The position numbers and the translations under genes were made by a program. A stretch of DNA of 64,000 nucleotides, from assembly GCA_900120415.1 (NCBI GenBank), contig FQLW01000005.1:62001-126000 (forward strand), read 5' to 3'. This document shows, piece after piece, positions 1 through 64,000 of the stretch. The notes below the pieces were generated by a model. It did not search any database. It saw nothing but the letters and a program-made list of their open reading frames with translations, and had not been told where the DNA came from. Numbering within the stretch: the stretch's first letter is position 1; the number at the start of each line of letters is the position of its first letter. Source of the stretch: Urmitella timonensis. GTDB taxonomy: Bacteria > Actinomycetota > Actinomycetes > Actinomycetales > Actinomycetaceae.

Positions 1-575
1 TACCTCTAGCCTGGTTGTCCTGTGTGCTATTGATGCTGGCGTTATGCCTGGGGGCAGGGGCAGTAGCTTTGAACCCAAACTCCTTGGTCAGAGGGTTAAA
101 TTCTTACAGTTACGCCGTGGTTTTGATGGTCGCAGTAGGAGTTTTCTGCCTATTTGGAGTGTTCAGGGCGCGTTTGCGTGATGCGCAATTAGTTTCCGGG
201 CTGCTTAAACCCCCGCGTGCAGCCCTTAAAACCCAACCCGTCCTCACTCCCTTAATAGGGGCAGCGCTAACTACCGTCATGGTGGGAGTAGGAGTGGCCT
301 TGATAGGACAGTATGGGTCTCAGCCACTTATCGAGGTTGCCAACTCGGTGCTACCGGCGGGAATACGAGAGATGCCCGACGTGCAGCGCCTCTGGTTATA
401 TTTAACGTATTCCCTGTTCACGGCAATCGTAGCGCTGTGTTCGCGGGCGTTTAGGGTAGGCTTCGGCAGTGCTATGCGAATGTTTAGCGGCCCGGTTAGC
501 CGCGTGTTTTGGTTATTAGTAACGGTAGGGGCGGCAGCCACGGCGCAATATATGGTGGTAAATGGAAACTGGTAA
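1..575 (+). CDS. Multi-spanning membrane protein, 3' part only
   Basis: The reading frame is open to the left edge of the window, so the true start lies outside. The visible part is about 190 residues and very hydrophobic, with roughly four membrane-spanning stretches (near the left edge, around residues 33-50, 80-102 and 160-180 counted from the TTG at 15). A short basic loop lies between the second and third. I do not recognise the family. It ends 117 bases before a membrane-anchored thiol-disulfide protein on the same strand, which may be co-transcribed, but nothing here shows a shared function. Confidence 0.6.
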   Translation, partial: PLAWLSCVLLMLALCLGAGAVALNPNSLVRGLNSYSYAVVLMVAVGVFCLFGVFRARLRDAQLVSGLLKPPRAALKTQPVLTPLIGAALTTVMVGVGVALIGQYGSQPLIEVANSVLPAGIREMPDVQRLWLYLTYSLFTAIVALCSRAFRVGFGSAMRMFSGPVSRVFWLLVTVGAAATAQYMVVNGNW

Positions 576-691
576 GCGAGGAGTGGGGCGAGCGGATACC
601 CAGATAAGCCTAGTGGCATCACTTGGCTGGGAGGAGGGCGCGTCCTCGTCTATGCTTGAAACAATAAACCAGGAAAAATGCGGAGAAAACG

Positions 692-1615
692 ATGACACAG
701 AAAAAAGGAAAAATCCAAGCTGGGAAAGCTAAAAATTCGGCTCAGAACCAGAAAGCCCGGCAAGAAAAGCTCTGGAAACAAGTAGAGGCGCAACGCGAAG
801 CCGCGCGGCGCAAACAGACAATGAAACGCGCACTGATTGCGCTGGTGGTGCTAGTAGTAGTGGCGGCGGTCGCCCTCGCCGGATACCTGATTGCACAGAG
901 CGGAAATAACCAAGCGGCAGAAGCGCAGAACGGTAGCGGCGCAGTCATTTCCGGTCAGAGTCCAGAAAAAATAGCTGCCCTGTCGGGTAAAGAAGCAGTT
1001 GAGGCTGCCCAAGGGATTTTAGTTAGTGATAAGGGTGTGTATAAGGCAAAGACAGGCGTGCCCACGGTTGAAATGTGGTACTCCTATGCTTGCCCGGCCT
1101 GCTTAAATGTAGAAAAGCAAAACGGTAAAGAAATTTTGAAACTGGCTAAAGATGGGAAAACCAATCTGGTTTTACATACAGTGGTTACTCACGCGATTCC
1201 TTGGACAGTGATTGCGGGAGAGGCGGCGATGCAGGTTGGTGCCGAGCAGCCCGATAAACTGTTGGATTTCCATGAAAAGCTAATGGCAGTTGCCTGGGAA
1301 ACCATGTTTGCTAAAGGCGAGGAGCAAGGCTGGAAAGACCAAGGTCAAAACACAATTATGGCTGATGCCGGGCAATCTTTGGCGAAAATCAAAGAAATTG
1401 CTAAGCAACTGGGAATCAAAGATGAAGTGATAGCCACCTTTGCTGCCGATACTGAATCTAAGCGACTAATCGGCTGGCAACAGCAGTGGGCTGACGCCGC
1501 CGGAAAACAAACTAAACAGGTGGGAACCCCGATGTTTGCTTCCAATGGCAAATTGGTTGAAAAGCCCTTCAATAATGATGGTTCTTTGAATGAAGGGGCG
1601 CTGTTGGGTAAATAG
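692..1615 (+). CDS. Membrane-anchored DsbA/MdbA-like thiol-disulfide oxidoreductase
   Basis: A 307-residue protein with a basic cytoplasmic N-terminus (residues 1-46), one membrane helix (about 47-68) and an extracytoplasmic thioredoxin-fold DsbA domain (about 100-300). The active-site CPAC motif is at residues 134-137, after MWYSYA. A cis-Pro region (VGTPMFASNGK) follows near the C-terminus, as expected for the DsbA family. In actinobacteria such anchored proteins (MdbA type) introduce disulfides into secreted proteins and pili; that role is inferred here. The ATG at 692 follows a short A-rich spacer with a weak AGAAAA ribosome site. No VKOR-type partner is recognisable in the adjacent membrane protein. 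Confidence 0.85.
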   Translation: MTQKKGKIQAGKAKNSAQNQKARQEKLWKQVEAQREAARRKQTMKRALIALVVLVVVAAVALAGYLIAQSGNNQAAEAQNGSGAVISGQSPEKIAALSGKEAVEAAQGILVSDKGVYKAKTGVPTVEMWYSYACPACLNVEKQNGKEILKLAKDGKTNLVLHTVVTHAIPWTVIAGEAAMQVGAEQPDKLLDFHEKLMAVAWETMFAKGEEQGWKDQGQNTIMADAGQSLAKIKEIAKQLGIKDEVIATFAADTESKRLIGWQQQWADAAGKQTKQVGTPMFASNGKLVEKPFNNDGSLNEGALLGK

Positions 1616-1751
1616 CCGTTATACCTGTGGTTTCCGTAGGTTTCCAAGCCGGGATTTAGCTGCGGTTTTGGTCATCTACGGAAGTCATGGCAAACTAAAG
1701 GACGTGCCTTTTCGAAGGCGCGAGGGTGGTGCTGGTTGCAGCGCTTCCTAG

Positions 1752-1827
1752 GCCGACTTAGCTCAGTTGGTAGAGCAGCTGTCTTGTAAACAGCAGGTCA
1801 TCGGTTCGAGCCCGATAGTCGGCTCCA
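1752..1827 (+). tRNA. tRNA-Thr (anticodon TGT)
   Basis: A complete cloverleaf can be folded by eye. The acceptor stem GCCGACT (1752-1758) pairs with AGTCGGC (1817-1823). The D-arm is AGCTCAGTTGGTAGAGCA, the anticodon loop is CTTGTAA with anticodon TGT, and the T-arm contains GGTTCGAGCCC. Discriminator T is at 1824 and the CCA end (1825-1827) is encoded. A TGT anticodon reads ACA and assigns threonine. Confidence 0.95.
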
Positions 1828-2442
1828 GGCGAGAATGGTTATTGTCGCGCAGCTAGGATTTGGTTGCGAGCCTTTACAATTCGGCAGGCATTTTCACCAC
1901 CCGAGCGAACGGAGGCCTTTTTTCCCATGGGTCTATAGGTGTTGCCTATGAACTTTTTTCTAGCATTCTCGGCAGATAGTATATTTTGTACACTCATGTT
2001 CTAAAAATATCAGCTAGCTGAGAAAGCGGAAGTGTCTTGCTGGGTTCCCGTGATTGCTCCCTAGCCATTTCTCATTATTCAGTCGAGTGGGAAAGGTAGC
2101 GCAGCAAGAATGATTCATATGCATAAGAGCGGCGGATAGCGATAATCACTCATAGTGACTTAGAACGCGTCAAGGTCGTGCTGCTTATATCACCATCGGA
2201 GAATGTTCATTTTTGAAGATTGTTTGGGACAAATCGTAGCTTACCGGTGTTGGTGATTATTGCTCGTTTTTAAAAAGCTTCGGTCTCCTACGCGGTAACA
2301 CTTGGGTTAAACAGGAGAAACGTAAAAAATAAACCCTACAACTTAACGTTGCTTAACTCCTAGGCTTGATGTGATTATGAGCATAAGCGTCCAAAAGGGT
2401 CTCAGCAAAGAAGCGAGCCTTGGGCGTTACAAGGAGAAATGC
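1828..2442. other. 615-bp intergenic region between tRNA-Thr and the lacI-type gene
   Basis: No gene is supported here. A T6 run at about 1918-1923 could end tRNA transcription, although no strong stem precedes it. Near the right end, TTGCTT (2349-2354) and GATTAT (2373-2378), 18 bases apart, could be a weak promoter for the downstream operon. The dyad TTAA-N6-TTAA in ACTTAACGTTGCTTAACT (2341-2358) overlaps the -35 box and could be a LacI-type operator. A ribosome-site-like AGGAGA near 2313 precedes no reading frame. Confidence 0.35.
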
Positions 2443-3483
2443 ATGAGGGTTAATGAGAACCGTAGTAGGGCTACCCGCGGATCGGCATCTGATATCGCCC
2501 AGGTGTTGGGAGTGTCGAAGGCAGCGGTCTCCTATGCATTGAATGGGAAGCCGGGAATCTCTGATGAAACCCGGCGGTCAATAATCGAATTGGCACGTGC
2601 TTACGGCATAGAAGTACCAGAACGTGCTACAAATATGCACACTATTCCCTCGTTGGTAGGTTTGGTACTTGCGGATCTTTCCAACCCGTTTTACCAGGAG
2701 CTAGGCGTTGCTGTGGCAGAGGTCGCTCGGTCACATAATCTAAACACGCTGTTAGCGCACACCGGCGACCGTCCTAAAGATTTGCTCTCGACCGTGCAAA
2801 CCATGACTCAGCATGGAGTTAATGGAATCATTCTAACCGCAACGCAAGATGGTGATGCTTCGGTAGCTCGCCTATTGCGCAATGCACACCTGCCTTATGT
2901 GCAGGTATCACGCAAAATGCCAACAGTACGTGCAGCTTTTGTGGGAATAGATAACAAGAACGCGGCAAAAGATATGGCTCTACATATGGTGAGCCACGGA
3001 TATAAGAAGATAGCGCTGGCTATTGGTCCCCGGAGCTCTTCGGCTTCAAACGAGCGTCATGTTGGGTATCTTGAAGGTCTAATCGAAAGCGGATTATCCA
3101 CCCCTACTGAGTGGATTGTGCGTACCGATCTGGGAACTGGGGGCGGGTATAACGCCGCAAAACATTTTCGTTCGCTAAAACGTGGGTTACCAGAGGCAAT
3201 TCTGTGTGGCTCAGATGCCATTGCTTTCGGAATAATAGAGGATTTTAACGCTCATGGTATTAGCGTTCCTGACGACGTCGCTGTGGGAGGTTTTGATGGT
3301 GTTACCCCAGCGGTATGGCCAGGATTTTCACTTACCACTATCGTGCAACCAATTCGTGCGATGGCGGATCAAGCTGTGGTGCAGCTAGAAAACCTGATGC
3401 GTAACGAGCGTGTCAAGCAAACGGACATCGTATGTCCATATGAACTACATATCGGCAATTCTTGCCGGTGTCGCCCTATTTAA
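2443..3483 (+). CDS. LacI-family transcriptional regulator
   Basis: A 346-residue LacI/GalR-type repressor. The N-terminal helix-turn-helix (residues about 13-40: SDIAQVLGVSKAAVSYALNG, then KPGIS) is followed by a hinge and a periplasmic-binding-protein-like effector domain (GLVLADLSNPFY, FDGVTPAVWP, LTTIVQP). The ATG at 2443 is chosen because AAGGAG (2431-2436) sits at ideal distance; an in-frame ATG at 2371 has no ribosome site and would add 24 residues. It is first in a same-strand run of catabolic genes, the next one starting 22 bases downstream. It therefore probably controls that operon and its own transcription, with a sugar acid or lactone as plausible inducer (inference). Confidence 0.9.
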   Translation: MRVNENRSRATRGSASDIAQVLGVSKAAVSYALNGKPGISDETRRSIIELARAYGIEVPERATNMHTIPSLVGLVLADLSNPFYQELGVAVAEVARSHNLNTLLAHTGDRPKDLLSTVQTMTQHGVNGIILTATQDGDASVARLLRNAHLPYVQVSRKMPTVRAAFVGIDNKNAAKDMALHMVSHGYKKIALAIGPRSSSASNERHVGYLEGLIESGLSTPTEWIVRTDLGTGGGYNAAKHFRSLKRGLPEAILCGSDAIAFGIIEDFNAHGISVPDDVAVGGFDGVTPAVWPGFSLTTIVQPIRAMADQAVVQLENLMRNERVKQTDIVCPYELHIGNSCRCRPI

Positions 3484-3505
3484 TCTGATGAAAGGTATAA
3501 GAATA

Positions 3506-4267
3506 ATGGATTCGATATCGCTAAACGGCAGGGTTGCGGTAGTAACCGGAGCCTCGCAGGGGATTGGTAAAGGCATCGCGCTAAAACTTGCGCAGCGCGG
3601 CGCTACCGTGGTTGTTGTAGATATTAATGGCGAGGCTGCCAAGGTGGTGGCTGAACAGTGTGGAGGCAAGTCACGATCCATTGCATTGAATGTTGCCGAT
3701 CGTGAAGCTGTGGATGCCGCCATCGAGCAGGTGATTGCTGAACTGGGCAAGATTGACATCCTGGTAAATAACGCCGGAATCAACCGTGACGGCATGCTTC
3801 ATAAGATGACCGATGACATGTGGGATGTGGTGCTCGCAGTAGATCTTTCTGCCGTTTTCTACTTGTGTCGCAAGGTAGGAGCCCATATGCGTGAAAACCA
3901 GTATGGGCGCATTTGTAACGTGGCCTCCGAATCTTGGCAAGGAAACGTGGGGCAAACTAACTACGCGGCAGCAAAAGGTGGAGTTGTCTCCCTAACCCGC
4001 TCTATATCCAAGGAGCTGGGGTTCAAGAATGTGACCGCCAATGCAATTGCTCCTGGTTTTATTGAAACAGATATGACCTGCAAGCTTAAGGAAATTCCTT
4101 CACGTGCTGGATTCGAGAACCTCTATGAAGAGCAAGTCGCAAAGGTGTCCCTCAAGCGTGCCGGAAAACCAGAGGATGTAGCCAATCTGGTTGCGTTCCT
4201 GGTATCTGACGATGCCTCCTACCTGACCGGTGAAACCATTCGCATCGGAGGGGGATACAAGCTATGA
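3506..4267 (+). CDS. SDR-family dehydrogenase, 3-hydroxyacyl(-CoA)/FabG-like
   Basis: A 253-residue classical short-chain dehydrogenase. The nucleotide-binding TGASQGIG motif is at residues 14-21 and NNAG follows; the catalytic residues are probably S141, Y153 and K157 (the YAAAK motif). Asp39 ends the second beta strand (VVVVD), which in this family favours NAD over NADP and suggests an oxidative, catabolic direction. Sequence style is closest to FabG/PhaB acetoacetyl-CoA reductases. The ATG at 3506 lies behind AAAGG; an in-frame ATG at 3488 lacks a ribosome site. The stop overlaps the CoA-transferase start (ATGA at 4264), showing tight coupling. With its neighbours it likely oxidises a 3-hydroxy acid or its CoA ester. 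Confidence 0.88.
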   Translation: MDSISLNGRVAVVTGASQGIGKGIALKLAQRGATVVVVDINGEAAKVVAEQCGGKSRSIALNVADREAVDAAIEQVIAELGKIDILVNNAGINRDGMLHKMTDDMWDVVLAVDLSAVFYLCRKVGAHMRENQYGRICNVASESWQGNVGQTNYAAAKGGVVSLTRSISKELGFKNVTANAIAPGFIETDMTCKLKEIPSRAGFENLYEEQVAKVSLKRAGKPEDVANLVAFLVSDDASYLTGETIRIGGGYKL

Positions 4268-5724
4268 GCTTTAAACAAGTGACGCCCGAAGAAGTAGCAT
4301 CACTGATTCCGAACGGGGCTACTGTAGCTGCCGATGGTTTCACCATGATGAGCGTAGCTGATGAAATCTATGCGCATATCGAACAGTCATTCTTAGAAAA
4401 AGGTACCCCGAATAATTTGACATTCGTACATGCAGCTGGGCAGTCGAACCGAGTGGATGGGCTAGCTCGCCTGGCACACCCAAAATTACTAAAACGCGTA
4501 GTGGGTCCACACTGGGGACTAAACCCGCCTATGGCAAACCTCTTGGGTGAAGACGAGGTAGAAGCTATTTGCTTACCTCAAGGTCAAATATCCACGCTGT
4601 ATCGCACGATAGCAGCCGGTAGGCCGGGTCAGCTTTCTACTGTGGGATTAGGTACTTTCATTGATCCACGGCTGGATGGGGGGCGAATTAACGATTCTGC
4701 CCGTGCAGTCACAGCTCCTGACGAGTATGTGGAACTGGTGGAAATAGATGGTAAGGAATATCTGTTCTACAAGTCTTTCCCGATTGACGTGGCGATTATA
4801 CGGGGAACGAAGATAGATCCAGATGGAAACATATCGCAAGAAGACGACGTGACAATTCTGGATTCACTGGCAATCGCGCAATCTGTTCATAATAATGGCG
4901 GAATCGTAATTGCCCAGGTGAAGCAGATTGTAGAGCGTGGTGACATTCCGGCTCGTCTGGTGAATGTTCCCGGTGTGCTGGTGGATTACGTTATGGTGAC
5001 TTCCGATCCAGCGAAATACCACAAGCAAACTAACTCCGCGATTGAGGTAAATATGGATTTGATCACGGGGTATGCCTCCTCTGAGGAACTGGCAAAGTCC
5101 ATCCTTGCCCACGAGGTGGAACCAGTTCGGGTACGCATTGGGGAGAGGGGCGCAAAGCTGGTACGCGACGGAGACATTATTAATCTGGGTACCGGTCTCC
5201 CTGGTGACTCCATAGGTCGGGCGCTCGCGGTGAGCGGTAAGCTCGCCAAAGTTACCTTAACGGTGGAGTCCGGCACATACGGAGGTGTCCCGCTAGGGGG
5301 AGTGGACTTTGGGTGTGCAATTCATCCGGCAGCTATTATCAGCCATCCGCAACAGTTCGATTTTTACAACGGTGGCGGCGTGGACATCACCTATATGGGT
5401 GTGGGGCAAGTAGATGGTAAAGGCAATATTAACGTTTCGGCTTTCGGTGGCAAAGCCATCGGCTGCGGTGGCTTCATGGACATTGTGGACGGTGCGAAAC
5501 GAATCTGCTTCCTGATGATTGCCGATTCGAAACATCCCAAGTGGGTAGATGAAGTGGATCAATTAACTTTCTACGGTGCTGCCGCCCTAGATAAAGGGCA
5601 AGAAGTCTACTTGGCTTCTGAACATTACATGGTGCAACTAACCACCGAAGGCTGGAAGATTCTCGAGGTTGATGACAATGACGCTGCTCGCCAAGCAGCG
5701 GCGCTTATACATACGACGCGTTAA
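4264..5724 (+). CDS. Family I acyl-CoA:carboxylate CoA-transferase
   Basis: A 486-residue single-chain CoA-transferase with alpha and beta halves fused, as in propionate/acetate CoA-transferases (YdiF/Pct type). The N-terminal half has the VAADGFTMMSVADEI region. The C-terminal half has the catalytic glutamate, E335, in TVESGTYGGVPLGG. The family moves CoA between acids through a glutamyl-CoA intermediate. Its start overlaps the SDR stop and a thiolase follows 55 bases later, so it probably activates the pathway acid with CoA from acetyl-CoA or from the thiolysis product. Length is slightly shorter than typical (about 510-540). Confidence 0.88.
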   Translation: MSFKQVTPEEVASLIPNGATVAADGFTMMSVADEIYAHIEQSFLEKGTPNNLTFVHAAGQSNRVDGLARLAHPKLLKRVVGPHWGLNPPMANLLGEDEVEAICLPQGQISTLYRTIAAGRPGQLSTVGLGTFIDPRLDGGRINDSARAVTAPDEYVELVEIDGKEYLFYKSFPIDVAIIRGTKIDPDGNISQEDDVTILDSLAIAQSVHNNGGIVIAQVKQIVERGDIPARLVNVPGVLVDYVMVTSDPAKYHKQTNSAIEVNMDLITGYASSEELAKSILAHEVEPVRVRIGERGAKLVRDGDIINLGTGLPGDSIGRALAVSGKLAKVTLTVESGTYGGVPLGGVDFGCAIHPAAIISHPQQFDFYNGGGVDITYMGVGQVDGKGNINVSAFGGKAIGCGGFMDIVDGAKRICFLMIADSKHPKWVDEVDQLTFYGAAALDKGQEVYLASEHYMVQLTTEGWKILEVDDNDAARQAAALIHTTR

Positions 5725-5779
5725 GTAAAACACTGGATTCCGCGAAGGCGGGAGCGGTTCTATTAAGAAAGGTAAACAA

Positions 5780-6955
5780 TTGGAAAAAATAGTCATTATT
5801 GAGGGCGCAAGGACTGCAATCGGTACATTTGCTGGTTCCCTGTCCACTACGCCTAATCACGTCATGGGGGCAACCGCGATGAAAGCGGCGGTGGAACGTT
5901 CTGGCGTTCCCATGGATGCAATTGATGAAGTAGTAGTTGGCTGCGTGGGACAAGTAGGCGGCGATGCCTTCTTGGCACGCCGAATTTCCTTAGAGGCGGG
6001 AGTTCGCAAAGAGTCCACTGCTTTTACAGTAAATAGGTTATGTGGATCGGGGTTGCAGGCAGTTCAATCTGCAGCGCTTGAACTGCGTGCTGGAGATTCG
6101 AAATTCGTAGTTGCAGGTGGTTCTGAAAATATGTCGAACCAGCCCTTTATGGATTTTCAGGCGCGTAACGGCTGGCGCACTGGAAACCATACCTTGGTTG
6201 ATGGAACCATGTCGCTAGTAACCGATCCTTTTGGTGGTTACCCGATGGGAGTTACCGCAGAAAATGTGGCGGATAAATTCGATATTTCCCGCACGGATCA
6301 AGATGCTTTTGCAGCACGTTCACAAAGGTTAGCCGCAAAAGCTCAAGCTGACGGCATGTTCCAAGATGAAATCGTGGACATCACAGTTAAGGAACGTAAG
6401 TCGGAGCGTGTGTTTAACACCGATGAGCATTTGCGACCCACCTCCAACGAGGAGAAGTTGGCCAAACTACGTCCTGCTTTCCGCAAAGGTGGATCCGTTA
6501 CCGCCGGTAATTCCTCCGGCATTAACGATGCTGCTGCCATGTTGGTGATGACCACTGAATCTATTGCAAAGGCGGAAGGTTTAAAGCCGATTGGTGAGCT
6601 GGTTAGTTTTGCAAAGGCAGGTTTGTCTCCCGAAATTATGGGTTTTGCTCCATCGTTAGCGATTCCCCGCGCTCTAGAGAAGGCCGGACTAACTCTTTCC
6701 GACATTGATTGGATTGAACTCAACGAAGCTTTCGCTGCTCAAGCTTTGGCAGTAATCCGTGACCAGGATTTGGATATGGATAAGACTAATCCGCTGGGTG
6801 GCGCGATTGCGCTTGGCCACCCGGTTGGAGCTACCGGTTCCATCCTGACCCTACGCACCCTGTACAACCTGCGCCGCACCAACACCGAATTTGGCATGGT
6901 AACCATGTGCATTGGTGGCGGTCAAGGGGTAGCAGCAGTATTCCGTGCATTATAA
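5780..6955 (+). CDS. Thiolase (acetyl-CoA C-acyltransferase)
   Basis: A 391-residue thiolase of normal length. The nucleophilic Cys88 lies in NRLCGSGLQAV, His347 in GHPVGATG and Cys377 in CIGGGQGVA, so all three catalytic positions are present. Translation most likely starts at the TTG at 5780, after AAGAAAGG. In this operon it would cleave a 3-ketoacyl-CoA made by the SDR and CoA-transferase steps into acetyl-CoA and a shorter acyl-CoA. Biosynthetic acetoacetyl-CoA condensation is possible in principle, but the regulator, lactonase and importer around it argue for catabolism. Confidence 0.92.
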   Translation: MEKIVIIEGARTAIGTFAGSLSTTPNHVMGATAMKAAVERSGVPMDAIDEVVVGCVGQVGGDAFLARRISLEAGVRKESTAFTVNRLCGSGLQAVQSAALELRAGDSKFVVAGGSENMSNQPFMDFQARNGWRTGNHTLVDGTMSLVTDPFGGYPMGVTAENVADKFDISRTDQDAFAARSQRLAAKAQADGMFQDEIVDITVKERKSERVFNTDEHLRPTSNEEKLAKLRPAFRKGGSVTAGNSSGINDAAAMLVMTTESIAKAEGLKPIGELVSFAKAGLSPEIMGFAPSLAIPRALEKAGLTLSDIDWIELNEAFAAQALAVIRDQDLDMDKTNPLGGAIALGHPVGATGSILTLRTLYNLRRTNTEFGMVTMCIGGGQGVAAVFRAL

Positions 6956-6966
6956 AGGAGTTCCTA

Positions 6967-7845
6967 ATGAAAATATCAAAGGTGATAGATCTAAAACCCA
7001 ATCTGGGTGAAGGTCCAATATGGGATGTTAAAAACCAAGAGCTGTGGTGGATTGATTCTCAAGATGGAAGGTTGTTCTGCCACCACGAAGACACTAGCAA
7101 TCTACGAGTTTGGGACGTGCGAGAAAAAATTGGTTCCATGGCGTTGTATCAAGATGGAAAGTCGGTTCTGCTAGCGCTTCAAACTGGACTTTACAAGTAC
7201 AATCTGGAGGCTGATAAAGCTGAATTAATTTCAGATCCAGAACCTGAATACCCAAAGAATCGACTCAACGATGGAAAGGTAGATTTCCGCGGACGTTTTG
7301 TTTTCGGATCGATGGATACCATGGAAGAAGCCCCGACTGGTCGCCTGTATTCCTATGAAGAGGGCAAAGAACTACGGGTGCTTGACGAAGGAATCATTTG
7401 TTCGAATGGTCCATGCTGGTCACCTGATGGATCAATCTTCTATTTTGCAGATACCTGGACCGGGGACATCTGGGCGTACGACTACGATTTGGAAACTGGT
7501 GACGTTTCTAACCGACGAGTGTTTGCGACCGTAGATCAGTCGGATGGGGGAGCGTGCGATGGAATGACTGTTGATGCTGAAGGATTCGTCTGGCAAGCAC
7601 ACGTGTATGCGGGAAAGCTGAATCGTTACGATCCCGATGGAAAACTGGAACGCCAAATTGAAATGCCGGTAAAGAAGGTTACCTGTCCAGTATTTGGTGG
7701 GTCGAATTTAGATCGGCTTTTTGTTACCACCATGGCGCGTCCTCCGCTTCCCCGTTTCCCCGAAGACGGTGCTGCGCGCGGAACCTTGTATGTGATTGAT
7801 GATCTTGGAATTAAAGGCTACGAGACTCCTCGGTTTGGAAAATAA
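6967..7845 (+). CDS. SMP-30/gluconolactonase-family lactonase
   Basis: A 292-residue six-bladed beta-propeller protein of the SMP-30/regucalcin/LRE family, which hydrolyses sugar lactones with a divalent metal. The expected metal-site residues are visible: Glu15 in LGEGPIW, Asn in KNRLNDGKVD, and Asp in ACDGMTVDAEG. The ATG at 6967 follows AAAGGAG (6954-6960) with good spacing; the preceding thiolase stop overlaps this ribosome site. In context it would open the lactone form of the pathway acid before CoA activation. The exact lactone cannot be read from the sequence. Confidence 0.88.
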   Translation: MKISKVIDLKPNLGEGPIWDVKNQELWWIDSQDGRLFCHHEDTSNLRVWDVREKIGSMALYQDGKSVLLALQTGLYKYNLEADKAELISDPEPEYPKNRLNDGKVDFRGRFVFGSMDTMEEAPTGRLYSYEEGKELRVLDEGIICSNGPCWSPDGSIFYFADTWTGDIWAYDYDLETGDVSNRRVFATVDQSDGGACDGMTVDAEGFVWQAHVYAGKLNRYDPDGKLERQIEMPVKKVTCPVFGGSNLDRLFVTTMARPPLPRFPEDGAARGTLYVIDDLGIKGYETPRFGK

Positions 7846-7854
7846 GGAGAAGAA

Positions 7855-9189
7855 ATGAAACATAATCGAATCAGCCGCGGTTCTGCGCCTCTTAGCCTTA
7901 TCCCGAAAGGATCTTGGGTTGCCCTTGGCGTAACCTGGATTATTTGGGCTATTAACGCTTTCGATCGCGAAGTAATACTTCGCCTTGGTCCAGTGATATC
8001 TCACCACTTCAAGCTGAGTCCGGAACAATGGGGAACAATCACTGCGATTATTATGTTCTCACTCGCAATATTGCCCATTGCTGCCTCGCGTATGAGCGAC
8101 AAACACGGTGTAGGGTGGAAGAGAGCAGCTTTCCAGGTGCCTCTGGTAATCGGCTATAACCTTATTTCAGCCTTCACTGGAATAAAAGCGATTGCACATA
8201 GTCTGACTGTATTTATTGCCCTGCGTATCGGAGTAAATCTGGGCGCAGGTGCAGGCGAACCTATTGGTATTTCTAACACTACAGAATGGTGGCCAAAGGA
8301 ACGTCGCGGATTCGCGTTAGGTGTACATCACACGGGTTACCCAATTGGAGCGTTGTTTTCTGGTTTGGCTGTAGCTTGGATTTTAAAGACATTCGGCGAT
8401 GAAAACTGGATGTATGTATTCTTCATAGGTCTAATTGTGTCCGTACCAGTGATGCTTTTCTGGCACTGGTATTCTACTCGTGATCGTATCGTTGCTACTT
8501 ACAAAGAAATCGAAGCTAACGGTATGACTGTTCCGATAGATCCGGAGCAGGAAGCAATCCACGCAGATGCCGAAGGCGCTGTTGGTAAGTGCTTACGCAA
8601 TAGCATTGTGATGCTAACTTCTGGAACCACTATGCTTACGCAAATTGTTTACATGGGCATCAATTATGTATTGCCACTGTATCTTGCCAACATTATGGGT
8701 CTCGATTTCTCTCGGGCAGCTGCCTACTCGATCGTATTTACGATTACAGGTGCTTTGGGGCAGATTTTCTGGCCGTCACTGTCTGATTATCTGGGACGCC
8801 GCACGACAATTGTGTTATGTGGTATTTGGATGGCTGTTGGTGTTGGAGGCTTCTACTTTGTGCGTAGCATGGCGTTCTACATCTTCTTGCAACTTTTCTT
8901 CGGTCTAGTAGCTAACGCTGTATGGCCGGTGTACTACGCTGCGGCAACAGATAATGCCCCCGATGGTGCTCACGGTACCGCAAACGGGTTCATAACTACC
9001 GCAATGTTCATTGGAGGGGGTCTCGCACCGCTGCTGATGGGATGGCTTATTGCTCTAAGGGGAGGCTGGGAGGTCGCCGCTGGATACAATTTCACCTTCC
9101 TCTTCATGGCGGCATGTGCAATCTTAGGGGTGCTTCTCCAGCTCTTTATCCCTAAGGGTGTCTTGGAGTCTCGCCATCAGGATGCCTAA
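7855..9189 (+). CDS. MFS transporter, probably sugar-acid/organic anion importer
   Basis: A 444-residue major facilitator protein with about 12 hydrophobic segments and a central cytoplasmic loop (about residues 205-240). Signature residues include RMSDKHGVGWKR between helices 2 and 3 and SDYLGRR in the second half. The AAGGAG before the ATG at 7855 begins two bases after the lactonase stop, so both are in one operon. Overall style resembles anion:cation symporter-type MFS carriers for hexuronates and galactonate; the substrate is inferred from the operon as an aldonate or its lactone. The only recognisable uptake gene of the cluster. Confidence 0.85.
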   Translation: MKHNRISRGSAPLSLIPKGSWVALGVTWIIWAINAFDREVILRLGPVISHHFKLSPEQWGTITAIIMFSLAILPIAASRMSDKHGVGWKRAAFQVPLVIGYNLISAFTGIKAIAHSLTVFIALRIGVNLGAGAGEPIGISNTTEWWPKERRGFALGVHHTGYPIGALFSGLAVAWILKTFGDENWMYVFFIGLIVSVPVMLFWHWYSTRDRIVATYKEIEANGMTVPIDPEQEAIHADAEGAVGKCLRNSIVMLTSGTTMLTQIVYMGINYVLPLYLANIMGLDFSRAAAYSIVFTITGALGQIFWPSLSDYLGRRTTIVLCGIWMAVGVGGFYFVRSMAFYIFLQLFFGLVANAVWPVYYAAATDNAPDGAHGTANGFITTAMFIGGGLAPLLMGWLIALRGGWEVAAGYNFTFLFMAACAILGVLLQLFIPKGVLESRHQDA

Positions 9190-9229
9190 TCATTCCCGCT
9201 GAGTAATAGCATCTAGGTACTAACAATCG

Positions 9230-9266
9230 CTGGTGGGGTAGCTAAAGTTACCGGTTACCCCACCAG
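9230..9266 (+). terminator. Hairpin between transporter and glycerate kinase genes
   Basis: A perfect 11-bp inverted repeat, CTGGTGGGGTA (9230-9240) and TACCCCACCAG (9256-9266), with a 15-base loop. It ends 21 bases before the glycerate kinase ATG. No T-run follows, so it may be a processing or attenuation hairpin, or an operator dyad, rather than a full terminator. It could lower expression of the two distal genes. Confidence 0.5.
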
Positions 9267-9286
9267 TGATAAAGATTGGAGAAGCA

Positions 9287-10435
9287 ATGAAATTTATTCT
9301 TGCGCCAGATTCATTCAAGGGAACCATGACCGCAGCTACTGTCGCAGCCACCATGAGGGCCGGAGTTCTTGATGTGTTTCCTGATGCCGAATGTATCGAG
9401 GTTCCCATGGCTGATGGTGGCGAGGGAACCACCCGATCCTTAGTTGATGCGCTAGGCGGTGAAATGCGTACTGTCGAAGTTAGCGATGCACTAGAGCGCC
9501 CTAGAACCGCGCACTTCGGGTGGATCGAGGCGGAACGCCTGGCGGTCGTCGAAATCGCCGAGGCTGCCGGCATCGAACACCTCACCACAGAAGAGCTGAA
9601 CCCCCGCGAAGCAAATACCGCGGGCGTGGGTCAGCTGCTCAACCACATACTTGGCCTCTCTCCCGCCCGCCTGATAGTTGGCTTGGGCGGATCAGCCACC
9701 AATGACGGCGGCTGGGGCATGGCGCACGCCCTGGGCGCGGTTGCCACAAATGCCGCAGGCAAGGAAATTGAGACCCGGGCACTGGCCCTGGCGGACGCCG
9801 CCAACCTGGACACCAGCGACATCAGCGAACGCTGGCAAGATGTAGAAATCACGCTCGCGTGCGACGTCGACAACCCACTCACCGGCGAACGCGGCGCAAC
9901 CGCCGTCTTCGGCCCCCAAAAGGGCGTGCAACCGAATGAGGTTGAGGTGTTTGACGCAGCCCTCGCCCAATGGGGCAAGCTGCTGGACTCAGCAAGCGGG
10001 CGTGCCGTATCCGAGATTCCCGGAGCCGGAGCAGCCGGCGGTCTGGGCGCAGCCTTCATGGCACTGCTGGGCGCAAAACCGCAGCGCGGCGTGGAAGTCG
10101 TGATAGACACCGTGAAGCTCGGCGAAAAAATCGCGGGTGCGGACTTCGTGTTCACCGGAGAAGGCTCAATGGATTATCAAACTAAATTTGGAAAAACCCC
10201 GTGGGGGGTTATGCTCGCTGCTCGCAAACAGGGGCTTCCCACTATTGCGTTTACCGGTAATTTAGGGCGTGACGTTGAGTCGCTGCATGAAAATGGCTTT
10301 GCCGCCATTGTCCCCACAGTTCGCGAGGTGGGTAGCCTAAAAGATGCTCTCGCAAAAGCTCAACCGACGTTACGTGAGTCGGTGCGGATGACCTGCCGAA
10401 TACTTGCCGCTGCCAGACATACTAAAGAATTTTGA
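9287..10435 (+). CDS. Glycerate kinase (GarK/GlxK family)
   Basis: A 382-residue type-1 glycerate kinase, usual length. Family motifs are visible: LAPDSFKGTMTA at the N-terminus, PMADGGEGTTRSLVDA, VGLGGSATNDGGWGMAHALG, PGAGAAGGLGAAFMAL and FTGEGSMDYQTKFGKTPWGV. The family phosphorylates D-glycerate, usually to 2-phosphoglycerate. The ATG at 9287 follows GGAGAAG. In this operon it would capture the three-carbon product of thiolysis. Oddly, bases from about 9490 to 10150 are clearly richer in GC (several 60-base lines above 60%, one above 70%) and in C-ending codons than either end of the gene, suggesting a recombined central segment. Confidence 0.92.
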   Translation: MKFILAPDSFKGTMTAATVAATMRAGVLDVFPDAECIEVPMADGGEGTTRSLVDALGGEMRTVEVSDALERPRTAHFGWIEAERLAVVEIAEAAGIEHLTTEELNPREANTAGVGQLLNHILGLSPARLIVGLGGSATNDGGWGMAHALGAVATNAAGKEIETRALALADAANLDTSDISERWQDVEITLACDVDNPLTGERGATAVFGPQKGVQPNEVEVFDAALAQWGKLLDSASGRAVSEIPGAGAAGGLGAAFMALLGAKPQRGVEVVIDTVKLGEKIAGADFVFTGEGSMDYQTKFGKTPWGVMLAARKQGLPTIAFTGNLGRDVESLHENGFAAIVPTVREVGSLKDALAKAQPTLRESVRMTCRILAAARHTKEF

Positions 10436-10525
10436 ACAGTCTAATCCCCTTGGGCTAGCAATATCTAATCGCAGTGAGGTCACGCTTGTTTTGCTATCTA
10501 AACTGCAAAATATAAGGAGTAAAAA

Positions 10526-12133
10526 ATGATTTCCGGACAAGCACTTTGGCCAGAAGAAATGGTGCAAGATTTGCAACCAGTCGAGGTATACGGGCGAACG
10601 GTTCAAACCTATGTACCTGGTCCTGCTTCACTGTATGAAACTCTAGGAAATACCGCGCAACGGTTCGCCAGTAAGGTGGCAATTTATGCTGAGGACGGTA
10701 ACCGTTTCACTTTCTCTGAAGTCAAGCAGCTAACCGACCAGTTCGCGGTCTATTTGCATACAGAATACAAAATTGGTCCCGGAAACCGGGTAGGGGTATT
10801 GCTGGACAACGGAATTGACTTTATTACCTCTTTCTACGCTAGCAACCGGCTAGGCGCCATCATAGTGCCGCTCCCTGGTAAATTCCGTCGGGCGGAAATA
10901 GATGCTTTGGTGGCTCGGGCTAACTTAGATTTAGTCATTTGTCATCCTGAGCAAGCTGCTTGGTTTGAGGATAAGCCAGTGGTTACCACCTCCTCTAACA
11001 CCTGTGCTTGCGGGTTACCTTTGAATAGTGAGAAGGGGGAGTTAGACCCGAAAACAGTGCTGGCAGAGGTTCCACTTCCGGGAATCGAGCAGGACTCCAT
11101 CCTGCTATTCACTTCGGGAACCACATCCCTATCCAAAGGTGTGCTGCTGACAAATATGAACGCAGTACATGCTGTACGTTCTTATGAAAGGGTACTTGAG
11201 TTAACCAGCGATGACACTACTATTATCGCTGTTCCCATCTACCATGTAACCGGAATGATTGCCATCATTGGACTATTTATTTATTTGGGAGGTTCAATTC
11301 ATATCCAGAAACGTATGGAAGGCAGACCATTTGTCAAGGAAATTTTCATTTCTGAGGTTAGCTTTGTGCATGCCTCTCCTACGGTTTTCGCGTTGATGTT
11401 AGAAGAGCGTGATCGTTTTCCCGAACTTCCATCGGTGCAGAAGATGGCATGTGGCGCAGCCCATATGCCAGTATCGCGAATTAAAGAATTACACGAATGG
11501 ATGCCACAAATGCAGTTCCGTACGGTGTATGGGCTAACCGAAAGTTGCTCTCCTGCTTTCGTGTTTCCCTGTGATGCGGCTGGCTCTCCTTACTTAGGAT
11601 CCTCGGGATTACCCATCCCCGGACTAGAAGTGAAGATATGTGATGATTCTGGGGCGGAGTTGCCCGTTGGCGAGGTAGGCGAAATAAAAATGCGCGGAGC
11701 TAACATTGCTAGGCGCTATGACGAAATCGAAATTGAAGCCTTGACTGCTGATGGTTGGCTAGCCACCGGTGATGTAGGGCGGGCCAATTCTCAGGGGTAT
11801 ATATACCTGATGGACCGCAAGAAAGACATGATTAACCGCGGTGGTGAAAAAATCTGGTGTATCGATGTGGAAGAAGAACTGCGTAGGCTAAACGTGATTG
11901 CAGATGCATCTGTGGTTGGAGTTCCCGACCCAATCTATGGTGAAGTTGCTGCTGCTGCCGTGGTACTTGCGGATGGGGCAAACACCAGTGAAACACAACT
12001 GAAACAAGAACTAAATAAGCGGTTGGCGCGCTACCAGGTTCCGGTATACTTCCGCCAGGTTTCCGCCATTCCGCTGACCGCTGGTTCGAAGGTGGACAAG
12101 AGCGCGGTACGAGCATTGTTTGTTTCTCTCTAA
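10526..12133 (+). CDS. Acyl-CoA synthetase (AMP-binding enzyme)
   Basis: A 535-residue ANL-superfamily ligase. The phosphate-binding loop LLFTSGTTSLSKGV, the YGLTES motif, the adenylate-domain TGDVGRANSQGYIYLMDRKKD segment and the hinge/C-terminal domain with a catalytic Lys near VDKSAV are all present. It lies behind AAGGAG (10513-10518) with a 90-base gap after glycerate kinase and is the last gene of the cluster. It could activate the pathway acid with ATP as an alternative to the CoA-transferase, or re-activate an acid product. Substrate is not evident; resemblance is to medium/long-chain-type ligases. Confidence 0.88.
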   Translation: MISGQALWPEEMVQDLQPVEVYGRTVQTYVPGPASLYETLGNTAQRFASKVAIYAEDGNRFTFSEVKQLTDQFAVYLHTEYKIGPGNRVGVLLDNGIDFITSFYASNRLGAIIVPLPGKFRRAEIDALVARANLDLVICHPEQAAWFEDKPVVTTSSNTCACGLPLNSEKGELDPKTVLAEVPLPGIEQDSILLFTSGTTSLSKGVLLTNMNAVHAVRSYERVLELTSDDTTIIAVPIYHVTGMIAIIGLFIYLGGSIHIQKRMEGRPFVKEIFISEVSFVHASPTVFALMLEERDRFPELPSVQKMACGAAHMPVSRIKELHEWMPQMQFRTVYGLTESCSPAFVFPCDAAGSPYLGSSGLPIPGLEVKICDDSGAELPVGEVGEIKMRGANIARRYDEIEIEALTADGWLATGDVGRANSQGYIYLMDRKKDMINRGGEKIWCIDVEEELRRLNVIADASVVGVPDPIYGEVAAAAVVLADGANTSETQLKQELNKRLARYQVPVYFRQVSAIPLTAGSKVDKSAVRALFVSL

Positions 12134-12648
12134 ACTGATTTATCCTCTAGATTTTCTTGGAAACTGCCAAACCTTGAGTGAAATTTTACCGCCACTCTAT
12201 CCCAAGATAGCTGTTGGGATTTGGTATAGCGTAGAGTTCAACCTCTTCGACTGATTCGATACTAACCGGGTAAAATAGGTGTATAGGTGTAGAGAATTAT
12301 CTATCGAACCATTTAACTTACTTTTGCTTAAAAAGCAGTTATTTCAAGGTCTTGGGTTCTAGGGAATATCACGACGCCAGTCGGGTGGGGACTAATCTTT
12401 TTCCAGAACGTTGGCGTTACTGATTGGTTTAGTTAGCCGTTACTTTAGAAATCCTAGGTTTTCGCCCTCGTGGGTAGTAGTGATTGGTTGTTCAAGTTGA
12501 ACCATTCTTCGAATACTACTGTTGCTCAAAATGCGTCTATCTTCCGCGTCTGTCGGTCACGAGGTCCACTTGACGGAACAGCAGAATATCCGAGCCGTTC
12601 CGTAGATTTGCCCTTTCGCGCTGTAAAGTTATGCGATACACTTAGGTG
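12134..12648. other. 515-bp intergenic region before higBA
   Basis: No convincing gene. A 7-bp hairpin, ATCCCAA (12199-12205) with TTGGGAT (12214-12220), could be a weak terminator for the catabolic operon. A dyad GTTCAA-G-TTGAAC sits at 12490-12502, and TGATTGGTT occurs twice 60 bases apart (12421, 12481). Just before higB, TACACT (12637-12642) could be a -10 box placing the transcript start at or next to the GTG codon. A 60-codon open stretch here has no supporting features. Confidence 0.35.
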
Positions 12649-12930
12649 GTGATCGTCAGCTTCAAACATGCAGGACTGCAGCAGTTTTATGAATCTGGAT
12701 CGAAATCCGGTATCAATCCTGCCCACACAGATAAACTTGCGCGGATGCTGTCGGTGTTGGAGCAAGTGCATGATCCGGCGCCGCTGCTGACCTTTCCGGG
12801 TTACCGCGCGCACAAACTGACGGGATCGCTTGCGGGTTATTGGTCGCTGCGAGTCAGTGGGAACTGGCGGTTGATCTTTCGATTCGTGGGTGAAGATGTG
12901 GAACTTGTTGATTACCTTGATTATCACTGA
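12649..12930 (+). CDS. higB: HigB-type toxin (RelE/ParE superfamily)
   Basis: A 93-residue small basic protein matching HigB/plasmid-killer proteins: it begins IVSFKHAGLQQFYESG, has the KLARMLSVLEQ helix, the KLTGSLAGYWSLRVSGNWRLIFRF core and ends DVELVDYLDYH. The family cleaves mRNA on the ribosome. Two adjacent GTG codons (12646, 12649) can start it; the second gives the usual M-I-V-S-F beginning. No clear ribosome site precedes it, and a TACACT box seven bases upstream suggests a leaderless message. The antitoxin gene follows 15 bases later, in the toxin-first order typical of higBA. Confidence 0.9.
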   Translation: MIVSFKHAGLQQFYESGSKSGINPAHTDKLARMLSVLEQVHDPAPLLTFPGYRAHKLTGSLAGYWSLRVSGNWRLIFRFVGEDVELVDYLDYH

Positions 12931-12945
12931 GGAGGGTTAGAGAGG

Positions 12946-13230
12946 ATGAGTATGAAAAATCCGGTGTATCCCGGGGCGGTAATCCGGGACGATTTCTTGA
13001 AGGAACTGGGTATTTCGGTGAGTGACGCCAGTCGTAAGTTGGGGGTGTCTCGAGTTACCCTTTCGCGGGTTTTGAATGGGCAAGCGGCGTTAACCCCAAA
13101 TCTGGCTGTGCGCCTGGAGCTTGCGGGAATCGGTAATGCCCGCCTGTGGCTGGATATGCAGACGGCCTATGAGCTGGCCCAGGCTCGCAGCAAAGAAATC
13201 CCTACTGTAGAGCCGCTCGTCGCCCTTTAG
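12946..13230 (+). CDS. higA: HigA-type antitoxin (XRE helix-turn-helix)
   Basis: A 94-residue antitoxin. After NPVYPGAVIRDDFLKELGIS, the usual HigA opening, comes a helix-turn-helix (about residues 28-58: VSDASRKLGVSRVTLSRVLNG) and the family ending AVRLELAGIGNARLWLDMQTAYEL. It would bind and neutralise HigB and repress the pair. GGAGGG and GAGAGGA precede the ATG at 12946; an in-frame ATG at 12952 is also possible. The pair sits beside repeat-rich non-coding DNA and a gene remnant, as expected for an accessory island. Confidence 0.92.
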   Translation: MSMKNPVYPGAVIRDDFLKELGISVSDASRKLGVSRVTLSRVLNGQAALTPNLAVRLELAGIGNARLWLDMQTAYELAQARSKEIPTVEPLVAL

Positions 13231-13481
13231 CTTTTAGGAGACTTACGTGTTGATGGGTGTTATCTGGTGAGGATCGGCGGCGATACAATAGCGGGATTAC
13301 CCTGAAGCGATAACTGCTGGTATTTACGGGCTAATGCCTATTTGGGTATTACCCCCGTTATCGCCCTCCCCCGCGAGGTTTAGAGGCGGATTAGTAGGTG
13401 GGTTAGTCGCCTAGGGAGGGTGTTTTTATCTGGGGAGGGCGATTTTACGCTAGGGGAGGGCGAAGGGATATTTGCCTCCGT
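13231..13481. repeat. Palindromes and GGGAGGGCGA blocks downstream of higA
   Basis: This stretch has no gene. It has a dyad GCGATAAC (13307-13314)/GTTATCGC (13357-13364) and a small palindrome GGGTATTACCC (13344-13354). One inverted block, TCGCCCTCCC (13361-13370), is followed by three direct blocks: GGGAGGG (13414-13420), GGGGAGGGCGA (13432-13442) and GGGGAGGGCGA (13453-13463). The same type of block set recurs at 17033-17130 on the other side of the surface-protein gene. The G-tracts could fold as a quadruplex, but the spacing is long. Confidence 0.6.
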
Positions 13482-13547
13482 TGTAGAACCGCAATGAAAT
13501 TACTGTAGAACCGCAGTAGGTATAGTGTAAAACCGCAATGAGATAGC
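13482..13547 (+). repeat. Three tandem 22-bp iteron-like repeats
   Basis: Three head-to-tail copies of exactly 22 bases start at 13482, 13504 and 13526. Each opens TGTAGAACCGCA or TGTAAAACCGCA and continues with a purine-rich half. There is no spacer, so this is not a CRISPR array. An AT-rich patch (AAATATTAAATAAAG, about 13569-13583) follows within 25 bases. Direct repeats of 20-22 bp beside AT-rich DNA are the usual layout of iteron origins in plasmids; no replication gene is present here, so remnant origin or operator array are both possible. Confidence 0.7.
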
Positions 13548-13759
13548 TTTTAAAAAACTGTGACGTGCGAAAATATTAAATAAAGCGCGCTCGGAAGAAG
13601 ATTCATCTAAAGCAACGAATAACGTTTTCCGCTTCCCGGCTATTCCTTTAGGGGGAGGCTGGTGGTATCTCGGAAAAGTGAGGAAAAACCTAGACCCCGC
13701 GCAGAGCGGATGGCGACGAGTGCTTTTACGCTCAGTGCATGAACAGGTACGGAAAGAGG

Positions 13760-13951
13760 TCAGTACCCGGATTTTTGTAGGGGTGGGATTTTTCTCAGGA
13801 GCAGGGCAATTATTACTACCAAGACAACTAACGTGCCGATAAGAGTGACCAAACCTGACCAACCCCAGTGATACCAGGCGATACCTCCTAGGGTGTCGAA
13901 ACAGGGGCCTCTAAAGAAACACTCGTCGCCTTTTAGTGGCGAGACTAGGAA
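13760..13951 (-). pseudogene. C-terminal remnant of an MFS transporter gene
   Basis: The minus strand is open from 13951 to a TGA at 13760-13762 without a start codon. It reads a plausible transporter tail: FDTLGGIAWYHWGWSGLVTL followed by a hydrophobic helix with many V, L and I, and ending RKIPPLQKSGY. The GW-SG turn followed by a long final helix and a basic tail is typical of the last transmembrane segment of MFS proteins. The rest of the gene is absent. The call rests on pattern only and needs a protein search. Confidence 0.5.
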
Positions 13952-13997
13952 TCAAGTCATACCAGCAGGGTTAAATACTGTCCGGGAAGAAAACTAG

Positions 13998-14037
13998 GCA
14001 GCGGCTACCTAGGGGTTTCCCCTTGAGTAGCCGCTGC
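13998..14037 (-). terminator. Terminator of the LPXTG surface-protein gene
   Basis: An 11-bp perfect stem, GCAGCGGCTAC (13998-14008) with GTAGCCGCTGC (14027-14037), encloses a second small stem AGGGG/CCCCT. On the minus strand it is followed by a T-rich tract (AGTTTTCTTC). It lies 84 bases beyond the stop of the minus-strand surface-protein gene, as expected for an intrinsic terminator. Confidence 0.75.
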
Positions 14038-14120
14038 GCTTGCTAGATTACGAAAGCCACCTTAGCGTCTTTACCGGTGAGGAATCAGATCTAAATGGCT
14101 TTCGGTATCCGGGTCTCTAT

Positions 14121-16778
14121 TTATCTCTTGGCTACGCGCCGGCACACCAGCACTACTCCGGTAGCCAAAGCTAGAATCCCTAGCGCCAAGGCGGCACTGA
14201 TTTCAGAGCCGGTAGTGGGCAGCGGAGGAGTCTTAACGCTCGGAGGTGGGGGAGTATCTCCTGGTGGAGGCGGGGTAGTAGTGGTAGGGGGAGTGGTTTG
14301 CGATGGAGGTGGAGGAGTGGTGTCCGAGGGAGGAACCGTGCACTTGTTAGTAATCAAGAACCCTCCGGTGGCATCTCCCATAATCTCACTGCGGTATCCC
14401 TTAATCTCTACCTCAGAAACAGTGTATTCAGCGAGTTTACCGTCAATATACTTCGGTAGATCTTCGACCTTACCTTCCCAAGAGTTATCGGCATTTAACA
14501 GCAGTTTCTTCCCGGTATCTTGCCCATTTGCCAGTAGCTTTACCTCGATTTGGGTGGCATCCGGACAAGTCTTGTGGGGATTAGACCATTTTTTGGTTAC
14601 TACCACCTCGGTGGTCATCTTATTCACCACCGAAACTGTGTAGGTCTTGTTGGCTTCGTCTTTGGACTCATCGGTTACCGCTAGCTGGTAGTTATCTAGC
14701 TGTTTGCCATTTTCGCCGCTCTCTGTGAAAGTGATCGGCAGTTTCTTCCCGGTCTTGGCATCAATCAGGGTATCGGGATCGGGGAAGTTTTCGACCGCGG
14801 CAGTCCAGTTGTTTTCTTCACTCAGTTCTACCTGGTCAACCTGGAAACCGCCAACCAGAATATCAAGGTTAATCTTAGTGGGACGCTGCTGCGCGTCATC
14901 ACCTTCCCAAGATTTCTTGACCTGAAGTTTCCAGGTGTCGGGGCTGCCGAAAATCAACTGACCGTTATTGGCGATTCCTCCGCCACTAATTCCAGTACCG
15001 GTAGCGGTGTTATTTTCTATAACTACCCGGGCAAGTTTTTCCGCGAGCTGCTTTGAAGCGGTGCTGGGAACCGATTTGAAAGCCTTGTTGTCGTTAATTT
15101 CCTGGTTGTAGGGTATTTGAACATTCTCACCGCCCTCGATGTAGCGCGGTAGTCGCCGCTGCGGTGATTTCCAGTTGGAATGGATACCGTAAATCGAGCC
15201 ATCCTGATACCAAAGTCTTTTTCCTCCGCCCAACATTCTGGGGCTGATAGAAACCGGTTTACCGGCAGTGACAGCCGGCTCGTCATATTTATGTTCAGAG
15301 ATGCTGACGAAATCATCACCTGCACCCTTGAATTCTTTGTTCTTTCCTCCATCGGGGGCGATGTTGTCGAAAATGGCACTCCCGTGGGTAACGTTGAGAA
15401 TCGTTTGTCCGGTCGGACAATTCCAGACCCCACCTCCTTGGATGCTGTAGGGGCGACCTCCAGCTTGAACCGGTATCCAGTCTTTAAAGGAATTGTTGCG
15501 GATAAGTGCATCGTTAATGGTCAAAGAAGAGAAAGTGTCGTTGTAGATAGCGCCACCACCCCAAAATCCCGAGGATTTATTATTAGCAAAATAAGCAGAA
15601 TTGATAACTGTTTTAGCCCCGTTCTTGTCCTCCTTTGTTCCCCCAGATAGGCTAATCGCCCCGCCGGAGGAGCCGGCAGTATTTCCGGTGAAGGAGCCAC
15701 CATCAATTTTTACGGTGCCGCCTACAACGTTAATAGCTCCACCCCAGGCCAAACATTCATTTTCAGTGAAGTTTCCACCGGTAATATGCAAATCGCTATT
15801 AATAATCTTGATGGCACCGCCGCCCTTGTCGCTACCGAGATTACCTTTGAAAGTGCCACCAGAAATGTTGGTATTGATTTTATTTAGAAAGAGGGCTCCG
15901 CCTGCGCCGCCATATTCGGATCTCTTATTGCCTTGGAAAGTGCCGTTACTAATGTCCAGAGAGCCATTTTCCATAACCATGGCGCCGCCGTATTCGGTGG
16001 AGTTGCCGTGAATATTTCCGCCGGAGATGTTTACGTTGGTGTAGGCGGTAAATACTGCACCGCCATATCCGTTCAATCTGGAATGTTCTACCCGGTTATC
16101 GGATATTTCGCCGTCCTTAATGTTTAAGGTGGCAGGTTTTTCTTTACTGCCCCAAATTCCCAGAGCCCCCCCTCTGAGGAGGCCTTGGTTACCTTTAATG
16201 GTGCCTCCCTTGAGTGATACTGTCCCGTTATAGACGGTGATGGGGGCGAGTTTTTCACTATCGACACCTTCGGGAGTGGCAGCGGAAGCTACCTTTTTCT
16301 CTGGCGTGAGGTTATTTGAAAAGTCTGCCGTGCCACTCATAGTGAAAGTTCCGCCATTAACAAAGATGACCGGGCCGGCAGGATCGGAATCGTGAATAGA
16401 GCCGGCGCTAAAGTTTAGGTCTCCGTTTACCGTGAACTGCGTTTTGGTGAAGGAGGGGCCTTTCAGGTTCAGTTTTCCACCGGATTTAACTTCCACTGCT
16501 GGAGTGTTGATACCGGTAACTGTGCCCGCCCCTTTCAGGGTTAGCTCTGCGCTCTCGGAAACCACCAGTGGTTTTGCCTGTTCATCCAAGGTGAGATTCC
16601 CGGTAACCGTAAGCTCATGTTGCCCGGAAGTAAAGGCAGTGGCTTTGGTTACTAGGTCGTCCCAAGTGGTGATTCCCTGTGCCGAAGCAGGGATAGTTGA
16701 GCCGATAGCAGCAATCACCGCGAGGGTTGCGAGGGATGCGAAGAATTGAAATACGGAGGAAACCTTTTTTCTTAACAC
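14121..16778 (-). CDS. LPXTG-anchored surface protein with beta-helix and Cna B-type domains
   Basis: An 885-residue secreted wall protein. Residues 1-33 form a signal peptide (hydrophobic core, then PASAQG). About 45-490 is a right-handed beta-helix of repeated SGG-x-I-x-GN units, as in polymorphic outer-membrane/pectate-lyase-like adhesins. Two Cna B-type domains follow (KKSWEGDD and KKWSNPHK starts, each ending near VVNK/ITNKC). A Pro/Thr-rich wall spacer precedes LPTTG, a hydrophobic helix and the basic tail RRVAKR, the sortase signal. The start is GTG at 16778, with only a weak GAGA ribosome site and a C6 run just upstream. No sortase is nearby. It is likely a host-surface adhesin. Confidence 0.9.
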   Translation of the reverse strand: MLRKKVSSVFQFFASLATLAVIAAIGSTIPASAQGITTWDDLVTKATAFTSGQHELTVTGNLTLDEQAKPLVVSESAELTLKGAGTVTGINTPAVEVKSGGKLNLKGPSFTKTQFTVNGDLNFSAGSIHDSDPAGPVIFVNGGTFTMSGTADFSNNLTPEKKVASAATPEGVDSEKLAPITVYNGTVSLKGGTIKGNQGLLRGGALGIWGSKEKPATLNIKDGEISDNRVEHSRLNGYGGAVFTAYTNVNISGGNIHGNSTEYGGAMVMENGSLDISNGTFQGNKRSEYGGAGGALFLNKINTNISGGTFKGNLGSDKGGGAIKIINSDLHITGGNFTENECLAWGGAINVVGGTVKIDGGSFTGNTAGSSGGAISLSGGTKEDKNGAKTVINSAYFANNKSSGFWGGGAIYNDTFSSLTINDALIRNNSFKDWIPVQAGGRPYSIQGGGVWNCPTGQTILNVTHGSAIFDNIAPDGGKNKEFKGAGDDFVSISEHKYDEPAVTAGKPVSISPRMLGGGKRLWYQDGSIYGIHSNWKSPQRRLPRYIEGGENVQIPYNQEINDNKAFKSVPSTASKQLAEKLARVVIENNTATGTGISGGGIANNGQLIFGSPDTWKLQVKKSWEGDDAQQRPTKINLDILVGGFQVDQVELSEENNWTAAVENFPDPDTLIDAKTGKKLPITFTESGENGKQLDNYQLAVTDESKDEANKTYTVSVVNKMTTEVVVTKKWSNPHKTCPDATQIEVKLLANGQDTGKKLLLNADNSWEGKVEDLPKYIDGKLAEYTVSEVEIKGYRSEIMGDATGGFLITNKCTVPPSDTTPPPPSQTTPPTTTTPPPPGDTPPPPSVKTPPLPTTGSEISAALALGILALATGVVLVCRRVAKR

Positions 16779-17480
16779 ATTCTCATTTTAGGGGGGTGTT
16801 TATTAGCCTGCAACCGCTGCGGTTTTCTCGGGTATGTGAATCAATCGGGTTCGCTGGGGGTATTGGAGGAGGGCAGGGGAGGTTTTCGTTTCCGAATAGC
16901 CTTACGCCCCCTGCCCCAGCTGTTTAGGTTTTAATTTACGAGGGCGTGCTGCCTAACTGCGCGAGACCGTGACCGTAAGCTCCAAAGTCCCAGCCAGCAG
17001 TCTTGCTAAGCTGTGCGAGACCGCGACCAAAACGCCCTCCCACGGCAAAATCACCCTCCCGGTTAGGGGTATAGGGGAGTTTTAATGGTGTTTTAGGCAT
17101 ATTGGGAGGGTGGAACTGTTCTGGGAGGGGGGTTTGGCTAGAAAGGGCGCGCGACAGTCTCTTCTCCCGCTAAAATCGGGAAGCATATAGCAAGCCGGGA
17201 TGGCGCTATCCCCGCTATCCTCTTCTCGCGCTAAAATAGGGCAGCATTAGTGGCGTTAGTAGACAGAAAATGCGAGCTTTATTTCCTTGCTGACCAGGAG
17301 ATACCTTGAAAAAGCAGAGATGTTTGCTGAGAGAAAATTGCTGTGAAACAATAGCCAACGATGGGTTTATCGCCAAGTTGGATATGAAACTGTTGCTATC
17401 AGTAGTTTGGTTTCCATATGGTCGCTAACTCCTTTGTTCTTATGAAAATGCGCAGCAAACAGGAATGCCGACAGGTAAAA
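16779..17480. repeat. Repeat-rich intergenic region upstream of the surface-protein gene
   Basis: No gene is supported. Contents: inverted repeat GGGCAGGGG (16871-16879)/CCCCTGCCC (16908-16916); two copies of CTGYGCGAGACCGYGACC, at 16957 and 17011, 54 bases apart; GGGAGGG-type blocks, inverted at 17033-17041 and 17053-17060 and direct at 17104-17110 and 17123-17130; and two copies of a 29-base unit containing GCTAAAATMGGGMAGCAT, at about 17159 and 17220, 61 bases apart. The region is divergent between the surface-protein gene and a small membrane protein, so it should hold the promoters of both. Confidence 0.6.
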
Positions 17481-17891
17481 ATGTCAAGAAAAACTACCGG
17501 TAAGCGCCTTATGTGGCAGGGGATTATTGTCCTCGAAATAGTTGCAATTGCGCTTTGTCTTGTTTGGGGAGCGAAAACGCTTAATGCGTGGCTTGGCAGT
17601 CACGAGCGCGATAAAGCCACAAGTGGGCAGATAGAGCAGCAAAGCCGGGCGATTGCGGCTGCCCTCAGCCGAAAAGACCAGGCAGAGACAGCCAAATTGG
17701 TGGGCAGCGTTGAAACCGCGAATTCCCTGATCAAACAGACAGAGGGACAGCAAGTAACTTTGCCGAAAAGAGCGGTAAATAACGAAAGTGGAGCTCAATA
17801 CCTGGTTACTTTCCAAACCAGTGGAGGACAGAGCATCTATCTGCGATTAAGGTGTACGAAAAACCTAAGCTGCACCGGAAGTATCCCCTAG
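17481..17891 (+). CDS. Small membrane-anchored protein of unknown function
   Basis: A 136-residue protein: basic N-terminus (SRKTTGKR), one membrane helix (about residues 13-33), then a Gln/Ala-rich extracytoplasmic helix and a C-terminal part with two cysteines (RCTKNLSC). The ATG at 17481 has a modest AGG ribosome site; in-frame ATGs at 17418 and 17442 have none. I do not recognise a family. It lies 163 bases upstream of the giant Ig-like protein gene on the same strand and could be a lead gene of that operon, but the link is only positional. Confidence 0.6.
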   Translation: MSRKTTGKRLMWQGIIVLEIVAIALCLVWGAKTLNAWLGSHERDKATSGQIEQQSRAIAAALSRKDQAETAKLVGSVETANSLIKQTEGQQVTLPKRAVNNESGAQYLVTFQTSGGQSIYLRLRCTKNLSCTGSIP

Positions 17892-18054
17892 AGGTCTGAC
17901 AAACCATACCTGTGGATAACTTTTAAAACAGGCGAAAGAGTAGGCAGATTTAGTAAAGTCATTATTTAGTAATCATCTGCTGATTAGTTCCCGGTCTGTG
18001 CGTCATTTTACTGCCGGTCACGGGAAACCTTGAGCTAGCGAAGAGGACGGGGTC

Positions 18055-21000
18055 GTGACTGGAGTTCGGGGAAGAAAAGGGAGAATGGGCAGTTCCTCGC
18101 GCTCTAGTCGGGGACAATCTGGCAGTTTCGTAAACAGTAGCGGCTTGCAACAAAACACCGGAGTTACTGGATATTCCGCCCTTCAGCGCCAGAAACAAAA
18201 AAATCTAAAAGTCCGGGGACGATTGCGAAAAGCTACAATCGCCACACTAGCTGCCCTGAGCATGGTAATTGTTTACCTGGCTTGGCAACACCCCGGTATT
18301 ACTCGGGCGCAGGTGGATTTAAATGATGGCGGAATCTGGGTCACCAATCAATCTCAACACCTGGTGGGACATTTAAACTTTCCGGCGCGTGCCCTGGATG
18401 GAGCGGTACGTTCCAAAGCGGGACAGTTTGACGTTACTCAAGCGGGAGAAAACGTTCACTTTCAAAACAAAGCTGCCAGTGAGGCTACAAAAATTGACCC
18501 CAAGAAAGTACGGCTGGAAACTTCCACTTCCCTGGCTAAGGGGCAACAAATTGCCCAATCTGGCGCTAACCTGGCAATTTTAGATCCCGAATCCGGCCTG
18601 CTGTGGAGTGGAGAAGATATATTAACCCAAGAGCGTAACCGCGCCAACGCTACGGTGCGTTCCCTGCGAGGAGCGCAACTGGCAGGAGGAGAAAGCGGGG
18701 AATTCTTCCTAGCCTCACCGACCACGAAAGAACTGGTAACCGTCACTAAAGAGGGAAAACTCTTCAAAGATGAACGGATAAAAATCTCGCAGATGCCCCT
18801 GGGAGCCAAGTTGGAAGTGGCAGGGGTGGGAAGGCAGGCAGTCGCCCTCGACAGTCAGCAAGGAATTCTCTATCTACCCAGTGGGAAAAGGGTCAAACTT
18901 TCTGGTTCGCAGCTGCACCTACAAGAATCTGGTCCTCAAAAACCCTATGTGGTTATCGCCAACGAGGATAAACTAATAAAAGTTGATATCAACAGCGGTG
19001 ACACCAGTGATATTCCCTCGGGTGCCAGTGGGGGAAATCCAGCTAGACCAGCGGTGAAATCAGAATGTATCTATGGAGCCTGGTCGGTAAGCGGCAAATT
19101 TGTGCGTGAATGCGCGGGAAAGGTTTATCGACCTACGCAAGATATTGCGAGGTTAAAAACTGCGCAAACCCCGGTGTTTCGCAAGAACCGCGACCTAGTG
19201 GTGCTCAATGACACTACCGATGGGGCAGTATGGTTAGCTGACAAAAACATGGAACTGGTAGATAACTGGGACGAAATCTCTACCATGTTAAAGAAGGAAG
19301 AACAGCGAGAAGATTCTCCCCAGCTGACCGAACAGATTGCGCAAAAAGATCGGCAAAAAGAAAACACTCCGCCGGTGGCTCGCGATGATGTGTTCGGGGC
19401 TAGACCAGGGAAAATAACCACGCTACCGGTACTGGAAAACGATTCTGATACCGATGGTGATTTACTAACTGCTGAAATAGTAGGAGGAGCCGGGGCTGCC
19501 CAGGTAAAGCCAGTACGCGGAGGGGCAGCTCTGCGGATTGAACTGCCAGCTAATGCCAGCGGAACTATAAACTTCACCTATCAGGCTAAAGACGGACGCG
19601 GTGGGGTAGATACCGCCAATGTAACCGTGAAGGTTACCCCGGAGCCTCAAAATAATGCACCGACCCAGAAACGAGTACCCACCGTAGTAGTTGAATCAGG
19701 TAAACAAATCGAGTACAACGCCCTCCCGGTGTTCGGTGACCCTGACGGAGATTCCCTGTTTCTAACTGGTGCGTCCTCTTCCCAGGATAACCAAGTCGAA
19801 TATCGGCAAGAAGGTACCCTAGTAATCCGCAATCAAGCCAAAGGGGTAGGGAAGAAAGAACTAAAAGTTTTGGTTTCGGATGGACGAGAAGAAATAACCG
19901 GAAGAATACTGGTAGATGTACGTGCATCCGGAAACGTTCCTCCGGAAGCAAACGGAGATATCGCGTTCGCTAGAGCCGGAACCACCATTACCATTCGTCC
20001 CTTGGCAAATGATACCGATGCCAATGGCGATCCCTTGACCCTGGCAGGGGTAAATATCGAACAAACCGGGCCGCAGATTACCCCCGATTTGGCGGGCGGA
20101 ACTTTATCATTCCGCTCCGAACAAGAGGGAACCTACTACTTGACCTACACGGTCTCTGACGGGCCAGCCACCGCGACCGGAGTTATTCGAGTGGATGTGG
20201 CTAGCTCCGGTAAACGCGGAAAACCGGTGGTAGAAGATGATATTGCAGTGTTGCCAGTGGGGGGACAGGTGCTGTCAGATGTGCTGGCTAACGATTCCGA
20301 TCCGGCTGGAGACGTTCTGGTTACCCAATCAGTGACCGTAGATGCGTCCTCGCCGCTGAGAGCAACTGTAATGGATCATTCGCTGCTAAATATCACTGCT
20401 CCGCGCGGACTGACCAAAGCAGAAACCCTAAAATATCAGGTATCAAATGGGCATGAAAGCGCCGAAGGGGTAGTTACGGTTATTCCGGTAAAAACCCAGT
20501 CACGTTCAGCACCTCCAACTGTAAAACCTGATCGGGCCAAGGGGAGAGTAGGAGATGTAGCTAGTGTAGATGTGCTGGCTAATGACCGTTCCCCGGTAGG
20601 TTTAACTCTAAAAGTCTCGCCGACAATCACCACTACCACCCCGCCAGACGCAGGAAAGTTCTTCGTTACTGGAAACCAGGTGCGTTTCCTAGCGAAAAAA
20701 CCTGGTAAATACGAGGCTACCTATACGGCGATAGATACCAACCAGAACCAGGCAAGTGCGCGGGTAAGTGTAGAAATAAAACCGGCAAATACCTCGGATA
20801 ATTCCGCTCCCGAACCTCGGGTACTTACCGGGAGGGTTATTTCCGGGCAAAGTACCCGGATACCGGTGGAACTGACCAGTATTGACCCTGATGGAGATTC
20901 AGTATCTTTGGTGGGAATTGCCGATGCCCCCAAGATGGGAGTAGTTGATATCGGCTCTAGCTGGCTTAATTATCAGCCAACTGCCGGAAAAATCGGAACT

Positions 21001-23946
21001 GATACTTTCAGCTATATTGTGGAAGACCGCTTCGGTAAACAGGGGATGGCGCGGGTGCAAGTAGGGATTGCCCCCGCATCCACTTTGAACCAGAAACCCC
21101 AGGCAAATGCGGATAAGGTACGGGTAAGACCAAATCGCGCCCTCGCGGTGGCGGTGACCGCTAACGATACCGACCCGGACGGTGACGGGATTAGCCTGAT
21201 TGCCAAATCGCTGCAAAGCGCCGGGCAAACCGTTAATGCTAAAGCCCGGGAGAACTCGGTGGTACTCACCACCCCGAAGAAAGCTGACTCCTATGGGATT
21301 CAATACTCCATCACCGATGGGCGAGGCGGGCAAGATACCTCCATAGCAACTGTGCAAGTAGACCCCTATGCGCCCTTGCAAGCCCCTGAAGCTGCCGATG
21401 ATTTGGTTAGCGCGAAAGAAGGCGGACGAAAAGTTGGTGACCCTATCGAGGTGGATGTTCTTGCCAATGATATTGACCCTGACGGAGATGGAGCTGCCTT
21501 AACGGTTACTTGCGAACAGGAGGGAGTAAGCGTTAAGGGACAAAAACTGGTGATTCCTGCCCCCGCTAAACGGCAATTGGTGTTGTATAAGGTTACTGAC
21601 CAGGATGGACTCAGCGCCAATGCGGTGGTAAACGTGCCCGGGGTTTCCGAGCAAAAACCCTATATTGATCCCGATACCGTGCCCTTAAAAGCAGAATCTG
21701 GGCAGACATTAACCGTTGATTTAGCTTCCCATGTGATTACCCGGAAATCTCGTACTCCGCACGTTCACTCTGCGAAAGCCATCACCTTGGGTGCCGGGTT
21801 TGAGGGGGGAGTGAAAATGTCTGGAGATGATTCTTTCCAGGTAAAGATAAGTCCTGATTTCTTTGGTAAAACTACCCTGGTGATGCAGGTTAGTGACGGG
21901 CAAGCAAATGACTCTAGCGCACTTAGTGCCTCCCTGACGTTACCGATAAATGTGGCATCTACCAGCAACCATCCCCCAGTTTTTACCCCTACGCGCCTAG
22001 AAGTTGCCGCGGGTGAAGAAGCGATTACCGCAAATCTTGCGGATATGGTTAGTGATGAAGATGGAGATGACCCCGCAAAGATGAATTACCGACTCGGGGC
22101 TATTCCACCAGGGATTAAAGCCTCCTTAAAGGGACATATACTCTCGGTCGCGGCTGAAGTTGGTAAAGCTAAGGGGGATGCGGGCAGTATTGAAGTAACT
22201 GTAGAGGACGGCTCAGCTCCGACAACTGGGAAGATACCGGTAAGGGTGGTCAGCTCTACTAGAGCATTGATTCAACTTGCGGCGATTGATTTAGAGGGTG
22301 AATCTGGGAAAACCCTCAGTATTGATTTAAATCGTTACGCTACGAACCCGTATCCCGGACAGCCTTTGAAAACCGTTGGTTCACCCAGTGTAGTGCAAGG
22401 ATTGGGGCAGATATCTGCAACGGGAACCAGTCTACAGGTAACCCCAGCTGCAACTTTCAAAGGAGACCTGGTGGTTTCCTACACCTTACAGGACGCGAGC
22501 GGGGATTCTGATCGTCAGGTTAGCGGTACAGCTACGATTAGGGTGGTTTCGGTACCTGATGCTCCCACGGCGGTAACTGCTACTGTTAGCGAATCAACCA
22601 CGGTCAGTGTTAGCTGGACTCCTCCTGCCGCTAATGGCGCTCCCATAACTGGTTATACGGTTACCGATTCGGTTTCTGGGCGGAGCGTTAAATCTACTGG
22701 CACGATTACCGATTTCCCAGGTTTAGAGCCTGGAAAGTCGCATTCTTTCACCGTGGTTGCCAGCAATCGAGTAGGGGACTCTAAGCCCTCGGAGGCGTCT
22801 GTAGCGGTTGAAGTGGAAATAACCCCCAGTGCTCCGACTAATCTTTCCGCTACCGCTACTGGTCCTAGAGCAGCAACTTTAAGTTGGGATTCTCCTGTCA
22901 GTAATGGAGGTTCTCCGATTGATCACTATATTGTTACGGTTTCGGGCGGCAGTCCGCAGCAAGTTAAAGATACTAAATTGACCGTTAAAGAGCTGGCTGG
23001 TGGTTCCCATACTTTCAGTGTGCAGGCGGTTAATACCAAGTCGGGGCCGGCGGCTACGAGTGAGTTTATAACCTTTGACGCTTTCAGCAAGGATACGGTA
23101 AAGGCTAAATTGGCGCGCGCAGGAGCGCGTGAAGCCTCGGTAGAAATGATCTATGCCGTCCCGGTCGGGGATAGCGGAGAATGTAAAGTAACTAAAGTGG
23201 CAGATATTAGCGTCACTGGCGGAATTTTCAGCTACCGTGATCCTCGGGCAAAAAATAACCTGAAAGTGGATTACAGCTGCGCCTTTACCCATAACAAACT
23301 GGTCACTGGTTCGGTTAGTGGTAATATGCCTGCTCAGAAAAATCCAGATATTGGTCAAATCAAAGAAAACAGCAAGAAAAGGTCTGAAACTGGCACGGAG
23401 ATAGAAGTAACTGTAAATGGTCTAGACGTGTGGGACAGCAGCTATATTGAGCTAGAGGTTTCCGGGAAAGAATCGGCAGGAGCTACTCTTGCCTCCGACC
23501 AATACCAAACCCAGTTCAATGAGGGAAACGGTTGGACAATTACCCTCCAAAACTTAAAACCGGGAGAAACCTGGACTATCAGGGCTGAGTTGAAGCTAAA
23601 ATCCGGGGGAACTTCCGTGGATTCGGAAAGTCTTGAGGTCTCGACCCTTAAACCAAAACCTACCCCTACCCCAAATCCCAGTACCTCGCCCTCGACATCT
23701 CCCAGTAAGACATCGACTGCCGCCGTCTCCTACCTGCAAAATTGGTTGGATCTTACCCCTATGATTGTCGAATCTAAGCCAATATGGCCACACTTGACCC
23801 CGCTAATCGAACTCCCCGCAACTTTGACTAACGACACATTAACTAACCGACCCTATCTGCCGGCGCAAATAAATCTTTTCGTCGGCGGATATCATAAACC
23901 CTTTACTAACCGTCTTGAAGTGCAGGAAAACCTGCCCCGATTATAG
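18055..23946 (+). CDS. Giant membrane-anchored protein with Ig-like and FN3 domains
   Basis: A 1963-residue protein. Residues 1-60 are basic and Ser/Gln-rich, 62-80 form one membrane helix, and about 85-435 may be a beta-propeller-like region. About 436-1490 hold some ten Ig/cadherin-like repeats, many with the calcium-type signature NDSDPDGD. Two fibronectin type III domains (about 1499-1680) follow, then further beta domains and a Pro/Ser/Thr tail. No LPXTG is present, so it is held by its N-terminal helix. The GTG at 18055 follows AGAGGA at good spacing. It leads an operon with MoxR, DUF58, transglutaminase-like, Ser/Thr kinase and FHA genes. The last 75 residues are unlike the rest and could be low-constraint sequence. 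Confidence 0.88.
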
Positions 23947-23962
23947 GAAGTGAAATCGCCAT

Positions 23963-24931
23963 ATGATTCTAAAACAGGCAGAAGCCGCAGAGTTTGCTAC
24001 CCGGTTCGGGCAAATAGCCGAACACGTTGATTTGGCGATTCTAGGGAAAGGACATCAGGTTCGTTTGGTGCTCGCAGCTTTCCTAGCGGGCGGACATATC
24101 TTGCTAGAGGATGCGCCCGGAACTGGTAAAACTGCCCTAGCGCGCGCCCTCGCCGCTTCGGTGGCTGCTTCCCATAGCCGCATCCAATTCACCCCGGATA
24201 TGCTCCCCACTGATATAACCGGGGTAACCGTATATGACCAGCAAACTAAGGAATGGGATTTCCATAGCGGACCGGTTTTTGCCAATATCGTCCTCGCGGA
24301 CGAAATTAACCGCGCCAGCCCTAAAACCCAATCTGCCCTGCTAGAAGTAATGGAAGAACACCAAGTCAGTGTAGATGGAGTGATTCACCCAGTTGAGTCT
24401 CCATTCTTGGTAATTGCCACCCAAAACCCGGTAGAGCAAGCCGGAACCTATAAACTACCCGAGGCGCAGCTCGATCGCTTCCTAATCAAAGTGTCCCTAG
24501 GGTATCCCGATAAAGAAGCTACTATCAAAATACTTTCTGGAGCTAGCCAACCAGATTTATCCAAGAATCTAAAAGCAGTGGTTAAAGCGGAAGAAATTAT
24601 TTCCCTGGGGCAAATGGGGTTGCGTAACTATGTAGATGAGCAGATTATCCGCTATGTGCAGCAACTTGCGGAAGCAACCCGCCTAGACGAAGCTGTCAAT
24701 CTGGGGGTTTCTACCCGCGCAGCAATCGGGATGATGCGGATGGCGAAAGTGTGGGCTGCCTCCCAAGGGCGTCACTATGTATTACCAGATGACATAAAAA
24801 CCTTGGCTGTTCCAGTTTGGGCGCACCGAATAATTATGGATGCAGATGCTTTATTCGAGGGAGCAACCGCGCAAAGCGTAGTTGAACGGGCCCTAGGTGA
24901 GGTACCTCCACCGGTAGATTCGCAGGCCTAA
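23963..24931 (+). CDS. MoxR-family AAA+ ATPase
   Basis: A 322-residue MoxR ATPase, full length. Walker A is EDAPGTGKTALARAL, Walker B is NIVLADEINRA, followed by the sensor-1 segment FLVIATQNPVEQAGTYKLPEAQLDRF, which is diagnostic of MoxR. The family acts as a chaperone-like ATPase for membrane or von Willebrand-type partners and is nearly always encoded beside DUF58, as here (the next gene starts 4 bases after the stop). AGGAAGTGA precedes the ATG. Confidence 0.93.
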   Translation: MILKQAEAAEFATRFGQIAEHVDLAILGKGHQVRLVLAAFLAGGHILLEDAPGTGKTALARALAASVAASHSRIQFTPDMLPTDITGVTVYDQQTKEWDFHSGPVFANIVLADEINRASPKTQSALLEVMEEHQVSVDGVIHPVESPFLVIATQNPVEQAGTYKLPEAQLDRFLIKVSLGYPDKEATIKILSGASQPDLSKNLKAVVKAEEIISLGQMGLRNYVDEQIIRYVQQLAEATRLDEAVNLGVSTRAAIGMMRMAKVWAASQGRHYVLPDDIKTLAVPVWAHRIIMDADALFEGATAQSVVERALGEVPPPVDSQA

Positions 24932-24935
24932 AATA

Positions 24936-26186
24936 ATGAAAGTTCCCGAGACCACTACCGCCGCGCTAAAAACCGCGGTGAAAAGCGGAAATAAAGCCTG
25001 GAATAGGGTGCGCTCAAGTAGCTACCTGGCTGCGGTGCGCAAAATTCCGCTGACCGGTTTAGGGTGGCTAGTATTCCTGGGGGCACTGGTAAGCCTACCT
25101 GCCTATCTGTTATGGGATTGGGCAGAGGCGGCGGCAATAATGTTTGGGGCGCTGGGAGTCCTAGGGCTGGCGATAGCCCAAACCTGGGGAGGGGCAGATT
25201 TGTCCTTGCAGGTAAAAGTAGAGCAAGACCGCTTAAGAAAAGGACAAGAACTAATCGGCAGGGTGATTGCGAAAAATGACGGTCGCCGTTCGCTACGTGC
25301 CCTAACTGTTGAGTTGCCACTGGGAGATGAACAGGTCGATATTCCTCTGCCAACTCTAAGGGCGGGCAAGCGTTTTACCCGCAGCTTCCAGTTGCAAACT
25401 AAACGGCGAGAAAAAATCCTGGTTGGCCCTCCGAGGACGGTACGGCAAGACGTTTTAGGGCTGATTCGGCGGGTTCGTACCTGGACGCAGCACCATGAAG
25501 TGTACGTGTATCCCAACTTCACCTCGGCTTTAGGCACTTTGAGTGGCTATACCCGAGATATGGAGGGGGTAGCCTCCTCGGTGATAACCAGTTCGGATGC
25601 GGTATTCCATGCGCTGCGCCCCTATGAAAGTGGGGATGACCGCCGCCATATTCACTGGAAAATGACCGCTCATACCGGTGAGCTAATGCTGCGTCAATAC
25701 CTAGAGACTAGACGCTCTCATCATTTAATTGTTTTGGATTTAAACCCGAAGGACTATCAACAAGACGATTTTGAATTGGCGGTTGAAGCCGCAGCCTCAC
25801 TGGCGGTCTCATCGCTCTCAAATGGACAACCCCTAACTCTTTATGCCGGTAAAACCGGGTTAAAGGCAGCAACTTCCGGGGCAGCGCTAGATTTTCTAAC
25901 TGAAGTTCAGATGCAAGAAAATGAGCAAGAGTTTTCCCAATTGGTTCGTTGGGCACTGGCACATGAAGCTCAATCTTCGGTGTGTTCGCTGATTTGCGGA
26001 CCGGGAATCTCTATGCGCCGCCTGCAACAAATCTGTTTACTTCCCCCATTAGATATGGCAACTACCGGTATTCGTGCAGATGATGGCGCTGCCTTGAGTA
26101 GAAGGGGAGCGAGCTCTCGCCGACTGCTAAATATCGGGGAACTCTCCCAGCTGCCGCGCGCCCTAAACGGGGTGATGAGCCGGTGA
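24936..26186 (+). CDS. DUF58-domain membrane protein
   Basis: A 416-residue protein with two adjacent membrane helices near the N-terminus (about residues 40-80) and a cytoplasmic DUF58/vWA-like domain. The diagnostic DUF58 motif is present: LRPYESGDDRRHIHWKMTAH followed by GELMLRQY. It is the standard partner of MoxR. Start ATG is four bases after the MoxR stop; its own stop overlaps the GTG of the next gene (GTGA), so the three are translationally linked. Molecular role is not established for the family. Confidence 0.9.
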   Translation: MKVPETTTAALKTAVKSGNKAWNRVRSSSYLAAVRKIPLTGLGWLVFLGALVSLPAYLLWDWAEAAAIMFGALGVLGLAIAQTWGGADLSLQVKVEQDRLRKGQELIGRVIAKNDGRRSLRALTVELPLGDEQVDIPLPTLRAGKRFTRSFQLQTKRREKILVGPPRTVRQDVLGLIRRVRTWTQHHEVYVYPNFTSALGTLSGYTRDMEGVASSVITSSDAVFHALRPYESGDDRRHIHWKMTAHTGELMLRQYLETRRSHHLIVLDLNPKDYQQDDFELAVEAAASLAVSSLSNGQPLTLYAGKTGLKAATSGAALDFLTEVQMQENEQEFSQLVRWALAHEAQSSVCSLICGPGISMRRLQQICLLPPLDMATTGIRADDGAALSRRGASSRRLLNIGELSQLPRALNGVMSR

Positions 26187-28828
26187 AGAGAAGTGTTTTA
26201 GCTATCAGCTCACTCGTGCTTTTTATCGTTCCCTGCTATCTGTTCTCCCTGCCTTTCCTGGGCTTTACCGGAACCATAGCGGCAAGCGGCGGGGTAATCC
26301 TAGGCTGCGGGGTTTCTGTGATCAGCCGCCGTTGGAATTTGGGAATAATCTCCACTATCACCCTAATCCTGGGGGTGTTCTTGGCTTTTGGCTCCACTTT
26401 GGCTGCCACTGACCCGCAAGGGCGTAAGTTTTACCCCACATTATCCGGTTTGGAAGTACTGGTCACCTCTACTGTTACTAGCTGGCGAGATTCCTTAACT
26501 GCGTCCCTGCCGCTAACTCCTGCGGGCGGAACGGCAGTACTCCCCTTTATTACCTGCCTCTTAACCGCGTTTATAGCGGGATTAGCCGCTATGTCACGCA
26601 GGCCTTGGCTAGCTCTGCTGCCTGCCACTACGGCGCTTGTAGTGGCAATTGCCTGGGGTGGGATTCTAGTACCTGGCGCGCCCTGGGCAGGGGGAGCCTA
26701 CTTCCTCTTTGCGCTGCTTTGGTGCGCCCTTGTGACCACTTCTGCCAGCAAAGCGCGTTCTCGCCGGGTTCAGCTAGCGGGGGTTAGCAAGAAAAATACT
26801 ATTACCCGCCCGCTAGTGATTATGGCCCTTACCCTATCGGTCTGCCTGGTAGCGGGGGCTTTGGCTGGGGTAAGCGAACGTGGAAACCGCGAAGTGTTGC
26901 GCAGCCACGTCCTCCCGCCGGTAGACCTGGAAGATTTCATTTCCCCGCTAGCTTCCTTTAGGCATCTTTCCCGTGACTGGAAAGACAAAACCATTGCCGA
27001 AGTGAAGAACTATCCGGCGGGAAGTCGAATGCGTTTTGCCACCATGAACGCTTATGACGGTACGGTTTTCAAAATTGATCCCAACTTAAACGCCCAATTT
27101 GTTCAGGTAGATTCAGTTTTAGATAAAGAGGTAACGCCTGGAGCAAACGCCCAGGTCAAATTGGTTAATTATGATCAACCCTGGGTTCCGCTGCTGGGGA
27201 ATGCGAGTTCTATAACAGTCAATGGGCAAAGCAAACCGGTTATCTATTATTCACAGTCGCTACGCTCTGCTTTCGCAGCTTCTAATCCAGCCGGTATGTC
27301 TTATCGTCTCAGGTTTTCGCGCGACCTTAACCCCAGTGATGCTCGGATTTCGGGTCTGGAATTTGACACTATTACACAAGGAAAGGACGAAGCGGTTCCT
27401 ACCGAAGTAATTGAGCTAAACAACCAGCTAACCGCGAGGGCGACCACTCCTTTACAAAAGGTGCGCAACGTGGAGTCTTACCTTTCGGGGCAAGGATTCT
27501 ATTCTGACGGCTCCGATGGGCTGTCTAGACCAGGACACCGCGCCTCCCGCATGGCGCAGTTCTTCCAAGGGCAGCAACTAATCGGTGACGATGAACAATA
27601 CGCGGTAGCAATGGCACTAATGGTGAGGTCTTTCGGGGCTCCGGCGCGGGTGGTGCTCGGAGCCTACCCGGCAGATAAAAAAGCCGGTGGAAACCTAGAA
27701 CTCAAAGGGGATAACGTTCATGCCTGGGTGGAAGTGAAGTTTAAGGAGGTGGGGTGGATAACGTTCGACCCCACACCTCCTAGGGAGCGAGTTCCCCGCA
27801 CCGACCAGCCGCAACCAAAATCAGTTCCCAAGCCGCAGGTGTTGCAGCCTCCGCCTCCGCCGGCCACCCCGCCGGTGTTGCCTCACGTGGAAAAACAGGC
27901 GCACGCCGATAATCCCTCTACTGGTATGCAGATATTAGAGGCACTGGCACAAGTCGCAAAATATGGTTCCTGGCTGTTACTGCTGCTGTCCCCAATCCTG
28001 GCAGTTTTAATAGCTAAATGGTATCGCGCCCATCGGCGTCGAAAAGCTAAAGAACCTGCTAGACGGCTTAAAGGTGCGTGGGAAGAAATAATTGACCGCT
28101 TCCGCGATAGGGGAATTCGCCTCCCAGCGGGGACTACCCGACAAGAAGCCGCCTGGATAATAGACACCTATTTAGGGGCAATGAATAAAGAGAAACCGCA
28201 GTCGGGCGCGCGGGAGTTAGCGGGGATTGCTGACTTTTTGGATTATGGACCCGATCAGGCAGAAGGACTTGACCCAGATTGGGCATGGAAATTGGTTAAA
28301 CAGCTAACCGTCAGCTGGAAAGCGGCAGCTGGAAAAGGGAAAGCACTGGTGGCGGCGATTCGCCCGTCCTCGCTCTATAACCGGTTTATACGTGGTCACC
28401 TGGGCAAGAAACTCGCAAACGCCCCCGCAATAGGACGAATGTTTACTCCCCGCAAAGAAATCTATCTACCTAGCCTCTCCCTAGGATTAACCCAGCAGGA
28501 ATACCGGCAGCTACGTACGCCTCTTGCTCCCTCCACCGGTCAAACCGAGGTGGTTTCTGCTAGATCCAACACCGTATTTACGGAAGCCACCAGGCTTTCA
28601 AAAGTAGGGTTACCTGAGGTGGGGATAGATTTTAGTGATAGCACTAGCCTGGCTGTCTCGCACAAGCTAACTGGGGGAGAGGGCGTAGAGGACGAGACTC
28701 ACCTGGCAACAGTACAGACCTTTGAAATAGGAAATACCCTAGACTTTACCCGCGGGGTGCAGGAAGTTAGCAGCGGGGAGGAAACCATCTTCAAGAAAGG
28801 GGATAATCATGAACCAAACTCCCCCTAG
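26183..28828 (+). CDS. Transglutaminase-like (TgpA-type) membrane protein lacking the catalytic Cys
   Basis: An 881-residue protein with about six N-terminal membrane helices, an extracytoplasmic transglutaminase-like domain, a Pro-rich linker, one further helix (about 590-612) and a cytoplasmic tail. In the core the usual G-x-C-E-Q-F-A is GDDEQYA at residues 468-474, so Asp470 takes the place of the nucleophilic Cys. His513 (DNVHAW) and Asp529 (TFDPTP) of the triad remain. Without Cys it should not work as a transglutaminase or protease and may be a binding domain. It starts at GTG overlapping the DUF58 stop and overlaps the kinase gene by 20 bases. Confidence 0.88.
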   Translation: MKRSVLAISSLVLFIVPCYLFSLPFLGFTGTIAASGGVILGCGVSVISRRWNLGIISTITLILGVFLAFGSTLAATDPQGRKFYPTLSGLEVLVTSTVTSWRDSLTASLPLTPAGGTAVLPFITCLLTAFIAGLAAMSRRPWLALLPATTALVVAIAWGGILVPGAPWAGGAYFLFALLWCALVTTSASKARSRRVQLAGVSKKNTITRPLVIMALTLSVCLVAGALAGVSERGNREVLRSHVLPPVDLEDFISPLASFRHLSRDWKDKTIAEVKNYPAGSRMRFATMNAYDGTVFKIDPNLNAQFVQVDSVLDKEVTPGANAQVKLVNYDQPWVPLLGNASSITVNGQSKPVIYYSQSLRSAFAASNPAGMSYRLRFSRDLNPSDARISGLEFDTITQGKDEAVPTEVIELNNQLTARATTPLQKVRNVESYLSGQGFYSDGSDGLSRPGHRASRMAQFFQGQQLIGDDEQYAVAMALMVRSFGAPARVVLGAYPADKKAGGNLELKGDNVHAWVEVKFKEVGWITFDPTPPRERVPRTDQPQPKSVPKPQVLQPPPPPATPPVLPHVEKQAHADNPSTGMQILEALAQVAKYGSWLLLLLSPILAVLIAKWYRAHRRRKAKEPARRLKGAWEEIIDRFRDRGIRLPAGTTRQEAAWIIDTYLGAMNKEKPQSGARELAGIADFLDYGPDQAEGLDPDWAWKLVKQLTVSWKAAAGKGKALVAAIRPSSLYNRFIRGHLGKKLANAPAIGRMFTPRKEIYLPSLSLGLTQQEYRQLRTPLAPSTGQTEVVSARSNTVFTEATRLSKVGLPEVGIDFSDSTSLAVSHKLTGGEGVEDETHLATVQTFEIGNTLDFTRGVQEVSSGEETIFKKGDNHEPNSP

Positions 28829-30263
28829 TATTCCCGGATTTAGTATGCAGTCCCTGCTGGGCAGAGGGGGATTCGCTGATGTCTACCTGTATCGACAAAA
28901 GCGCCCCGAACGTAAAGTTGCTATCAAAGTGCTGCGGGAACTTGGAAGCCGAGAAGGCAGACAAGTTTTTGCAACCGAAGCCGACTCTTTGGCGCTAACC
29001 AGCGCCCATCCGGCAATCCTCTCCCTCTATCAAACCGGTAAACTTCCTGATGGACGCCCTTATCTGGTGTTGCAATACTGTCCGGTAGCAAATCTTTCGC
29101 AAAGGGTTCGCAGATACCCGCTGTCAGCGGAACAAGCCCTAGACACCACGATTCGCTTGGCAGGTGCTTTAGAAACGGTACATCGAGCCGGTTTGGTACA
29201 TCGTGACATTAAACCGGCGAATGTACTAATTTCTGAATTCTCAACCCCGGTATTATCAGATTTTGGCTTAGCTCTGCCTTTAGGTAAACCGGTACTTCAC
29301 CGCGATGTTTTAGGACTGTCAGTACCTTGGGCGCCGCCAGAACAACATGACGAGAACTCTTGTGCCGCTGCCGCTACCGATATTTATTCTCTAGCTGCAA
29401 CTATGCATTCGCTTTTGACCGGTCGCAGTCCCTTTGAGATACCCGGAGAAGATAACTCTGCCAATGCGCTCACGCGGCGGATTTTGAGCCTTCCTCCTCG
29501 GCTAGATGCTCCGCAACTGGTTTCTCCGATTCGTGAAATATTGGCTTGGGCGCTGGAAAAAGACCCCGGGCAGCGACCTAAGAGCGCCGCCGATTTAGGT
29601 CAGGCGCTTCAAGATGCCCAGCATCGCCTAAATCTTCCACCTACCAGTATGGATATTGCTAGCGCTAATCCTACTTTGGCGCAGGTCAGTACCGATGCAG
29701 ATGCTACCCGCTTGAAAGGTAGTGGATTCGGTTTTCAAGAAACGGCAGGGTCAGCTGGTTCGGGGCATCAAGACAGTCCTCTAATCGTGGGGAGCGGTTC
29801 TTCTTTGGCGCTGTCTCGTTCGCTAGTGGGTGCTCCTAAAACAAGTTGGCGCCGAATCGTCCTGGCAATAATTGCTGGCTTTGTACTGGTGACCGGGACC
29901 GGAGCCGGGGTGGCATACTATCTGAAATCCGGGACTACTTCAGTCAAAAATACCAACAGTTCAAGTGCCCCGTTGATTACCGCGTCGCCCGAGGACGGAA
30001 TTGTTGAGGAAGTGCCTCCAGTGAGCGACCTAACGGCAAAGGCGGGAAATGATGGGCAAACAGTTTTGAGTTGGAAACCTGGGAAAGGCGACACTCCTGC
30101 CTCCTACCAGGTGCAAGAGAGCGTAGATGGAAAAAATACCGGTAACTATAATGTCTCGGAAGCAAAAATCGCGTTGAAAGCCAAGAATGGGAAATGGTGT
30201 GTAAAGGTATTCGCGGTTAGCTTAGATGGAAAAAGCTCACCTGGGGTAGACTGGTGTCAATAG
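28809..30263 (+). CDS. Membrane Ser/Thr protein kinase with extracellular FN3-like domain
   Basis: A 484-residue Hanks-type kinase. Kinase domain about 10-275: glycine loop GRGGFADVY, Lys in VAIKVL, catalytic loop HRDIKPANVL, DFGLA and the APPEQ segment. A juxtamembrane linker, one helix (about 350-372) and a Thr/Ser-rich stalk lead to an extracytoplasmic FN3-like domain (about 400-484, VSDLTAKAGNDGQTVLSW). No PASTA domains are present, so it is not PknB. Its gene begins inside the end of the preceding gene, and an FHA protein follows, a likely phosphothreonine reader and substrate. Confidence 0.92.
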   Translation: MNQTPPSIPGFSMQSLLGRGGFADVYLYRQKRPERKVAIKVLRELGSREGRQVFATEADSLALTSAHPAILSLYQTGKLPDGRPYLVLQYCPVANLSQRVRRYPLSAEQALDTTIRLAGALETVHRAGLVHRDIKPANVLISEFSTPVLSDFGLALPLGKPVLHRDVLGLSVPWAPPEQHDENSCAAAATDIYSLAATMHSLLTGRSPFEIPGEDNSANALTRRILSLPPRLDAPQLVSPIREILAWALEKDPGQRPKSAADLGQALQDAQHRLNLPPTSMDIASANPTLAQVSTDADATRLKGSGFGFQETAGSAGSGHQDSPLIVGSGSSLALSRSLVGAPKTSWRRIVLAIIAGFVLVTGTGAGVAYYLKSGTTSVKNTNSSSAPLITASPEDGIVEEVPPVSDLTAKAGNDGQTVLSWKPGKGDTPASYQVQESVDGKNTGNYNVSEAKIALKAKNGKWCVKVFAVSLDGKSSPGVDWCQ

Positions 30264-30302
30264 GCAAGAGCAAAGCTGCCCCTTGGTTATGGAGGAAAAG
30301 AT

Positions 30303-31007
30303 ATGGATAACAACCCTTACCAGTACTACCCAAACCAGTCAGGTAACGCTAATGCCGGTTATGTTCCGCCCAGCGGTATCTATGGGATGCCCGAGGCGGC
30401 TCCTTCAGGGCAAATGCCGATGAATCCTAACCCCTATGGGCAGCAGTTTAGTTCCGGTTATGCAAATCCCTACGACCAGCAACCGGCTGCTCCGGAGTAT
30501 CCCGGATATTCTCCGCAAGGAATGACCGGCTACCAGCAACCGGCGCTTGAATCGCAGCCCCCCTATCAACAGCCAGAATTTAATCCCCCGGCTTCCTATC
30601 AGCAACCAGCAGACTATGGGCAAGCTCAATATGGGGTTGAGCAGCAAAGCCGTCCTAGTTTTAACTACACGGTTACTTCGGGGCAAGGGCAGTCCATGAT
30701 TTTAGATAATGCGATTGTGGTCGGTCGCCGTCCCGAGGTCGCAACCTCGTCCTATCCGCAGGCGCAAGCAATGACGGTTCCCAGCCCGGCAAAACAGATT
30801 TCTCGTAGCCACTGTTTGCTTTATATTGATGGGGGTGGAAACCCCTCCCTGAAGGATTTAGAGTCGGTAAACGGTACCCGTTTGCGTCGCGGCGGGCAAA
30901 CTCATGCGATTGATCCTGCCTGTCCGATAGTGCTGCAACCAGGCGATATTGTAGATGTTGGAGAGGGGCAATATCTGTCGATTGGGACTGCTCCCGCCGG
31001 ATACTAA
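30303..31007 (+). CDS. FHA-domain protein with Pro/Gln/Tyr-rich N-terminus
   Basis: A 234-residue protein. About 1-115 is low-complexity, rich in P, Q, Y, G and N (repeats like YQQP). About 120-230 is an FHA domain: IVVGRRPE, the phosphothreonine-binding ISRSHCLLY and SVNGTRLRR segments are all present. FHA domains bind phosphothreonine, so the adjacent kinase is the obvious partner; the disordered N-terminus could carry its target sites. It is the last gene of the operon, 39 bases after the kinase stop. Confidence 0.92.
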   Translation: MDNNPYQYYPNQSGNANAGYVPPSGIYGMPEAAPSGQMPMNPNPYGQQFSSGYANPYDQQPAAPEYPGYSPQGMTGYQQPALESQPPYQQPEFNPPASYQQPADYGQAQYGVEQQSRPSFNYTVTSGQGQSMILDNAIVVGRRPEVATSSYPQAQAMTVPSPAKQISRSHCLLYIDGGGNPSLKDLESVNGTRLRRGGQTHAIDPACPIVLQPGDIVDVGEGQYLSIGTAPAGY

Positions 31008-31174
31008 AATCCGAAATACTGCTCTATGCGCTAACTCCTGTTTATTCCGTTTAGGGAAGCTGCTAGTGCCTTGTTGGTCATTATCTTTCGATATGTTTCC
31101 CGTTGATGCTGCCCTCTGGTAGCGCCAATAGGTACAGTTGTGAACGCTGCTAGTACTGAGGTTTAGGGGAAATA

Positions 31175-31210
31175 CTTGAACCCCAGGCGCTGCTAAGCCT
31201 AGGGTTCAAG
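31175..31210. terminator. Bidirectional hairpin between the FHA gene and ptsI
   Basis: The stem CTTGAACCC (31175-31183)/GGGTTCAAG (31202-31210) continues, after one mismatch, with AGGC/GCCT and an 8-base loop. It lies between two convergent genes and could end both. The flanking T content is modest on either strand (TATTTCCCC on the minus strand). Confidence 0.65.
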
Positions 31211-31234
31211 AAAGCTGTGTACCCCCTTTAGAAA

Positions 31235-32905
31235 CTAATCAATACCTAGGGCTTTGCGTGCCTTTGCGCGGGCATCTCCGCCATCAAGTGCCGTCAGTAT
31301 TTCGTAGGCGGCATTTTCGCACTGTTCTTTGGTTACTTGCTCTAGCTGGGCTCCTACTCCCGGAATGGCGGAAGCAGCCATAGATAGGGAAGTGACCCCC
31401 ATACCGATTAGGACACAGGCTAAAATCGGGTCAGCCGCTGCCTCCCCGCATACTCCTACCGGTTTTCCAAGTCGTTGTCCCGCTTTAGCAACCCGGGAAA
31501 TCAGGGTTAAAACTGCTGGTTGCCAGGGATCAGTGTAGGTTGCCAGGTTAGCGTTCATTCTGTCGGCGGCCATCACGTATTGGGTGAGGTCGTTAGTGCC
31601 AATCGAGACGAAATCAACTTCCGCTAGGAACTGGTCAATCATGATTGCAACTGCCGGAACTTCTACCATAATTCCGGCAGTTAGATTCCGTTCTCTAATC
31701 AGTTTCGCTACCCATTTCGCTTCGGTAAGGGTGGAAACCATAGGAACCATTACCCAATTTTTTCCTTCGTGTTCCTGGGCGGCTTGGGAGATTGCGTCTA
31801 ATTGGCGGGTGAAAAGCTCCTGGTCAATGCCGGTGGTTCTCAGGCCCCTTACCCCCAGTGCCGGATTGGGTTCTGCATCTAGAGTTGCCCAAGAAATTGG
31901 TTTGTCCGAACCGGCATCTAGGGTGCGAGTAACCACTTTTTTATCCGGGAAAGCTGAAAATACTTGCGAATAAATATCGGCTTGTTGGCTGGTAGTGGGC
32001 TCTTTAGCTGAATCGAGGAAACAGAGCTCGGTGCGGAAAAGTCCCACTCCCTGTGCATATCCCGCAGCGGCTTTCTTCGCGCCCTCTCCGTCCTGTACGT
32101 TAGCCAGTAATTCGACCGCTTCGCCACTGGCGAGACGGGCAGGGCCTGACCAGTTTCGGATAGCTTCCCGAGCGCTCAAATCGGCTTCAACTTTGGGTCT
32201 AGCCACCTGCGGGGTTATTCCGGTGGAGATGCTTCCCAAAGAGGCATCGATGAATACTGATTCTCCTTGCGGGATTTCATGTAGCTGACGCGCTGCAACT
32301 ATGCAGGGGATTCCCAGTTGGCGAGCAATGATAGAGGTATGGGAGGTCGGGCCGCCCTGTTCGGTTACTAAAGCTAAGATTTCTTCCGGGTTTAATCCGG
32401 CGGTGTCTGCGGGGGCTAAATCATCGGCAAATAGTACAGATGGCTCGCTTAGTTGGGGTAGTCCCGGTTCGGGCTCTCCTAAAAGTTCAGCGACAACCCG
32501 CTGGCAAAGGTCATTGAGGTCGGTGGTGCGTTCTGCCATTAACCCGCCGGCTTTCTCGAACATTCCACAAAACATTTCGGTGGTGGTGACTACGGCGACC
32601 GGGGCGGGAGTCCCTTTTTTAATCGCGCCGACTACCATTTTCTTGAATCCGGGGTCGCGAGAAAGCTCTGCCTGGGCGGCAAGTACATCCGAGGCGCTAC
32701 CTACGGTTTCCTTGGAGCGTTCGCGTAGTCGCGAGGAGACGGTTTCGGCGGCTTGGGTGTAGCGCTGAATCTCGTCTTCGCGTTTGTCTAGAGAAATGAT
32801 TGTGGAATCTAGTTTGGGGATTTCAAAACGACTAACCCAGGCGACTGGCCCATAGGCGAGACCATTTACTACCGGTGTTCCATAAATCGTGTTTTCTGTA
32901 GACAT
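31235..32905 (-). CDS. ptsI: PTS enzyme I (phosphoenolpyruvate-protein phosphotransferase)
   Basis: A 556-residue EI, normal length. It transfers phosphate from PEP to HPr. The phosphorylated His is in GGPTSHTSIIAR; the PEP-binding segment LFRTELCFLD, the metal-site region GIMVEVPAVA and the C-terminal GVCGEAAADP with the active Cys are intact. The ATG at 32905 is chosen because GAGGAGGA lies just upstream; an upstream in-frame ATG at 32950 would add 15 residues of non-family sequence. It is divergent from the deoR-fruK-fruA-ptsH operon and shares its regulatory region. Confidence 0.95.
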   Translation of the reverse strand: MSTENTIYGTPVVNGLAYGPVAWVSRFEIPKLDSTIISLDKREDEIQRYTQAAETVSSRLRERSKETVGSASDVLAAQAELSRDPGFKKMVVGAIKKGTPAPVAVVTTTEMFCGMFEKAGGLMAERTTDLNDLCQRVVAELLGEPEPGLPQLSEPSVLFADDLAPADTAGLNPEEILALVTEQGGPTSHTSIIARQLGIPCIVAARQLHEIPQGESVFIDASLGSISTGITPQVARPKVEADLSAREAIRNWSGPARLASGEAVELLANVQDGEGAKKAAAGYAQGVGLFRTELCFLDSAKEPTTSQQADIYSQVFSAFPDKKVVTRTLDAGSDKPISWATLDAEPNPALGVRGLRTTGIDQELFTRQLDAISQAAQEHEGKNWVMVPMVSTLTEAKWVAKLIRERNLTAGIMVEVPAVAIMIDQFLAEVDFVSIGTNDLTQYVMAADRMNANLATYTDPWQPAVLTLISRVAKAGQRLGKPVGVCGEAAADPILACVLIGMGVTSLSMAASAIPGVGAQLEQVTKEQCENAAYEILTALDGGDARAKARKALGID

Positions 32906-32983
32906 TTGTCCTCCTCGCTGAGGTCGGTTCAATTGAAATAAGTCTTTCATGATTGAGTTATTTTTTCAAGAAAGCTCGCAGCT

Positions 32984-33040
32984 AAACCATAATAAACCAC
33001 AAAAAGAAGGACAAAAACCCACAAAAACCGGAAATAAACC
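32984..33040. promoter_or_regulatory. Five helically phased AAACC boxes (probable DeoR-type operator)
   Basis: AAACC occurs at 32984, 32994, 33015, 33025 and 33036, that is at spacings of 10, 21, 10 and 11 bases, all on the same face of the helix. An inverted copy (GGTTT, 33067-33071) follows about three turns later. The boxes lie between ptsI and the deoR gene, directly upstream of a good promoter. Phased same-strand repeats of this kind fit cooperative binding by the DeoR-family repressor encoded next to them; which protein binds is inference. Confidence 0.5.
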
Positions 33041-33052
33041 CACTAATATCTC

Positions 33053-33081
33053 TTGTTTTTGCTTGGGGTTTTACCTAGAAT
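33053..33081 (+). promoter_or_regulatory. Sigma-70-type promoter of the deoR-fruK-fruA-ptsH operon
   Basis: TTGTTT (33053-33058) and TAGAAT (33076-33081) are separated by 17 bases, close to the consensus. Transcription would begin near 33088, about 50 bases before the repressor ATG. It lies right after the AAACC boxes. Confidence 0.55.
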
Positions 33082-33137
33082 GTTTATGTTGTTTCCGTTT
33101 TTTGGAATATCTTTTTGGCGTTAAGGGGAGGGCGAAG

Positions 33138-33908
33138 ATGCCGGTTCACAGCGGAGGGCGGCGCTTACAGATTGAACAAACGCTAGCGCAATTTGGGCAA
33201 GTGTCTATGCGGGACTTAGCTAATCGTTTTGAAGTATCGGACGAAACCATTCGCCGCGACCTCGATATTCTAGCTGAGCAAGGCAAAGCTAAACGGGTTT
33301 ACGGGGGAGCGGTTACAACTCGCGAGATTGCCGAATCCCAACTGGCAGAACGGATGAAAATCAACAGCGAGCAAAAGCAACAAATCGCTCAGCTCGCCCT
33401 CAGCTATATTCCCGAGGGCGCATTTACGGTTTTCATAGATGCCGGCTCTTCGACCGCCTATTTTGCTAAGCTCCTGCCAGATCGCGCAGATTTGCTGGTA
33501 GTAACCAACTCTGCGGCAATCGCGTCCGCAATAGGGGCGGACACTCGCAACCTGAAAATACATTTGATTGGGGGGATGTTGCGTGAGTCCACCCTGGCAA
33601 CTGTAGGGGCGCTGGCCGTGCAGTCCGTGCGCGCGATTCACCCCGATTTGACCATTCTCGGCACAAACGGGATGGATCCTCTGGATGGATATACTACTGC
33701 TGACCTCGAAGAAGCCGCGGTAAAACGGGCAATGGTGCAAAGCAGTAATCGCTGCCTGATGCTAGCGGACTCCGATAAATATGGGCATACCGCTACTGTT
33801 CAATTCGCTAGTCCCGGCGAAATCGAAATCTTGATTTCCGATCAACGCCTAAAGGAAATCGCCGGTAAAGACTTGGAAAAACTAGCGAAGAAAGTGTTTT
33901 TGGCATGA
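33138..33908 (+). CDS. DeoR-family repressor of the fructose operon
   Basis: A 256-residue DeoR regulator: N-terminal helix-turn-helix (VSMRDLANRFEVSDETIRRD) and a C-terminal sugar-phosphate sensor domain (IDAGSSTAYFAKLL, LIGGMLRE, DLEEAAVKRAM, DSDKYGHT). The ATG at 33138 follows GGGGAGGG; an upstream in-frame extension is not family-like. Its stop overlaps the fruK start (ATGA). By analogy with FruR-type DeoR proteins, fructose-1-phosphate is the expected inducer; this is inferred from the operon. Confidence 0.9.
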   Translation: MPVHSGGRRLQIEQTLAQFGQVSMRDLANRFEVSDETIRRDLDILAEQGKAKRVYGGAVTTREIAESQLAERMKINSEQKQQIAQLALSYIPEGAFTVFIDAGSSTAYFAKLLPDRADLLVVTNSAAIASAIGADTRNLKIHLIGGMLRESTLATVGALAVQSVRAIHPDLTILGTNGMDPLDGYTTADLEEAAVKRAMVQSSNRCLMLADSDKYGHTATVQFASPGEIEILISDQRLKEIAGKDLEKLAKKVFLA

Positions 33909-34876
33909 TTATTACCTTGAGTGCAAACTCTAGTTTGGATAAAACCGTAAACCTGGCACAGGCCCTGGTGCCGGGGATTGTTCATCGCATCACCTCAACC
34001 CACACTGACGTGGGAGGTAAAGGAATAAATGTGGCACGGGTAGCCCAAGAGGCTTTGGCTGCGGTTCGCTGCGTATTGCCCGCCCGCCCTCAAGACCCGA
34101 TTCTAGGGCTTTTAGATCAGGTAAAACTGCCGTATGTGAGCACCGATATTTCCGAAGCGGTGCGTACTAACCTCACAATCATTGATGACCGGGGGCAAAC
34201 CACCAAAATAAATGAACCGGGCCCAACTCTTACCGCCGGGCAGCAAAAATCGCTGCTGGGGGCGCTTAAAGAACAGGCTAGAGATTTAGAGGACGCAGAC
34301 TGGGTGGTGCTTTCCGGGTCTTTACCGCCCGGCTTGCCGGATGATTTTTACCTCACCTGTCTAAAGGAAATGGAAACTTGCCCCGGACGGTTCGCGCTCG
34401 ATACCTCTGGGAGCCCTTTACGCGCCCTCGGGAAAGCCCTGGGAACCGTAAGGGTAGATTTGATGAAACCGAACTCTTTTGAACTTGCCGAGCTGCTGGG
34501 AGGCAACGGAGCTGAACTGGAAAACGCTGCCGCCAGCGGTGATTTATTGCCGGTGGCGCGAAAAGCTAAAGAGCTTAGTGAACGCGGGGTAGGGGCAGTG
34601 CTCGCAACCTTGGGTAAAGCTGGAGCCATCCTAATCACCGGCGAGGGCGCGTGGCATGGAAGTAGCCCCGATGTCCCGGTACGTTCAACAGTTGGAGCTG
34701 GCGATTCGGCTCTAGCAGGCTATATCTTGGCGCAAATGGCAGGGCGACCCCCCGAAGAATGCTTAGCTAGGGCTTTAGCCTACGGGGCTGCTGCCTGCAC
34801 CAAAGAAGGAACGCAGCCACCTCGGCCAGAAGAAATTCATCCCGAACAAGTCGCGATAACCAAACTCAGCCTATAA
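33905..34876 (+). CDS. fruK: 1-phosphofructokinase
   Basis: A 323-residue PfkB-family kinase. The substrate motif VGGKGINVARVAQ and the ATP/catalytic motif STVGAGDSALAGYI are present, with the TLGKAGAILI segment in between. In this operon (deoR upstream with a 4-base overlap, fructose EIIABC 25 bases downstream) it should convert fructose-1-phosphate to fructose-1,6-bisphosphate. Tagatose-6-phosphate kinase activity is the main alternative for the family, but the fructose PTS next to it settles the likely role. Confidence 0.93.
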   Translation: MIITLSANSSLDKTVNLAQALVPGIVHRITSTHTDVGGKGINVARVAQEALAAVRCVLPARPQDPILGLLDQVKLPYVSTDISEAVRTNLTIIDDRGQTTKINEPGPTLTAGQQKSLLGALKEQARDLEDADWVVLSGSLPPGLPDDFYLTCLKEMETCPGRFALDTSGSPLRALGKALGTVRVDLMKPNSFELAELLGGNGAELENAAASGDLLPVARKAKELSERGVGAVLATLGKAGAILITGEGAWHGSSPDVPVRSTVGAGDSALAGYILAQMAGRPPEECLARALAYGAAACTKEGTQPPRPEEIHPEQVAITKLSL

Positions 34877-34901
34877 ACGCTTACCCCATTTAAGGAGAAT
34901 C

Positions 34902-36995
34902 ATGGAAGAGCAAAAGTTGATAATCCCGCAGCTAGTTAGCTTAGATGAACCGCTGGGGACAGAAAAAAACCAGGTGATAACCGCGCTCGCCGCAAAAATT
35001 GCTGCCAGTGGGCGCGCCACTGAAGCAGGTTTGATTAATGACCTGATGGCCAGGGAAGCTCAATCTGTCACCGGTATGCCCGGTGGAATCGCGATTCCTC
35101 ACTGCCGCTCAGAGGCGGTAACAGTTGGCTCGCTTGCGTTTGCCCGGCTTAAAGAACCAGTAGATTTTGGGGCTAAGGATGGGCCGGCAGATTTAGTTTT
35201 CATGATTGCCGCTGCTGAGGGGCAAGGACAAGCCCATTTGAAACTGCTGCAAAAACTAGCACGCAAACTGGTAGATAAGGAATTCTTAGCTGGTTTGCGC
35301 TCGGTTGAATCTGCTCAACAGGCAGCGCAAATCATTATGGAGGTAGTGTCTCCCTCCGCTGCCCCCACTGCTCCGGCTGTCTCTACCCCCAAACAGCCTG
35401 TAAGCACTGAAGAAGCGCCGGCACTACCGGAATCAAAACCGCCTATTACTTCCAAAGCGGAAAGTGCGAAAAAAACGGACAAAAAAGATGATAAAGACCG
35501 CCATAGCCAGGAAAAATATCTGGTAGCAGTTACTTCTTGCCCCACCGGGATTGCCCACACCTATATGGCGGCAGACTCCCTGATTAACAAAGGAAAAGAA
35601 CTGGGGATTCCGGTACACGTAGAGGCGCAAGGATCAGGGCATATTGACCGCCTAGATTCAGCCCTAATTGCCGGGGCAGCAGGGGTGATTTTTGCCCATG
35701 ACGTGAGCGTACAGATGCCGGAGCGATTCTCACATCTGCCAGTTGTAGATGTGGGAGTAAAAGCCGCAATCAACGATCCTGGCAAACTAATTAGCGAAGT
35801 AATGACAAAAAAGAAAGACCCAAATGCTGGGTCAAAACCTGCCGCACAACCCGCAGAACCAGCAGAAACCTTGAACTGGGGACAGCGAATCCAAAAAGCG
35901 GTAATGGCAGGGGTGTCATATATGATTCCCTTCGTGGCGGCCGGAGGGTTACTGATTGCACTCGGTTTCCTAATTGGCGGTTATGACGTTGCGGGACTGG
36001 CCCAAGATATTTCTCTGAACTTCTCCCTGTGGAATTTACCCTCGAACGGGCCATTCGAGGGTAATATAATCACTTCCCGTGCCGGATTCCCGCTGTACCT
36101 GGGAGCATTGCTTACCTACCTGGGGCAAACCGGAATGAGTTTCCTGGTGCCAGCCCTATCAGGTTACATAGCTTTCGGATTAGCGGGACGACCCGGAATT
36201 GCCCCTGGTTTTATCGGGGGAGCAATCTCGGTAGCGCTAGGAGCTGGATTTATCGGAGGGCTGGTGACTGGGATTATCGCCGGTCTTATCGCCAACTGGC
36301 TATCTACCCTAAAATGCCCGCGTTGGTTAGCCGGTTTAATGCCGGTAGCAATCGTACCTCTGGTAGCTTCCTTACTGATGGGACTGTTAATGCTATTACT
36401 GCTGGGACGCCCACTGGCGGCTTTAATGAGCGCGCTGCAAAAATGGTTGAACTCTATGGGGGGTTCTTCTGCGATTTTGCTGGGTATCGTTATCGGATTG
36501 ATGATGTGCTTCGATTTGGGCGGTCCGGTAAACAAAGCAGCCTACCTGGTGGGTACGGCGGGATTATCCCAAGCCACTGGCGGTGCTTATGAATTTATGG
36601 CAGCAGTAATGCTAAGCGGCATGGTTCCACCGTTGGCGCTGGCGCTTTCTTCTACGCTGCGTCCTAAACTTTATTCCCCGGCAGAACAGCAAAATGGTAA
36701 AGCAGCTTGGCTATTAGGTTTATCTTTTATTTCTGAGGGCGCGATTCCTTTTGCTGCCGCCGATCCCTTGCGGGTAATCCCCTCAATGATGGCGGGAGGA
36801 GCGCTCACCGGCGCATTGTCAATGCTTCTAGGGGTGCAGTGCCGAGCTCCGCATGGCGGAATCTTCGTCCTTTTCGCCTACGACAACATTATTGGGGCGC
36901 TACTTGCACTGGTAATGGGAGTAATCGTGGCTGCTATCGGGGTAACTTTTGCAAAGATGATGCGCAAAAACCCCAGCAAAAAGTCAAGAGTTTAG
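34902..36995 (+). CDS. fruA: PTS fructose transporter subunit EIIABC
   Basis: A 697-residue fused fructose permease. EIIA occupies about 1-150 with the phosphorylated His in GGIAIPHCRSE. A Pro/Ala/Lys-rich linker (about 155-205) leads to EIIB (about 205-300) with the active Cys in VAVTSCPTGIAHTYMAA, then EIIC (about 325-690) with 8-10 membrane helices. It imports fructose as fructose-1-phosphate, using phosphate from HPr. AAGGAG precedes the ATG. The order A-B-C and the length fit the family. Confidence 0.95.
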   Translation: MEEQKLIIPQLVSLDEPLGTEKNQVITALAAKIAASGRATEAGLINDLMAREAQSVTGMPGGIAIPHCRSEAVTVGSLAFARLKEPVDFGAKDGPADLVFMIAAAEGQGQAHLKLLQKLARKLVDKEFLAGLRSVESAQQAAQIIMEVVSPSAAPTAPAVSTPKQPVSTEEAPALPESKPPITSKAESAKKTDKKDDKDRHSQEKYLVAVTSCPTGIAHTYMAADSLINKGKELGIPVHVEAQGSGHIDRLDSALIAGAAGVIFAHDVSVQMPERFSHLPVVDVGVKAAINDPGKLISEVMTKKKDPNAGSKPAAQPAEPAETLNWGQRIQKAVMAGVSYMIPFVAAGGLLIALGFLIGGYDVAGLAQDISLNFSLWNLPSNGPFEGNIITSRAGFPLYLGALLTYLGQTGMSFLVPALSGYIAFGLAGRPGIAPGFIGGAISVALGAGFIGGLVTGIIAGLIANWLSTLKCPRWLAGLMPVAIVPLVASLLMGLLMLLLLGRPLAALMSALQKWLNSMGGSSAILLGIVIGLMMCFDLGGPVNKAAYLVGTAGLSQATGGAYEFMAAVMLSGMVPPLALALSSTLRPKLYSPAEQQNGKAAWLLGLSFISEGAIPFAAADPLRVIPSMMAGGALTGALSMLLGVQCRAPHGGIFVLFAYDNIIGALLALVMGVIVAAIGVTFAKMMRKNPSKKSRV

Positions 36996-37031
36996 TATAG
37001 TGAAAAAGGTTTGAAGAAAGGTAGAAACAAA

Positions 37032-37292
37032 ATGGCTTCCAAAACTGTAAAAGTTGGCTCTTCAGTAGGTTTACATGCACGCCCCGCGGCTATGGTTGCG
37101 GAAAAGGCTGGCGAATTTGATGAGGAAATCACTTTAGCCACTGCCGAAGAAGGCCCCATTGATGCATCATCGATGATGCTGATTATGACGCTCGGTGCCG
37201 AATGTGGTTGCGAGGTCACGGTAGAAAGCGAAAACGAACAGGCAGTAACAGTTATTGCGGAACTGATTGAAAAAGACCTAGATTCCGAGTAA
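37032..37292 (+). CDS. ptsH: Phosphocarrier protein HPr
   Basis: An 86-residue HPr. Active-site His15 lies in VGLHARPAA. The regulatory-serine position is kept as Ser46 in DASSMMLIMTLG. The ATG at 37032 follows GAAAGGTAG and gives the canonical N-terminus. It closes the fru operon, 36 bases after fruA. It receives phosphate from the divergent ptsI product. Confidence 0.95.
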   Translation: MASKTVKVGSSVGLHARPAAMVAEKAGEFDEEITLATAEEGPIDASSMMLIMTLGAECGCEVTVESENEQAVTVIAELIEKDLDSE

Positions 37293-37419
37293 CACCGAAG
37301 ACCGGTTTTTCTAGCAGGGTACTTTCACCCGGCGCTAGCTGACCTAGCGGGGGATTAAATACTTGGTGCGCCGCGCGATACCCTAGAGGAACATTATCCG
37401 TAATAGGCAAGGAGCACTT

Positions 37420-38181
37420 ATGCATCCTAAAACCGCGTTCATTGTTGTCTCGCAATCGCAGACCCTGGCACGAGGGGTGTGTGAAGTGGTTGCCTCCCTA
37501 GCACCCGAGGTTTTGATTGAGCCGTGCGGATGTCACGATGAAGGCTTGGGCACTGCCACCGAGATTATTAGCGCGCAGGTTTCGGTGATAATGGAAAAGC
37601 TCAGCGAGCAAGACTCAATTGTGCTCATGACCGATTTCGGTGCAGCTCGCCTGGCTTGTCAGCAGGTTATCACCGATTTAGGGATGCGGGTGCTGCGTTT
37701 AGGGCGCGGTCCGATAGTGGAAGGAACCATGGCGGGGGCAGTAGCCGCCTCCCAAGGGGCTGGACTGGCGGAAATCTTACGGGCAATTAGTGCCGCTTCG
37801 CAGTTTTTCCCCGAAGAGGACGCAGCTGATATTTTGCCTCCACCACCGGCTCTAGATCCCTTAGCACCCCGTACAGTGCTTTATAGCGGTGAGCATCCTC
37901 TATCTGCTCGCCCCGCAGCGCGGCTAGCTAGAATCGCGACCGGTTTCGATGCCCAAGTAACCCTAAATGGGGTGCAAGCAGGCAGCGTCCTCACCCTCAT
38001 GGGGTTAAAAATAAACCCCGGCGACGAGGTAACTATTGCCGCTACCGGATCCCAGTCGCGCAACGCCCTAGACGCGGTTGAAGCAGAGCTAACTGGGCAA
38101 ACTGCGTCCTCAGCTAAAGAATCTTCCCAGGCGGTGCAGCCAGGAGAGGTTCACTCTTTACCGGTTTCCCCGGATAGATAA
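37420..38181 (+). CDS. DhaM-like EIIA fused to an HPr-like domain, both phospho-sites lost
   Basis: A 253-residue protein with the DhaM architecture: EIIA-man-like domain (about 1-130, FIVVSQSQTLARGV, IVLMTDFGAA, EGTMAGAVAAS), a Pro-rich linker, then an HPr-like domain (about 150-230, LSARPAARLARI, LMGLKINPGDEVTI). In active DhaM the first motif is VSHS and the second is LHARP. Here Gln12 and Ser162 stand in for the two phosphorylatable histidines, while flanking residues are kept. No dhaK or dhaL is nearby. It lies 127 bases after ptsH. It should not pass on phosphate and may be a binding or regulatory protein (inference). Confidence 0.8.
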   Translation: MHPKTAFIVVSQSQTLARGVCEVVASLAPEVLIEPCGCHDEGLGTATEIISAQVSVIMEKLSEQDSIVLMTDFGAARLACQQVITDLGMRVLRLGRGPIVEGTMAGAVAASQGAGLAEILRAISAASQFFPEEDAADILPPPPALDPLAPRTVLYSGEHPLSARPAARLARIATGFDAQVTLNGVQAGSVLTLMGLKINPGDEVTIAATGSQSRNALDAVEAELTGQTASSAKESSQAVQPGEVHSLPVSPDR

Positions 38182-38224
38182 AATCTGTTTAGAGTGGGGC
38201 GAAAATAAACTGAAAGGAACAAGA

Positions 38225-38671
38225 ATGGGCGAAGAAAAGCTGGATCCCAATAAGGAATACACCCTGATTTTGGTGAAGCCGGACGGGTATCATCGCGGAC
38301 TTACCGGCAAAATCCTAGCGCGAATCGAGCAAAAAGGATACGCCATTGCCGCGCTCCGAGTGCTGCAAGCCTCGACAGATGAGCTACATGGTCATTATGA
38401 AGAGCACCGCGACAAACACTTCTTTGAATCCATGGTTGATTTCATGCGAAGCGGAAAAATCGTTGCCGCGGTTATCGAGGGTACTCGGGTAGTCGAAGGG
38501 GTGCGTTCCCTGGTGGGTTCCACTAACCCCACCGAGGCAGCGCCGGGAACCATCCGCGGAGACTTTGGTCGTGACTATGACAGTGGACATATCCAAAATC
38601 TAGTTCACGCCGCAGATTCAGCCAGTTCTGCTGCCCGCGAGATTAAAATTTGGTTTCCGGAGCTCTCCTAA
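38225..38671 (+). CDS. ndk: Nucleoside diphosphate kinase
   Basis: A 148-residue Ndk of normal length; it balances nucleoside triphosphate pools by a phosphohistidine relay. The catalytic His128 lies in NLVHAADS, the usual N-x-x-H-x-S/A-DS motif. The N-terminal TLILVKPDGYHRG and the central GSTNPTEAAPGTIRGDFG (Kpn loop and nucleotide contacts) are intact. AAAGGAAC precedes the ATG. It is 15 bases upstream of smc. Confidence 0.96.
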   Translation: MGEEKLDPNKEYTLILVKPDGYHRGLTGKILARIEQKGYAIAALRVLQASTDELHGHYEEHRDKHFFESMVDFMRSGKIVAAVIEGTRVVEGVRSLVGSTNPTEAAPGTIRGDFGRDYDSGHIQNLVHAADSASSAAREIKIWFPELS

Positions 38672-38686
38672 AGGAGCAGATAATAA

Positions 38687-41600
38687 ATGTATGTAAAGTC
38701 GCTGACGCTGCGGGGATTTAAATCCTTTGCCAGTGCCACCACTTTGCAGTTCACTCCGGGAATTATCTGCGTAGTAGGTCCTAACGGTTCCGGTAAATCC
38801 AATATTGTCGATGCCCTCGCCTGGGTGATGGGCGAGCAAGGTGCCAAGAACCTCCGGGGCGGGCAAATGTCAGACGTTATATTTGCCGGAACCACCTCCC
38901 GCAGCTCGCTCGGACGAGCAGAAGTTGCTCTTACCATTGATAATACCAATGGGGAATTGCCGATTGACTATAGCGAGGTTACGATTTCGCGTACCCTGTT
39001 TCGTCAGGGCGGCTCCGAATATGCCATTAACGGTACTCCCTGCCGGCTGCTAGATATCCAAGAGCTACTGTCTGATACCGGTATGGGACGCAATATGCAC
39101 GTGATTATCGGGCAGGGCAAACTTGACCAGGTGCTCTCTGCTGATCCCTTAGCGCGGCGCGCCCTAATCGAAGAAGCCGCCGGGGTGCTAAAACATCAAC
39201 GCCGAAAAGAACGGGCGCTGCGCAAACTTGATGGACTAGAAGAAAAACTCTCTCGACTGTCAGATTTAACTAAAGAAATTCAGCGCCAACTCGGCCCTTT
39301 AGCCCGGCAAGCCAAAACCGCACGCCGCGCCGCAGTGCTACAAGCCCAAGTGCGGGATGCGGGATGCCGGATTCTAGCTGATGACCTCCAACAGCTGCGC
39401 GTCAAACTGTCTCGCTACCAGGAAAGCGGAAAATCCCAAGAGACAAAACGCGAAGAATTACACACTAAACTAGCTGCCCAGCAAGAAAAACTGCAACAGT
39501 TAAATGCAGATGCTACCCAAACCGATTTGGCGGGGCGAGCCGCTAATCTTTGGCAACAGCTGACCACTATCACCGAACGTTTGCGGGCTTTGGAGGCACT
39601 GGCGAATGAACGGGCTGCTTCCCTGGCGAAACCCGAACCCGAGCCTACCGGTCCTAGTGTTGAGCAGCGACAAGCCCATTTGGCGCGTCTACAAAGCGAT
39701 TTAGCAGCTCATGATGAGGACGCTTTGGCGCATCGTAAACAACTAGATGCGGCCGAGGTAGCACGCGAAGAAACTACTCGTAAAGTCAAGGAACTAAATC
39801 GCCTTTACCAGCAACTACGTGAGGAAGTTCAACAGAAAACCAATAAAGCTGCCCGCTTGGAGCGAGATTTAGAGACCGCCAAGGCTCACCTAGAAGCAGC
39901 CCGCTCGCGAACGCAAAGGGCGCAAGACTCGGTAGCAGAGGCTACGGAAAAACTAGCTGCGGCGCGTGCCCAACAGACAGCTCACCGCGAAGAAACGGTG
40001 ACCGAAAGCACCGATGCTGCCAGTAGATACCGAGAGTTGTCCCAGAAAGAAAACGAGGTACGTTCCCAACTAGAAAAAGCGCGTGACTGTCTGCGCGAAA
40101 GCGAAGCTAAAGTGGTGGCTGCCGGAGAAAGCGAAGCTAGCCTGGGACAGGTTTTGGCTACTTGTTCAAACCAAGCCCAAGAGGCTTTTGCTCAGGCAGC
40201 CCAGTCTCTAGGACAGTTAGCTTCCCTGATTAGTGTGCCTGATTGTTGGGAGCAAGCAGTCGCCGCGTTGCTAGGACAAGCTGGAGTCGCCCTCGCTATA
40301 GAAGATTCCCAGTTAGAGGCTGGTTTACAAGCGGTCAAAGGCGCGAAGGGACAAGTTAGCTGGGTGGTAAGTAGGGGAGAATCTGGTTCAGCTATTCCCG
40401 TATCTGAGACCAAGGAACAATCTAAGTCAGGTGAAATCGCTGCTACAGAGGTTATTTCAGCGCCTAAGCAGTTACATTCGGCGCTAAAACAATTGCTAGA
40501 TTCGTGCTATTTAGCTACCGATTTAGGGGCAGCAAAAAGAATAATCGAGGAAATTCCCTCGGCGCGAGTAGGGCTGCCCGATGGCACTATTATCGGTAAA
40601 TATGCCGGTTTTACCGGCAGTGGCAGCGTAAATCAGATTGAGGTTGAACGGCGATTGCGCCTAGCGCGCGAGGCACTCGCCAAGGCTGAAAAAGACAAAG
40701 AACACGCCGATAATCAGGTTAAACAGCTAAATAAGGAACTATCGCAAGCATCGTCGGATTGCGCACAAGCACTGAAAAGTCTGCGAGCTGCCGATGCCCA
40801 GGCAGCTGCCCAAGCCCAACAGCGGGCGCTACGGGAAGCCGCAGTCAGGGGAGCGGAAGAGGAAGAAAAACGTGCCCAAACAGAACTGGCACAGGCAAAC
40901 ACCAGTTTTGACGCTTGCAGCGAAAAAGTCCAGCAGGCTGAAAAAGCGCTAAACGATTTTGGAGCGCCTGAAGATTCAGCACCCCTACAAGACCTTGAAC
41001 AGCAACTAGAGACCGCTCGGGCAGCCGATTTGGCTGCCCGAGAAAAAGCAGCACAGGCACATTTAAAGCTGTCCGCCACCACCCAACTTACCAATAGTTT
41101 ACGCGAGCGTTTCCAAGGGGAAGTTAAAGCTTTGGAACGTTTCCAGCTGCGCCTGGCGGCTCGCAGCCAGCGCGAAATTGAGCGTGCCACTAAATCGAAG
41201 CGAATGAAACAAGCGTCTTATTGGTGTCAAGAGTTTGCTGGCCGGGCAGCGCAGGTAGCCCAGGTAGCTAAAAGCTGGCGAGATAGCGCCGATGCTGCCC
41301 GCCTAGCATCCTCTAATGCGGCTAATGAAGTCCGTAAAGAGATTGACGGCTTGAACAGGGAACTAGCAGAGCTAAATGATTTAAGCCGCCGCGATGAAGT
41401 GGCCGCAGCAGAATATCGGGTACGCTCCGAACAGCTAACTGAGCAAGCCCGAGAGCGTTATGCACTTTCCCCGGAAGAATTAATATCCTCATTTGGGCCG
41501 CAACAATTGGTACCTACCCCGGATTTGCTCGCTAGGAGAGCCGAAAATGAAGCTGAGGATACCCAGGTATCCTCAAACCAAGAACTTGACGCTAACGCTT

Positions 41601-42355
41601 TACCGGAAAATAGCTCGCAAGCCGGCGGTGATACTGAAGTTAGAACTGATTTTGCTAGCGAGCCGACTGTGGATGATAAAAGTCAATGGCGTCCCTATGA
41701 CCGGGCCGAACAAAGCGCATTGCTAGATAAAGCCACTCGCGCTATCGCCCGGTTAGGAAAAGTGAATCCTCTGGCTTTGGAAGAACATCAGGCTCTGGAA
41801 AAACGCTTCGAGTTTTTAATGGGACAGCTTAGTGATTTACGTACCTCAAAAGCCGATTTATTAGTGGTGGTGCGCGAAGTAGATAACCAGGTAAAAGAGG
41901 CATTCACTCAGGCATTCACCGATATCTCTAACGAATTTACCGAGGTATTTTCCCGACTTTTCCCCGGGGGTACGGGTTCTCTTAAGCTCACCAATCCTGA
42001 CGATATGTTAAGCACCGGGGTAGAAGTGAACGCCCGACCTGCCGGAAAAAATGTGCAGCGCCTGTCACTGCTTTCTGGTGGGGAACGTTCTTTAGCCGCC
42101 TTGGCGTTCCTGATTGCGATTTTCAAAGCCCGCCCCTCGCCCTTCTATATTTTGGACGAGGTCGAAGCGGCCTTAGATGATTTAAACCTGTCCAGAATGC
42201 TGGAGCTGTTTAAACAGCTACGTAAAGTAAGCCAAATGATTGTGATTACCCACCAAAAACGCACGATGGAAGTAGCTGATGCCCTATACGGGGTGACTAT
42301 GCGCGAGGGCGTGTCTCGAGTAATCTCGCAGCGCCTTGAGCGGGCAGATAGCTAA
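38687..42355 (+). CDS. smc: Chromosome segregation protein SMC
   Basis: A 1222-residue SMC ATPase. N-terminal head with Walker A GPNGSGKSNIVDAL, long coiled coil (about 170-500), hinge (about 505-670), returning coiled coil (about 675-1000), and C-terminal head with signature LSGGERSLAALAFL and Walker B FYILDEVEAALDD. An acidic, Ser/Glu-rich insertion of about 60 residues interrupts the returning arm just before the C-terminal head, around residues 950-1010. The family condenses chromosomes with ScpAB. AAAGGAG precedes the ATG. Confidence 0.96.
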   Translation: MYVKSLTLRGFKSFASATTLQFTPGIICVVGPNGSGKSNIVDALAWVMGEQGAKNLRGGQMSDVIFAGTTSRSSLGRAEVALTIDNTNGELPIDYSEVTISRTLFRQGGSEYAINGTPCRLLDIQELLSDTGMGRNMHVIIGQGKLDQVLSADPLARRALIEEAAGVLKHQRRKERALRKLDGLEEKLSRLSDLTKEIQRQLGPLARQAKTARRAAVLQAQVRDAGCRILADDLQQLRVKLSRYQESGKSQETKREELHTKLAAQQEKLQQLNADATQTDLAGRAANLWQQLTTITERLRALEALANERAASLAKPEPEPTGPSVEQRQAHLARLQSDLAAHDEDALAHRKQLDAAEVAREETTRKVKELNRLYQQLREEVQQKTNKAARLERDLETAKAHLEAARSRTQRAQDSVAEATEKLAAARAQQTAHREETVTESTDAASRYRELSQKENEVRSQLEKARDCLRESEAKVVAAGESEASLGQVLATCSNQAQEAFAQAAQSLGQLASLISVPDCWEQAVAALLGQAGVALAIEDSQLEAGLQAVKGAKGQVSWVVSRGESGSAIPVSETKEQSKSGEIAATEVISAPKQLHSALKQLLDSCYLATDLGAAKRIIEEIPSARVGLPDGTIIGKYAGFTGSGSVNQIEVERRLRLAREALAKAEKDKEHADNQVKQLNKELSQASSDCAQALKSLRAADAQAAAQAQQRALREAAVRGAEEEEKRAQTELAQANTSFDACSEKVQQAEKALNDFGAPEDSAPLQDLEQQLETARAADLAAREKAAQAHLKLSATTQLTNSLRERFQGEVKALERFQLRLAARSQREIERATKSKRMKQASYWCQEFAGRAAQVAQVAKSWRDSADAARLASSNAANEVRKEIDGLNRELAELNDLSRRDEVAAAEYRVRSEQLTEQARERYALSPEELISSFGPQQLVPTPDLLARRAENEAEDTQVSSNQELDANALPENSSQAGGDTEVRTDFASEPTVDDKSQWRPYDRAEQSALLDKATRAIARLGKVNPLALEEHQALEKRFEFLMGQLSDLRTSKADLLVVVREVDNQVKEAFTQAFTDISNEFTEVFSRLFPGGTGSLKLTNPDDMLSTGVEVNARPAGKNVQRLSLLSGGERSLAALAFLIAIFKARPSPFYILDEVEAALDDLNLSRMLELFKQLRKVSQMIVITHQKRTMEVADALYGVTMREGVSRVISQRLERADS

Positions 42356-42423
42356 TATCACACTCAAATCAGGTAACAGTTTGGTATCGGTCAAGAAGCT
42401 AAGTCGGTAAATCTGCTAAGTAT

Positions 42424-42432
42424 TGGCATACT
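42424..42432 (+). promoter_or_regulatory. Extended -10 promoter element, near-leaderless gene
   Basis: TGGCATACT has the extended -10 form (TGn followed by CATACT). The GTG of the next gene begins 7 bases after it, so the transcript would begin at or next to the start codon. There is no ribosome site before that GTG. Confidence 0.45.
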
Positions 42433-42438
42433 AGAAAC

Positions 42439-43065
42439 GTGACCAAACCGTTGATTCTGCTATTCGTAGGCATTGGTATCAGTGTACTTTTAGGGGTGCT
42501 AGTGGTAGCGGTAATGGTTCGTACCCGCCGCCCCGGTGGGGGTTACCGCAATTGGATTCGCCAGTCAGCCGATTCGTGGCAAGAAAACGGTCATCGTGCC
42601 CCCAAAGATCAGCTTGGTAAGCGGGTACGTCTTAATGCGTTGCTACAAGAGGCTACTCCTGCCGATTCTGCTAATCCCCTAAAGGAAATGGAAACCCTGC
42701 GTACCGCAGCCGGACAGATATGGGGACAGGAAGTAGAACACTTCGAAGCGCCGCAAGCAGCTAAAGATAGCGAAAAAGTCGAAAATAGTGCTGATAGTGC
42801 AGATAGCTTAGAGGAATCTACAGATTTACTGCCCGGTCAGCTGCCACCCGCTTTTACTCCCCGAGAGCGTCGCCGTCCTCCTGCGGCTGCCCGCCTTCAG
42901 GTAATAAAAGAGCCCGAGGACGCAACCAGCTATGTTCCTCAGGTTAAAGCCCTTAGCGAGCCGGAAAATGAACAAGCACCGGACACCGAGGCAGCTTTTG
43001 AGGTAGATAAGGTTTCTTGGCAGCCGCTAAAAGCAGAAGAAACTAGCTTTGACGACTTAAAATAA
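42439..43065 (+). CDS. Single-pass membrane protein of unknown function
   Basis: A 208-residue protein: one N-terminal membrane helix (about residues 5-28, ILLFVGIGISVLLGVLVVAV), then a basic RTRRPGGGYRN stretch and a long polar, Glu/Ala-rich tail without recognisable domain. It lies between smc and ftsY on the same strand. Translation from the GTG at 42439 has no ribosome site and looks leaderless. The cytoplasmic tail and position suggest a conserved actinobacterial neighbour of SRP genes, but I do not recognise it. Confidence 0.7.
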   Translation: MTKPLILLFVGIGISVLLGVLVVAVMVRTRRPGGGYRNWIRQSADSWQENGHRAPKDQLGKRVRLNALLQEATPADSANPLKEMETLRTAAGQIWGQEVEHFEAPQAAKDSEKVENSADSADSLEESTDLLPGQLPPAFTPRERRRPPAAARLQVIKEPEDATSYVPQVKALSEPENEQAPDTEAAFEVDKVSWQPLKAEETSFDDLK

Positions 43066-43131
43066 CATTTGGTTTTCGCCCTCGATGATGGCGATATGAC
43101 CTGAGAGCCCCAATAGGTGACAATAGGAAGC

Positions 43132-44448
43132 ATGGATTTTCTTTTTTCTCCTCTTGGGATTGCGGTAATAGTTCTAGTTTTGGCGCTTGTGGGAACGGGC
43201 GCTACCATCGCGGTGCGCTCGGCGAAAGCGGACAAACAACTAGAGCCTTCTAAAGCAAAGCAACTGGAAGCCGGGCGCGAAGAAGCGGGTGAAAAGGAAG
43301 AACCACCCGCCGCCAGTTCTCAGGGACTCAAACCCTTAGACCAGGCTAAAGAGGGTGAAAGTGCCGCTAAACAGGCAGCGAAAGCTACGCCAGAACCCTT
43401 GGTGACCACTCCAGAGGCAGAGGAAGAAACCGCGGCAAGTGAAAAAACTGGCGAAATTTTAGAGCCAGAGGCTCCGGTCAGTAGCGAGGAACTTCCAGCC
43501 GCTCAGGCAAACCTAGAAACCCCAGAACCCGCCCAAGGACGAATGCAGCGGCTGCGCTCGCGCCTAGCCAAATCCGGTTCTTTCGGAAAAATGCTGCTCG
43601 GGGTACTCGGGCGCGGAGACCTGAGCGCCGCCGATTGGGAAGAAATAGAAGATACCCTGCTAATGGCGGATTTAGGGATTGCCGCTACCGATGAACTGAT
43701 GGAAGAGCTGCGCACCCAGGCGAAAGTGCTGGGAACTTCTGATCCGGCAAAGATTCGTGAAGTATTGCGTACCAAACTAATTGAACTGGTAAACCCGAAT
43801 CTAGATCGCAGCCTAAATCTAGAGCAGACCGATGGGACAAAGCCGGGGATCGTCCTTACCGTGGGAGTAAACGGCACCGGGAAAACCACTACCGTGGGCA
43901 AGATTGCCCGAATATTGGTGGCGGAAAACAAGTCAGTCGTGCTGGGAGCGGCCGACACTTTCCGGGCGGCCGCTGCTGACCAGCTAGAGACTTGGGGAAA
44001 CCGGGTCGGGGTGGAAGTTGTGCGTTCCGATAAAGAGGGCGCTGACCCCGCCTCCGTAGCCTTTGATGCGGTCAAATACGGAAAAGAAAAAGACCTGGAT
44101 GTGGTGTTGGTTGATACCGCTGGGCGCTTGCAGAACAAAGCCGGTTTGATGGACGAGTTAGGTAAGGTCAAACGGGTAATCGAAAAGAGTGCCCCGGTAA
44201 CCGAAACTCTGCTGGTTCTAGATGCCACTACCGGGCAAAACGGGATGCAACAGGCGAAAGTGTTCTCCGAAGTGGTAAACATTAGCGGAATTGTATTGAC
44301 AAAACTTGATGGAACGGCTCGGGGTGGAATTGTAGTTAGCGTACAACGCGAACTAAACGTGCCAGTTAAACTGGTAGGACTAGGGGAAGGTCCAGATGAT
44401 TTGGCACCTTTCGTACCCGAAGATTTCGTAGATGCTCTCCTAAAGTAG
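43132..44448 (+). CDS. ftsY: Signal recognition particle receptor FtsY
   Basis: A 438-residue FtsY. Unlike the enterobacterial form it starts with a true membrane helix (about residues 5-27), followed by an acidic Glu/Ala/Lys linker (30-135) and the NG GTPase domain: GVNGTGKTTTVGKIA, DTFRAAAADQLETW, DTAGRLQ and LTKLDGTARGG. It docks SRP-ribosome complexes at the membrane. AGGAAG lies very close to the ATG at 43132; an in-frame GTG at 43117 would add five residues. The partner ffh follows 36 bases later. Confidence 0.93.
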   Translation: MDFLFSPLGIAVIVLVLALVGTGATIAVRSAKADKQLEPSKAKQLEAGREEAGEKEEPPAASSQGLKPLDQAKEGESAAKQAAKATPEPLVTTPEAEEETAASEKTGEILEPEAPVSSEELPAAQANLETPEPAQGRMQRLRSRLAKSGSFGKMLLGVLGRGDLSAADWEEIEDTLLMADLGIAATDELMEELRTQAKVLGTSDPAKIREVLRTKLIELVNPNLDRSLNLEQTDGTKPGIVLTVGVNGTGKTTTVGKIARILVAENKSVVLGAADTFRAAAADQLETWGNRVGVEVVRSDKEGADPASVAFDAVKYGKEKDLDVVLVDTAGRLQNKAGLMDELGKVKRVIEKSAPVTETLLVLDATTGQNGMQQAKVFSEVVNISGIVLTKLDGTARGGIVVSVQRELNVPVKLVGLGEGPDDLAPFVPEDFVDALLK

Positions 44449-44484
44449 ACTAGACGGCGAAACTATTTCCAGGAGGAAACCACT

Positions 44485-46059
44485 TTGTTCAATAGCCTGT
44501 CCGATCGCCTAGCTGATTCCTTCAAGCGCCTACGCTCAAAAGGGCTGCTCACGGAAGCAGATGTAGATGCTACCGTCTCCGAGATTCGGCGCGCCCTATT
44601 AGAGGCTGATGTGGCGCTGCCAGTGGTACGTCAGTTCACCAAAGAGGTGCGGCAAAAAGCCTATGGGGCGGCGCGTTCAAAAGCTCTCAATCCCGGACAG
44701 CAGGTAGTCCAAATTGTTTATGACGAGCTGGTAGCGGTACTCGGGGGGCAAACACGCGAACTTAGTTATGCCCGGCGCGGTCCTACCGTATTCATGTTGG
44801 CCGGTCTGCAAGGTGCTGGTAAAACCACTTTGGCTGGGAAACTGGGCAAATGGCTGCGCGAAGAAGAGGGTAAACGCGTCCTCCTCGCAGCCTGTGACCT
44901 TCAGCGTCCCGGTGCGGTTACGCAGCTAAGTATCGTCGCCGAAAAGGCCGGGGTAGATATTCACGCCCCCGAATCCGGGGACGGACAGGGTAATCCGGTC
45001 GAAGTTGCCCGTTCCGGTTTGAACCGGGCAATCACCGAAGGCTATGACGTAATCATTGTCGATACCGCCGGTCGCCTCGGTATTGATGAGGAAATGATGC
45101 GCCGAGCGCGCGATATTCGCGACGCCGTTAATCCGAACGAAATTCTGTTTGTCCTGGACGCAATGGTAGGTCAGGACGCAGTACAAACCTCGATTGCTTT
45201 CCGTGACGGGGTGGGTTTCACCGGGGTAGTGCTCTCTAAACTTGATGGTGACGCTCGCGGCGGGGCGGCGCTATCGGTACGGGGAGTAACCGGGCAACCG
45301 ATTCTATTTGCCTCCACCGGGGAAAACCTGGGTGATTTTGAACGTTTCCATGCCGAGAGAATGGCCGGACGTATCCTCGATATGGGCGATATGCTCACCC
45401 TAATCGAGCAAGCCCAAAAAGCCTATGACCAAAAAGAAGCCGAGGCGCTGGCGCGCAAGATGCAAAAAGGTCAGTTCACCCTCGCCGACTTTATGGCACA
45501 GCTCCAGCAGCTGCGAAAAATGGGGTCGATGAAGAAACTGATGAAGATGCTACCGGGCATGAATCAGTTTCGCGACCAGTTAGATGCGTTTGATGAAAAA
45601 AGTATCGACCGGATTGAAGCCATCGTAAACTCCATGACCCCGGCAGAACGGGACGATCTATCCTTACTTAACGGTTCACGGCGCGCCCGGATTGCGCGCG
45701 GTTCCGGAACCAGCGTTAGCGAGGTAAATGGTCTTGTCGAGCGGTTTACCCAGGCTGCAAAAATGATGAAACGTATGTCTAATGGTGGGGGACTTCCCGG
45801 AATGCCGGCAATCCCCGGAATGCCGGGCGGACGCGGAGGAGCTACCAAGAAACAGCGGAAGGCAGGCAAGAAGAATCGCCGCAAGTTCGGTAATCCCGCG
45901 AAACAAAAACAGTGGGAGGCACAGCAAACCGTTAAGGACGAACCATCAGCGCCTACTGCCGGTAGCGCCTTTGGTCTGGGTGCTTCCCAGCCAGATTCCC
46001 CTGCTCCCACCTTGGATGATTTACCCGATGATTTGAAACGGATGTTGGGTCAGCGATGA
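44485..46059 (+). CDS. ffh: Signal recognition particle protein Ffh
   Basis: A 524-residue SRP54 protein: N domain, G domain (GLQGAGKTTLAGKLGKW, DTAGRLGIDEEM, LSKLDGDARGGAAL) and Met-rich M domain (GSMKKLMKMLPGM, RRARIARGSGTSVSEVN). The C-terminal tail is extended, Gly/Pro-, Lys/Arg- and then Ala/Pro-rich. It binds 4.5S RNA and signal sequences. The start is TTG at 44485 behind a strong AGGAGG. The stop overlaps the next gene (ATGA at 46056). Confidence 0.96.
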   Translation: MFNSLSDRLADSFKRLRSKGLLTEADVDATVSEIRRALLEADVALPVVRQFTKEVRQKAYGAARSKALNPGQQVVQIVYDELVAVLGGQTRELSYARRGPTVFMLAGLQGAGKTTLAGKLGKWLREEEGKRVLLAACDLQRPGAVTQLSIVAEKAGVDIHAPESGDGQGNPVEVARSGLNRAITEGYDVIIVDTAGRLGIDEEMMRRARDIRDAVNPNEILFVLDAMVGQDAVQTSIAFRDGVGFTGVVLSKLDGDARGGAALSVRGVTGQPILFASTGENLGDFERFHAERMAGRILDMGDMLTLIEQAQKAYDQKEAEALARKMQKGQFTLADFMAQLQQLRKMGSMKKLMKMLPGMNQFRDQLDAFDEKSIDRIEAIVNSMTPAERDDLSLLNGSRRARIARGSGTSVSEVNGLVERFTQAAKMMKRMSNGGGLPGMPAIPGMPGGRGGATKKQRKAGKKNRRKFGNPAKQKQWEAQQTVKDEPSAPTAGSAFGLGASQPDSPAPTLDDLPDDLKRMLGQR

Positions 46060-47174
46060 AGTTGCTGAGCGGTAATTTTTATTACCGTGAGGAAGCTAAG
46101 CGGGTTCCCCGCTGGGTGCGGGGTCAATTAACGATTACTGAGGACGGACGTTTCGGGGGGTTTAGAGAAGATAACAGCACTGGTGGCGATTATTTTCTAC
46201 CTGGATTTTGCGATGTGCATTGTCATATCGGGTTCGCGGCGGTAGGACAGATAGCTACCCCACAAGAAGCGTTAGCACAGGCGCAGGCAGATCGGGACTG
46301 CGGAATTTTAGCCATTCGTGACTGCGGAAACCTGGAATACGCCCCTGGGATTTTAGGGAATCCTAAGCTTTCTCCAATTATTCGCTGCGGACGCCATATC
46401 GCCCGTCCCAAACGCTATCTGCGCCTGCTGCCGCTAGAGGTTGAAACCCTAAGTGATTTACCGCAGGTGATGGCCGCCCAAGCGCAGCAAAGTGACGGCT
46501 GGGTAAAAATTGTGGCCGACTGGATTGACCGCTCAAATGGAGCGGAATCGGACTTAGATCCCCTGTGGCCAACCGAGATTTTGAAAGAGGGGATTGCGGC
46601 TGCCCATCAGGTGGGAGCGCGGGTAACGGCACACGCATTTTCCCATAAAGCGATTGCGGGATTGCTGGAAGCGGGGATTGACTGTATCGAACATGGCAGT
46701 GGAATCGATAGTGTCCAGGCACAAGAGTGCGCCCGCCGCGGGATTCCCGTCACCCCAACTTTGCTGCAGGTGGAATTGTTTAACCAGTTCGCAGCCCAGG
46801 CGGGCAAGAAATATCCGGTATATGCGGCGACGATGCAGCAAATGTGGGAGCAGCGGCGCGAACACTTTGCGATGCTCCATCAAAGCGGAGTGCAATTGCT
46901 GCCCGGTACCGATTCTGGCGGGTATCAATCACATGGGGACTTGGGGCGGGAACTCTCCCTGTGGGAACGCGGAGGGGTTTCCCCTCACGAGATTATTGAT
47001 TTTGCTACCTGGCGAGCCCGCGACTATCTAGGGATTGGGGCTCTAGAGCCGGGAGCGCGCGCCGACTACCTGCGCTATTCCTCAGACCCGACTGGTGAGG
47101 CGGCACGGGCAACTAAACCCGAAAAAGTGGCGTTACTCGGGCAAGAGTTTTCTCCGGCAGCTGCGGTTAGCTAG
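46056..47174 (+). CDS. Amidohydrolase-superfamily protein
   Basis: A 372-residue metal-dependent hydrolase. Metal ligands of the superfamily are visible: HCH in GFCDVHCHIGF, a candidate Lys in GWVKIVADW, His in VTAHAFSH, His in CIEHGSGID and Asp in LPGTDSGG. This is the imidazolonepropionase/prolidase-like branch. It is translationally coupled to ffh by a 4-base overlap. Substrate is unknown. Confidence 0.85.
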   Translation: MKLLSGNFYYREEAKRVPRWVRGQLTITEDGRFGGFREDNSTGGDYFLPGFCDVHCHIGFAAVGQIATPQEALAQAQADRDCGILAIRDCGNLEYAPGILGNPKLSPIIRCGRHIARPKRYLRLLPLEVETLSDLPQVMAAQAQQSDGWVKIVADWIDRSNGAESDLDPLWPTEILKEGIAAAHQVGARVTAHAFSHKAIAGLLEAGIDCIEHGSGIDSVQAQECARRGIPVTPTLLQVELFNQFAAQAGKKYPVYAATMQQMWEQRREHFAMLHQSGVQLLPGTDSGGYQSHGDLGRELSLWERGGVSPHEIIDFATWRARDYLGIGALEPGARADYLRYSSDPTGEAARATKPEKVALLGQEFSPAAAVS

Positions 47175-47199
47175 GACTAATAACCTAAAAAGGGTAATA

Positions 47200-48249
47200 A
47201 TGGAAGGTATGAGCACGTCGGAAAGCAGCCTCGATTACGCGCTAATGATTGTAGCGGGAGAGGTTGCACAGCAGGTAGGGGTATATTTACGTAGCGTTTT
47301 TCGCGCCCCCTTGGAAATTTTTCTGAAAGCGGGAATCCACGATCCGGTAACTATCCATGACCGTTACGTTGAAGCCAGGCTGCAATACCTGCTGGGAAGC
47401 TCGGTTCCGTCCTCTAGAATCTTGGGAGAGGAAACCGGAGAGCACGTCCTCACCACAGATATAATAAAGGCTGCTGGGGCGCTTTCCTTACAGCAAATAC
47501 AAGATGCCTATCTAGAAAAATCTGGGCGCGAGCTAACCGCGGCGGTGGCAGTTAGCGACTTTTCCTGGCAGCTAGCAGCCGCAAAAGCCCGAGAAACTTC
47601 TCCGCTAATCGGGGAAGTATCAAAAGCGAAAGCAATCATAAAAGATTTAGGTCAGCGGGTTAGATGGATAGTTGATCCCATAGATGGAACCGCCAACTTT
47701 GCCTCCGGAGTCTCTTACTTCAATACTTCCATCGGAGTGGAACTAGATGGAAAAATGGTGGCGGGAGTCATCTACGCCCCCTACACCCGCGAACTCTTCA
47801 CCGCCGACGCTAAAGAAGCGGTTCTTTATGAAGGGAAAACTGCGCGCCCGATGTGTGCCGCGGGGGCCAAGGTGGAAAGTAAAGGAATACTTACTGGTTA
47901 TTTCCCGTTTCGCGATAAGAATCCGCGGCGAGCCGAAAAATCTTGGGAACTGGCTGCCTCGCTAGCTAACGCCTATGCCACCGTTCATTCGCCCGGAGCT
48001 GCGGCGCTAGATTTAGCGCAGGTGGCAGCCGGGCATACCGCAGTGGCTTTCGGAACCACTATGCGCCCCTGGGATGTGGCAGCCGGAATTCATATGGTGA
48101 GGGTCGCGGGTGGAAACGTTAAAACCTTTGAGACTTCGCAAAATCGCAACGAACCAGAGTATCTGCGAGGAGCCTTTGTTGCCAGTGCCTGCGGTCTTAA
48201 TCCGGTTACCGCGCACGCCGTGGTTGAGCAGTTTATATCCTGCCAATAG
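47200..48249 (+). CDS. Inositol monophosphatase-family protein with an insertion
   Basis: A 349-residue Mg-dependent phosphatase of the IMPase/FBPase-like family. The metal motif GEETGE and the signature WIVDPIDGTANF are present, and the C-terminal PWDVAAGIHMVRVAGG segment matches the family. Between GEE and DPIDGT there are about 80 residues, where typical members have 20-30, so an Ala-rich helical insertion is present. ATG at 47200 follows AAAGGG; an ATG at 47209 is also in frame. It begins 26 bases after the amidohydrolase gene. Substrate may be inositol phosphate, histidinol phosphate or another sugar phosphate. Confidence 0.85.
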   Translation: MEGMSTSESSLDYALMIVAGEVAQQVGVYLRSVFRAPLEIFLKAGIHDPVTIHDRYVEARLQYLLGSSVPSSRILGEETGEHVLTTDIIKAAGALSLQQIQDAYLEKSGRELTAAVAVSDFSWQLAAAKARETSPLIGEVSKAKAIIKDLGQRVRWIVDPIDGTANFASGVSYFNTSIGVELDGKMVAGVIYAPYTRELFTADAKEAVLYEGKTARPMCAAGAKVESKGILTGYFPFRDKNPRRAEKSWELAASLANAYATVHSPGAAALDLAQVAAGHTAVAFGTTMRPWDVAAGIHMVRVAGGNVKTFETSQNRNEPEYLRGAFVASACGLNPVTAHAVVEQFISCQ

Positions 48250-48403
48250 CTATTTTCATTTCTTCCCGGCTGTTTTTATAAGGATGATAGGGGAAAGCGG
48301 AAGAAAAACAGTTTCAGATAATAGCGGCGATACTCAAAAGGTGTGAAACTGCTCAAAGAAGCCAAATGGGAGTCTTATAAAGTAGAAACCAGGTAACAAA
48401 ATC

Positions 48404-48541
48404 TGGCACAATGGCTACTTGTACCGGGCCAAGACACCCCCCTCTCTGTGTGGAGGCCTCGTCTTAAGTGCTTGATTCGGGTCGTATCCCACCGGCTAGA
48501 GCGGGCACTAAACAGTCAATAGAACAGGAGAAACCACAAAA
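48404..48541 (+). promoter_or_regulatory. Extended -10 promoter and leader of rpsP
   Basis: TGGCACAAT (48404-48412) is an extended -10 element identical to the one before rplS. The roughly 120-base leader between it and the GTG of rpsP contains complementary segments AAGAC and GTCTT around a C/G-rich core (about 48428-48465), so a folded, possibly autoregulatory leader is likely. No upstream stretch of the 292-base gap holds a gene. Confidence 0.45.
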
Positions 48542-48997
48542 GTGGCAGTTCGTATTCGTTTAAAGCGTGTTGGTAAGATTCACTACCCGGTTTACCGAAT
48601 CGTAGTGGTAGACAGCCGGAAGAAACGTGACGGCCGGGTAATCGAAGAGGTTGGACAGTACAACCCCAACGAAGAACCGTCTTTCATTCAAGTAAAATCT
48701 GATCGGATTCAGTACTGGCTAGGCGTAGGGGCACAGCCCTCGGACGCGGTTCGCCGGATGCTAGTACTATCAGGTGATATTGCTCGGTTCAACGGTAAAG
48801 AAAACGTTGAAAACCGGATTAAGACCAAAGAAAATCTCACCGCCGAACAGGCGCGTGAAAAGAACGTGAAAGCCGCCGCCGACGAGGCGCAAAAGCGTAA
48901 GGCAAAGGTCAGCGCTGAAAAAGCTGAAGCTGCTGCCGAAGAAGCCAAGGCTGATGAAGCGGTGGAAGAAGCTGCTCCCGAGAGTGAGGAAGCCTAA
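48542..48997 (+). CDS. rpsP: 30S ribosomal protein S16
   Basis: A 151-residue S16. The conserved core (VRIRLKRVGKIHYPVYRIVV, DSRKKRDGRVIEEVGQYNP) fills residues 1-85. A Lys/Glu/Ala-rich helical tail (about 100-151) extends the usual 80-90-residue protein, as is common in actinobacteria. GTG start behind AGGAGAAACC. It heads the rpsP-khpA-rimM-trmD block. Confidence 0.96.
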   Translation: MAVRIRLKRVGKIHYPVYRIVVVDSRKKRDGRVIEEVGQYNPNEEPSFIQVKSDRIQYWLGVGAQPSDAVRRMLVLSGDIARFNGKENVENRIKTKENLTAEQAREKNVKAAADEAQKRKAKVSAEKAEAAAEEAKADEAVEEAAPESEEA

Positions 48998-48999
48998 AA

Positions 49000-49248
49000 A
49001 TGTTGGCGGATGCACTAGAACATCTAGTTAGTGGAATCGTTGATCACCCCGATGATGTGCGGGTGGACGAGCGCAATATGCGGCGCGGTAAGCTGCTAGA
49101 GGTGCGGGTAAATCCGCAGGATTTAGGGCGAGTAATCGGTCGCGGAGGGCGCACCGCTCGGGCTTTGCGAAAAGTTATGGGAGCGCTTTCTACTCATGGA
49201 CCGATTCGGGTTGATGTAGTAGATACCGATCGGCGTTCACGCCGTTAG
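49000..49248 (+). CDS. khpA: KH-domain RNA-binding protein (KhpA-like)
   Basis: An 82-residue single KH-domain protein. The GxxG loop is in GRVIGRGGRTARALRKVM. Its place between rpsP and rimM is the conserved actinobacterial location. It binds RNA, probably with KhpB/Jag. It begins two bases after the rpsP stop. Confidence 0.93.
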   Translation: MLADALEHLVSGIVDHPDDVRVDERNMRRGKLLEVRVNPQDLGRVIGRGGRTARALRKVMGALSTHGPIRVDVVDTDRRSRR

Positions 49249-49265
49249 AGTTGGTTTTCTAGATA

Positions 49266-49295
49266 GCGAGCCCCATGAAATTTCATGGGGCTCGC
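49266..49295 (+). terminator. Perfect 30-base palindrome between khpA and rimM
   Basis: GCGAGCCCCATGAAA (49266-49280) is followed directly by its exact complement TTTCATGGGGCTCGC (49281-49295). The hairpin has a GC-rich base but only a weak T tract (GTCATTTA). It sits inside an operon and is likely a partial terminator or processing site that lowers rimM-trmD output relative to rpsP. Confidence 0.65.
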
Positions 49296-49321
49296 GTCAT
49301 TTATAGGCAGGGAAGATAACT

Positions 49322-49807
49322 ATGAATTTAGTGAAAGTCGGGCAGGTAGGACCAGCTCGCGGGCTTAAAGGGGAAGTGCTGGTACGTCCTTTCACTGATT
49401 ACCCTGAAGAACGTTTTAGGCAAGGAGCACAGCTGGTTACCGAGGACGAGCAAACCTGGGAAGTTAGCTCCTACCGGGAAATAAAAGGGCGCTGCTGCCT
49501 AACTTTTTCCCACATAAATAATCGTGACGATGCGGAAGCTGTAAGGGGAATAAAACTTTACGCACCAGCTAGTTCGCGTGAGGGGGAGTATTCTCCCGAA
49601 CAACTAACCGGTTTACGAGTAGAAACCCCTTCGGGAGAAGAACTAGGAAAATGCGTGGGGGTAGCAATCGGAGGATTTCAAGACCGCCTACAAGTAGAGA
49701 CTGCCAGTGCTAACCCAGTAGAAGTTCCGCTAGTTAAAGCTCTAGTGCCCACGATTGACTTAGATAAGGGGATAATCACCGTAGATGCACCGGAAGGGCT
49801 ATTTTAA
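49322..49807 (+). CDS. rimM: 16S rRNA processing protein RimM
   Basis: A 161-residue RimM of normal size: N-terminal beta-barrel (VGQVGPARGLKGEVLVRPFTD) and PRC-like C-terminal barrel (LTGLRVETPSGEELG, VPLVKALVPTIDLDKGIITV). It assists 30S head maturation and binds S19. GGGAAGATAAC lies before the ATG. trmD follows 21 bases later. Confidence 0.95.
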   Translation: MNLVKVGQVGPARGLKGEVLVRPFTDYPEERFRQGAQLVTEDEQTWEVSSYREIKGRCCLTFSHINNRDDAEAVRGIKLYAPASSREGEYSPEQLTGLRVETPSGEELGKCVGVAIGGFQDRLQVETASANPVEVPLVKALVPTIDLDKGIITVDAPEGLF

Positions 49808-49828
49808 CAGTTTAGTAGAGGAATCGTA

Positions 49829-51232
49829 ATGCGGATAGATATTATTTCGATTTTCCCCCAGTTCTTTGATTGCCTAGACGTTTCCCTAATGGGTAAAGCA
49901 CGTGATAGCGGGATTTTACAAACCCATATCTGGGACTTGAGAGACCAGAGTGAAGATGCACACCGAACCGTAGACCGCGCCCCCGCAGGCGGGGGCGCGG
50001 GGATGGTAATGAAACCCGATATTTGGGGCAAAGCCATCGATCAGGTGATCGGCGAATCTGGTGCGAATAAAACGGTGCTGGCGATTCCTACCCCTTCCGG
50101 GATTCCGCTCACCCAAGGCAGGGTGCGCGAACTGGCGGAAAATACCGACCATTTGGTGATAGCTTGCGGACGCTATGAAGGCATTGACCAACGAGTTAGC
50201 CAGTACTATCAGCAATTGCCCGGTGTGGAAGTGCTACCTTTTTCCCTGGGGGACTATGTGCTTAACGGTGGGGAAGTAGCGGCAGTTGCCTTGGTAGAAG
50301 CCACCTGTCGGCTGTTAGAAGGTTTCGTAGGAAACCCCCAATCGCTGCTTGAAGAATCCTATGAACTGTCTGGTCTGCTGGAATATCCCGCATACACCAA
50401 ACCGCAATCTTGGCGGGGTCTAGAAATCCCACCGGTACTGCTAAGTGGAAACCACGAAAAGATAAAAGCCTGGAGGCGCGAGCAATCCCTGATACTCACC
50501 GCTACGCGCCGTCCTGATCTTATCGAGAAAATAAATCCGGACGTCCTCAATAAAACCGATAGGGAAATACTGGCAGCTCACGGGTTTTTGCCTGCCCCCT
50601 TTAAGCGTAAAGTTCGTTTTCGGCTGGCAAGGGTGGGTGAGGAAGCTACCTGCTCTGCTCTGGCATCGCGCCTGTTTCCACAAGCTTGCCCGCCTTATTT
50701 ACCGCCGGATGCTATAGAGTGCTTCATTGCCGAGAACTTATCCGAGCAAGTTTTCAAAAACTATCTTAAAGACCCCGGAATCCAGATTGTTTTGGCAGAA
50801 ATAGACGCATACGAAACCGCCGAAGCCCCAAATAAACTGCCCCAATGGCAACCCGTAGGATACACCCTGATAAAAGCCGGAAGTCCCGGATATCTACCGC
50901 CAGAAGAAAACCTGGCAAAGGCAACGGGAGAAAACTGTGCCTACCTATCAAAATGTTATGTTGAACCGCAGTGGTACGGTTCGGGATTATCGGGAGCAAT
51001 GCTGGAAGTATCCCACTTTACGCTACAAAACCGCTACCCCCATATCGTCAAGATTGGCTTAGGTACGAATCTAGGTAACCGCAGGGCAAGAAAGTTTTAT
51101 CGCCGTCACGGCTATCGGAAATGTGGACAGCGCATTTTTATGGTGGCCGATATTGAAAACCAAGATTTAGTAGCGGTTAGGGATTTCACAACCTCTCAGA
51201 TTCCGTCCTGGGCTAAAAACGTGGCACAATAG
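49829..51232 (+). CDS. trmD: TrmD tRNA (guanine37-N1)-methyltransferase fused to a GNAT acetyltransferase domain
   Basis: A 467-residue protein; TrmD alone is about 230-250. Residues 1-245 are a full TrmD with the trefoil-knot SAM site ([24 protein letters not shown]) and [11 protein letters not shown]. Residues about 265-450 form a GNAT domain: [12 protein letters not shown] start, motif [17 protein letters not shown], and a C-terminal [17 protein letters not shown]. One continuous frame with no stop or frameshift joins them. TrmD methylates G37 of tRNAs; the acetyl acceptor of the GNAT half is unknown. Confidence 0.93.
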
Positions 51233-51366
51233 GCAAGGTTGCCAAAGTAGGCTGCGTAACCTGCCGTAGGGGGTCGCAAATGCCGCTTGGTGATGCTAGA
51301 TTCGCCGTTAAATACGGCCTGACAGCTGACGTTACCTGCGGAACGAAAGCAAATGAGGAAACAACA
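51222..51366 (+). promoter_or_regulatory. Extended -10 promoter inside the trmD end and rplS leader
   Basis: TGGCACAAT (51222-51230), identical to the element before rpsP, overlaps the last codons of trmD. A leader of about 130 bases runs to the TTG of rplS. It shows local complementarity and could be an autogenous control site, but no known leader class is claimed. Confidence 0.45.
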
Positions 51367-51717
51367 TTGAATATTATTGACGAGATTAACCAAGACTCTC
51401 AGCGCTCCGACCTACCAGAATTTCGCGCCGGAGACACCGTAAAAGTAAACGTACGGGTTACCGAGGGCGGAAACAGCCGTATCCAGGTATTCCAGGGCGT
51501 AGTTATTGCTCGCCGCGGCACAAATCAGCCAAACGCCACCTTTACGGTTCGCAAAGTTAGCTTCGGGGTAGGGGTAGAACGTACTTTCCCGGTAAACTCG
51601 CCGACTATCGAATCTATCCAGGTAGTAACCCGTGGTGATGTGCGTCGTGCTAAACTGTACTACCTGCGTGAACGTCATGGTAAAGCGGCTCGTATTAAAG
51701 AACGTCGCGATTTCTAA
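51367..51717 (+). CDS. rplS: 50S ribosomal protein L19
   Basis: A 116-residue L19 of canonical length and sequence: [48 protein letters not shown] and [20 protein letters not shown]. The TTG at 51367 behind GAGGAAACAAC gives the canonical N-terminus NIIDEINQD; upstream in-frame starts would add residues absent from the family. Confidence 0.96.
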
Positions 51718-51729
51718 CAAAGCTAATTC

Positions 51730-51763
51730 TTAATCGGCTCTGCTAGCTGGCAGAGCCGATTAA
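51730..51763 (+). terminator. Terminator after rplS
   Basis: A 14-bp perfect stem, TTAATCGGCTCTGC (51730-51743) and GCAGAGCCGATTAA (51750-51763), with loop TAGCTG. It lies 12 bases after the rplS stop. The T-run is short (CTATATCT). A promoter-like TGGCATGAT (51773-51781) follows, fitting a fresh start for lepB. Confidence 0.8.
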
Positions 51764-51772
51764 CTATATCTG

Positions 51773-51781
51773 TGGCATGAT
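51773..51781 (+). promoter_or_regulatory. Extended -10 promoter element before lepB
   Basis: TGGCATGAT resembles the TGGCACAAT and TGGCATACT elements upstream of rpsP, rplS and the smc-ftsY gap gene. It lies between the rplS terminator and the lepB ATG, 32 bases before it. Confidence 0.4.
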
Positions 51782-51812
51782 GGATATGTTGGTTCATGGC
51801 GGGAGTTAAGGA

Positions 51813-52565
51813 ATGAGACAAACTCGAGCCGAAAGCGGCTTAGGGGCAAAAGAAACAAGCAACACCCCTAAAACAGGCGGTCGTCGCGCACGCAAAACCC
51901 CTCCTAAATGGTGGCTGGTGATTCGCGAAACCCTAATGATGGTGGTGGTAGCTTTAGCTATCTCCGCAATCATAAAAGCCTTCCTGCTTCAGGCATTCCA
52001 GATTCCGTCCTCCTCCATGGAACAAACCCTGCAAATCAATGACCGAATAATCGTCTCCAAACTGGTACCCAACTACCGACAGCTAAATCGTGGAGACGTA
52101 ATCGTTTTTCAAGACGATGACAACTGGTTAAAGCGGGACGCCAATACTCCCAGCCCCTCCATTATCGGTAAAATGATGATTTGGATGGGGCTACGCCCCG
52201 ATGATTCCCAAAATCACCTGGTAAAAAGGGTAATCGGATTGCCCGGCGACCGGGTGCAATGCTGTGACACGAACGGACGTCTAAAAGTAAACGGCGTATC
52301 AGTAGACGAGAGCGGATATATCAATCCCGGCAATGCGCCCTCGTTAATAAAATTTGATGTTACCGTACCTGCCGGAAAGCTCTGGGTAATGGGTGATAAC
52401 CGCTCCAACTCCGAGGATTCACGTTTTCACATGAAAGAGCCCTCGAACGGGTTCGTATCAGTAAAACAGGTTACCGGTAGAGCTTTCGCGATTATGTGGC
52501 CTATAAATCGCATCTCTACCATAAAAAACACTGACGCTTTCGCCGCGGTTCCCCCCGCGCCCTAA
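51813..52565 (+). CDS. lepB: Signal peptidase I
   Basis: A 250-residue type I signal peptidase. A basic cytoplasmic N-terminus and one membrane helix (about 33-55) precede the catalytic Ser in IPSSSMEQTLQIND, the catalytic Lys in LVKRVIGLPGD and the GDNRSNSEDSR box. It removes signal peptides of secreted proteins such as the surface protein of this window. TAAGGA abuts the ATG at 51813. Confidence 0.95.
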   Translation: MRQTRAESGLGAKETSNTPKTGGRRARKTPPKWWLVIRETLMMVVVALAISAIIKAFLLQAFQIPSSSMEQTLQINDRIIVSKLVPNYRQLNRGDVIVFQDDDNWLKRDANTPSPSIIGKMMIWMGLRPDDSQNHLVKRVIGLPGDRVQCCDTNGRLKVNGVSVDESGYINPGNAPSLIKFDVTVPAGKLWVMGDNRSNSEDSRFHMKEPSNGFVSVKQVTGRAFAIMWPINRISTIKNTDAFAAVPPAP

Positions 52566-52566
52566 A

Positions 52567-53412
52567 ATGGCTACCGTTCCCACCCGCGACCTGGAACTAT
52601 CCCTACTAGAGCGTGCGCGCGCCCTTTTTAAGCCCTTAACTGCTAACCCTACTAGCACCCAAGAAACAGAAAACCTCGCTCCCACCCGAATCTGTATAGC
52701 CGGTATAGATGAAGTAGGAAGAGGCGCGATTGCCGGGCCGCTCGCCGTAGGGATAGCGGTAATTGACGGAGGCGAGGGCGAGCCCCCTGCCGGTTTAACC
52801 GACTCGAAACAGCTCACCGCCAAGCGGCGTGAAGCCATGTTTGAAGAGTTAGCCGCCTGGCCGGCAGCCTGGGCAGTGGGTACTGCCACCGCTACAGAGA
52901 TTGATAAAGAAGGCCTAACCCCGGCATTGCGCCTAGCTACCTTTCGTGCCCTAGATGCCCTAGCAAAAAGCGGATATAATCCGCAGATAGTACTGCTTGA
53001 CGGCAGTTTTGATTATCTTACGCCCCCCTCAGATTTGTTTTCCGCTACCGATTCGGGATTCCCGTCCTTGCCAATAGCAGATTCCTGCCCGCCCAGAACC
53101 TCACCAAAAGTAACCACTTTGGTGAAAGGGGACGCAAAATCGGTTGTTATTGCGGCTGCTTCCGTGCTGGCAAAGGTTAGTAGAGATAGACTAATGAGCG
53201 ACCTTGCCGATCCGGGGTATGGGTGGGCAAAAAATAAAGGATACGCGTCGGCTCAGCATATGGCGGCTATTTCCCAGCTGGGGCTAGATTCATATCATCG
53301 TCTCAGCTGGACTTTGCAGGGGGTATCGTCTGCAACAGTGGCGCAAGCGTGGAATAATCGCCGCGAAAGACCAGCGCAGTCTCCGCAAGTTTTCAGCACG
53401 CAGAAGGGATAA
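52567..53412 (+). CDS. rnhB: Ribonuclease HII
   Basis: A 281-residue RNase HII. The first acidic pair DE of CIAGIDEVGRGAIAGPL, the LTDSKQLT motif and the KGDAKSVVIAAASVLAKV segment are all intact. An N-terminal extension of about 40 residues and a roughly 30-residue loop near residues 150-180 (Ser/Pro-rich) enlarge it beyond the usual 200-230. It removes RNA from RNA-DNA hybrids. There is no ribosome site; the ATG follows the lepB stop by one base, so translation is probably coupled. Confidence 0.94.
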   Translation: MATVPTRDLELSLLERARALFKPLTANPTSTQETENLAPTRICIAGIDEVGRGAIAGPLAVGIAVIDGGEGEPPAGLTDSKQLTAKRREAMFEELAAWPAAWAVGTATATEIDKEGLTPALRLATFRALDALAKSGYNPQIVLLDGSFDYLTPPSDLFSATDSGFPSLPIADSCPPRTSPKVTTLVKGDAKSVVIAAASVLAKVSRDRLMSDLADPGYGWAKNKGYASAQHMAAISQLGLDSYHRLSWTLQGVSSATVAQAWNNRRERPAQSPQVFSTQKG

Positions 53413-53414
53413 CA

Positions 53415-53714
53415 GTGGGCATTGAAGATTTAGAGGCGTATGAGAATCATCAGGAACTTGCCCTGTTTCGCGAATATCGTGACGTAGTTTCCATCTTCAA
53501 ATATGTGGTGGAAACCGATAGGCGATTCTATCTAGCTAACGAGGTAGATGTGCAAATGCACAATAACGGCGGAGATGTATTCTTTGAAGTAACTTTGCAA
53601 GATGCCTGGGTGTGGGATGTTTATCGCCCCTCTCGCTTCGTTAATCGGGTAAAGGTTTACTCCTTCAAGGATATAAACGTCGAGAAGTTACCGGAATCGG
53701 AAATTACCCTGTAA
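53415..53714 (+). CDS. DUF2469-family protein
   Basis: A 99-residue actinobacterial DUF2469 protein, full length: IEDLEAYENHQELALFREYR, FKYVVETDRRFYLANEVDV and VTLQDAWVWDVYRPSRFV. The family is almost always found after rnhB in actinobacteria; function unknown. GTG start behind GAAGGG, two bases after the rnhB stop. Confidence 0.93.
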   Translation: MGIEDLEAYENHQELALFREYRDVVSIFKYVVETDRRFYLANEVDVQMHNNGGDVFFEVTLQDAWVWDVYRPSRFVNRVKVYSFKDINVEKLPESEITL

Positions 53715-53818
53715 GCGGGTCTTGGTTACTGGTTTGCCTAACGACTAACCGGCTTGCCTGTTACCATAGAGAGAAGTGTTAGGCATTTAACAGTGGTTTA
53801 TATGCAGAAAGGCTGGCA

Positions 53819-54382
53819 GTGTCCAAGATTAATACGGTAGCGCCGGACTGGTCCGGAATAGCTTTCCATAATGATTCTTTTGTAGATGTTTCCAGTGAGG
53901 ACTATCGCGATAAATGGGCAGTAATGTTCTTTTATCCAGCAGATTTTTCCTATGTATGCCCCACCGAGTTAGAGGATTTAGCCGACAACTATGCGCAGCT
54001 ACAGCGAATGGGAGTCGAGGTTTATTCGGTTTCAACCGATAAACATCATTCTCACAAAGCCTGGCATGACAGCTCCAAGCGGATTCAAAAAATTTCTTAT
54101 CCCATGGTTGCCGACCCTACTGGCAAGATTTCGCGCGCCTTTGAAGCCCTAGATGAAGAATCCGGGTGTGCCTATCGCTGTACTTTCCTGATTGATCCCA
54201 GTGGCATTATCCAATACGTCGAGACCACTTCAGATGCTGTAGGACGCAGCGCTGGGGAACTGCTGCGAAAAGTGCGGGCAGCGCAGTATATTTACGACCA
54301 TCCCGACGAGGTCTGCCCCGCAAATTGGGATTTAGGGGAGAGTACCATTACTCCCACTTTTGATTTGTCAGGGAAGCTATAG
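53819..54382 (+). CDS. ahpC: Alkyl hydroperoxide reductase subunit C (peroxiredoxin)
   Basis: A 187-residue typical 2-Cys peroxiredoxin. The peroxidatic Cys is in DFSYVCPTELED and the resolving Cys in DEVCPANWDLG. It reduces H2O2 and organic peroxides, recycled by AhpF encoded two bases downstream. GTG start behind GAAAGG. The ahpCF pair interrupts the usual DUF2469-yraN adjacency, so it is probably a lineage-specific insertion. Confidence 0.96.
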   Translation: MSKINTVAPDWSGIAFHNDSFVDVSSEDYRDKWAVMFFYPADFSYVCPTELEDLADNYAQLQRMGVEVYSVSTDKHHSHKAWHDSSKRIQKISYPMVADPTGKISRAFEALDEESGCAYRCTFLIDPSGIIQYVETTSDAVGRSAGELLRKVRAAQYIYDHPDEVCPANWDLGESTITPTFDLSGKL

Positions 54383-54384
54383 AA

Positions 54385-55938
54385 ATGTTAGACGAGAAGA
54401 TTCTGGAACAGGTAAAACAGGTTATCGGGTTGATTAAATACCCGGTAGAGCTGGCTACTTCACTGGACTACAGCGAACAATCTAAGCAAACCTCCGAAAT
54501 CCTGCACCAGATTGCGGGATTATCGGACTTGATCCAGGTCAAATGGGAAGAAAATCCCCGCAAACCATCCTTTGCTATCCGGCGCGTGGATTCTGATATC
54601 AGCGTGCGTTTTGCAGGGGTTCCTTCCGGAACCGAGTTCAACAGTTTCGTCCTCGCATTGTTACAGGTAGGCGGGCATCCGGTCAAAGCAGATGAGGATA
54701 TTATTGCCGCAATCAAACAGATAGATGAACCCGCCGAGTACACCACCTATGTTTCACTTTCCTGCATGAACTGTCCGGACGTAGTCCAGGCTCTTAACGC
54801 CATTTCGATAATCAATCCTGTGGTTAAACACACGGTGGTTGATGGCGGAACTTTCGGAGAGGAATTCGACCACCTACATTTGCAATCCGTACCTACGGTA
54901 GTAAAAGACGGGGAAGTCTTTTTACAGGGCAGATCCACTTTGGAACAGGTAGTTACCAAAATCGTGCGGGGAATGACCGGGCTGCGCTTAAAACGCTTGA
55001 ACGCCCTTGAGCCCTTTGACGTGCTGATAATCGGGGGCGGACCTGCCGGAGTAGCCGCTGCTGTGTATGCCGCCCGCAAACAGCTACGAGTAGGTATCGT
55101 GGCCGACCGTATCGGAGGACAGGTTTTAGAGGGCGGGCAAATCGAAAACCTGATTACCTTAGAGCGCGTAAAACCGGAAGAACTAACCGCGACTTTTGAA
55201 GCTAATCTACGCGATTACCCGATTGATCAGATTGGGGGGATTCGCGTAGAAAATATAGGTTCGCGCACGCCCGAGGGCATGATTCCTTTGATGACCGAGG
55301 GCGGAGCCCGGCTGCAGGCTAGAACAGTAGTGATTTGTGTAGGCTCTAGTTTCAAGCACCTGGATATTCCCGGTGAAGAAACCTACCTGAACCGGGGGGT
55401 TTCATTCTGTCCGCACTGTGATGGTCCCCTATTTACTGATCGTAAAATCGCGGTCATGGGGGGAGGTAACTCGGCGATTGAAGCCGCTATAGACCTGGCC
55501 GGTATTGCTCGTGAAGTTACCGTAATTGATATAGCAGACAGTCTAAAAGCCGATAAAGTCCTAGTAGAGCGGCTAAAGGCGCTAGCTAATACCCGCGTTA
55601 TTCAGTGCGCCAATGCCACTAGAGTTTTAGGCGATGGGCATCGAGTTACCGGTCTAGAATACAAAGACGCTGATGGTCAAGGGCAGATGCTAGAGCTAGA
55701 CGGCATATTTGTACAGATTGGCTCTACTCCTAACACTGATTGGCTAACCGGAAAACTAGAAATGGAAGACGGCTATATATCGGTGGACAATACTGGCGCT
55801 ACCTCTATTCCAGGAGTATTTGCGGCAGGCGACTGCACCAATGTTCCCCATAAGCAAATAGTGATTGCCCTCGGGGCGGGAGCTAACGCAGCGCTGGGAG
55901 CCTTTGAATACCTGATTCGCAACCCCAAGGACGCCTAG
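54385..55938 (+). CDS. ahpF: Alkyl hydroperoxide reductase subunit F
   Basis: A 517-residue flavoprotein of usual length. The N-terminal double-thioredoxin-like domain (about 1-200) holds the relay dithiol in [11 protein letters not shown]. The FAD-binding [16 protein letters not shown], the catalytic dithiol in [10 protein letters not shown] and the NADH-binding [15 protein letters not shown] follow, with [15 protein letters not shown] near the C-terminus. It passes electrons from NADH to AhpC. Confidence 0.96.
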
Positions 55939-55948
55939 TAGCCTTTTA

Positions 55949-55973
55949 CCGCTGTCCCTATGGGGAGCAGCGG
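55949..55973 (+). terminator. Possible terminator after ahpF
   Basis: CCGCTG (55949-55954) pairs with CAGCGG (55968-55973), extended by TCCC/GGGA with one bulge. It lies 11 bases after the ahpF stop. There is no T-run, so strength is uncertain. Confidence 0.45.
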
Positions 55974-56148
55974 AATTAGCGCGCCCTATTTCACCGGTTC
56001 TTGTTTTAATAACTACCGGTACTAGCAGTTTTAATTTAGGGGGTAAATAGCTACGCCCCGCTTGTCCCCAAGGGCAGATAACCCCCGCCTTTCCTTACCT
56101 AAGGATAATAAAATTTAGTTTTTCCTAGGTATTCGCCACCCTTAAACC

Positions 56149-56517
56149 ATGAAAACTAAGAACCGCGCCATAGGGGCTGCCGGGGAAGAACTGGCAGCTA
56201 GAATGCTTCGCGACTGCGGGTATCAAATCTTAGAACGTAACTGGCGATGCCGCTTCGGGGAACTCGACATTATCTGCCACGACCCCAAATCTTCTCGGTT
56301 AGTGTTCGCGGAAGTAAAAACCAGGACTAGCCTCCACTACGGGGGAGCCAAACAGGCAATAGGGCGAGAAAAATATCGCCGCCTGCGAAAACTCGCCAGT
56401 ATTTGGCTTTTAGAGCACCCAGAAATCAAGGCAAATGGGGGAGTGCGTCTTGATTTGGTAGCAATTGATGCCAGCAGCGGGAAAACACCAGTAATTACTC
56501 ACTGCCGAGGAATCTGA
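56149..56517 (+). CDS. YraN/UPF0102-family endonuclease-like protein
   Basis: A 122-residue protein of the YraN family: GAAGEELAARMLRDCGYQI, NWRCRFGELDIIC and FAEVKTRTSLHYGG, the Glu-Asp-Glu-x-Lys pattern of PD-(D/E)XK nuclease folds. Function unproven; often found beside comM and dprA as here. There is no ribosome site, and TATTCG (56130-56135) could be a -10 box giving a very short leader. Confidence 0.92.
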   Translation: MKTKNRAIGAAGEELAARMLRDCGYQILERNWRCRFGELDIICHDPKSSRLVFAEVKTRTSLHYGGAKQAIGREKYRRLRKLASIWLLEHPEIKANGGVRLDLVAIDASSGKTPVITHCRGI

Positions 56518-56519
56518 TA

Positions 56520-58073
56520 ATGGCACAAATCGGAACTTGCTTTGCCTTAGGTATGGTGGGGCTAAAAGGTCACCTCATCAAAGTAGAAGCGCACCACACT
56601 CAAGGATTACCCGCATTTGCGCTGGTAGGATTACCAGATGCTTCGCTGCGCGAATCTCGCTCGCGAGTAGAAGCTGCGATAGCCTCTACCGGACTACGCT
56701 GGGAACCAACCCGGCTAACCGTTAATCTTTCTCCCGCCGAACTGCCAAAAACCGGATCGGGATTCGACCTGCCGATTGCCCTGGCAGTGGTAGCTTCGAG
56801 AGTCGCAACGGTACAAAAACAGTGTGAGGGGATGGTTTTTTGCGGAGAACTAGGGTTAGATGGGCGGATATACCGAGTACGAGGAATCTTGCCCCTAGTG
56901 CTCGCGGCGCGGCGCGCCGGATTCAAAAAAGTGATGGTAGCCACCGAAGCAGTTCCGGAAGCCTCCCTCATCGAGGGAATCGAAATAGTGGGAGTCTCAC
57001 ACCTGGTAGAAGCGCTTCATTATCTGGGAATGCGGAAAATGAAAGAGCGTGTAGAGCAACTAAAAAAGCTGAAAAATACGGTTGCCCCCAGCTCCGTACC
57101 AGTTATGCCCGCATCTGAACCCCCCGACCTCCAAGAAGTGAAGGGAGCTTTCTTAGCGCGCAAAGCCCTAGAAATAGCGGCTGCCGGGGGACACCATCTG
57201 AGCCTTATCGGGGTTCCCGGAGCTGGAAAAACCATGTTAGCCAGCTGTTTGCCAGGGATTTTACCTCCCCTAGCTGATGAAGAAGCCCTAGAAGTTACTT
57301 CCATTCATTCCCTCGCCGGGACTTTCGCGCCCTCGCAAGGGTTAATTCGCCGTCCTCCCTTTATCGCACCCCACCACAGTGCCACCCTCCCAGCATTAAT
57401 CGGGGGAGGGAGTGGGATAGCCACCCCCGGAGCAATATCTTTAGCCCATCGGGGCGTCCTATTTCTTGACGAAGCCCCCGAGTTTCAAACCCGCAGCCTA
57501 GATGCGCTCCGCCAACCGCTAGAAACCTCAAAAATAACCGTACATCGCTCGCGGGCAGTCACCAGTTATCCGGCGGCTTTCCAGCTAGTGATTGCGGCTA
57601 ATCCCTGCCCTTGTGGAATGTGGGGTCAGGCAGAAGGAGAATGTAAATGCACCCCCTATCAGCGGGTACGTTATTTAGCTCGTTTATCCGGGCCATTGAT
57701 GGATCGCATCGATCTGCAATGCCAAGTGGGGCGACCTAAAATCGCAGATTTAACTGCTACGGATACTCCTGAAAGTAGCAGCACCGTTAGGGAGCGAGTG
57801 CTGCAAGCACGAGAACGTGCCCGTAAGCGCTGGAAAGACCAGCTCGTATCACTTAATGCCCGAATTCCCAGCCGGATTTTGAAATTTGCGTTAGATTCCG
57901 CAACTAAAGATCGTCTCAATCATTTGGTTGGTTCGGGGCGGATTTCTATGCGAGGAGCTGACCGGATTTGCCGAGTTGCTTGGACAATAGCTGACTTAAA
58001 CGGCAGAGATAAACCTATTGGCGAAGATTTTGGTCTTGCCTATTCACTTCGCACCTCTAACGGTACTTATTAG
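56520..58073 (+). CDS. comM: YifB/ComM-family AAA+ ATPase
   Basis: A 517-residue Mg-chelatase-like ATPase of usual length: N-terminal Lon-like domain (about 1-170, VGLPDASLRESRSRVEAA), Walker A GVPGAGKTMLASCL, Walker B GVLFLDEAPEF and C-terminal zinc/Mg-chelatase part with C-x-C near NPCPCGMWG and CKC. ComM is a branch-migration helicase in transformation. Located directly upstream of dprA. The ATG is two bases after the yraN stop. Confidence 0.94.
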   Translation: MAQIGTCFALGMVGLKGHLIKVEAHHTQGLPAFALVGLPDASLRESRSRVEAAIASTGLRWEPTRLTVNLSPAELPKTGSGFDLPIALAVVASRVATVQKQCEGMVFCGELGLDGRIYRVRGILPLVLAARRAGFKKVMVATEAVPEASLIEGIEIVGVSHLVEALHYLGMRKMKERVEQLKKLKNTVAPSSVPVMPASEPPDLQEVKGAFLARKALEIAAAGGHHLSLIGVPGAGKTMLASCLPGILPPLADEEALEVTSIHSLAGTFAPSQGLIRRPPFIAPHHSATLPALIGGGSGIATPGAISLAHRGVLFLDEAPEFQTRSLDALRQPLETSKITVHRSRAVTSYPAAFQLVIAANPCPCGMWGQAEGECKCTPYQRVRYLARLSGPLMDRIDLQCQVGRPKIADLTATDTPESSSTVRERVLQARERARKRWKDQLVSLNARIPSRILKFALDSATKDRLNHLVGSGRISMRGADRICRVAWTIADLNGRDKPIGEDFGLAYSLRTSNGTY

Positions 58074-58082
58074 GAGCTAGCT

Positions 58083-59252
58083 ATGGAAGATAATCGACAA
58101 TACCGGCTGGCCTGTGCCAGTTGGTCAATGATAACCGAGGCCGGTGACTATGCAGCTGACCTGTTACTTAGTGAACTAGGTCCGGTTGAAGCATTGAAGA
58201 TTGCGCGGCGCGCCTGCAAGGAATCGCCCCAACGCTGGCACAGTTATTTGCCGGTGGAGCTGCTTCGGCGCGTAGGGGTAGACAAATGGAACCAAGCGTT
58301 TTCAAAGTGGCAGGCGCGTCTAAAGGTACTTGACTTGTTGGCGCTGGAAAAAATGTTAGCTAGAGGACGTTTTCAGCTGCTTACGCGGCGTGATAGTAAC
58401 TGGCCGGTTGGCTTTCAGAATGTCGAGAACGCCCCCTGGGCGCTGTGGGCGATAGGTGATACTACGGTGCTTAATTCCCTGGCAGACAAGGCGGTGGCAA
58501 TGGTGGGGGCACGTGCCGTGAGCGCCCTGGGGAACGACGTTGCAACCGAACTGGCTTTTCGATGTGCCTGCGAAGGCATAGTTTTAGTTTCTGGAGGGGC
58601 ATACGGGGTAGACCGACTGGTACATATAGCTTGTCTTAAAGCTGGGACTCCTACAGTTAGTCTGCTAGCCGGAGGTCTTGACCGCCCCTATCCGGCTTCT
58701 AACGCAGATTTGTTTAAGCAAATAACCCGCAACGGAGTGTTACTAAGCCAATATCCACCGGGAGCGCGCCCTACCCGTTGGCGTTTTCTAGACCGCAATC
58801 GACTAATCGCGTCTTTATCCGCAGCAACCATAGTTATTCAAGCGGGGGTGCGTTCGGGAGCCCTCAATACTGCGAATCATGCTATTGAACTTGGCAAACA
58901 GGTCGGTGCGGTTCCCGGGCCAATTAATCAAGCTGAATGGACAGGTTCTAACCGTTTGATTCGACAAGGGGCTACCCTTATCAGCAGTGCCGAAGATGTT
59001 TTGGAAATGATTTCGCCACTAGGGGAGGTAACTGCACCGGAATACCGGGTAAAAACTGGTTATTTAGATGGTTTAGATGCGCTGACTGCCCGAATCTTGG
59101 ATGCTACTCCGATAAAAAGTCATGCAGATGTGGAGGCGATTGCTCGCGCCAGCGGGGTTGCGCTCAGCGAAGTAGCAGCAGTGATGGGTAACCTGGAAAT
59201 GGAGGGGCGGGTAATCCAAAAAGCCGGGAAATGGAAAAAGACAGGGGTTTAA
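58083..59252 (+). CDS. dprA: DNA-processing protein DprA
   Basis: A 389-residue DprA. The N-terminal helical region (about 1-100) is followed by the Rossmann-like core: VAMVGARAVSALGNDVA, LVSGGAYGVDRLVH, LLAGGLDRPYP, FLDRNRLIASLS and IQAGVRSGALNTANHA. A C-terminal winged-helix segment ends the protein. It loads RecA on incoming ssDNA. The usual GSR is GAR here. Stop and next start overlap (TAATG at 59250). Confidence 0.94.
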   Translation: MEDNRQYRLACASWSMITEAGDYAADLLLSELGPVEALKIARRACKESPQRWHSYLPVELLRRVGVDKWNQAFSKWQARLKVLDLLALEKMLARGRFQLLTRRDSNWPVGFQNVENAPWALWAIGDTTVLNSLADKAVAMVGARAVSALGNDVATELAFRCACEGIVLVSGGAYGVDRLVHIACLKAGTPTVSLLAGGLDRPYPASNADLFKQITRNGVLLSQYPPGARPTRWRFLDRNRLIASLSAATIVIQAGVRSGALNTANHAIELGKQVGAVPGPINQAEWTGSNRLIRQGATLISSAEDVLEMISPLGEVTAPEYRVKTGYLDGLDALTARILDATPIKSHADVEAIARASGVALSEVAAVMGNLEMEGRVIQKAGKWKKTGV

Positions 59253-60166
59253 TGATGCGAGCGGCAAAACGCGAGGAAATACTAGAGGATTATCGCTGTT
59301 ACCTGCAATATGTAAAATCTTTTTCTCCGGCCTCGATTAAAGCTTATCTCGCGGATTTACGTGGGTGGCTTGATCATTGCGCTATTGAGGACGGGCAATC
59401 TATTATTCCGGCCTGTACTTTGGTGGCTGCCCGGAATTGGTTGGCGCATCTGCGTTCATCCGGGCAATCGCCCACTACTATTGCCCGTAAAATCGCTGCT
59501 TTGAGAGCTTTTTCTAAATGGGCAAAGCAAAATCAAATGGTAGAAGCCGATTTCGCGAAGCAACTTCGCACCCCCAAAACCGCAAAAAACCTGCCACATA
59601 TGTTGTCGGTCTCCCAGGCGCAACAATTGCTCAGCTGGTGTGAAAGTCAAGCAGCGAGCGATGCAGTAATGGCGCGCGATTGGGCTATCTTTGAGCTAAT
59701 TTACGCTACCGGGGCTAGGGTAGGGGAAATATGTTCGCTGGTTCCTGAAGATATTGATTTCGAGGTTCGCACCGTTCGCCTCTGGGGTAAAGGCTCTAAA
59801 GAACGAGTAGTGCCGTTCAGTGTGCAAGCTGGCAGGGCGCTATCTTTTTACCTAGAGAGGGCGCGTTGTGAGCTACAAAAATCTTCGCTAGCAGATGAGT
59901 TGTTCCTGGGCGCTCAGGGGAAAGGCATATCGGAGCGAATTGTGCGTTCAAGATTACACCGCGCCTGTACTCTTGCCGGGGTGCCAGATTTAGGTCCGCA
60001 CGGGCTGCGCCACTCTATGGCTTCCCATATGTTAGAGGGCGGAGCAGACCTGCGAGTAATCCAGGAAATGTTAGGACATTCTGCGCTATCTACTACTCAG
60101 CGTTATACCCATGTAGATGCCAATCGGATTATTGGCGCATATCAAAGGGCTTTCCCTCGCGCCTAG
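59252..60166 (+). CDS. xerC: Tyrosine recombinase XerC
   Basis: A 304-residue site-specific recombinase. N-terminal SAM-like core-binding domain (about 10-100) and catalytic domain with Arg156 (ATGARVGE), His250 and Arg253 (HGLRHSMASHML), His276 (GHSALSTTQ) and the nucleophile Tyr285 (QRYTHVD). It resolves chromosome dimers with XerD at dif. The ATG at 59252, with AGGGG upstream, is preferred over ATG 59231. Placement after dprA is the standard actinobacterial xerC site. Confidence 0.94.
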   Translation: MMRAAKREEILEDYRCYLQYVKSFSPASIKAYLADLRGWLDHCAIEDGQSIIPACTLVAARNWLAHLRSSGQSPTTIARKIAALRAFSKWAKQNQMVEADFAKQLRTPKTAKNLPHMLSVSQAQQLLSWCESQAASDAVMARDWAIFELIYATGARVGEICSLVPEDIDFEVRTVRLWGKGSKERVVPFSVQAGRALSFYLERARCELQKSSLADELFLGAQGKGISERIVRSRLHRACTLAGVPDLGPHGLRHSMASHMLEGGADLRVIQEMLGHSALSTTQRYTHVDANRIIGAYQRAFPRA

Positions 60167-60298
60167 CAGCTGCCAAAACGTCCTCTTTAGTCTAAATAGA
60201 CAGGTTTACCGGTTTTTAATCGGCTGCGCTGCGAGATGAACAGGCTAGTCGCATGGTCGGTTTGTGATTGCAAGCGCCCCCTAAAGCCAGCGCTGGAT

Positions 60299-60847
60299 TT
60301 AGGAGGTGGGAAGTAAACGTACAGGTCCTAGGATAAGCAGTAGCGGATTTATATAGTGACGGTCATCGATTTTTGCCCCAAAATGTAACCCTGGATGTCC
60401 CGCTTGCAAAATCCCAATCTTTTGACCAGCGCTAACCGGGCTCCCTACGGTTAAATCACTTTTAACCGGGGTGTAGGTAGTGCGAATCAGTGCTGAATGC
60501 TTAATCGAGATAGCGGGAGTGCCAGCTATGGTTCCCACAAAAAATACGGTTCCCTCCCGCGTGCTATACACCTCGCTGCCGGTCGGAATATCCAAATCAA
60601 CTCCCCGGTGTCCGCTACCCCAAGGAGAAGATGGCGGGTTAAAAGGACGTAAAACTCTAACCGGATGCCCGCTAGGCCACTGGTGTCGTCCTATTTCCCC
60701 CGAAAGCTCTGATAATGGTACTGTTTGCCCAAAGTAGGCGCTGGAGGTATTCTTGACAGAACTTGGGGCAGAGCCGGTAGCAGCCACTAAGAGCGTTGCC
60801 GTCAAAGCCGCAAATAAGGCGGTGAATACGGGTCGGGACTTATTCAT
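60299..60847 (-). CDS. M23-family peptidase-like protein with a degenerate active site
   Basis: A 182-residue secreted protein: signal-like helix (about 8-28), then an M23/LytM domain with the zinc motif GHRGVDLDIPTG and, at the end, GLHFGAKI. In active M23 enzymes the last motif is HLHF; here the first His is Gly, and the YxHL motif reads TYTPV. It is opposite in strand to its neighbours and convergent with xerC. Small M23 proteins before rpsB are common in actinobacteria. It may bind peptidoglycan rather than cut it. Confidence 0.8.
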   Translation of the reverse strand: MNKSRPVFTALFAALTATLLVAATGSAPSSVKNTSSAYFGQTVPLSELSGEIGRHQWPSGHPVRVLRPFNPPSSPWGSGHRGVDLDIPTGSEVYSTREGTVFFVGTIAGTPAISIKHSALIRTTYTPVKSDLTVGSPVSAGQKIGILQAGHPGLHFGAKIDDRHYINPLLLILGPVRLLPTS

Positions 60848-61308
60848 AGCTCCAAGATGGTTCTTTGCTAGGTGTTAATGCTGTTTTCCTATAACTAGGT
60901 GAGGAAAGCAGGGATTTATCGGCTCTTGGGGACAGCTTCGCCAGCTTAGAGGTTTTCAAAATTTCCAGCAGATACTCCGATAACCTGGCTAGGTAGTGTC
61001 GGCGAGCTCCTAACTGTCAGCAGATTAACACTGTTCAATCAGCTATTAGCTTGGGGTATTCTCGTATTTCCCGCTAAGCTAGCTCTTAGCACCTGGCTTG
61101 CCAGGTGACTTCGCGTACGACTACCAGCCCAGCTGGGTCGTGCTAGCTTCGGTCCTGTTTTCCGGGCAGCAGCCCTGGGGAAAACTCCTCAGAACTGCTT
61201 CTACCAGTAAACAGGTGTTAGCAGACGTCGTGCCAGGAACCGAATAGAAACCGTAAGCGGGGCTTGTAGCCCCAAAATGTGTGCGCCCTAGCGCACTGAA
61301 AGGAAGTC
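60848..61308. other. 461-bp divergent region with a structured rpsB leader
   Basis: No gene is supported. A possible promoter for rpsB is TTCAAT (61034-61039) with TATTCT (61057-61062), 17 bases apart. The transcript would have a leader of about 240 bases with many self-complementary segments: ACCTGGC/GCCAGGT near 61090-61107, then GGGGCT/AGCCCC (61259-61273) and GTGCGC/GCGCAC (61281-61296) directly before the AAAGGAAG ribosome site. This looks like a folded regulatory leader of an S2 operon; no known class is asserted. Confidence 0.5.
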
Positions 61309-62211
61309 ATGGCGGTAGTAACCATGTCTGAGCTGCTGAAAAGCGGCGTTCACTTTGGACATCAAACTCGCCGTTGGAATCCCAAGATGAAGCCCTTCAT
61401 CTTGGCTGATCGCAACGGTATTTATGTAATTGATTTGGCGCAATCCCTAGATGGCATTAACCGCGCCTATGATTTTGTGCGCCAGACGGTGCTGCGCGGG
61501 GGAAATGTCCTGTTCGTAGGCACCAAGAAACAAGCACAAGATTCCATCGCTGAGCAGGCTGAACGGGTAGGGATGCCCTATGTTAATCAGCGCTGGCTAG
61601 GCGGTATGCTAACCAACTTTGGGACTGTGCACAAGCGCTTACAGCGTCTAAAAGAACTCGAACAAATCGACTTCGATGATGTAGCCGGTTCTGGACGCAC
61701 CAAGAAAGAACTATTAATGATGCGCCGCGAGAAAGATAAACTCGCCCGCACCCTGGGGGGTATTCGTGATATGGCACGTATTCCCTCTGCAATCTGGGTA
61801 GTAGATACCAACAAGGAACACTTGGCGGTAGCGGAAGCCAGCAAGCTAAATATTCCAGTGGTAGCTATTTTGGACACCAACTGCGATCCCGACGAGGTTG
61901 AATTCGGGATTCCCGGCAACGATGACGCTATCCGCTCGGTAGCCTTGCTAACCCGGATTATCGCTGATGCCTGCGCCGATGGACTGATTGCCCGTTCGCA
62001 AAAAGCTGCTGGCAAGAAAGATAGCGACGAAGAAGCAGCCCCCTCGGAAGAACCCCTAGCTGATTGGGAACGCGAACTCCTAGAAGGAAATAGCGAGGGC
62101 GAAGCTAAAGCAGAAAAAGCCGAAGAAGACGCTAAAGAAGCATCTGCTGACGAGACCAGCAAAGATGCAGAAGCTGAAGCAGCTACCGGCGAAACTGAAA
62201 AGTCTGAATAG
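61309..62211 (+). CDS. rpsB: 30S ribosomal protein S2
   Basis: A 300-residue S2. The core ([73 protein letters not shown]) covers about 1-235. A long acidic Glu/Ala/Lys tail (about 240-300) extends it beyond the usual 240-260. AAAGGAAG precedes the ATG. The rpsB-tsf-pyrH order is universal. Confidence 0.96.
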
Positions 62212-62241
62212 TTCCACGGACGCTAACGAGAGGAAAAACTT

Positions 62242-63078
62242 ATGGCTATTTCCATGCAAGACATTAAAGAGCTGCGCGAACTAACTGGCGCAGGTCTAAT
62301 GGAAGTAAAGAAAGCATTAGAGGCAGCAAACGGCGATAAAGATGAAGCAGTAAAAGCAATTCGCCTGGCTGGAAAGAAATCTTTAGCAAAGCGTGAGGAT
62401 CGCTCTACCGCTAACGGTTTGGTAATGGCAAAAGTCGTTGATACCGATCAGTGTCAAGCTGGTGTAATGCTAGAAATGAACTCCGAGACTGACTTTGTTG
62501 GCAAGTCTCCCAAGTTCGTAGCCGCTGCCGAGGAAATCTTGCAAGCACTGGTAGACAGTGCAGTCAGCACCCGCGAGGAACTGCTGGAAGCAAAATGTGG
62601 CGAAGGAACCGTTCAGGACAAAGTCGAAGAAATCGGCGCCCTGTTCTCTGAACACATTGTTCTGGGCAAAGTCACTCGGGTAGAGGGCGAAGCGGTTACC
62701 AGCTACCTGCACTACTCCTCGGCAGATTTGCCCGCACAGGTTGGGGTACTGGTAGCCACGGATAAAGCAGGCGAAGAAGTAGCTCACGATATCGCCCTGC
62801 ATGTTGCTGCCTACAGCCCGCGTTTCATCGACCGTGAGGAAGTTCCCCAGGAAGAACTGGATAAGGAACGCGAAACTTTGCGGGAAATGACCATCAAAGA
62901 AGGTAAACCCGAGAAAATCGTGGACAAGATTGTCGAAGGTCGGATGGGTTCTTTCTACAAGGACAACTGCCTACTAGATCAGGATTTCGCAAAAGATCCC
63001 AAGCAAACAGTGGGACAGATTGTGAAAGCGGCTGGCGGTAAAGTTACTGCTTTTGCCCGTTTCCACGTTGGTTCTTAA
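62242..63078 (+). CDS. tsf: Elongation factor Ts
   Basis: A 278-residue EF-Ts: UBA-like N-terminus (LRELTGAGLMEVKKALEAA), the EF-Tu-contact motif EMNSETDFVGKSPKF, and dimerisation domain with HVAAYSPRF and a C-terminal ARFHVGS. It recycles EF-Tu-GDP. GAGAGGAAAA precedes the ATG, 30 bases after rpsB. Confidence 0.97.
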   Translation: MAISMQDIKELRELTGAGLMEVKKALEAANGDKDEAVKAIRLAGKKSLAKREDRSTANGLVMAKVVDTDQCQAGVMLEMNSETDFVGKSPKFVAAAEEILQALVDSAVSTREELLEAKCGEGTVQDKVEEIGALFSEHIVLGKVTRVEGEAVTSYLHYSSADLPAQVGVLVATDKAGEEVAHDIALHVAAYSPRFIDREEVPQEELDKERETLREMTIKEGKPEKIVDKIVEGRMGSFYKDNCLLDQDFAKDPKQTVGQIVKAAGGKVTAFARFHVGS

Positions 63079-63087
63079 GTAAAATAA

Positions 63088-63119
63088 GTTGTGGCCTCAG
63101 GAAATCCTGAGGCCACAAC
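63088..63119 (+). terminator. Strong hairpin terminator after tsf
   Basis: A perfect 15-bp stem, GTTGTGGCCTCAGGA (63088-63102) and TCCTGAGGCCACAAC (63105-63119), with a two-base loop. It starts 9 bases after the tsf stop and is followed by TCTATATG. The next 190 bases to pyrH hold no gene; pyrH likely has its own promoter there. Confidence 0.85.
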
Positions 63120-63312
63120 TCTATATGCAACCAGATTAAACCCGGTGATGAGGGCGCAAATTTAGCACACAGCTCCCGGGAGTTAATTCTTTAGAAAACA
63201 TAAAAAACAGGGCGTATTCGGACTTAAGCTGTCCTAGCGATTAGTGTTCGGGTTAAGGTAGTAACAGGCGCAAGAGTGCGCATTCGGACAGCAATAACGT
63301 AAAGGGGATACT

Positions 63313-64000
63313 TTGAATCAGGAAGTCGTAAGTTCTCAGCGCAGAGTAATGCTGAAGCTGTCCGGGGAAGTCTTTGGTGGCGGTCAAGTTGGCATGGATC
63401 TCGATGTCATCAACTCGGTAGCTCACCAGATTGGTGCAGCGGTAGCCAAAGGAGTTCAGGTCGCAGTGGTAGTGGGGGGCGGAAATTTTTTCCGGGGCGC
63501 TGAATTATCCCAGCGTGGCCTCGATAGGGCGCGCGCCGACTATATGGGAATGCTGGGAACGGTAATGAACTCTCTCGCTCTGCAAGACTTACTAGAACAA
63601 GCCGGGGTCACCACCAGGGTACAAACCGCTATTACTATGGGGCAGATTGCCGAACCCTATATTCCCTTAAAAGCGGTACGGCATATGGAGAAAGGACGGG
63701 TAGTAATCTTCGGAGCCGGATCGGGACTACCGTTTTTCTCCACCGACACCGTTAGTGCTCAGCGCGCCCTCGAAACCCACTGCCAAGAATTACTGGTCGG
63801 TAAAAACGGGGTAGACGGAGTATATAGCGCCGACCCGAAAAAAGACCCCACCGCCACGAAATATGACCGCCTCACCTATCAAGAAGCCCTGCAAAAAGGG
63901 CTGAAAGTTATGGACGCTACCGCATTTAGTCTGTGCATGGATAACGGACTCGATACCCGCGTTTTTGGAATGTCTGAGCCTGGCAACGTTACTTCGGCGC
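63313..64000 (+). CDS. pyrH: Uridylate kinase PyrH, 5' part (runs off the window)
   Basis: About 229 codons are open to the right edge with no stop. The sequence is the UMP kinase family: [53 protein letters not shown], the [16 protein letters not shown] loop and [14 protein letters not shown]. It makes UDP from UMP. The start is probably the TTG at 63313 behind AAAGGGG. The usual length is about 240 residues, so only a few codons are missing. Confidence 0.95.

Follow-up and report, generated by a model that had tools for sequence, protein, structure and literature searches.

What becomes of a PTS phosphocarrier once both of its phosphorylatable histidines are gone? The question is raised by an open reading frame at 37420–38181 (forward strand, ATG start) of the window, i.e., the whole 64,000-nucleotide stretch of DNA analyzed here. 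Analyses of the frame, Pfam matches and orthologues identify the product as a 253-amino-acid EIIA-Man-like/HPr-like protein without either phospho-histidine, termed pseudo-DhaM below. Residue 12 is Gln within VVSQS (codon CAA, 37453–37455, forward strand) and residue 162 is Ser within PLSARPA (codon TCT, 37903–37905, forward strand), where canonical relatives have VSHS and GLHARPA. Canonical DhaM (TIGR02364; PDB 3ct6, 3cr3) is the phosphoryl donor of PTS-dependent dihydroxyacetone kinase, and becomes multiply phosphorylated before DhaL takes the phosphate (PMC6643234, in excerpt). Pseudo-DhaM is like DhaM in two-domain order, fold and chromosomal place, but differs from it in the loss of both phospho-histidines, the lack of adjoining dhaK and dhaL, a new CxCHDEGL loop and a family score below the cut-off.

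The EIIA-Man/DhaM-like domain spans residues 5–128 (37432–37803) and the HPr-like domain residues 151–226 (37870–38097), both on the forward strand. In Pfam, the former matches EIIA-man (PF03610; residues 7–119, 27.2 bits, cut-off 21.4) and the latter PTS-HPr (PF00381; residues 157–222, 59 bits, cut-off 23). The combination of EIIA-Man-like and HPr-like domains that characterizes DhaM (TIGR02364/NF008478) is thus seen both in Pfam and in fold matches. The best NCBIfam matches are DhaM models, with 56.3 bits for TIGR02364, which does not reach the cut-off of 98.25; two orthologues give 53.1 bits (L089) and no match at E 1e-10 (L091), and the canonical relatives scanned give 107.2 (L093), 122.7 (L012) and 125.0 bits (L196). 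With the HPr family model TIGR01003 (cut-off 47.9), the window protein falls short at 40.8 bits, whereas L089 and L091 exceed the cut-off (55.6 and 54.9 bits). A PHROGs search yields only two matches, both with E > 0.3.

An AlphaFold2 model built from 7 sequences (mean pLDDT 76.1, pTM 0.50) is fair to confident within the domains and loose at their joint, and the relative placement of the domains was not used. The first domain matches 3b48, a protein of unknown function (Z 17.2, the top match), other EIIA-Man proteins, and DhaM structures (3cr3_C, Z 15.3, 2.2 Å over 118; 3ct6_A, Z 14.7); the second matches HPr and Crh structures (Z about 11). Matches to DegV/FakB and DhaK structures are read as shared fold only. 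In the model, a loop and a helix come after each of the strands at residues 5–10, 33–35, 66–71 and 92–95, a topology that should bring Gln12 and the CxCH loop to one common sheet edge.

The C-terminal tail (residues 227–253; 38098–38178, forward strand) is variable (pN 0.399) and has pLDDT under 50 at residues 228–253. In the window protein (38140–38178) and two Varibaculum cambriense proteins (L084, L086), this otherwise variable tail ends in an LPVS-like string, a likeness that may reflect a short motif for binding or mere chance.

A protein search of 99 genomes, comprising the window's own and related ones, gives matches in 73. Nine genomes of three Actinomycetaceae genera carry pseudo-DhaM: six of Varibaculum, two of the Nanchangia genus and one of a genus represented by a MAG. 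The Varibaculum six are the window genome, which probably belongs to this genus or very close to it, and five others, two of which (G004, G005) are placed there solely by a shared genus code; the nine include two V. cambriense genomes, V. vaginae, Nanchangia anserum and two Actinomycetaceae MAGs. Identity to the window protein is 75–78% in the five congeneric orthologues and 52, 46 and 44% in the other three (G038, G060 and G032, respectively).

Neither histidine is found in any of the nine proteins. The histidine of the EIIA domain is kept in 0/9 clade members vs 62/62 canonical family loci, and exactly the same counts hold for that of the HPr domain. These 62 loci comprise 60 stretches, chosen among the matches listed for the 193 of 213 family genomes that matched, plus L092 and L093. 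Further 58 of 58 canonical loci have both histidines: 21 are from the family, of which 8 repeat genomes already in the 62, and 37, chosen out of 158 matching genomes among 396, are from other families of the order. Overall, both histidines are kept in all 112 distinct canonical genomes read (75 of the family, 37 of the order), and no intermediate with a single histidine is seen among these and the nine clade genomes. With both histidines absent in all nine members, the pattern of loss is not a matter of chance.

The replacing residues themselves are not fixed: position 12 is Gln in eight members and Val in one, and position 162 is Ser in six, with Asp, Gly and Lys once each. The first-pass annotation was right that Gln12 and Ser162 stand at the phospho-histidine places of a DhaM-type protein in an intact frame, a state that extends to all nine orthologues in three genera; Gln and Ser are not the conserved features. 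Selection for these two residues as such is not supported, as both positions vary.

The conserved novelty, which that annotation did not mention, is the CxCHDEGL loop (CGCHDEGL in the window protein; residues 36–43, 37525–37548, forward strand), which replaces a canonical (A)GGxDDG-type loop. Cys36, Cys38 and His39 are present in all nine clade proteins and in none of the 62 canonical ones. Searched as a DNA pattern, C-x-C-H-D-E-G-(L/F) occurs in 9 of 213 family genomes and 3 of 36 genera, namely in all six genomes of the window's genus, both of genus g28 and the single one of genus g34; the reversed control pattern has no match in these genomes. Two peptide patterns run over wider genome contigs reveal no further true clade member within the reach of those patterns; an Ilumatobacter MAG locus, a match of only 16 residues, is read as chance. 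The aligned nine share, besides this loop, Phe7, Ser11-x-Ser13, TLARG, CEV, a DP(L/Y)APR linker (DPLAPR in the window protein; residues 146–151, 37855–37872, forward strand), RPAA and SVLxLM. The histidine loss, the new loop and the DPxAPR linker are thus fixed in the clade.

Both tree and gene order indicate where this protein comes from. In a tree of 71 proteins, from which the five trait columns were removed, the nine group together (100/100) as a single clade nested among canonical DhaM proteins, and their neighbor is canonical L093 of genome G010, which has dhaKL (96/85); bootstrap support for the tree is not fully settled. One change of state is enough to explain the histidine loss. The folC, dhaK and dhaL genes of L093 exceed the NCBIfam cut-offs (TIGR01499, TIGR02363 and TIGR02365, respectively). 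In genome G010, the sole HPr domain (one PF00381 match) sits in this canonical DhaM (L093, 6777–7490) and EI is present; there, the DhaM HPr domain may serve the whole PTS.

The usual canonical gene order is folC-dhaK-dhaL-dhaM-ndk-smc. Among the 62 canonical stretches, some of which stop at contig ends, folC is found in 54, ndk in 50, and dhaK and/or dhaL in all 62, with only one of the two detected in eight; in some canonical genera, ndk lies between folC and dhaK. This order is widely kept in the Actinomycetaceae loci read (e.g., L140–L199), uniting a PTS-dependent kinase with folate, nucleotide and chromosome genes. Three clade genomes (G038, G060, G032) have folC-(rnh)-X-ndk-smc without dhaK and dhaL, where X is the pseudo-DhaM gene, and the window and the other five Varibaculum genomes have ptsI'-fruA-ptsH-X-ndk-smc; in the window, ndk (38225–38671) and smc (38687–42355), both on the forward strand, are the downstream genes of the ancestral order. 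As X precedes ndk-smc in either arrangement, it occupies the place of dhaM. Pseudo-DhaM is hence a descendant of dhaM. Neither dhaK nor dhaL is near the gene at any of the nine clade loci (eight stretches and the whole window), which bears out one part of the initial description of the locus, whereas the placement immediately behind ptsH is confined to Varibaculum.

The absence of DhaK and DhaL partners reported for the window extends to its assembly (99% complete), in which Dak1 (DhaK) has no match and the only Dak2 match, a 651-amino-acid ORF outside the window, scores 19.5 bits against the Pfam cut-off of 27. In total, five of the nine clade genomes have no dhaK match: the window genome, G002, G004, G005 and G060 (80% complete). 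Their Dak2 matches are weak only (21–29 bits, open frames of 498–682 amino acids) and just reach the Pfam cut-off in G002, G004 and G005; dhaL-like genes beside dhaK in other genomes give at least 131 bits, and weak Dak2 matches in long open frames appear in 8 of 12 genomes searched. DhaL is thus unlikely as a lasting partner, as five of the nine genomes have only such weak matches. The other four (G001, G003, G038, G032) have dhaK and dhaL at other loci.

Clade genomes also encode DhaM-HPr-EI fusions (open frames of 817–932 amino acids) at a locus apart from pseudo-DhaM. Both histidines are present in four of the five fusions read, and the domains of one are confirmed by Pfam; the fifth (L239, Nanchangia) has His and then Arg in a poor alignment. 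The fusions and pseudo-DhaM are alike in their EIIA-HPr start, but the fusions look active and belong to a separate locus. Fusions with both histidines intact also occur in the dhaK-less genomes G004 (L237, 3711–6161) and G005 (L238, 3969–6422), appearing there as orphan, active-looking proteins. In Nanchangia genome G032, a second dhaK-dhaL-dhaM locus (L239, about 3095–6750) looks damaged: dhaK matches are broken up between reading frames, and the HPr part of the DhaM-like frame is poor.

Loss of catalytic residues has not been followed by loss of constraint. In 15 pairs of the six Varibaculum genomes, the median dN/dS of the pseudo-DhaM gene over the window's own columns is 0.076, and neighboring genes give 0.071 (ndk), 0.077 (ptsH, 12 usable pairs), 0.081 (ptsI), 0.100 (smc) and 0.101 (fruA), all of these values being rough as dS is near saturation (medians 1.0–1.7). 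The pN/pS ratio is 0.182, with 0.129–0.209 for the neighbors, and mean pN is 0.099 in the EIIA-like domain, 0.116 in the HPr-like domain and 0.080 in the linker (residues 129–150). The open frame is kept in all nine clade genomes. The notion that the intact frame is under selection is thereby substantiated for the six genomes of Varibaculum, where a neutral vestige is very unlikely, and simple decay in one strain, the outcome that would have undone it, is rejected by this purifying selection together with the nine histidine-less orthologues.

Of 219 positions compared, canonical proteins conserve 34 at a level of 90% or more; the clade keeps 22 of these, partly keeps 3 and loses 9, i.e., both histidines, Ser75 of the DxGS motif, Gly160, Gly38, Gly197 and three milder ones. 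Newly fixed in the clade are 11 positions, all in the EIIA domain, including Cys21, Cys36, Cys38, His39 and Gln82. In the HPr-like domain, the docking face (19 positions taken to form it, compared with the other 56) has a mean entropy in the clade of 0.54 vs 0.92 elsewhere (permutation P 0.016, single and uncorrected). Canonical proteins show the same bias (1.48 vs 1.83); therefore, the clade result says only that the face has not been released.

In the window, pseudo-DhaM stands at the end of a set of PTS genes. Enzyme I (ptsI; 31235–32950, reverse strand; Pfam) is divergent from the fructose genes on the forward strand, which comprise a DeoR-family regulator found by domain scan (32949–33908; putatively fruR-like by its place), a fruK-like pfkB-family kinase (33905–34876; Pfam) and fruA for fructose PTS EIIABC (34902–36995; Pfam, NCBIfam), followed by ptsH for HPr with an intact GLHARPA (37032–37292; Pfam, NCBIfam). 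The motifs GGPTSHTS of EI, GLHARPA of HPr, and GIAIPHC and SCPTGIAHT of FruA IIA and IIB, which we take to be the active-site motifs of these proteins, are all intact, and by these motifs the other PTS proteins of the window look active. The pseudo-DhaM gene is directly behind ptsH in all six Varibaculum genomes; no promoter or terminator is reported in the gap between the two genes, and counts for the region are within those of shuffles. In three of the nine clade genomes, PTS genes do not stand beside it. Beside ptsI, at 26183–31007 of the window, lie genes for a transglutaminase-type protein, a Ser/Thr protein kinase and an FHA-domain protein.

What, then, does the protein do? Since the loss of the adjoining kinase genes it has probably acquired a new role, likely a regulatory one, in which it would no longer pass on phosphate and would work by docking or ligand binding. 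The explanation we place first, tentatively and at somewhat less than even chances, is that of a pseudo-phosphocarrier, a non-transferring dhaM derivative that docks on one of HPr's PTS partners (EI being the first choice) under ligand control of its EIIA-like domain. Docking within the PTS is ranked first because no protein partner of canonical DhaM other than EI and a further HPr domain was found in all nine genomes. The conserved docking face and the place behind ptsH also speak for it, the one limited by the like bias in canonical proteins and the other by its restriction to one genus; against it, the newly fixed residues do not cluster significantly along the edge of the active site (3 of 11, P 0.42). 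Synteny, tree and selection show the course of events: dhaK and dhaL were lost from the ancestral folC-dhaK-dhaL-dhaM-ndk-smc operon while dhaM stayed, both phospho-histidines went before the three genera diverged, and the protein has remained conserved, in what would be a non-transferring role. The HPr-like domain would still dock on a PTS partner of HPr, primarily enzyme I, without accepting a phosphoryl group, and the EIIA-like domain, with CxCHDEGL as its remodeled active-site loop, might bind a controlling ligand, metal or protein. Like a competitor or a Crh-like effector, the protein would then tune PTS flux or report PTS state through occupancy and not through phosphotransfer. A bolder and fairly unlikely form of this idea is a two-input governor of the PTS, in which the CxCH pocket of the EIIA-like domain senses a metal, thiol redox state or a metabolite and the HPr-like domain, blind to phosphate, relays the signal by occupying EI or an HPr target.

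The strongest alternative, somewhat unlikely, is that the protein no longer belongs to the PTS at all: the EIIA-like fold, through its CxCHDEGL loop, would act in metal, redox or small-molecule binding, and the HPr-like domain would serve as a structural or protein-binding module for an unrelated partner. The invariance of Cys36, Cys38 and His39 in the clade and their absence from canonical proteins fit this, as does the predicted position of the loop, which follows model strand 2 (33–35) at the sheet edge just as residues 11–13 follow strand 1. The HPr site is free to vary among Ser, Asp, Gly and Lys, and the location of the gene away from PTS genes in three genomes also counts for it. However, all nine proteins retain RPAA and the helix-2 string SVLxLM, more than a mere scaffold might need, and the Pfam and NCBIfam scans give DhaM and HPr families plus weak sub-threshold matches, with no metal-site family among them.

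Less probable, and in our judgment unlikely, is a moved phosphoryl acceptor, with His39 or Cys36/Cys38 phosphorylated straight by stand-alone HPr and the dead HPr-like domain by-passed. His39 is invariant in the nine and by fold topology would lie near the lost His12; the clade also retains Asp72 and Gly74 of the DxG motif. In Varibaculum the gene neighbors ptsH, and EIIB domains use a cysteine. Against it, five of the nine genomes lack the usual acceptor, with no dhaL-like match beyond weak Dak2 ones, the HPr domain has lost its own histidine, and the literature searched on DhaM, His-less HPr-like proteins and HPr pseudoenzymes yields no precedent.

Regulation by serine phosphorylation at Ser189, the position of HPr Ser46, is improbable. 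Ser189 is present in all nine clade proteins, but it is as common in canonical DhaM (59/62). HPr kinase is found in none of ten genomes by PF07475 and in none by TIGR00679, a result that is suggestive only, as each model matches only 3 of 14 controls; both match Lactococcus lactis and neither matches Bacillus subtilis, which has HPr kinase. The appeal of this explanation lies in Crh, a paralogue of HPr whose regulatory role involves no PTS transfer (PMC13130090, in excerpt). Lastly, a functionless dhaM slowly decaying since the loss of dhaKL is scarcely credible: dhaK and dhaL are gone from the locus, both catalytic histidines are gone and, from the node with L093, the clade tips are 1.6–2.0 changes per column away vs 0.8 for L093, but the Varibaculum dN/dS is inside the neighbors' range, the frame is open in all nine genomes and a new motif became fixed.

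For the pseudo-phosphocarrier that we favor, two known proteins offer parallels. Crh (Bacillus/Geobacillus; PDB 1zvv, 2ak7) is an HPr-fold protein outside PTS transfer that works through binding to other proteins, as would be the case in the proposed role, but it is a single domain, is controlled by HPr kinase and belongs to another lineage. It has Gln at the His15 site, whereas the Gln of pseudo-DhaM is in the EIIA domain. DhaQ (TIGR02362), a DhaK paralogue and coactivator of the DhaKLM operon, is likewise a relative of a Dha-kinase subunit turned regulator; it has lost a catalytic residue and works with the transcription factor DhaS. DhaQ stems from DhaK, and pseudo-DhaM from DhaM. Related phospho-dead paralogues are known, then, for HPr (Crh) and DhaK (DhaQ), so that the earlier statement that no family with this feature has been described stands for DhaM within the literature searched and is too broad otherwise. 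That literature, mostly outside subscription journals, covers DhaM, EIIA-Man/DhaM proteins of Actinobacteria, HPr-like proteins and pseudoenzymes, the Varibaculum PTS, Crh and DhaQ/DhaS, and contains no account of a phospho-dead DhaM; nor do the excerpts of PMC2405797 and PMC9912610. The excerpted text of PMC13130090 places Crh, as a paralogue of HPr, outside the PTS and describes its unphosphorylated form as an inhibitor of MgsA.

Pseudo-DhaM is a clean example from nature of a phosphocarrier retained by selection after the loss of both catalytic residues, in which the canonical sister, the ancestral operon and a time bound, i.e., before the split of three genera, are all visible. It carries a warning for annotation, as genes scoring near DhaM or HPr can be unable to carry phosphate at the known sites. 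It also makes directly testable the question whether docking alone can be the mode of action of PTS carriers in Actinomycetota and, if the two-input governor were true, it would represent a new class of PTS regulator derived from a dihydroxyacetone-kinase subunit after the kinase genes had left its operon.
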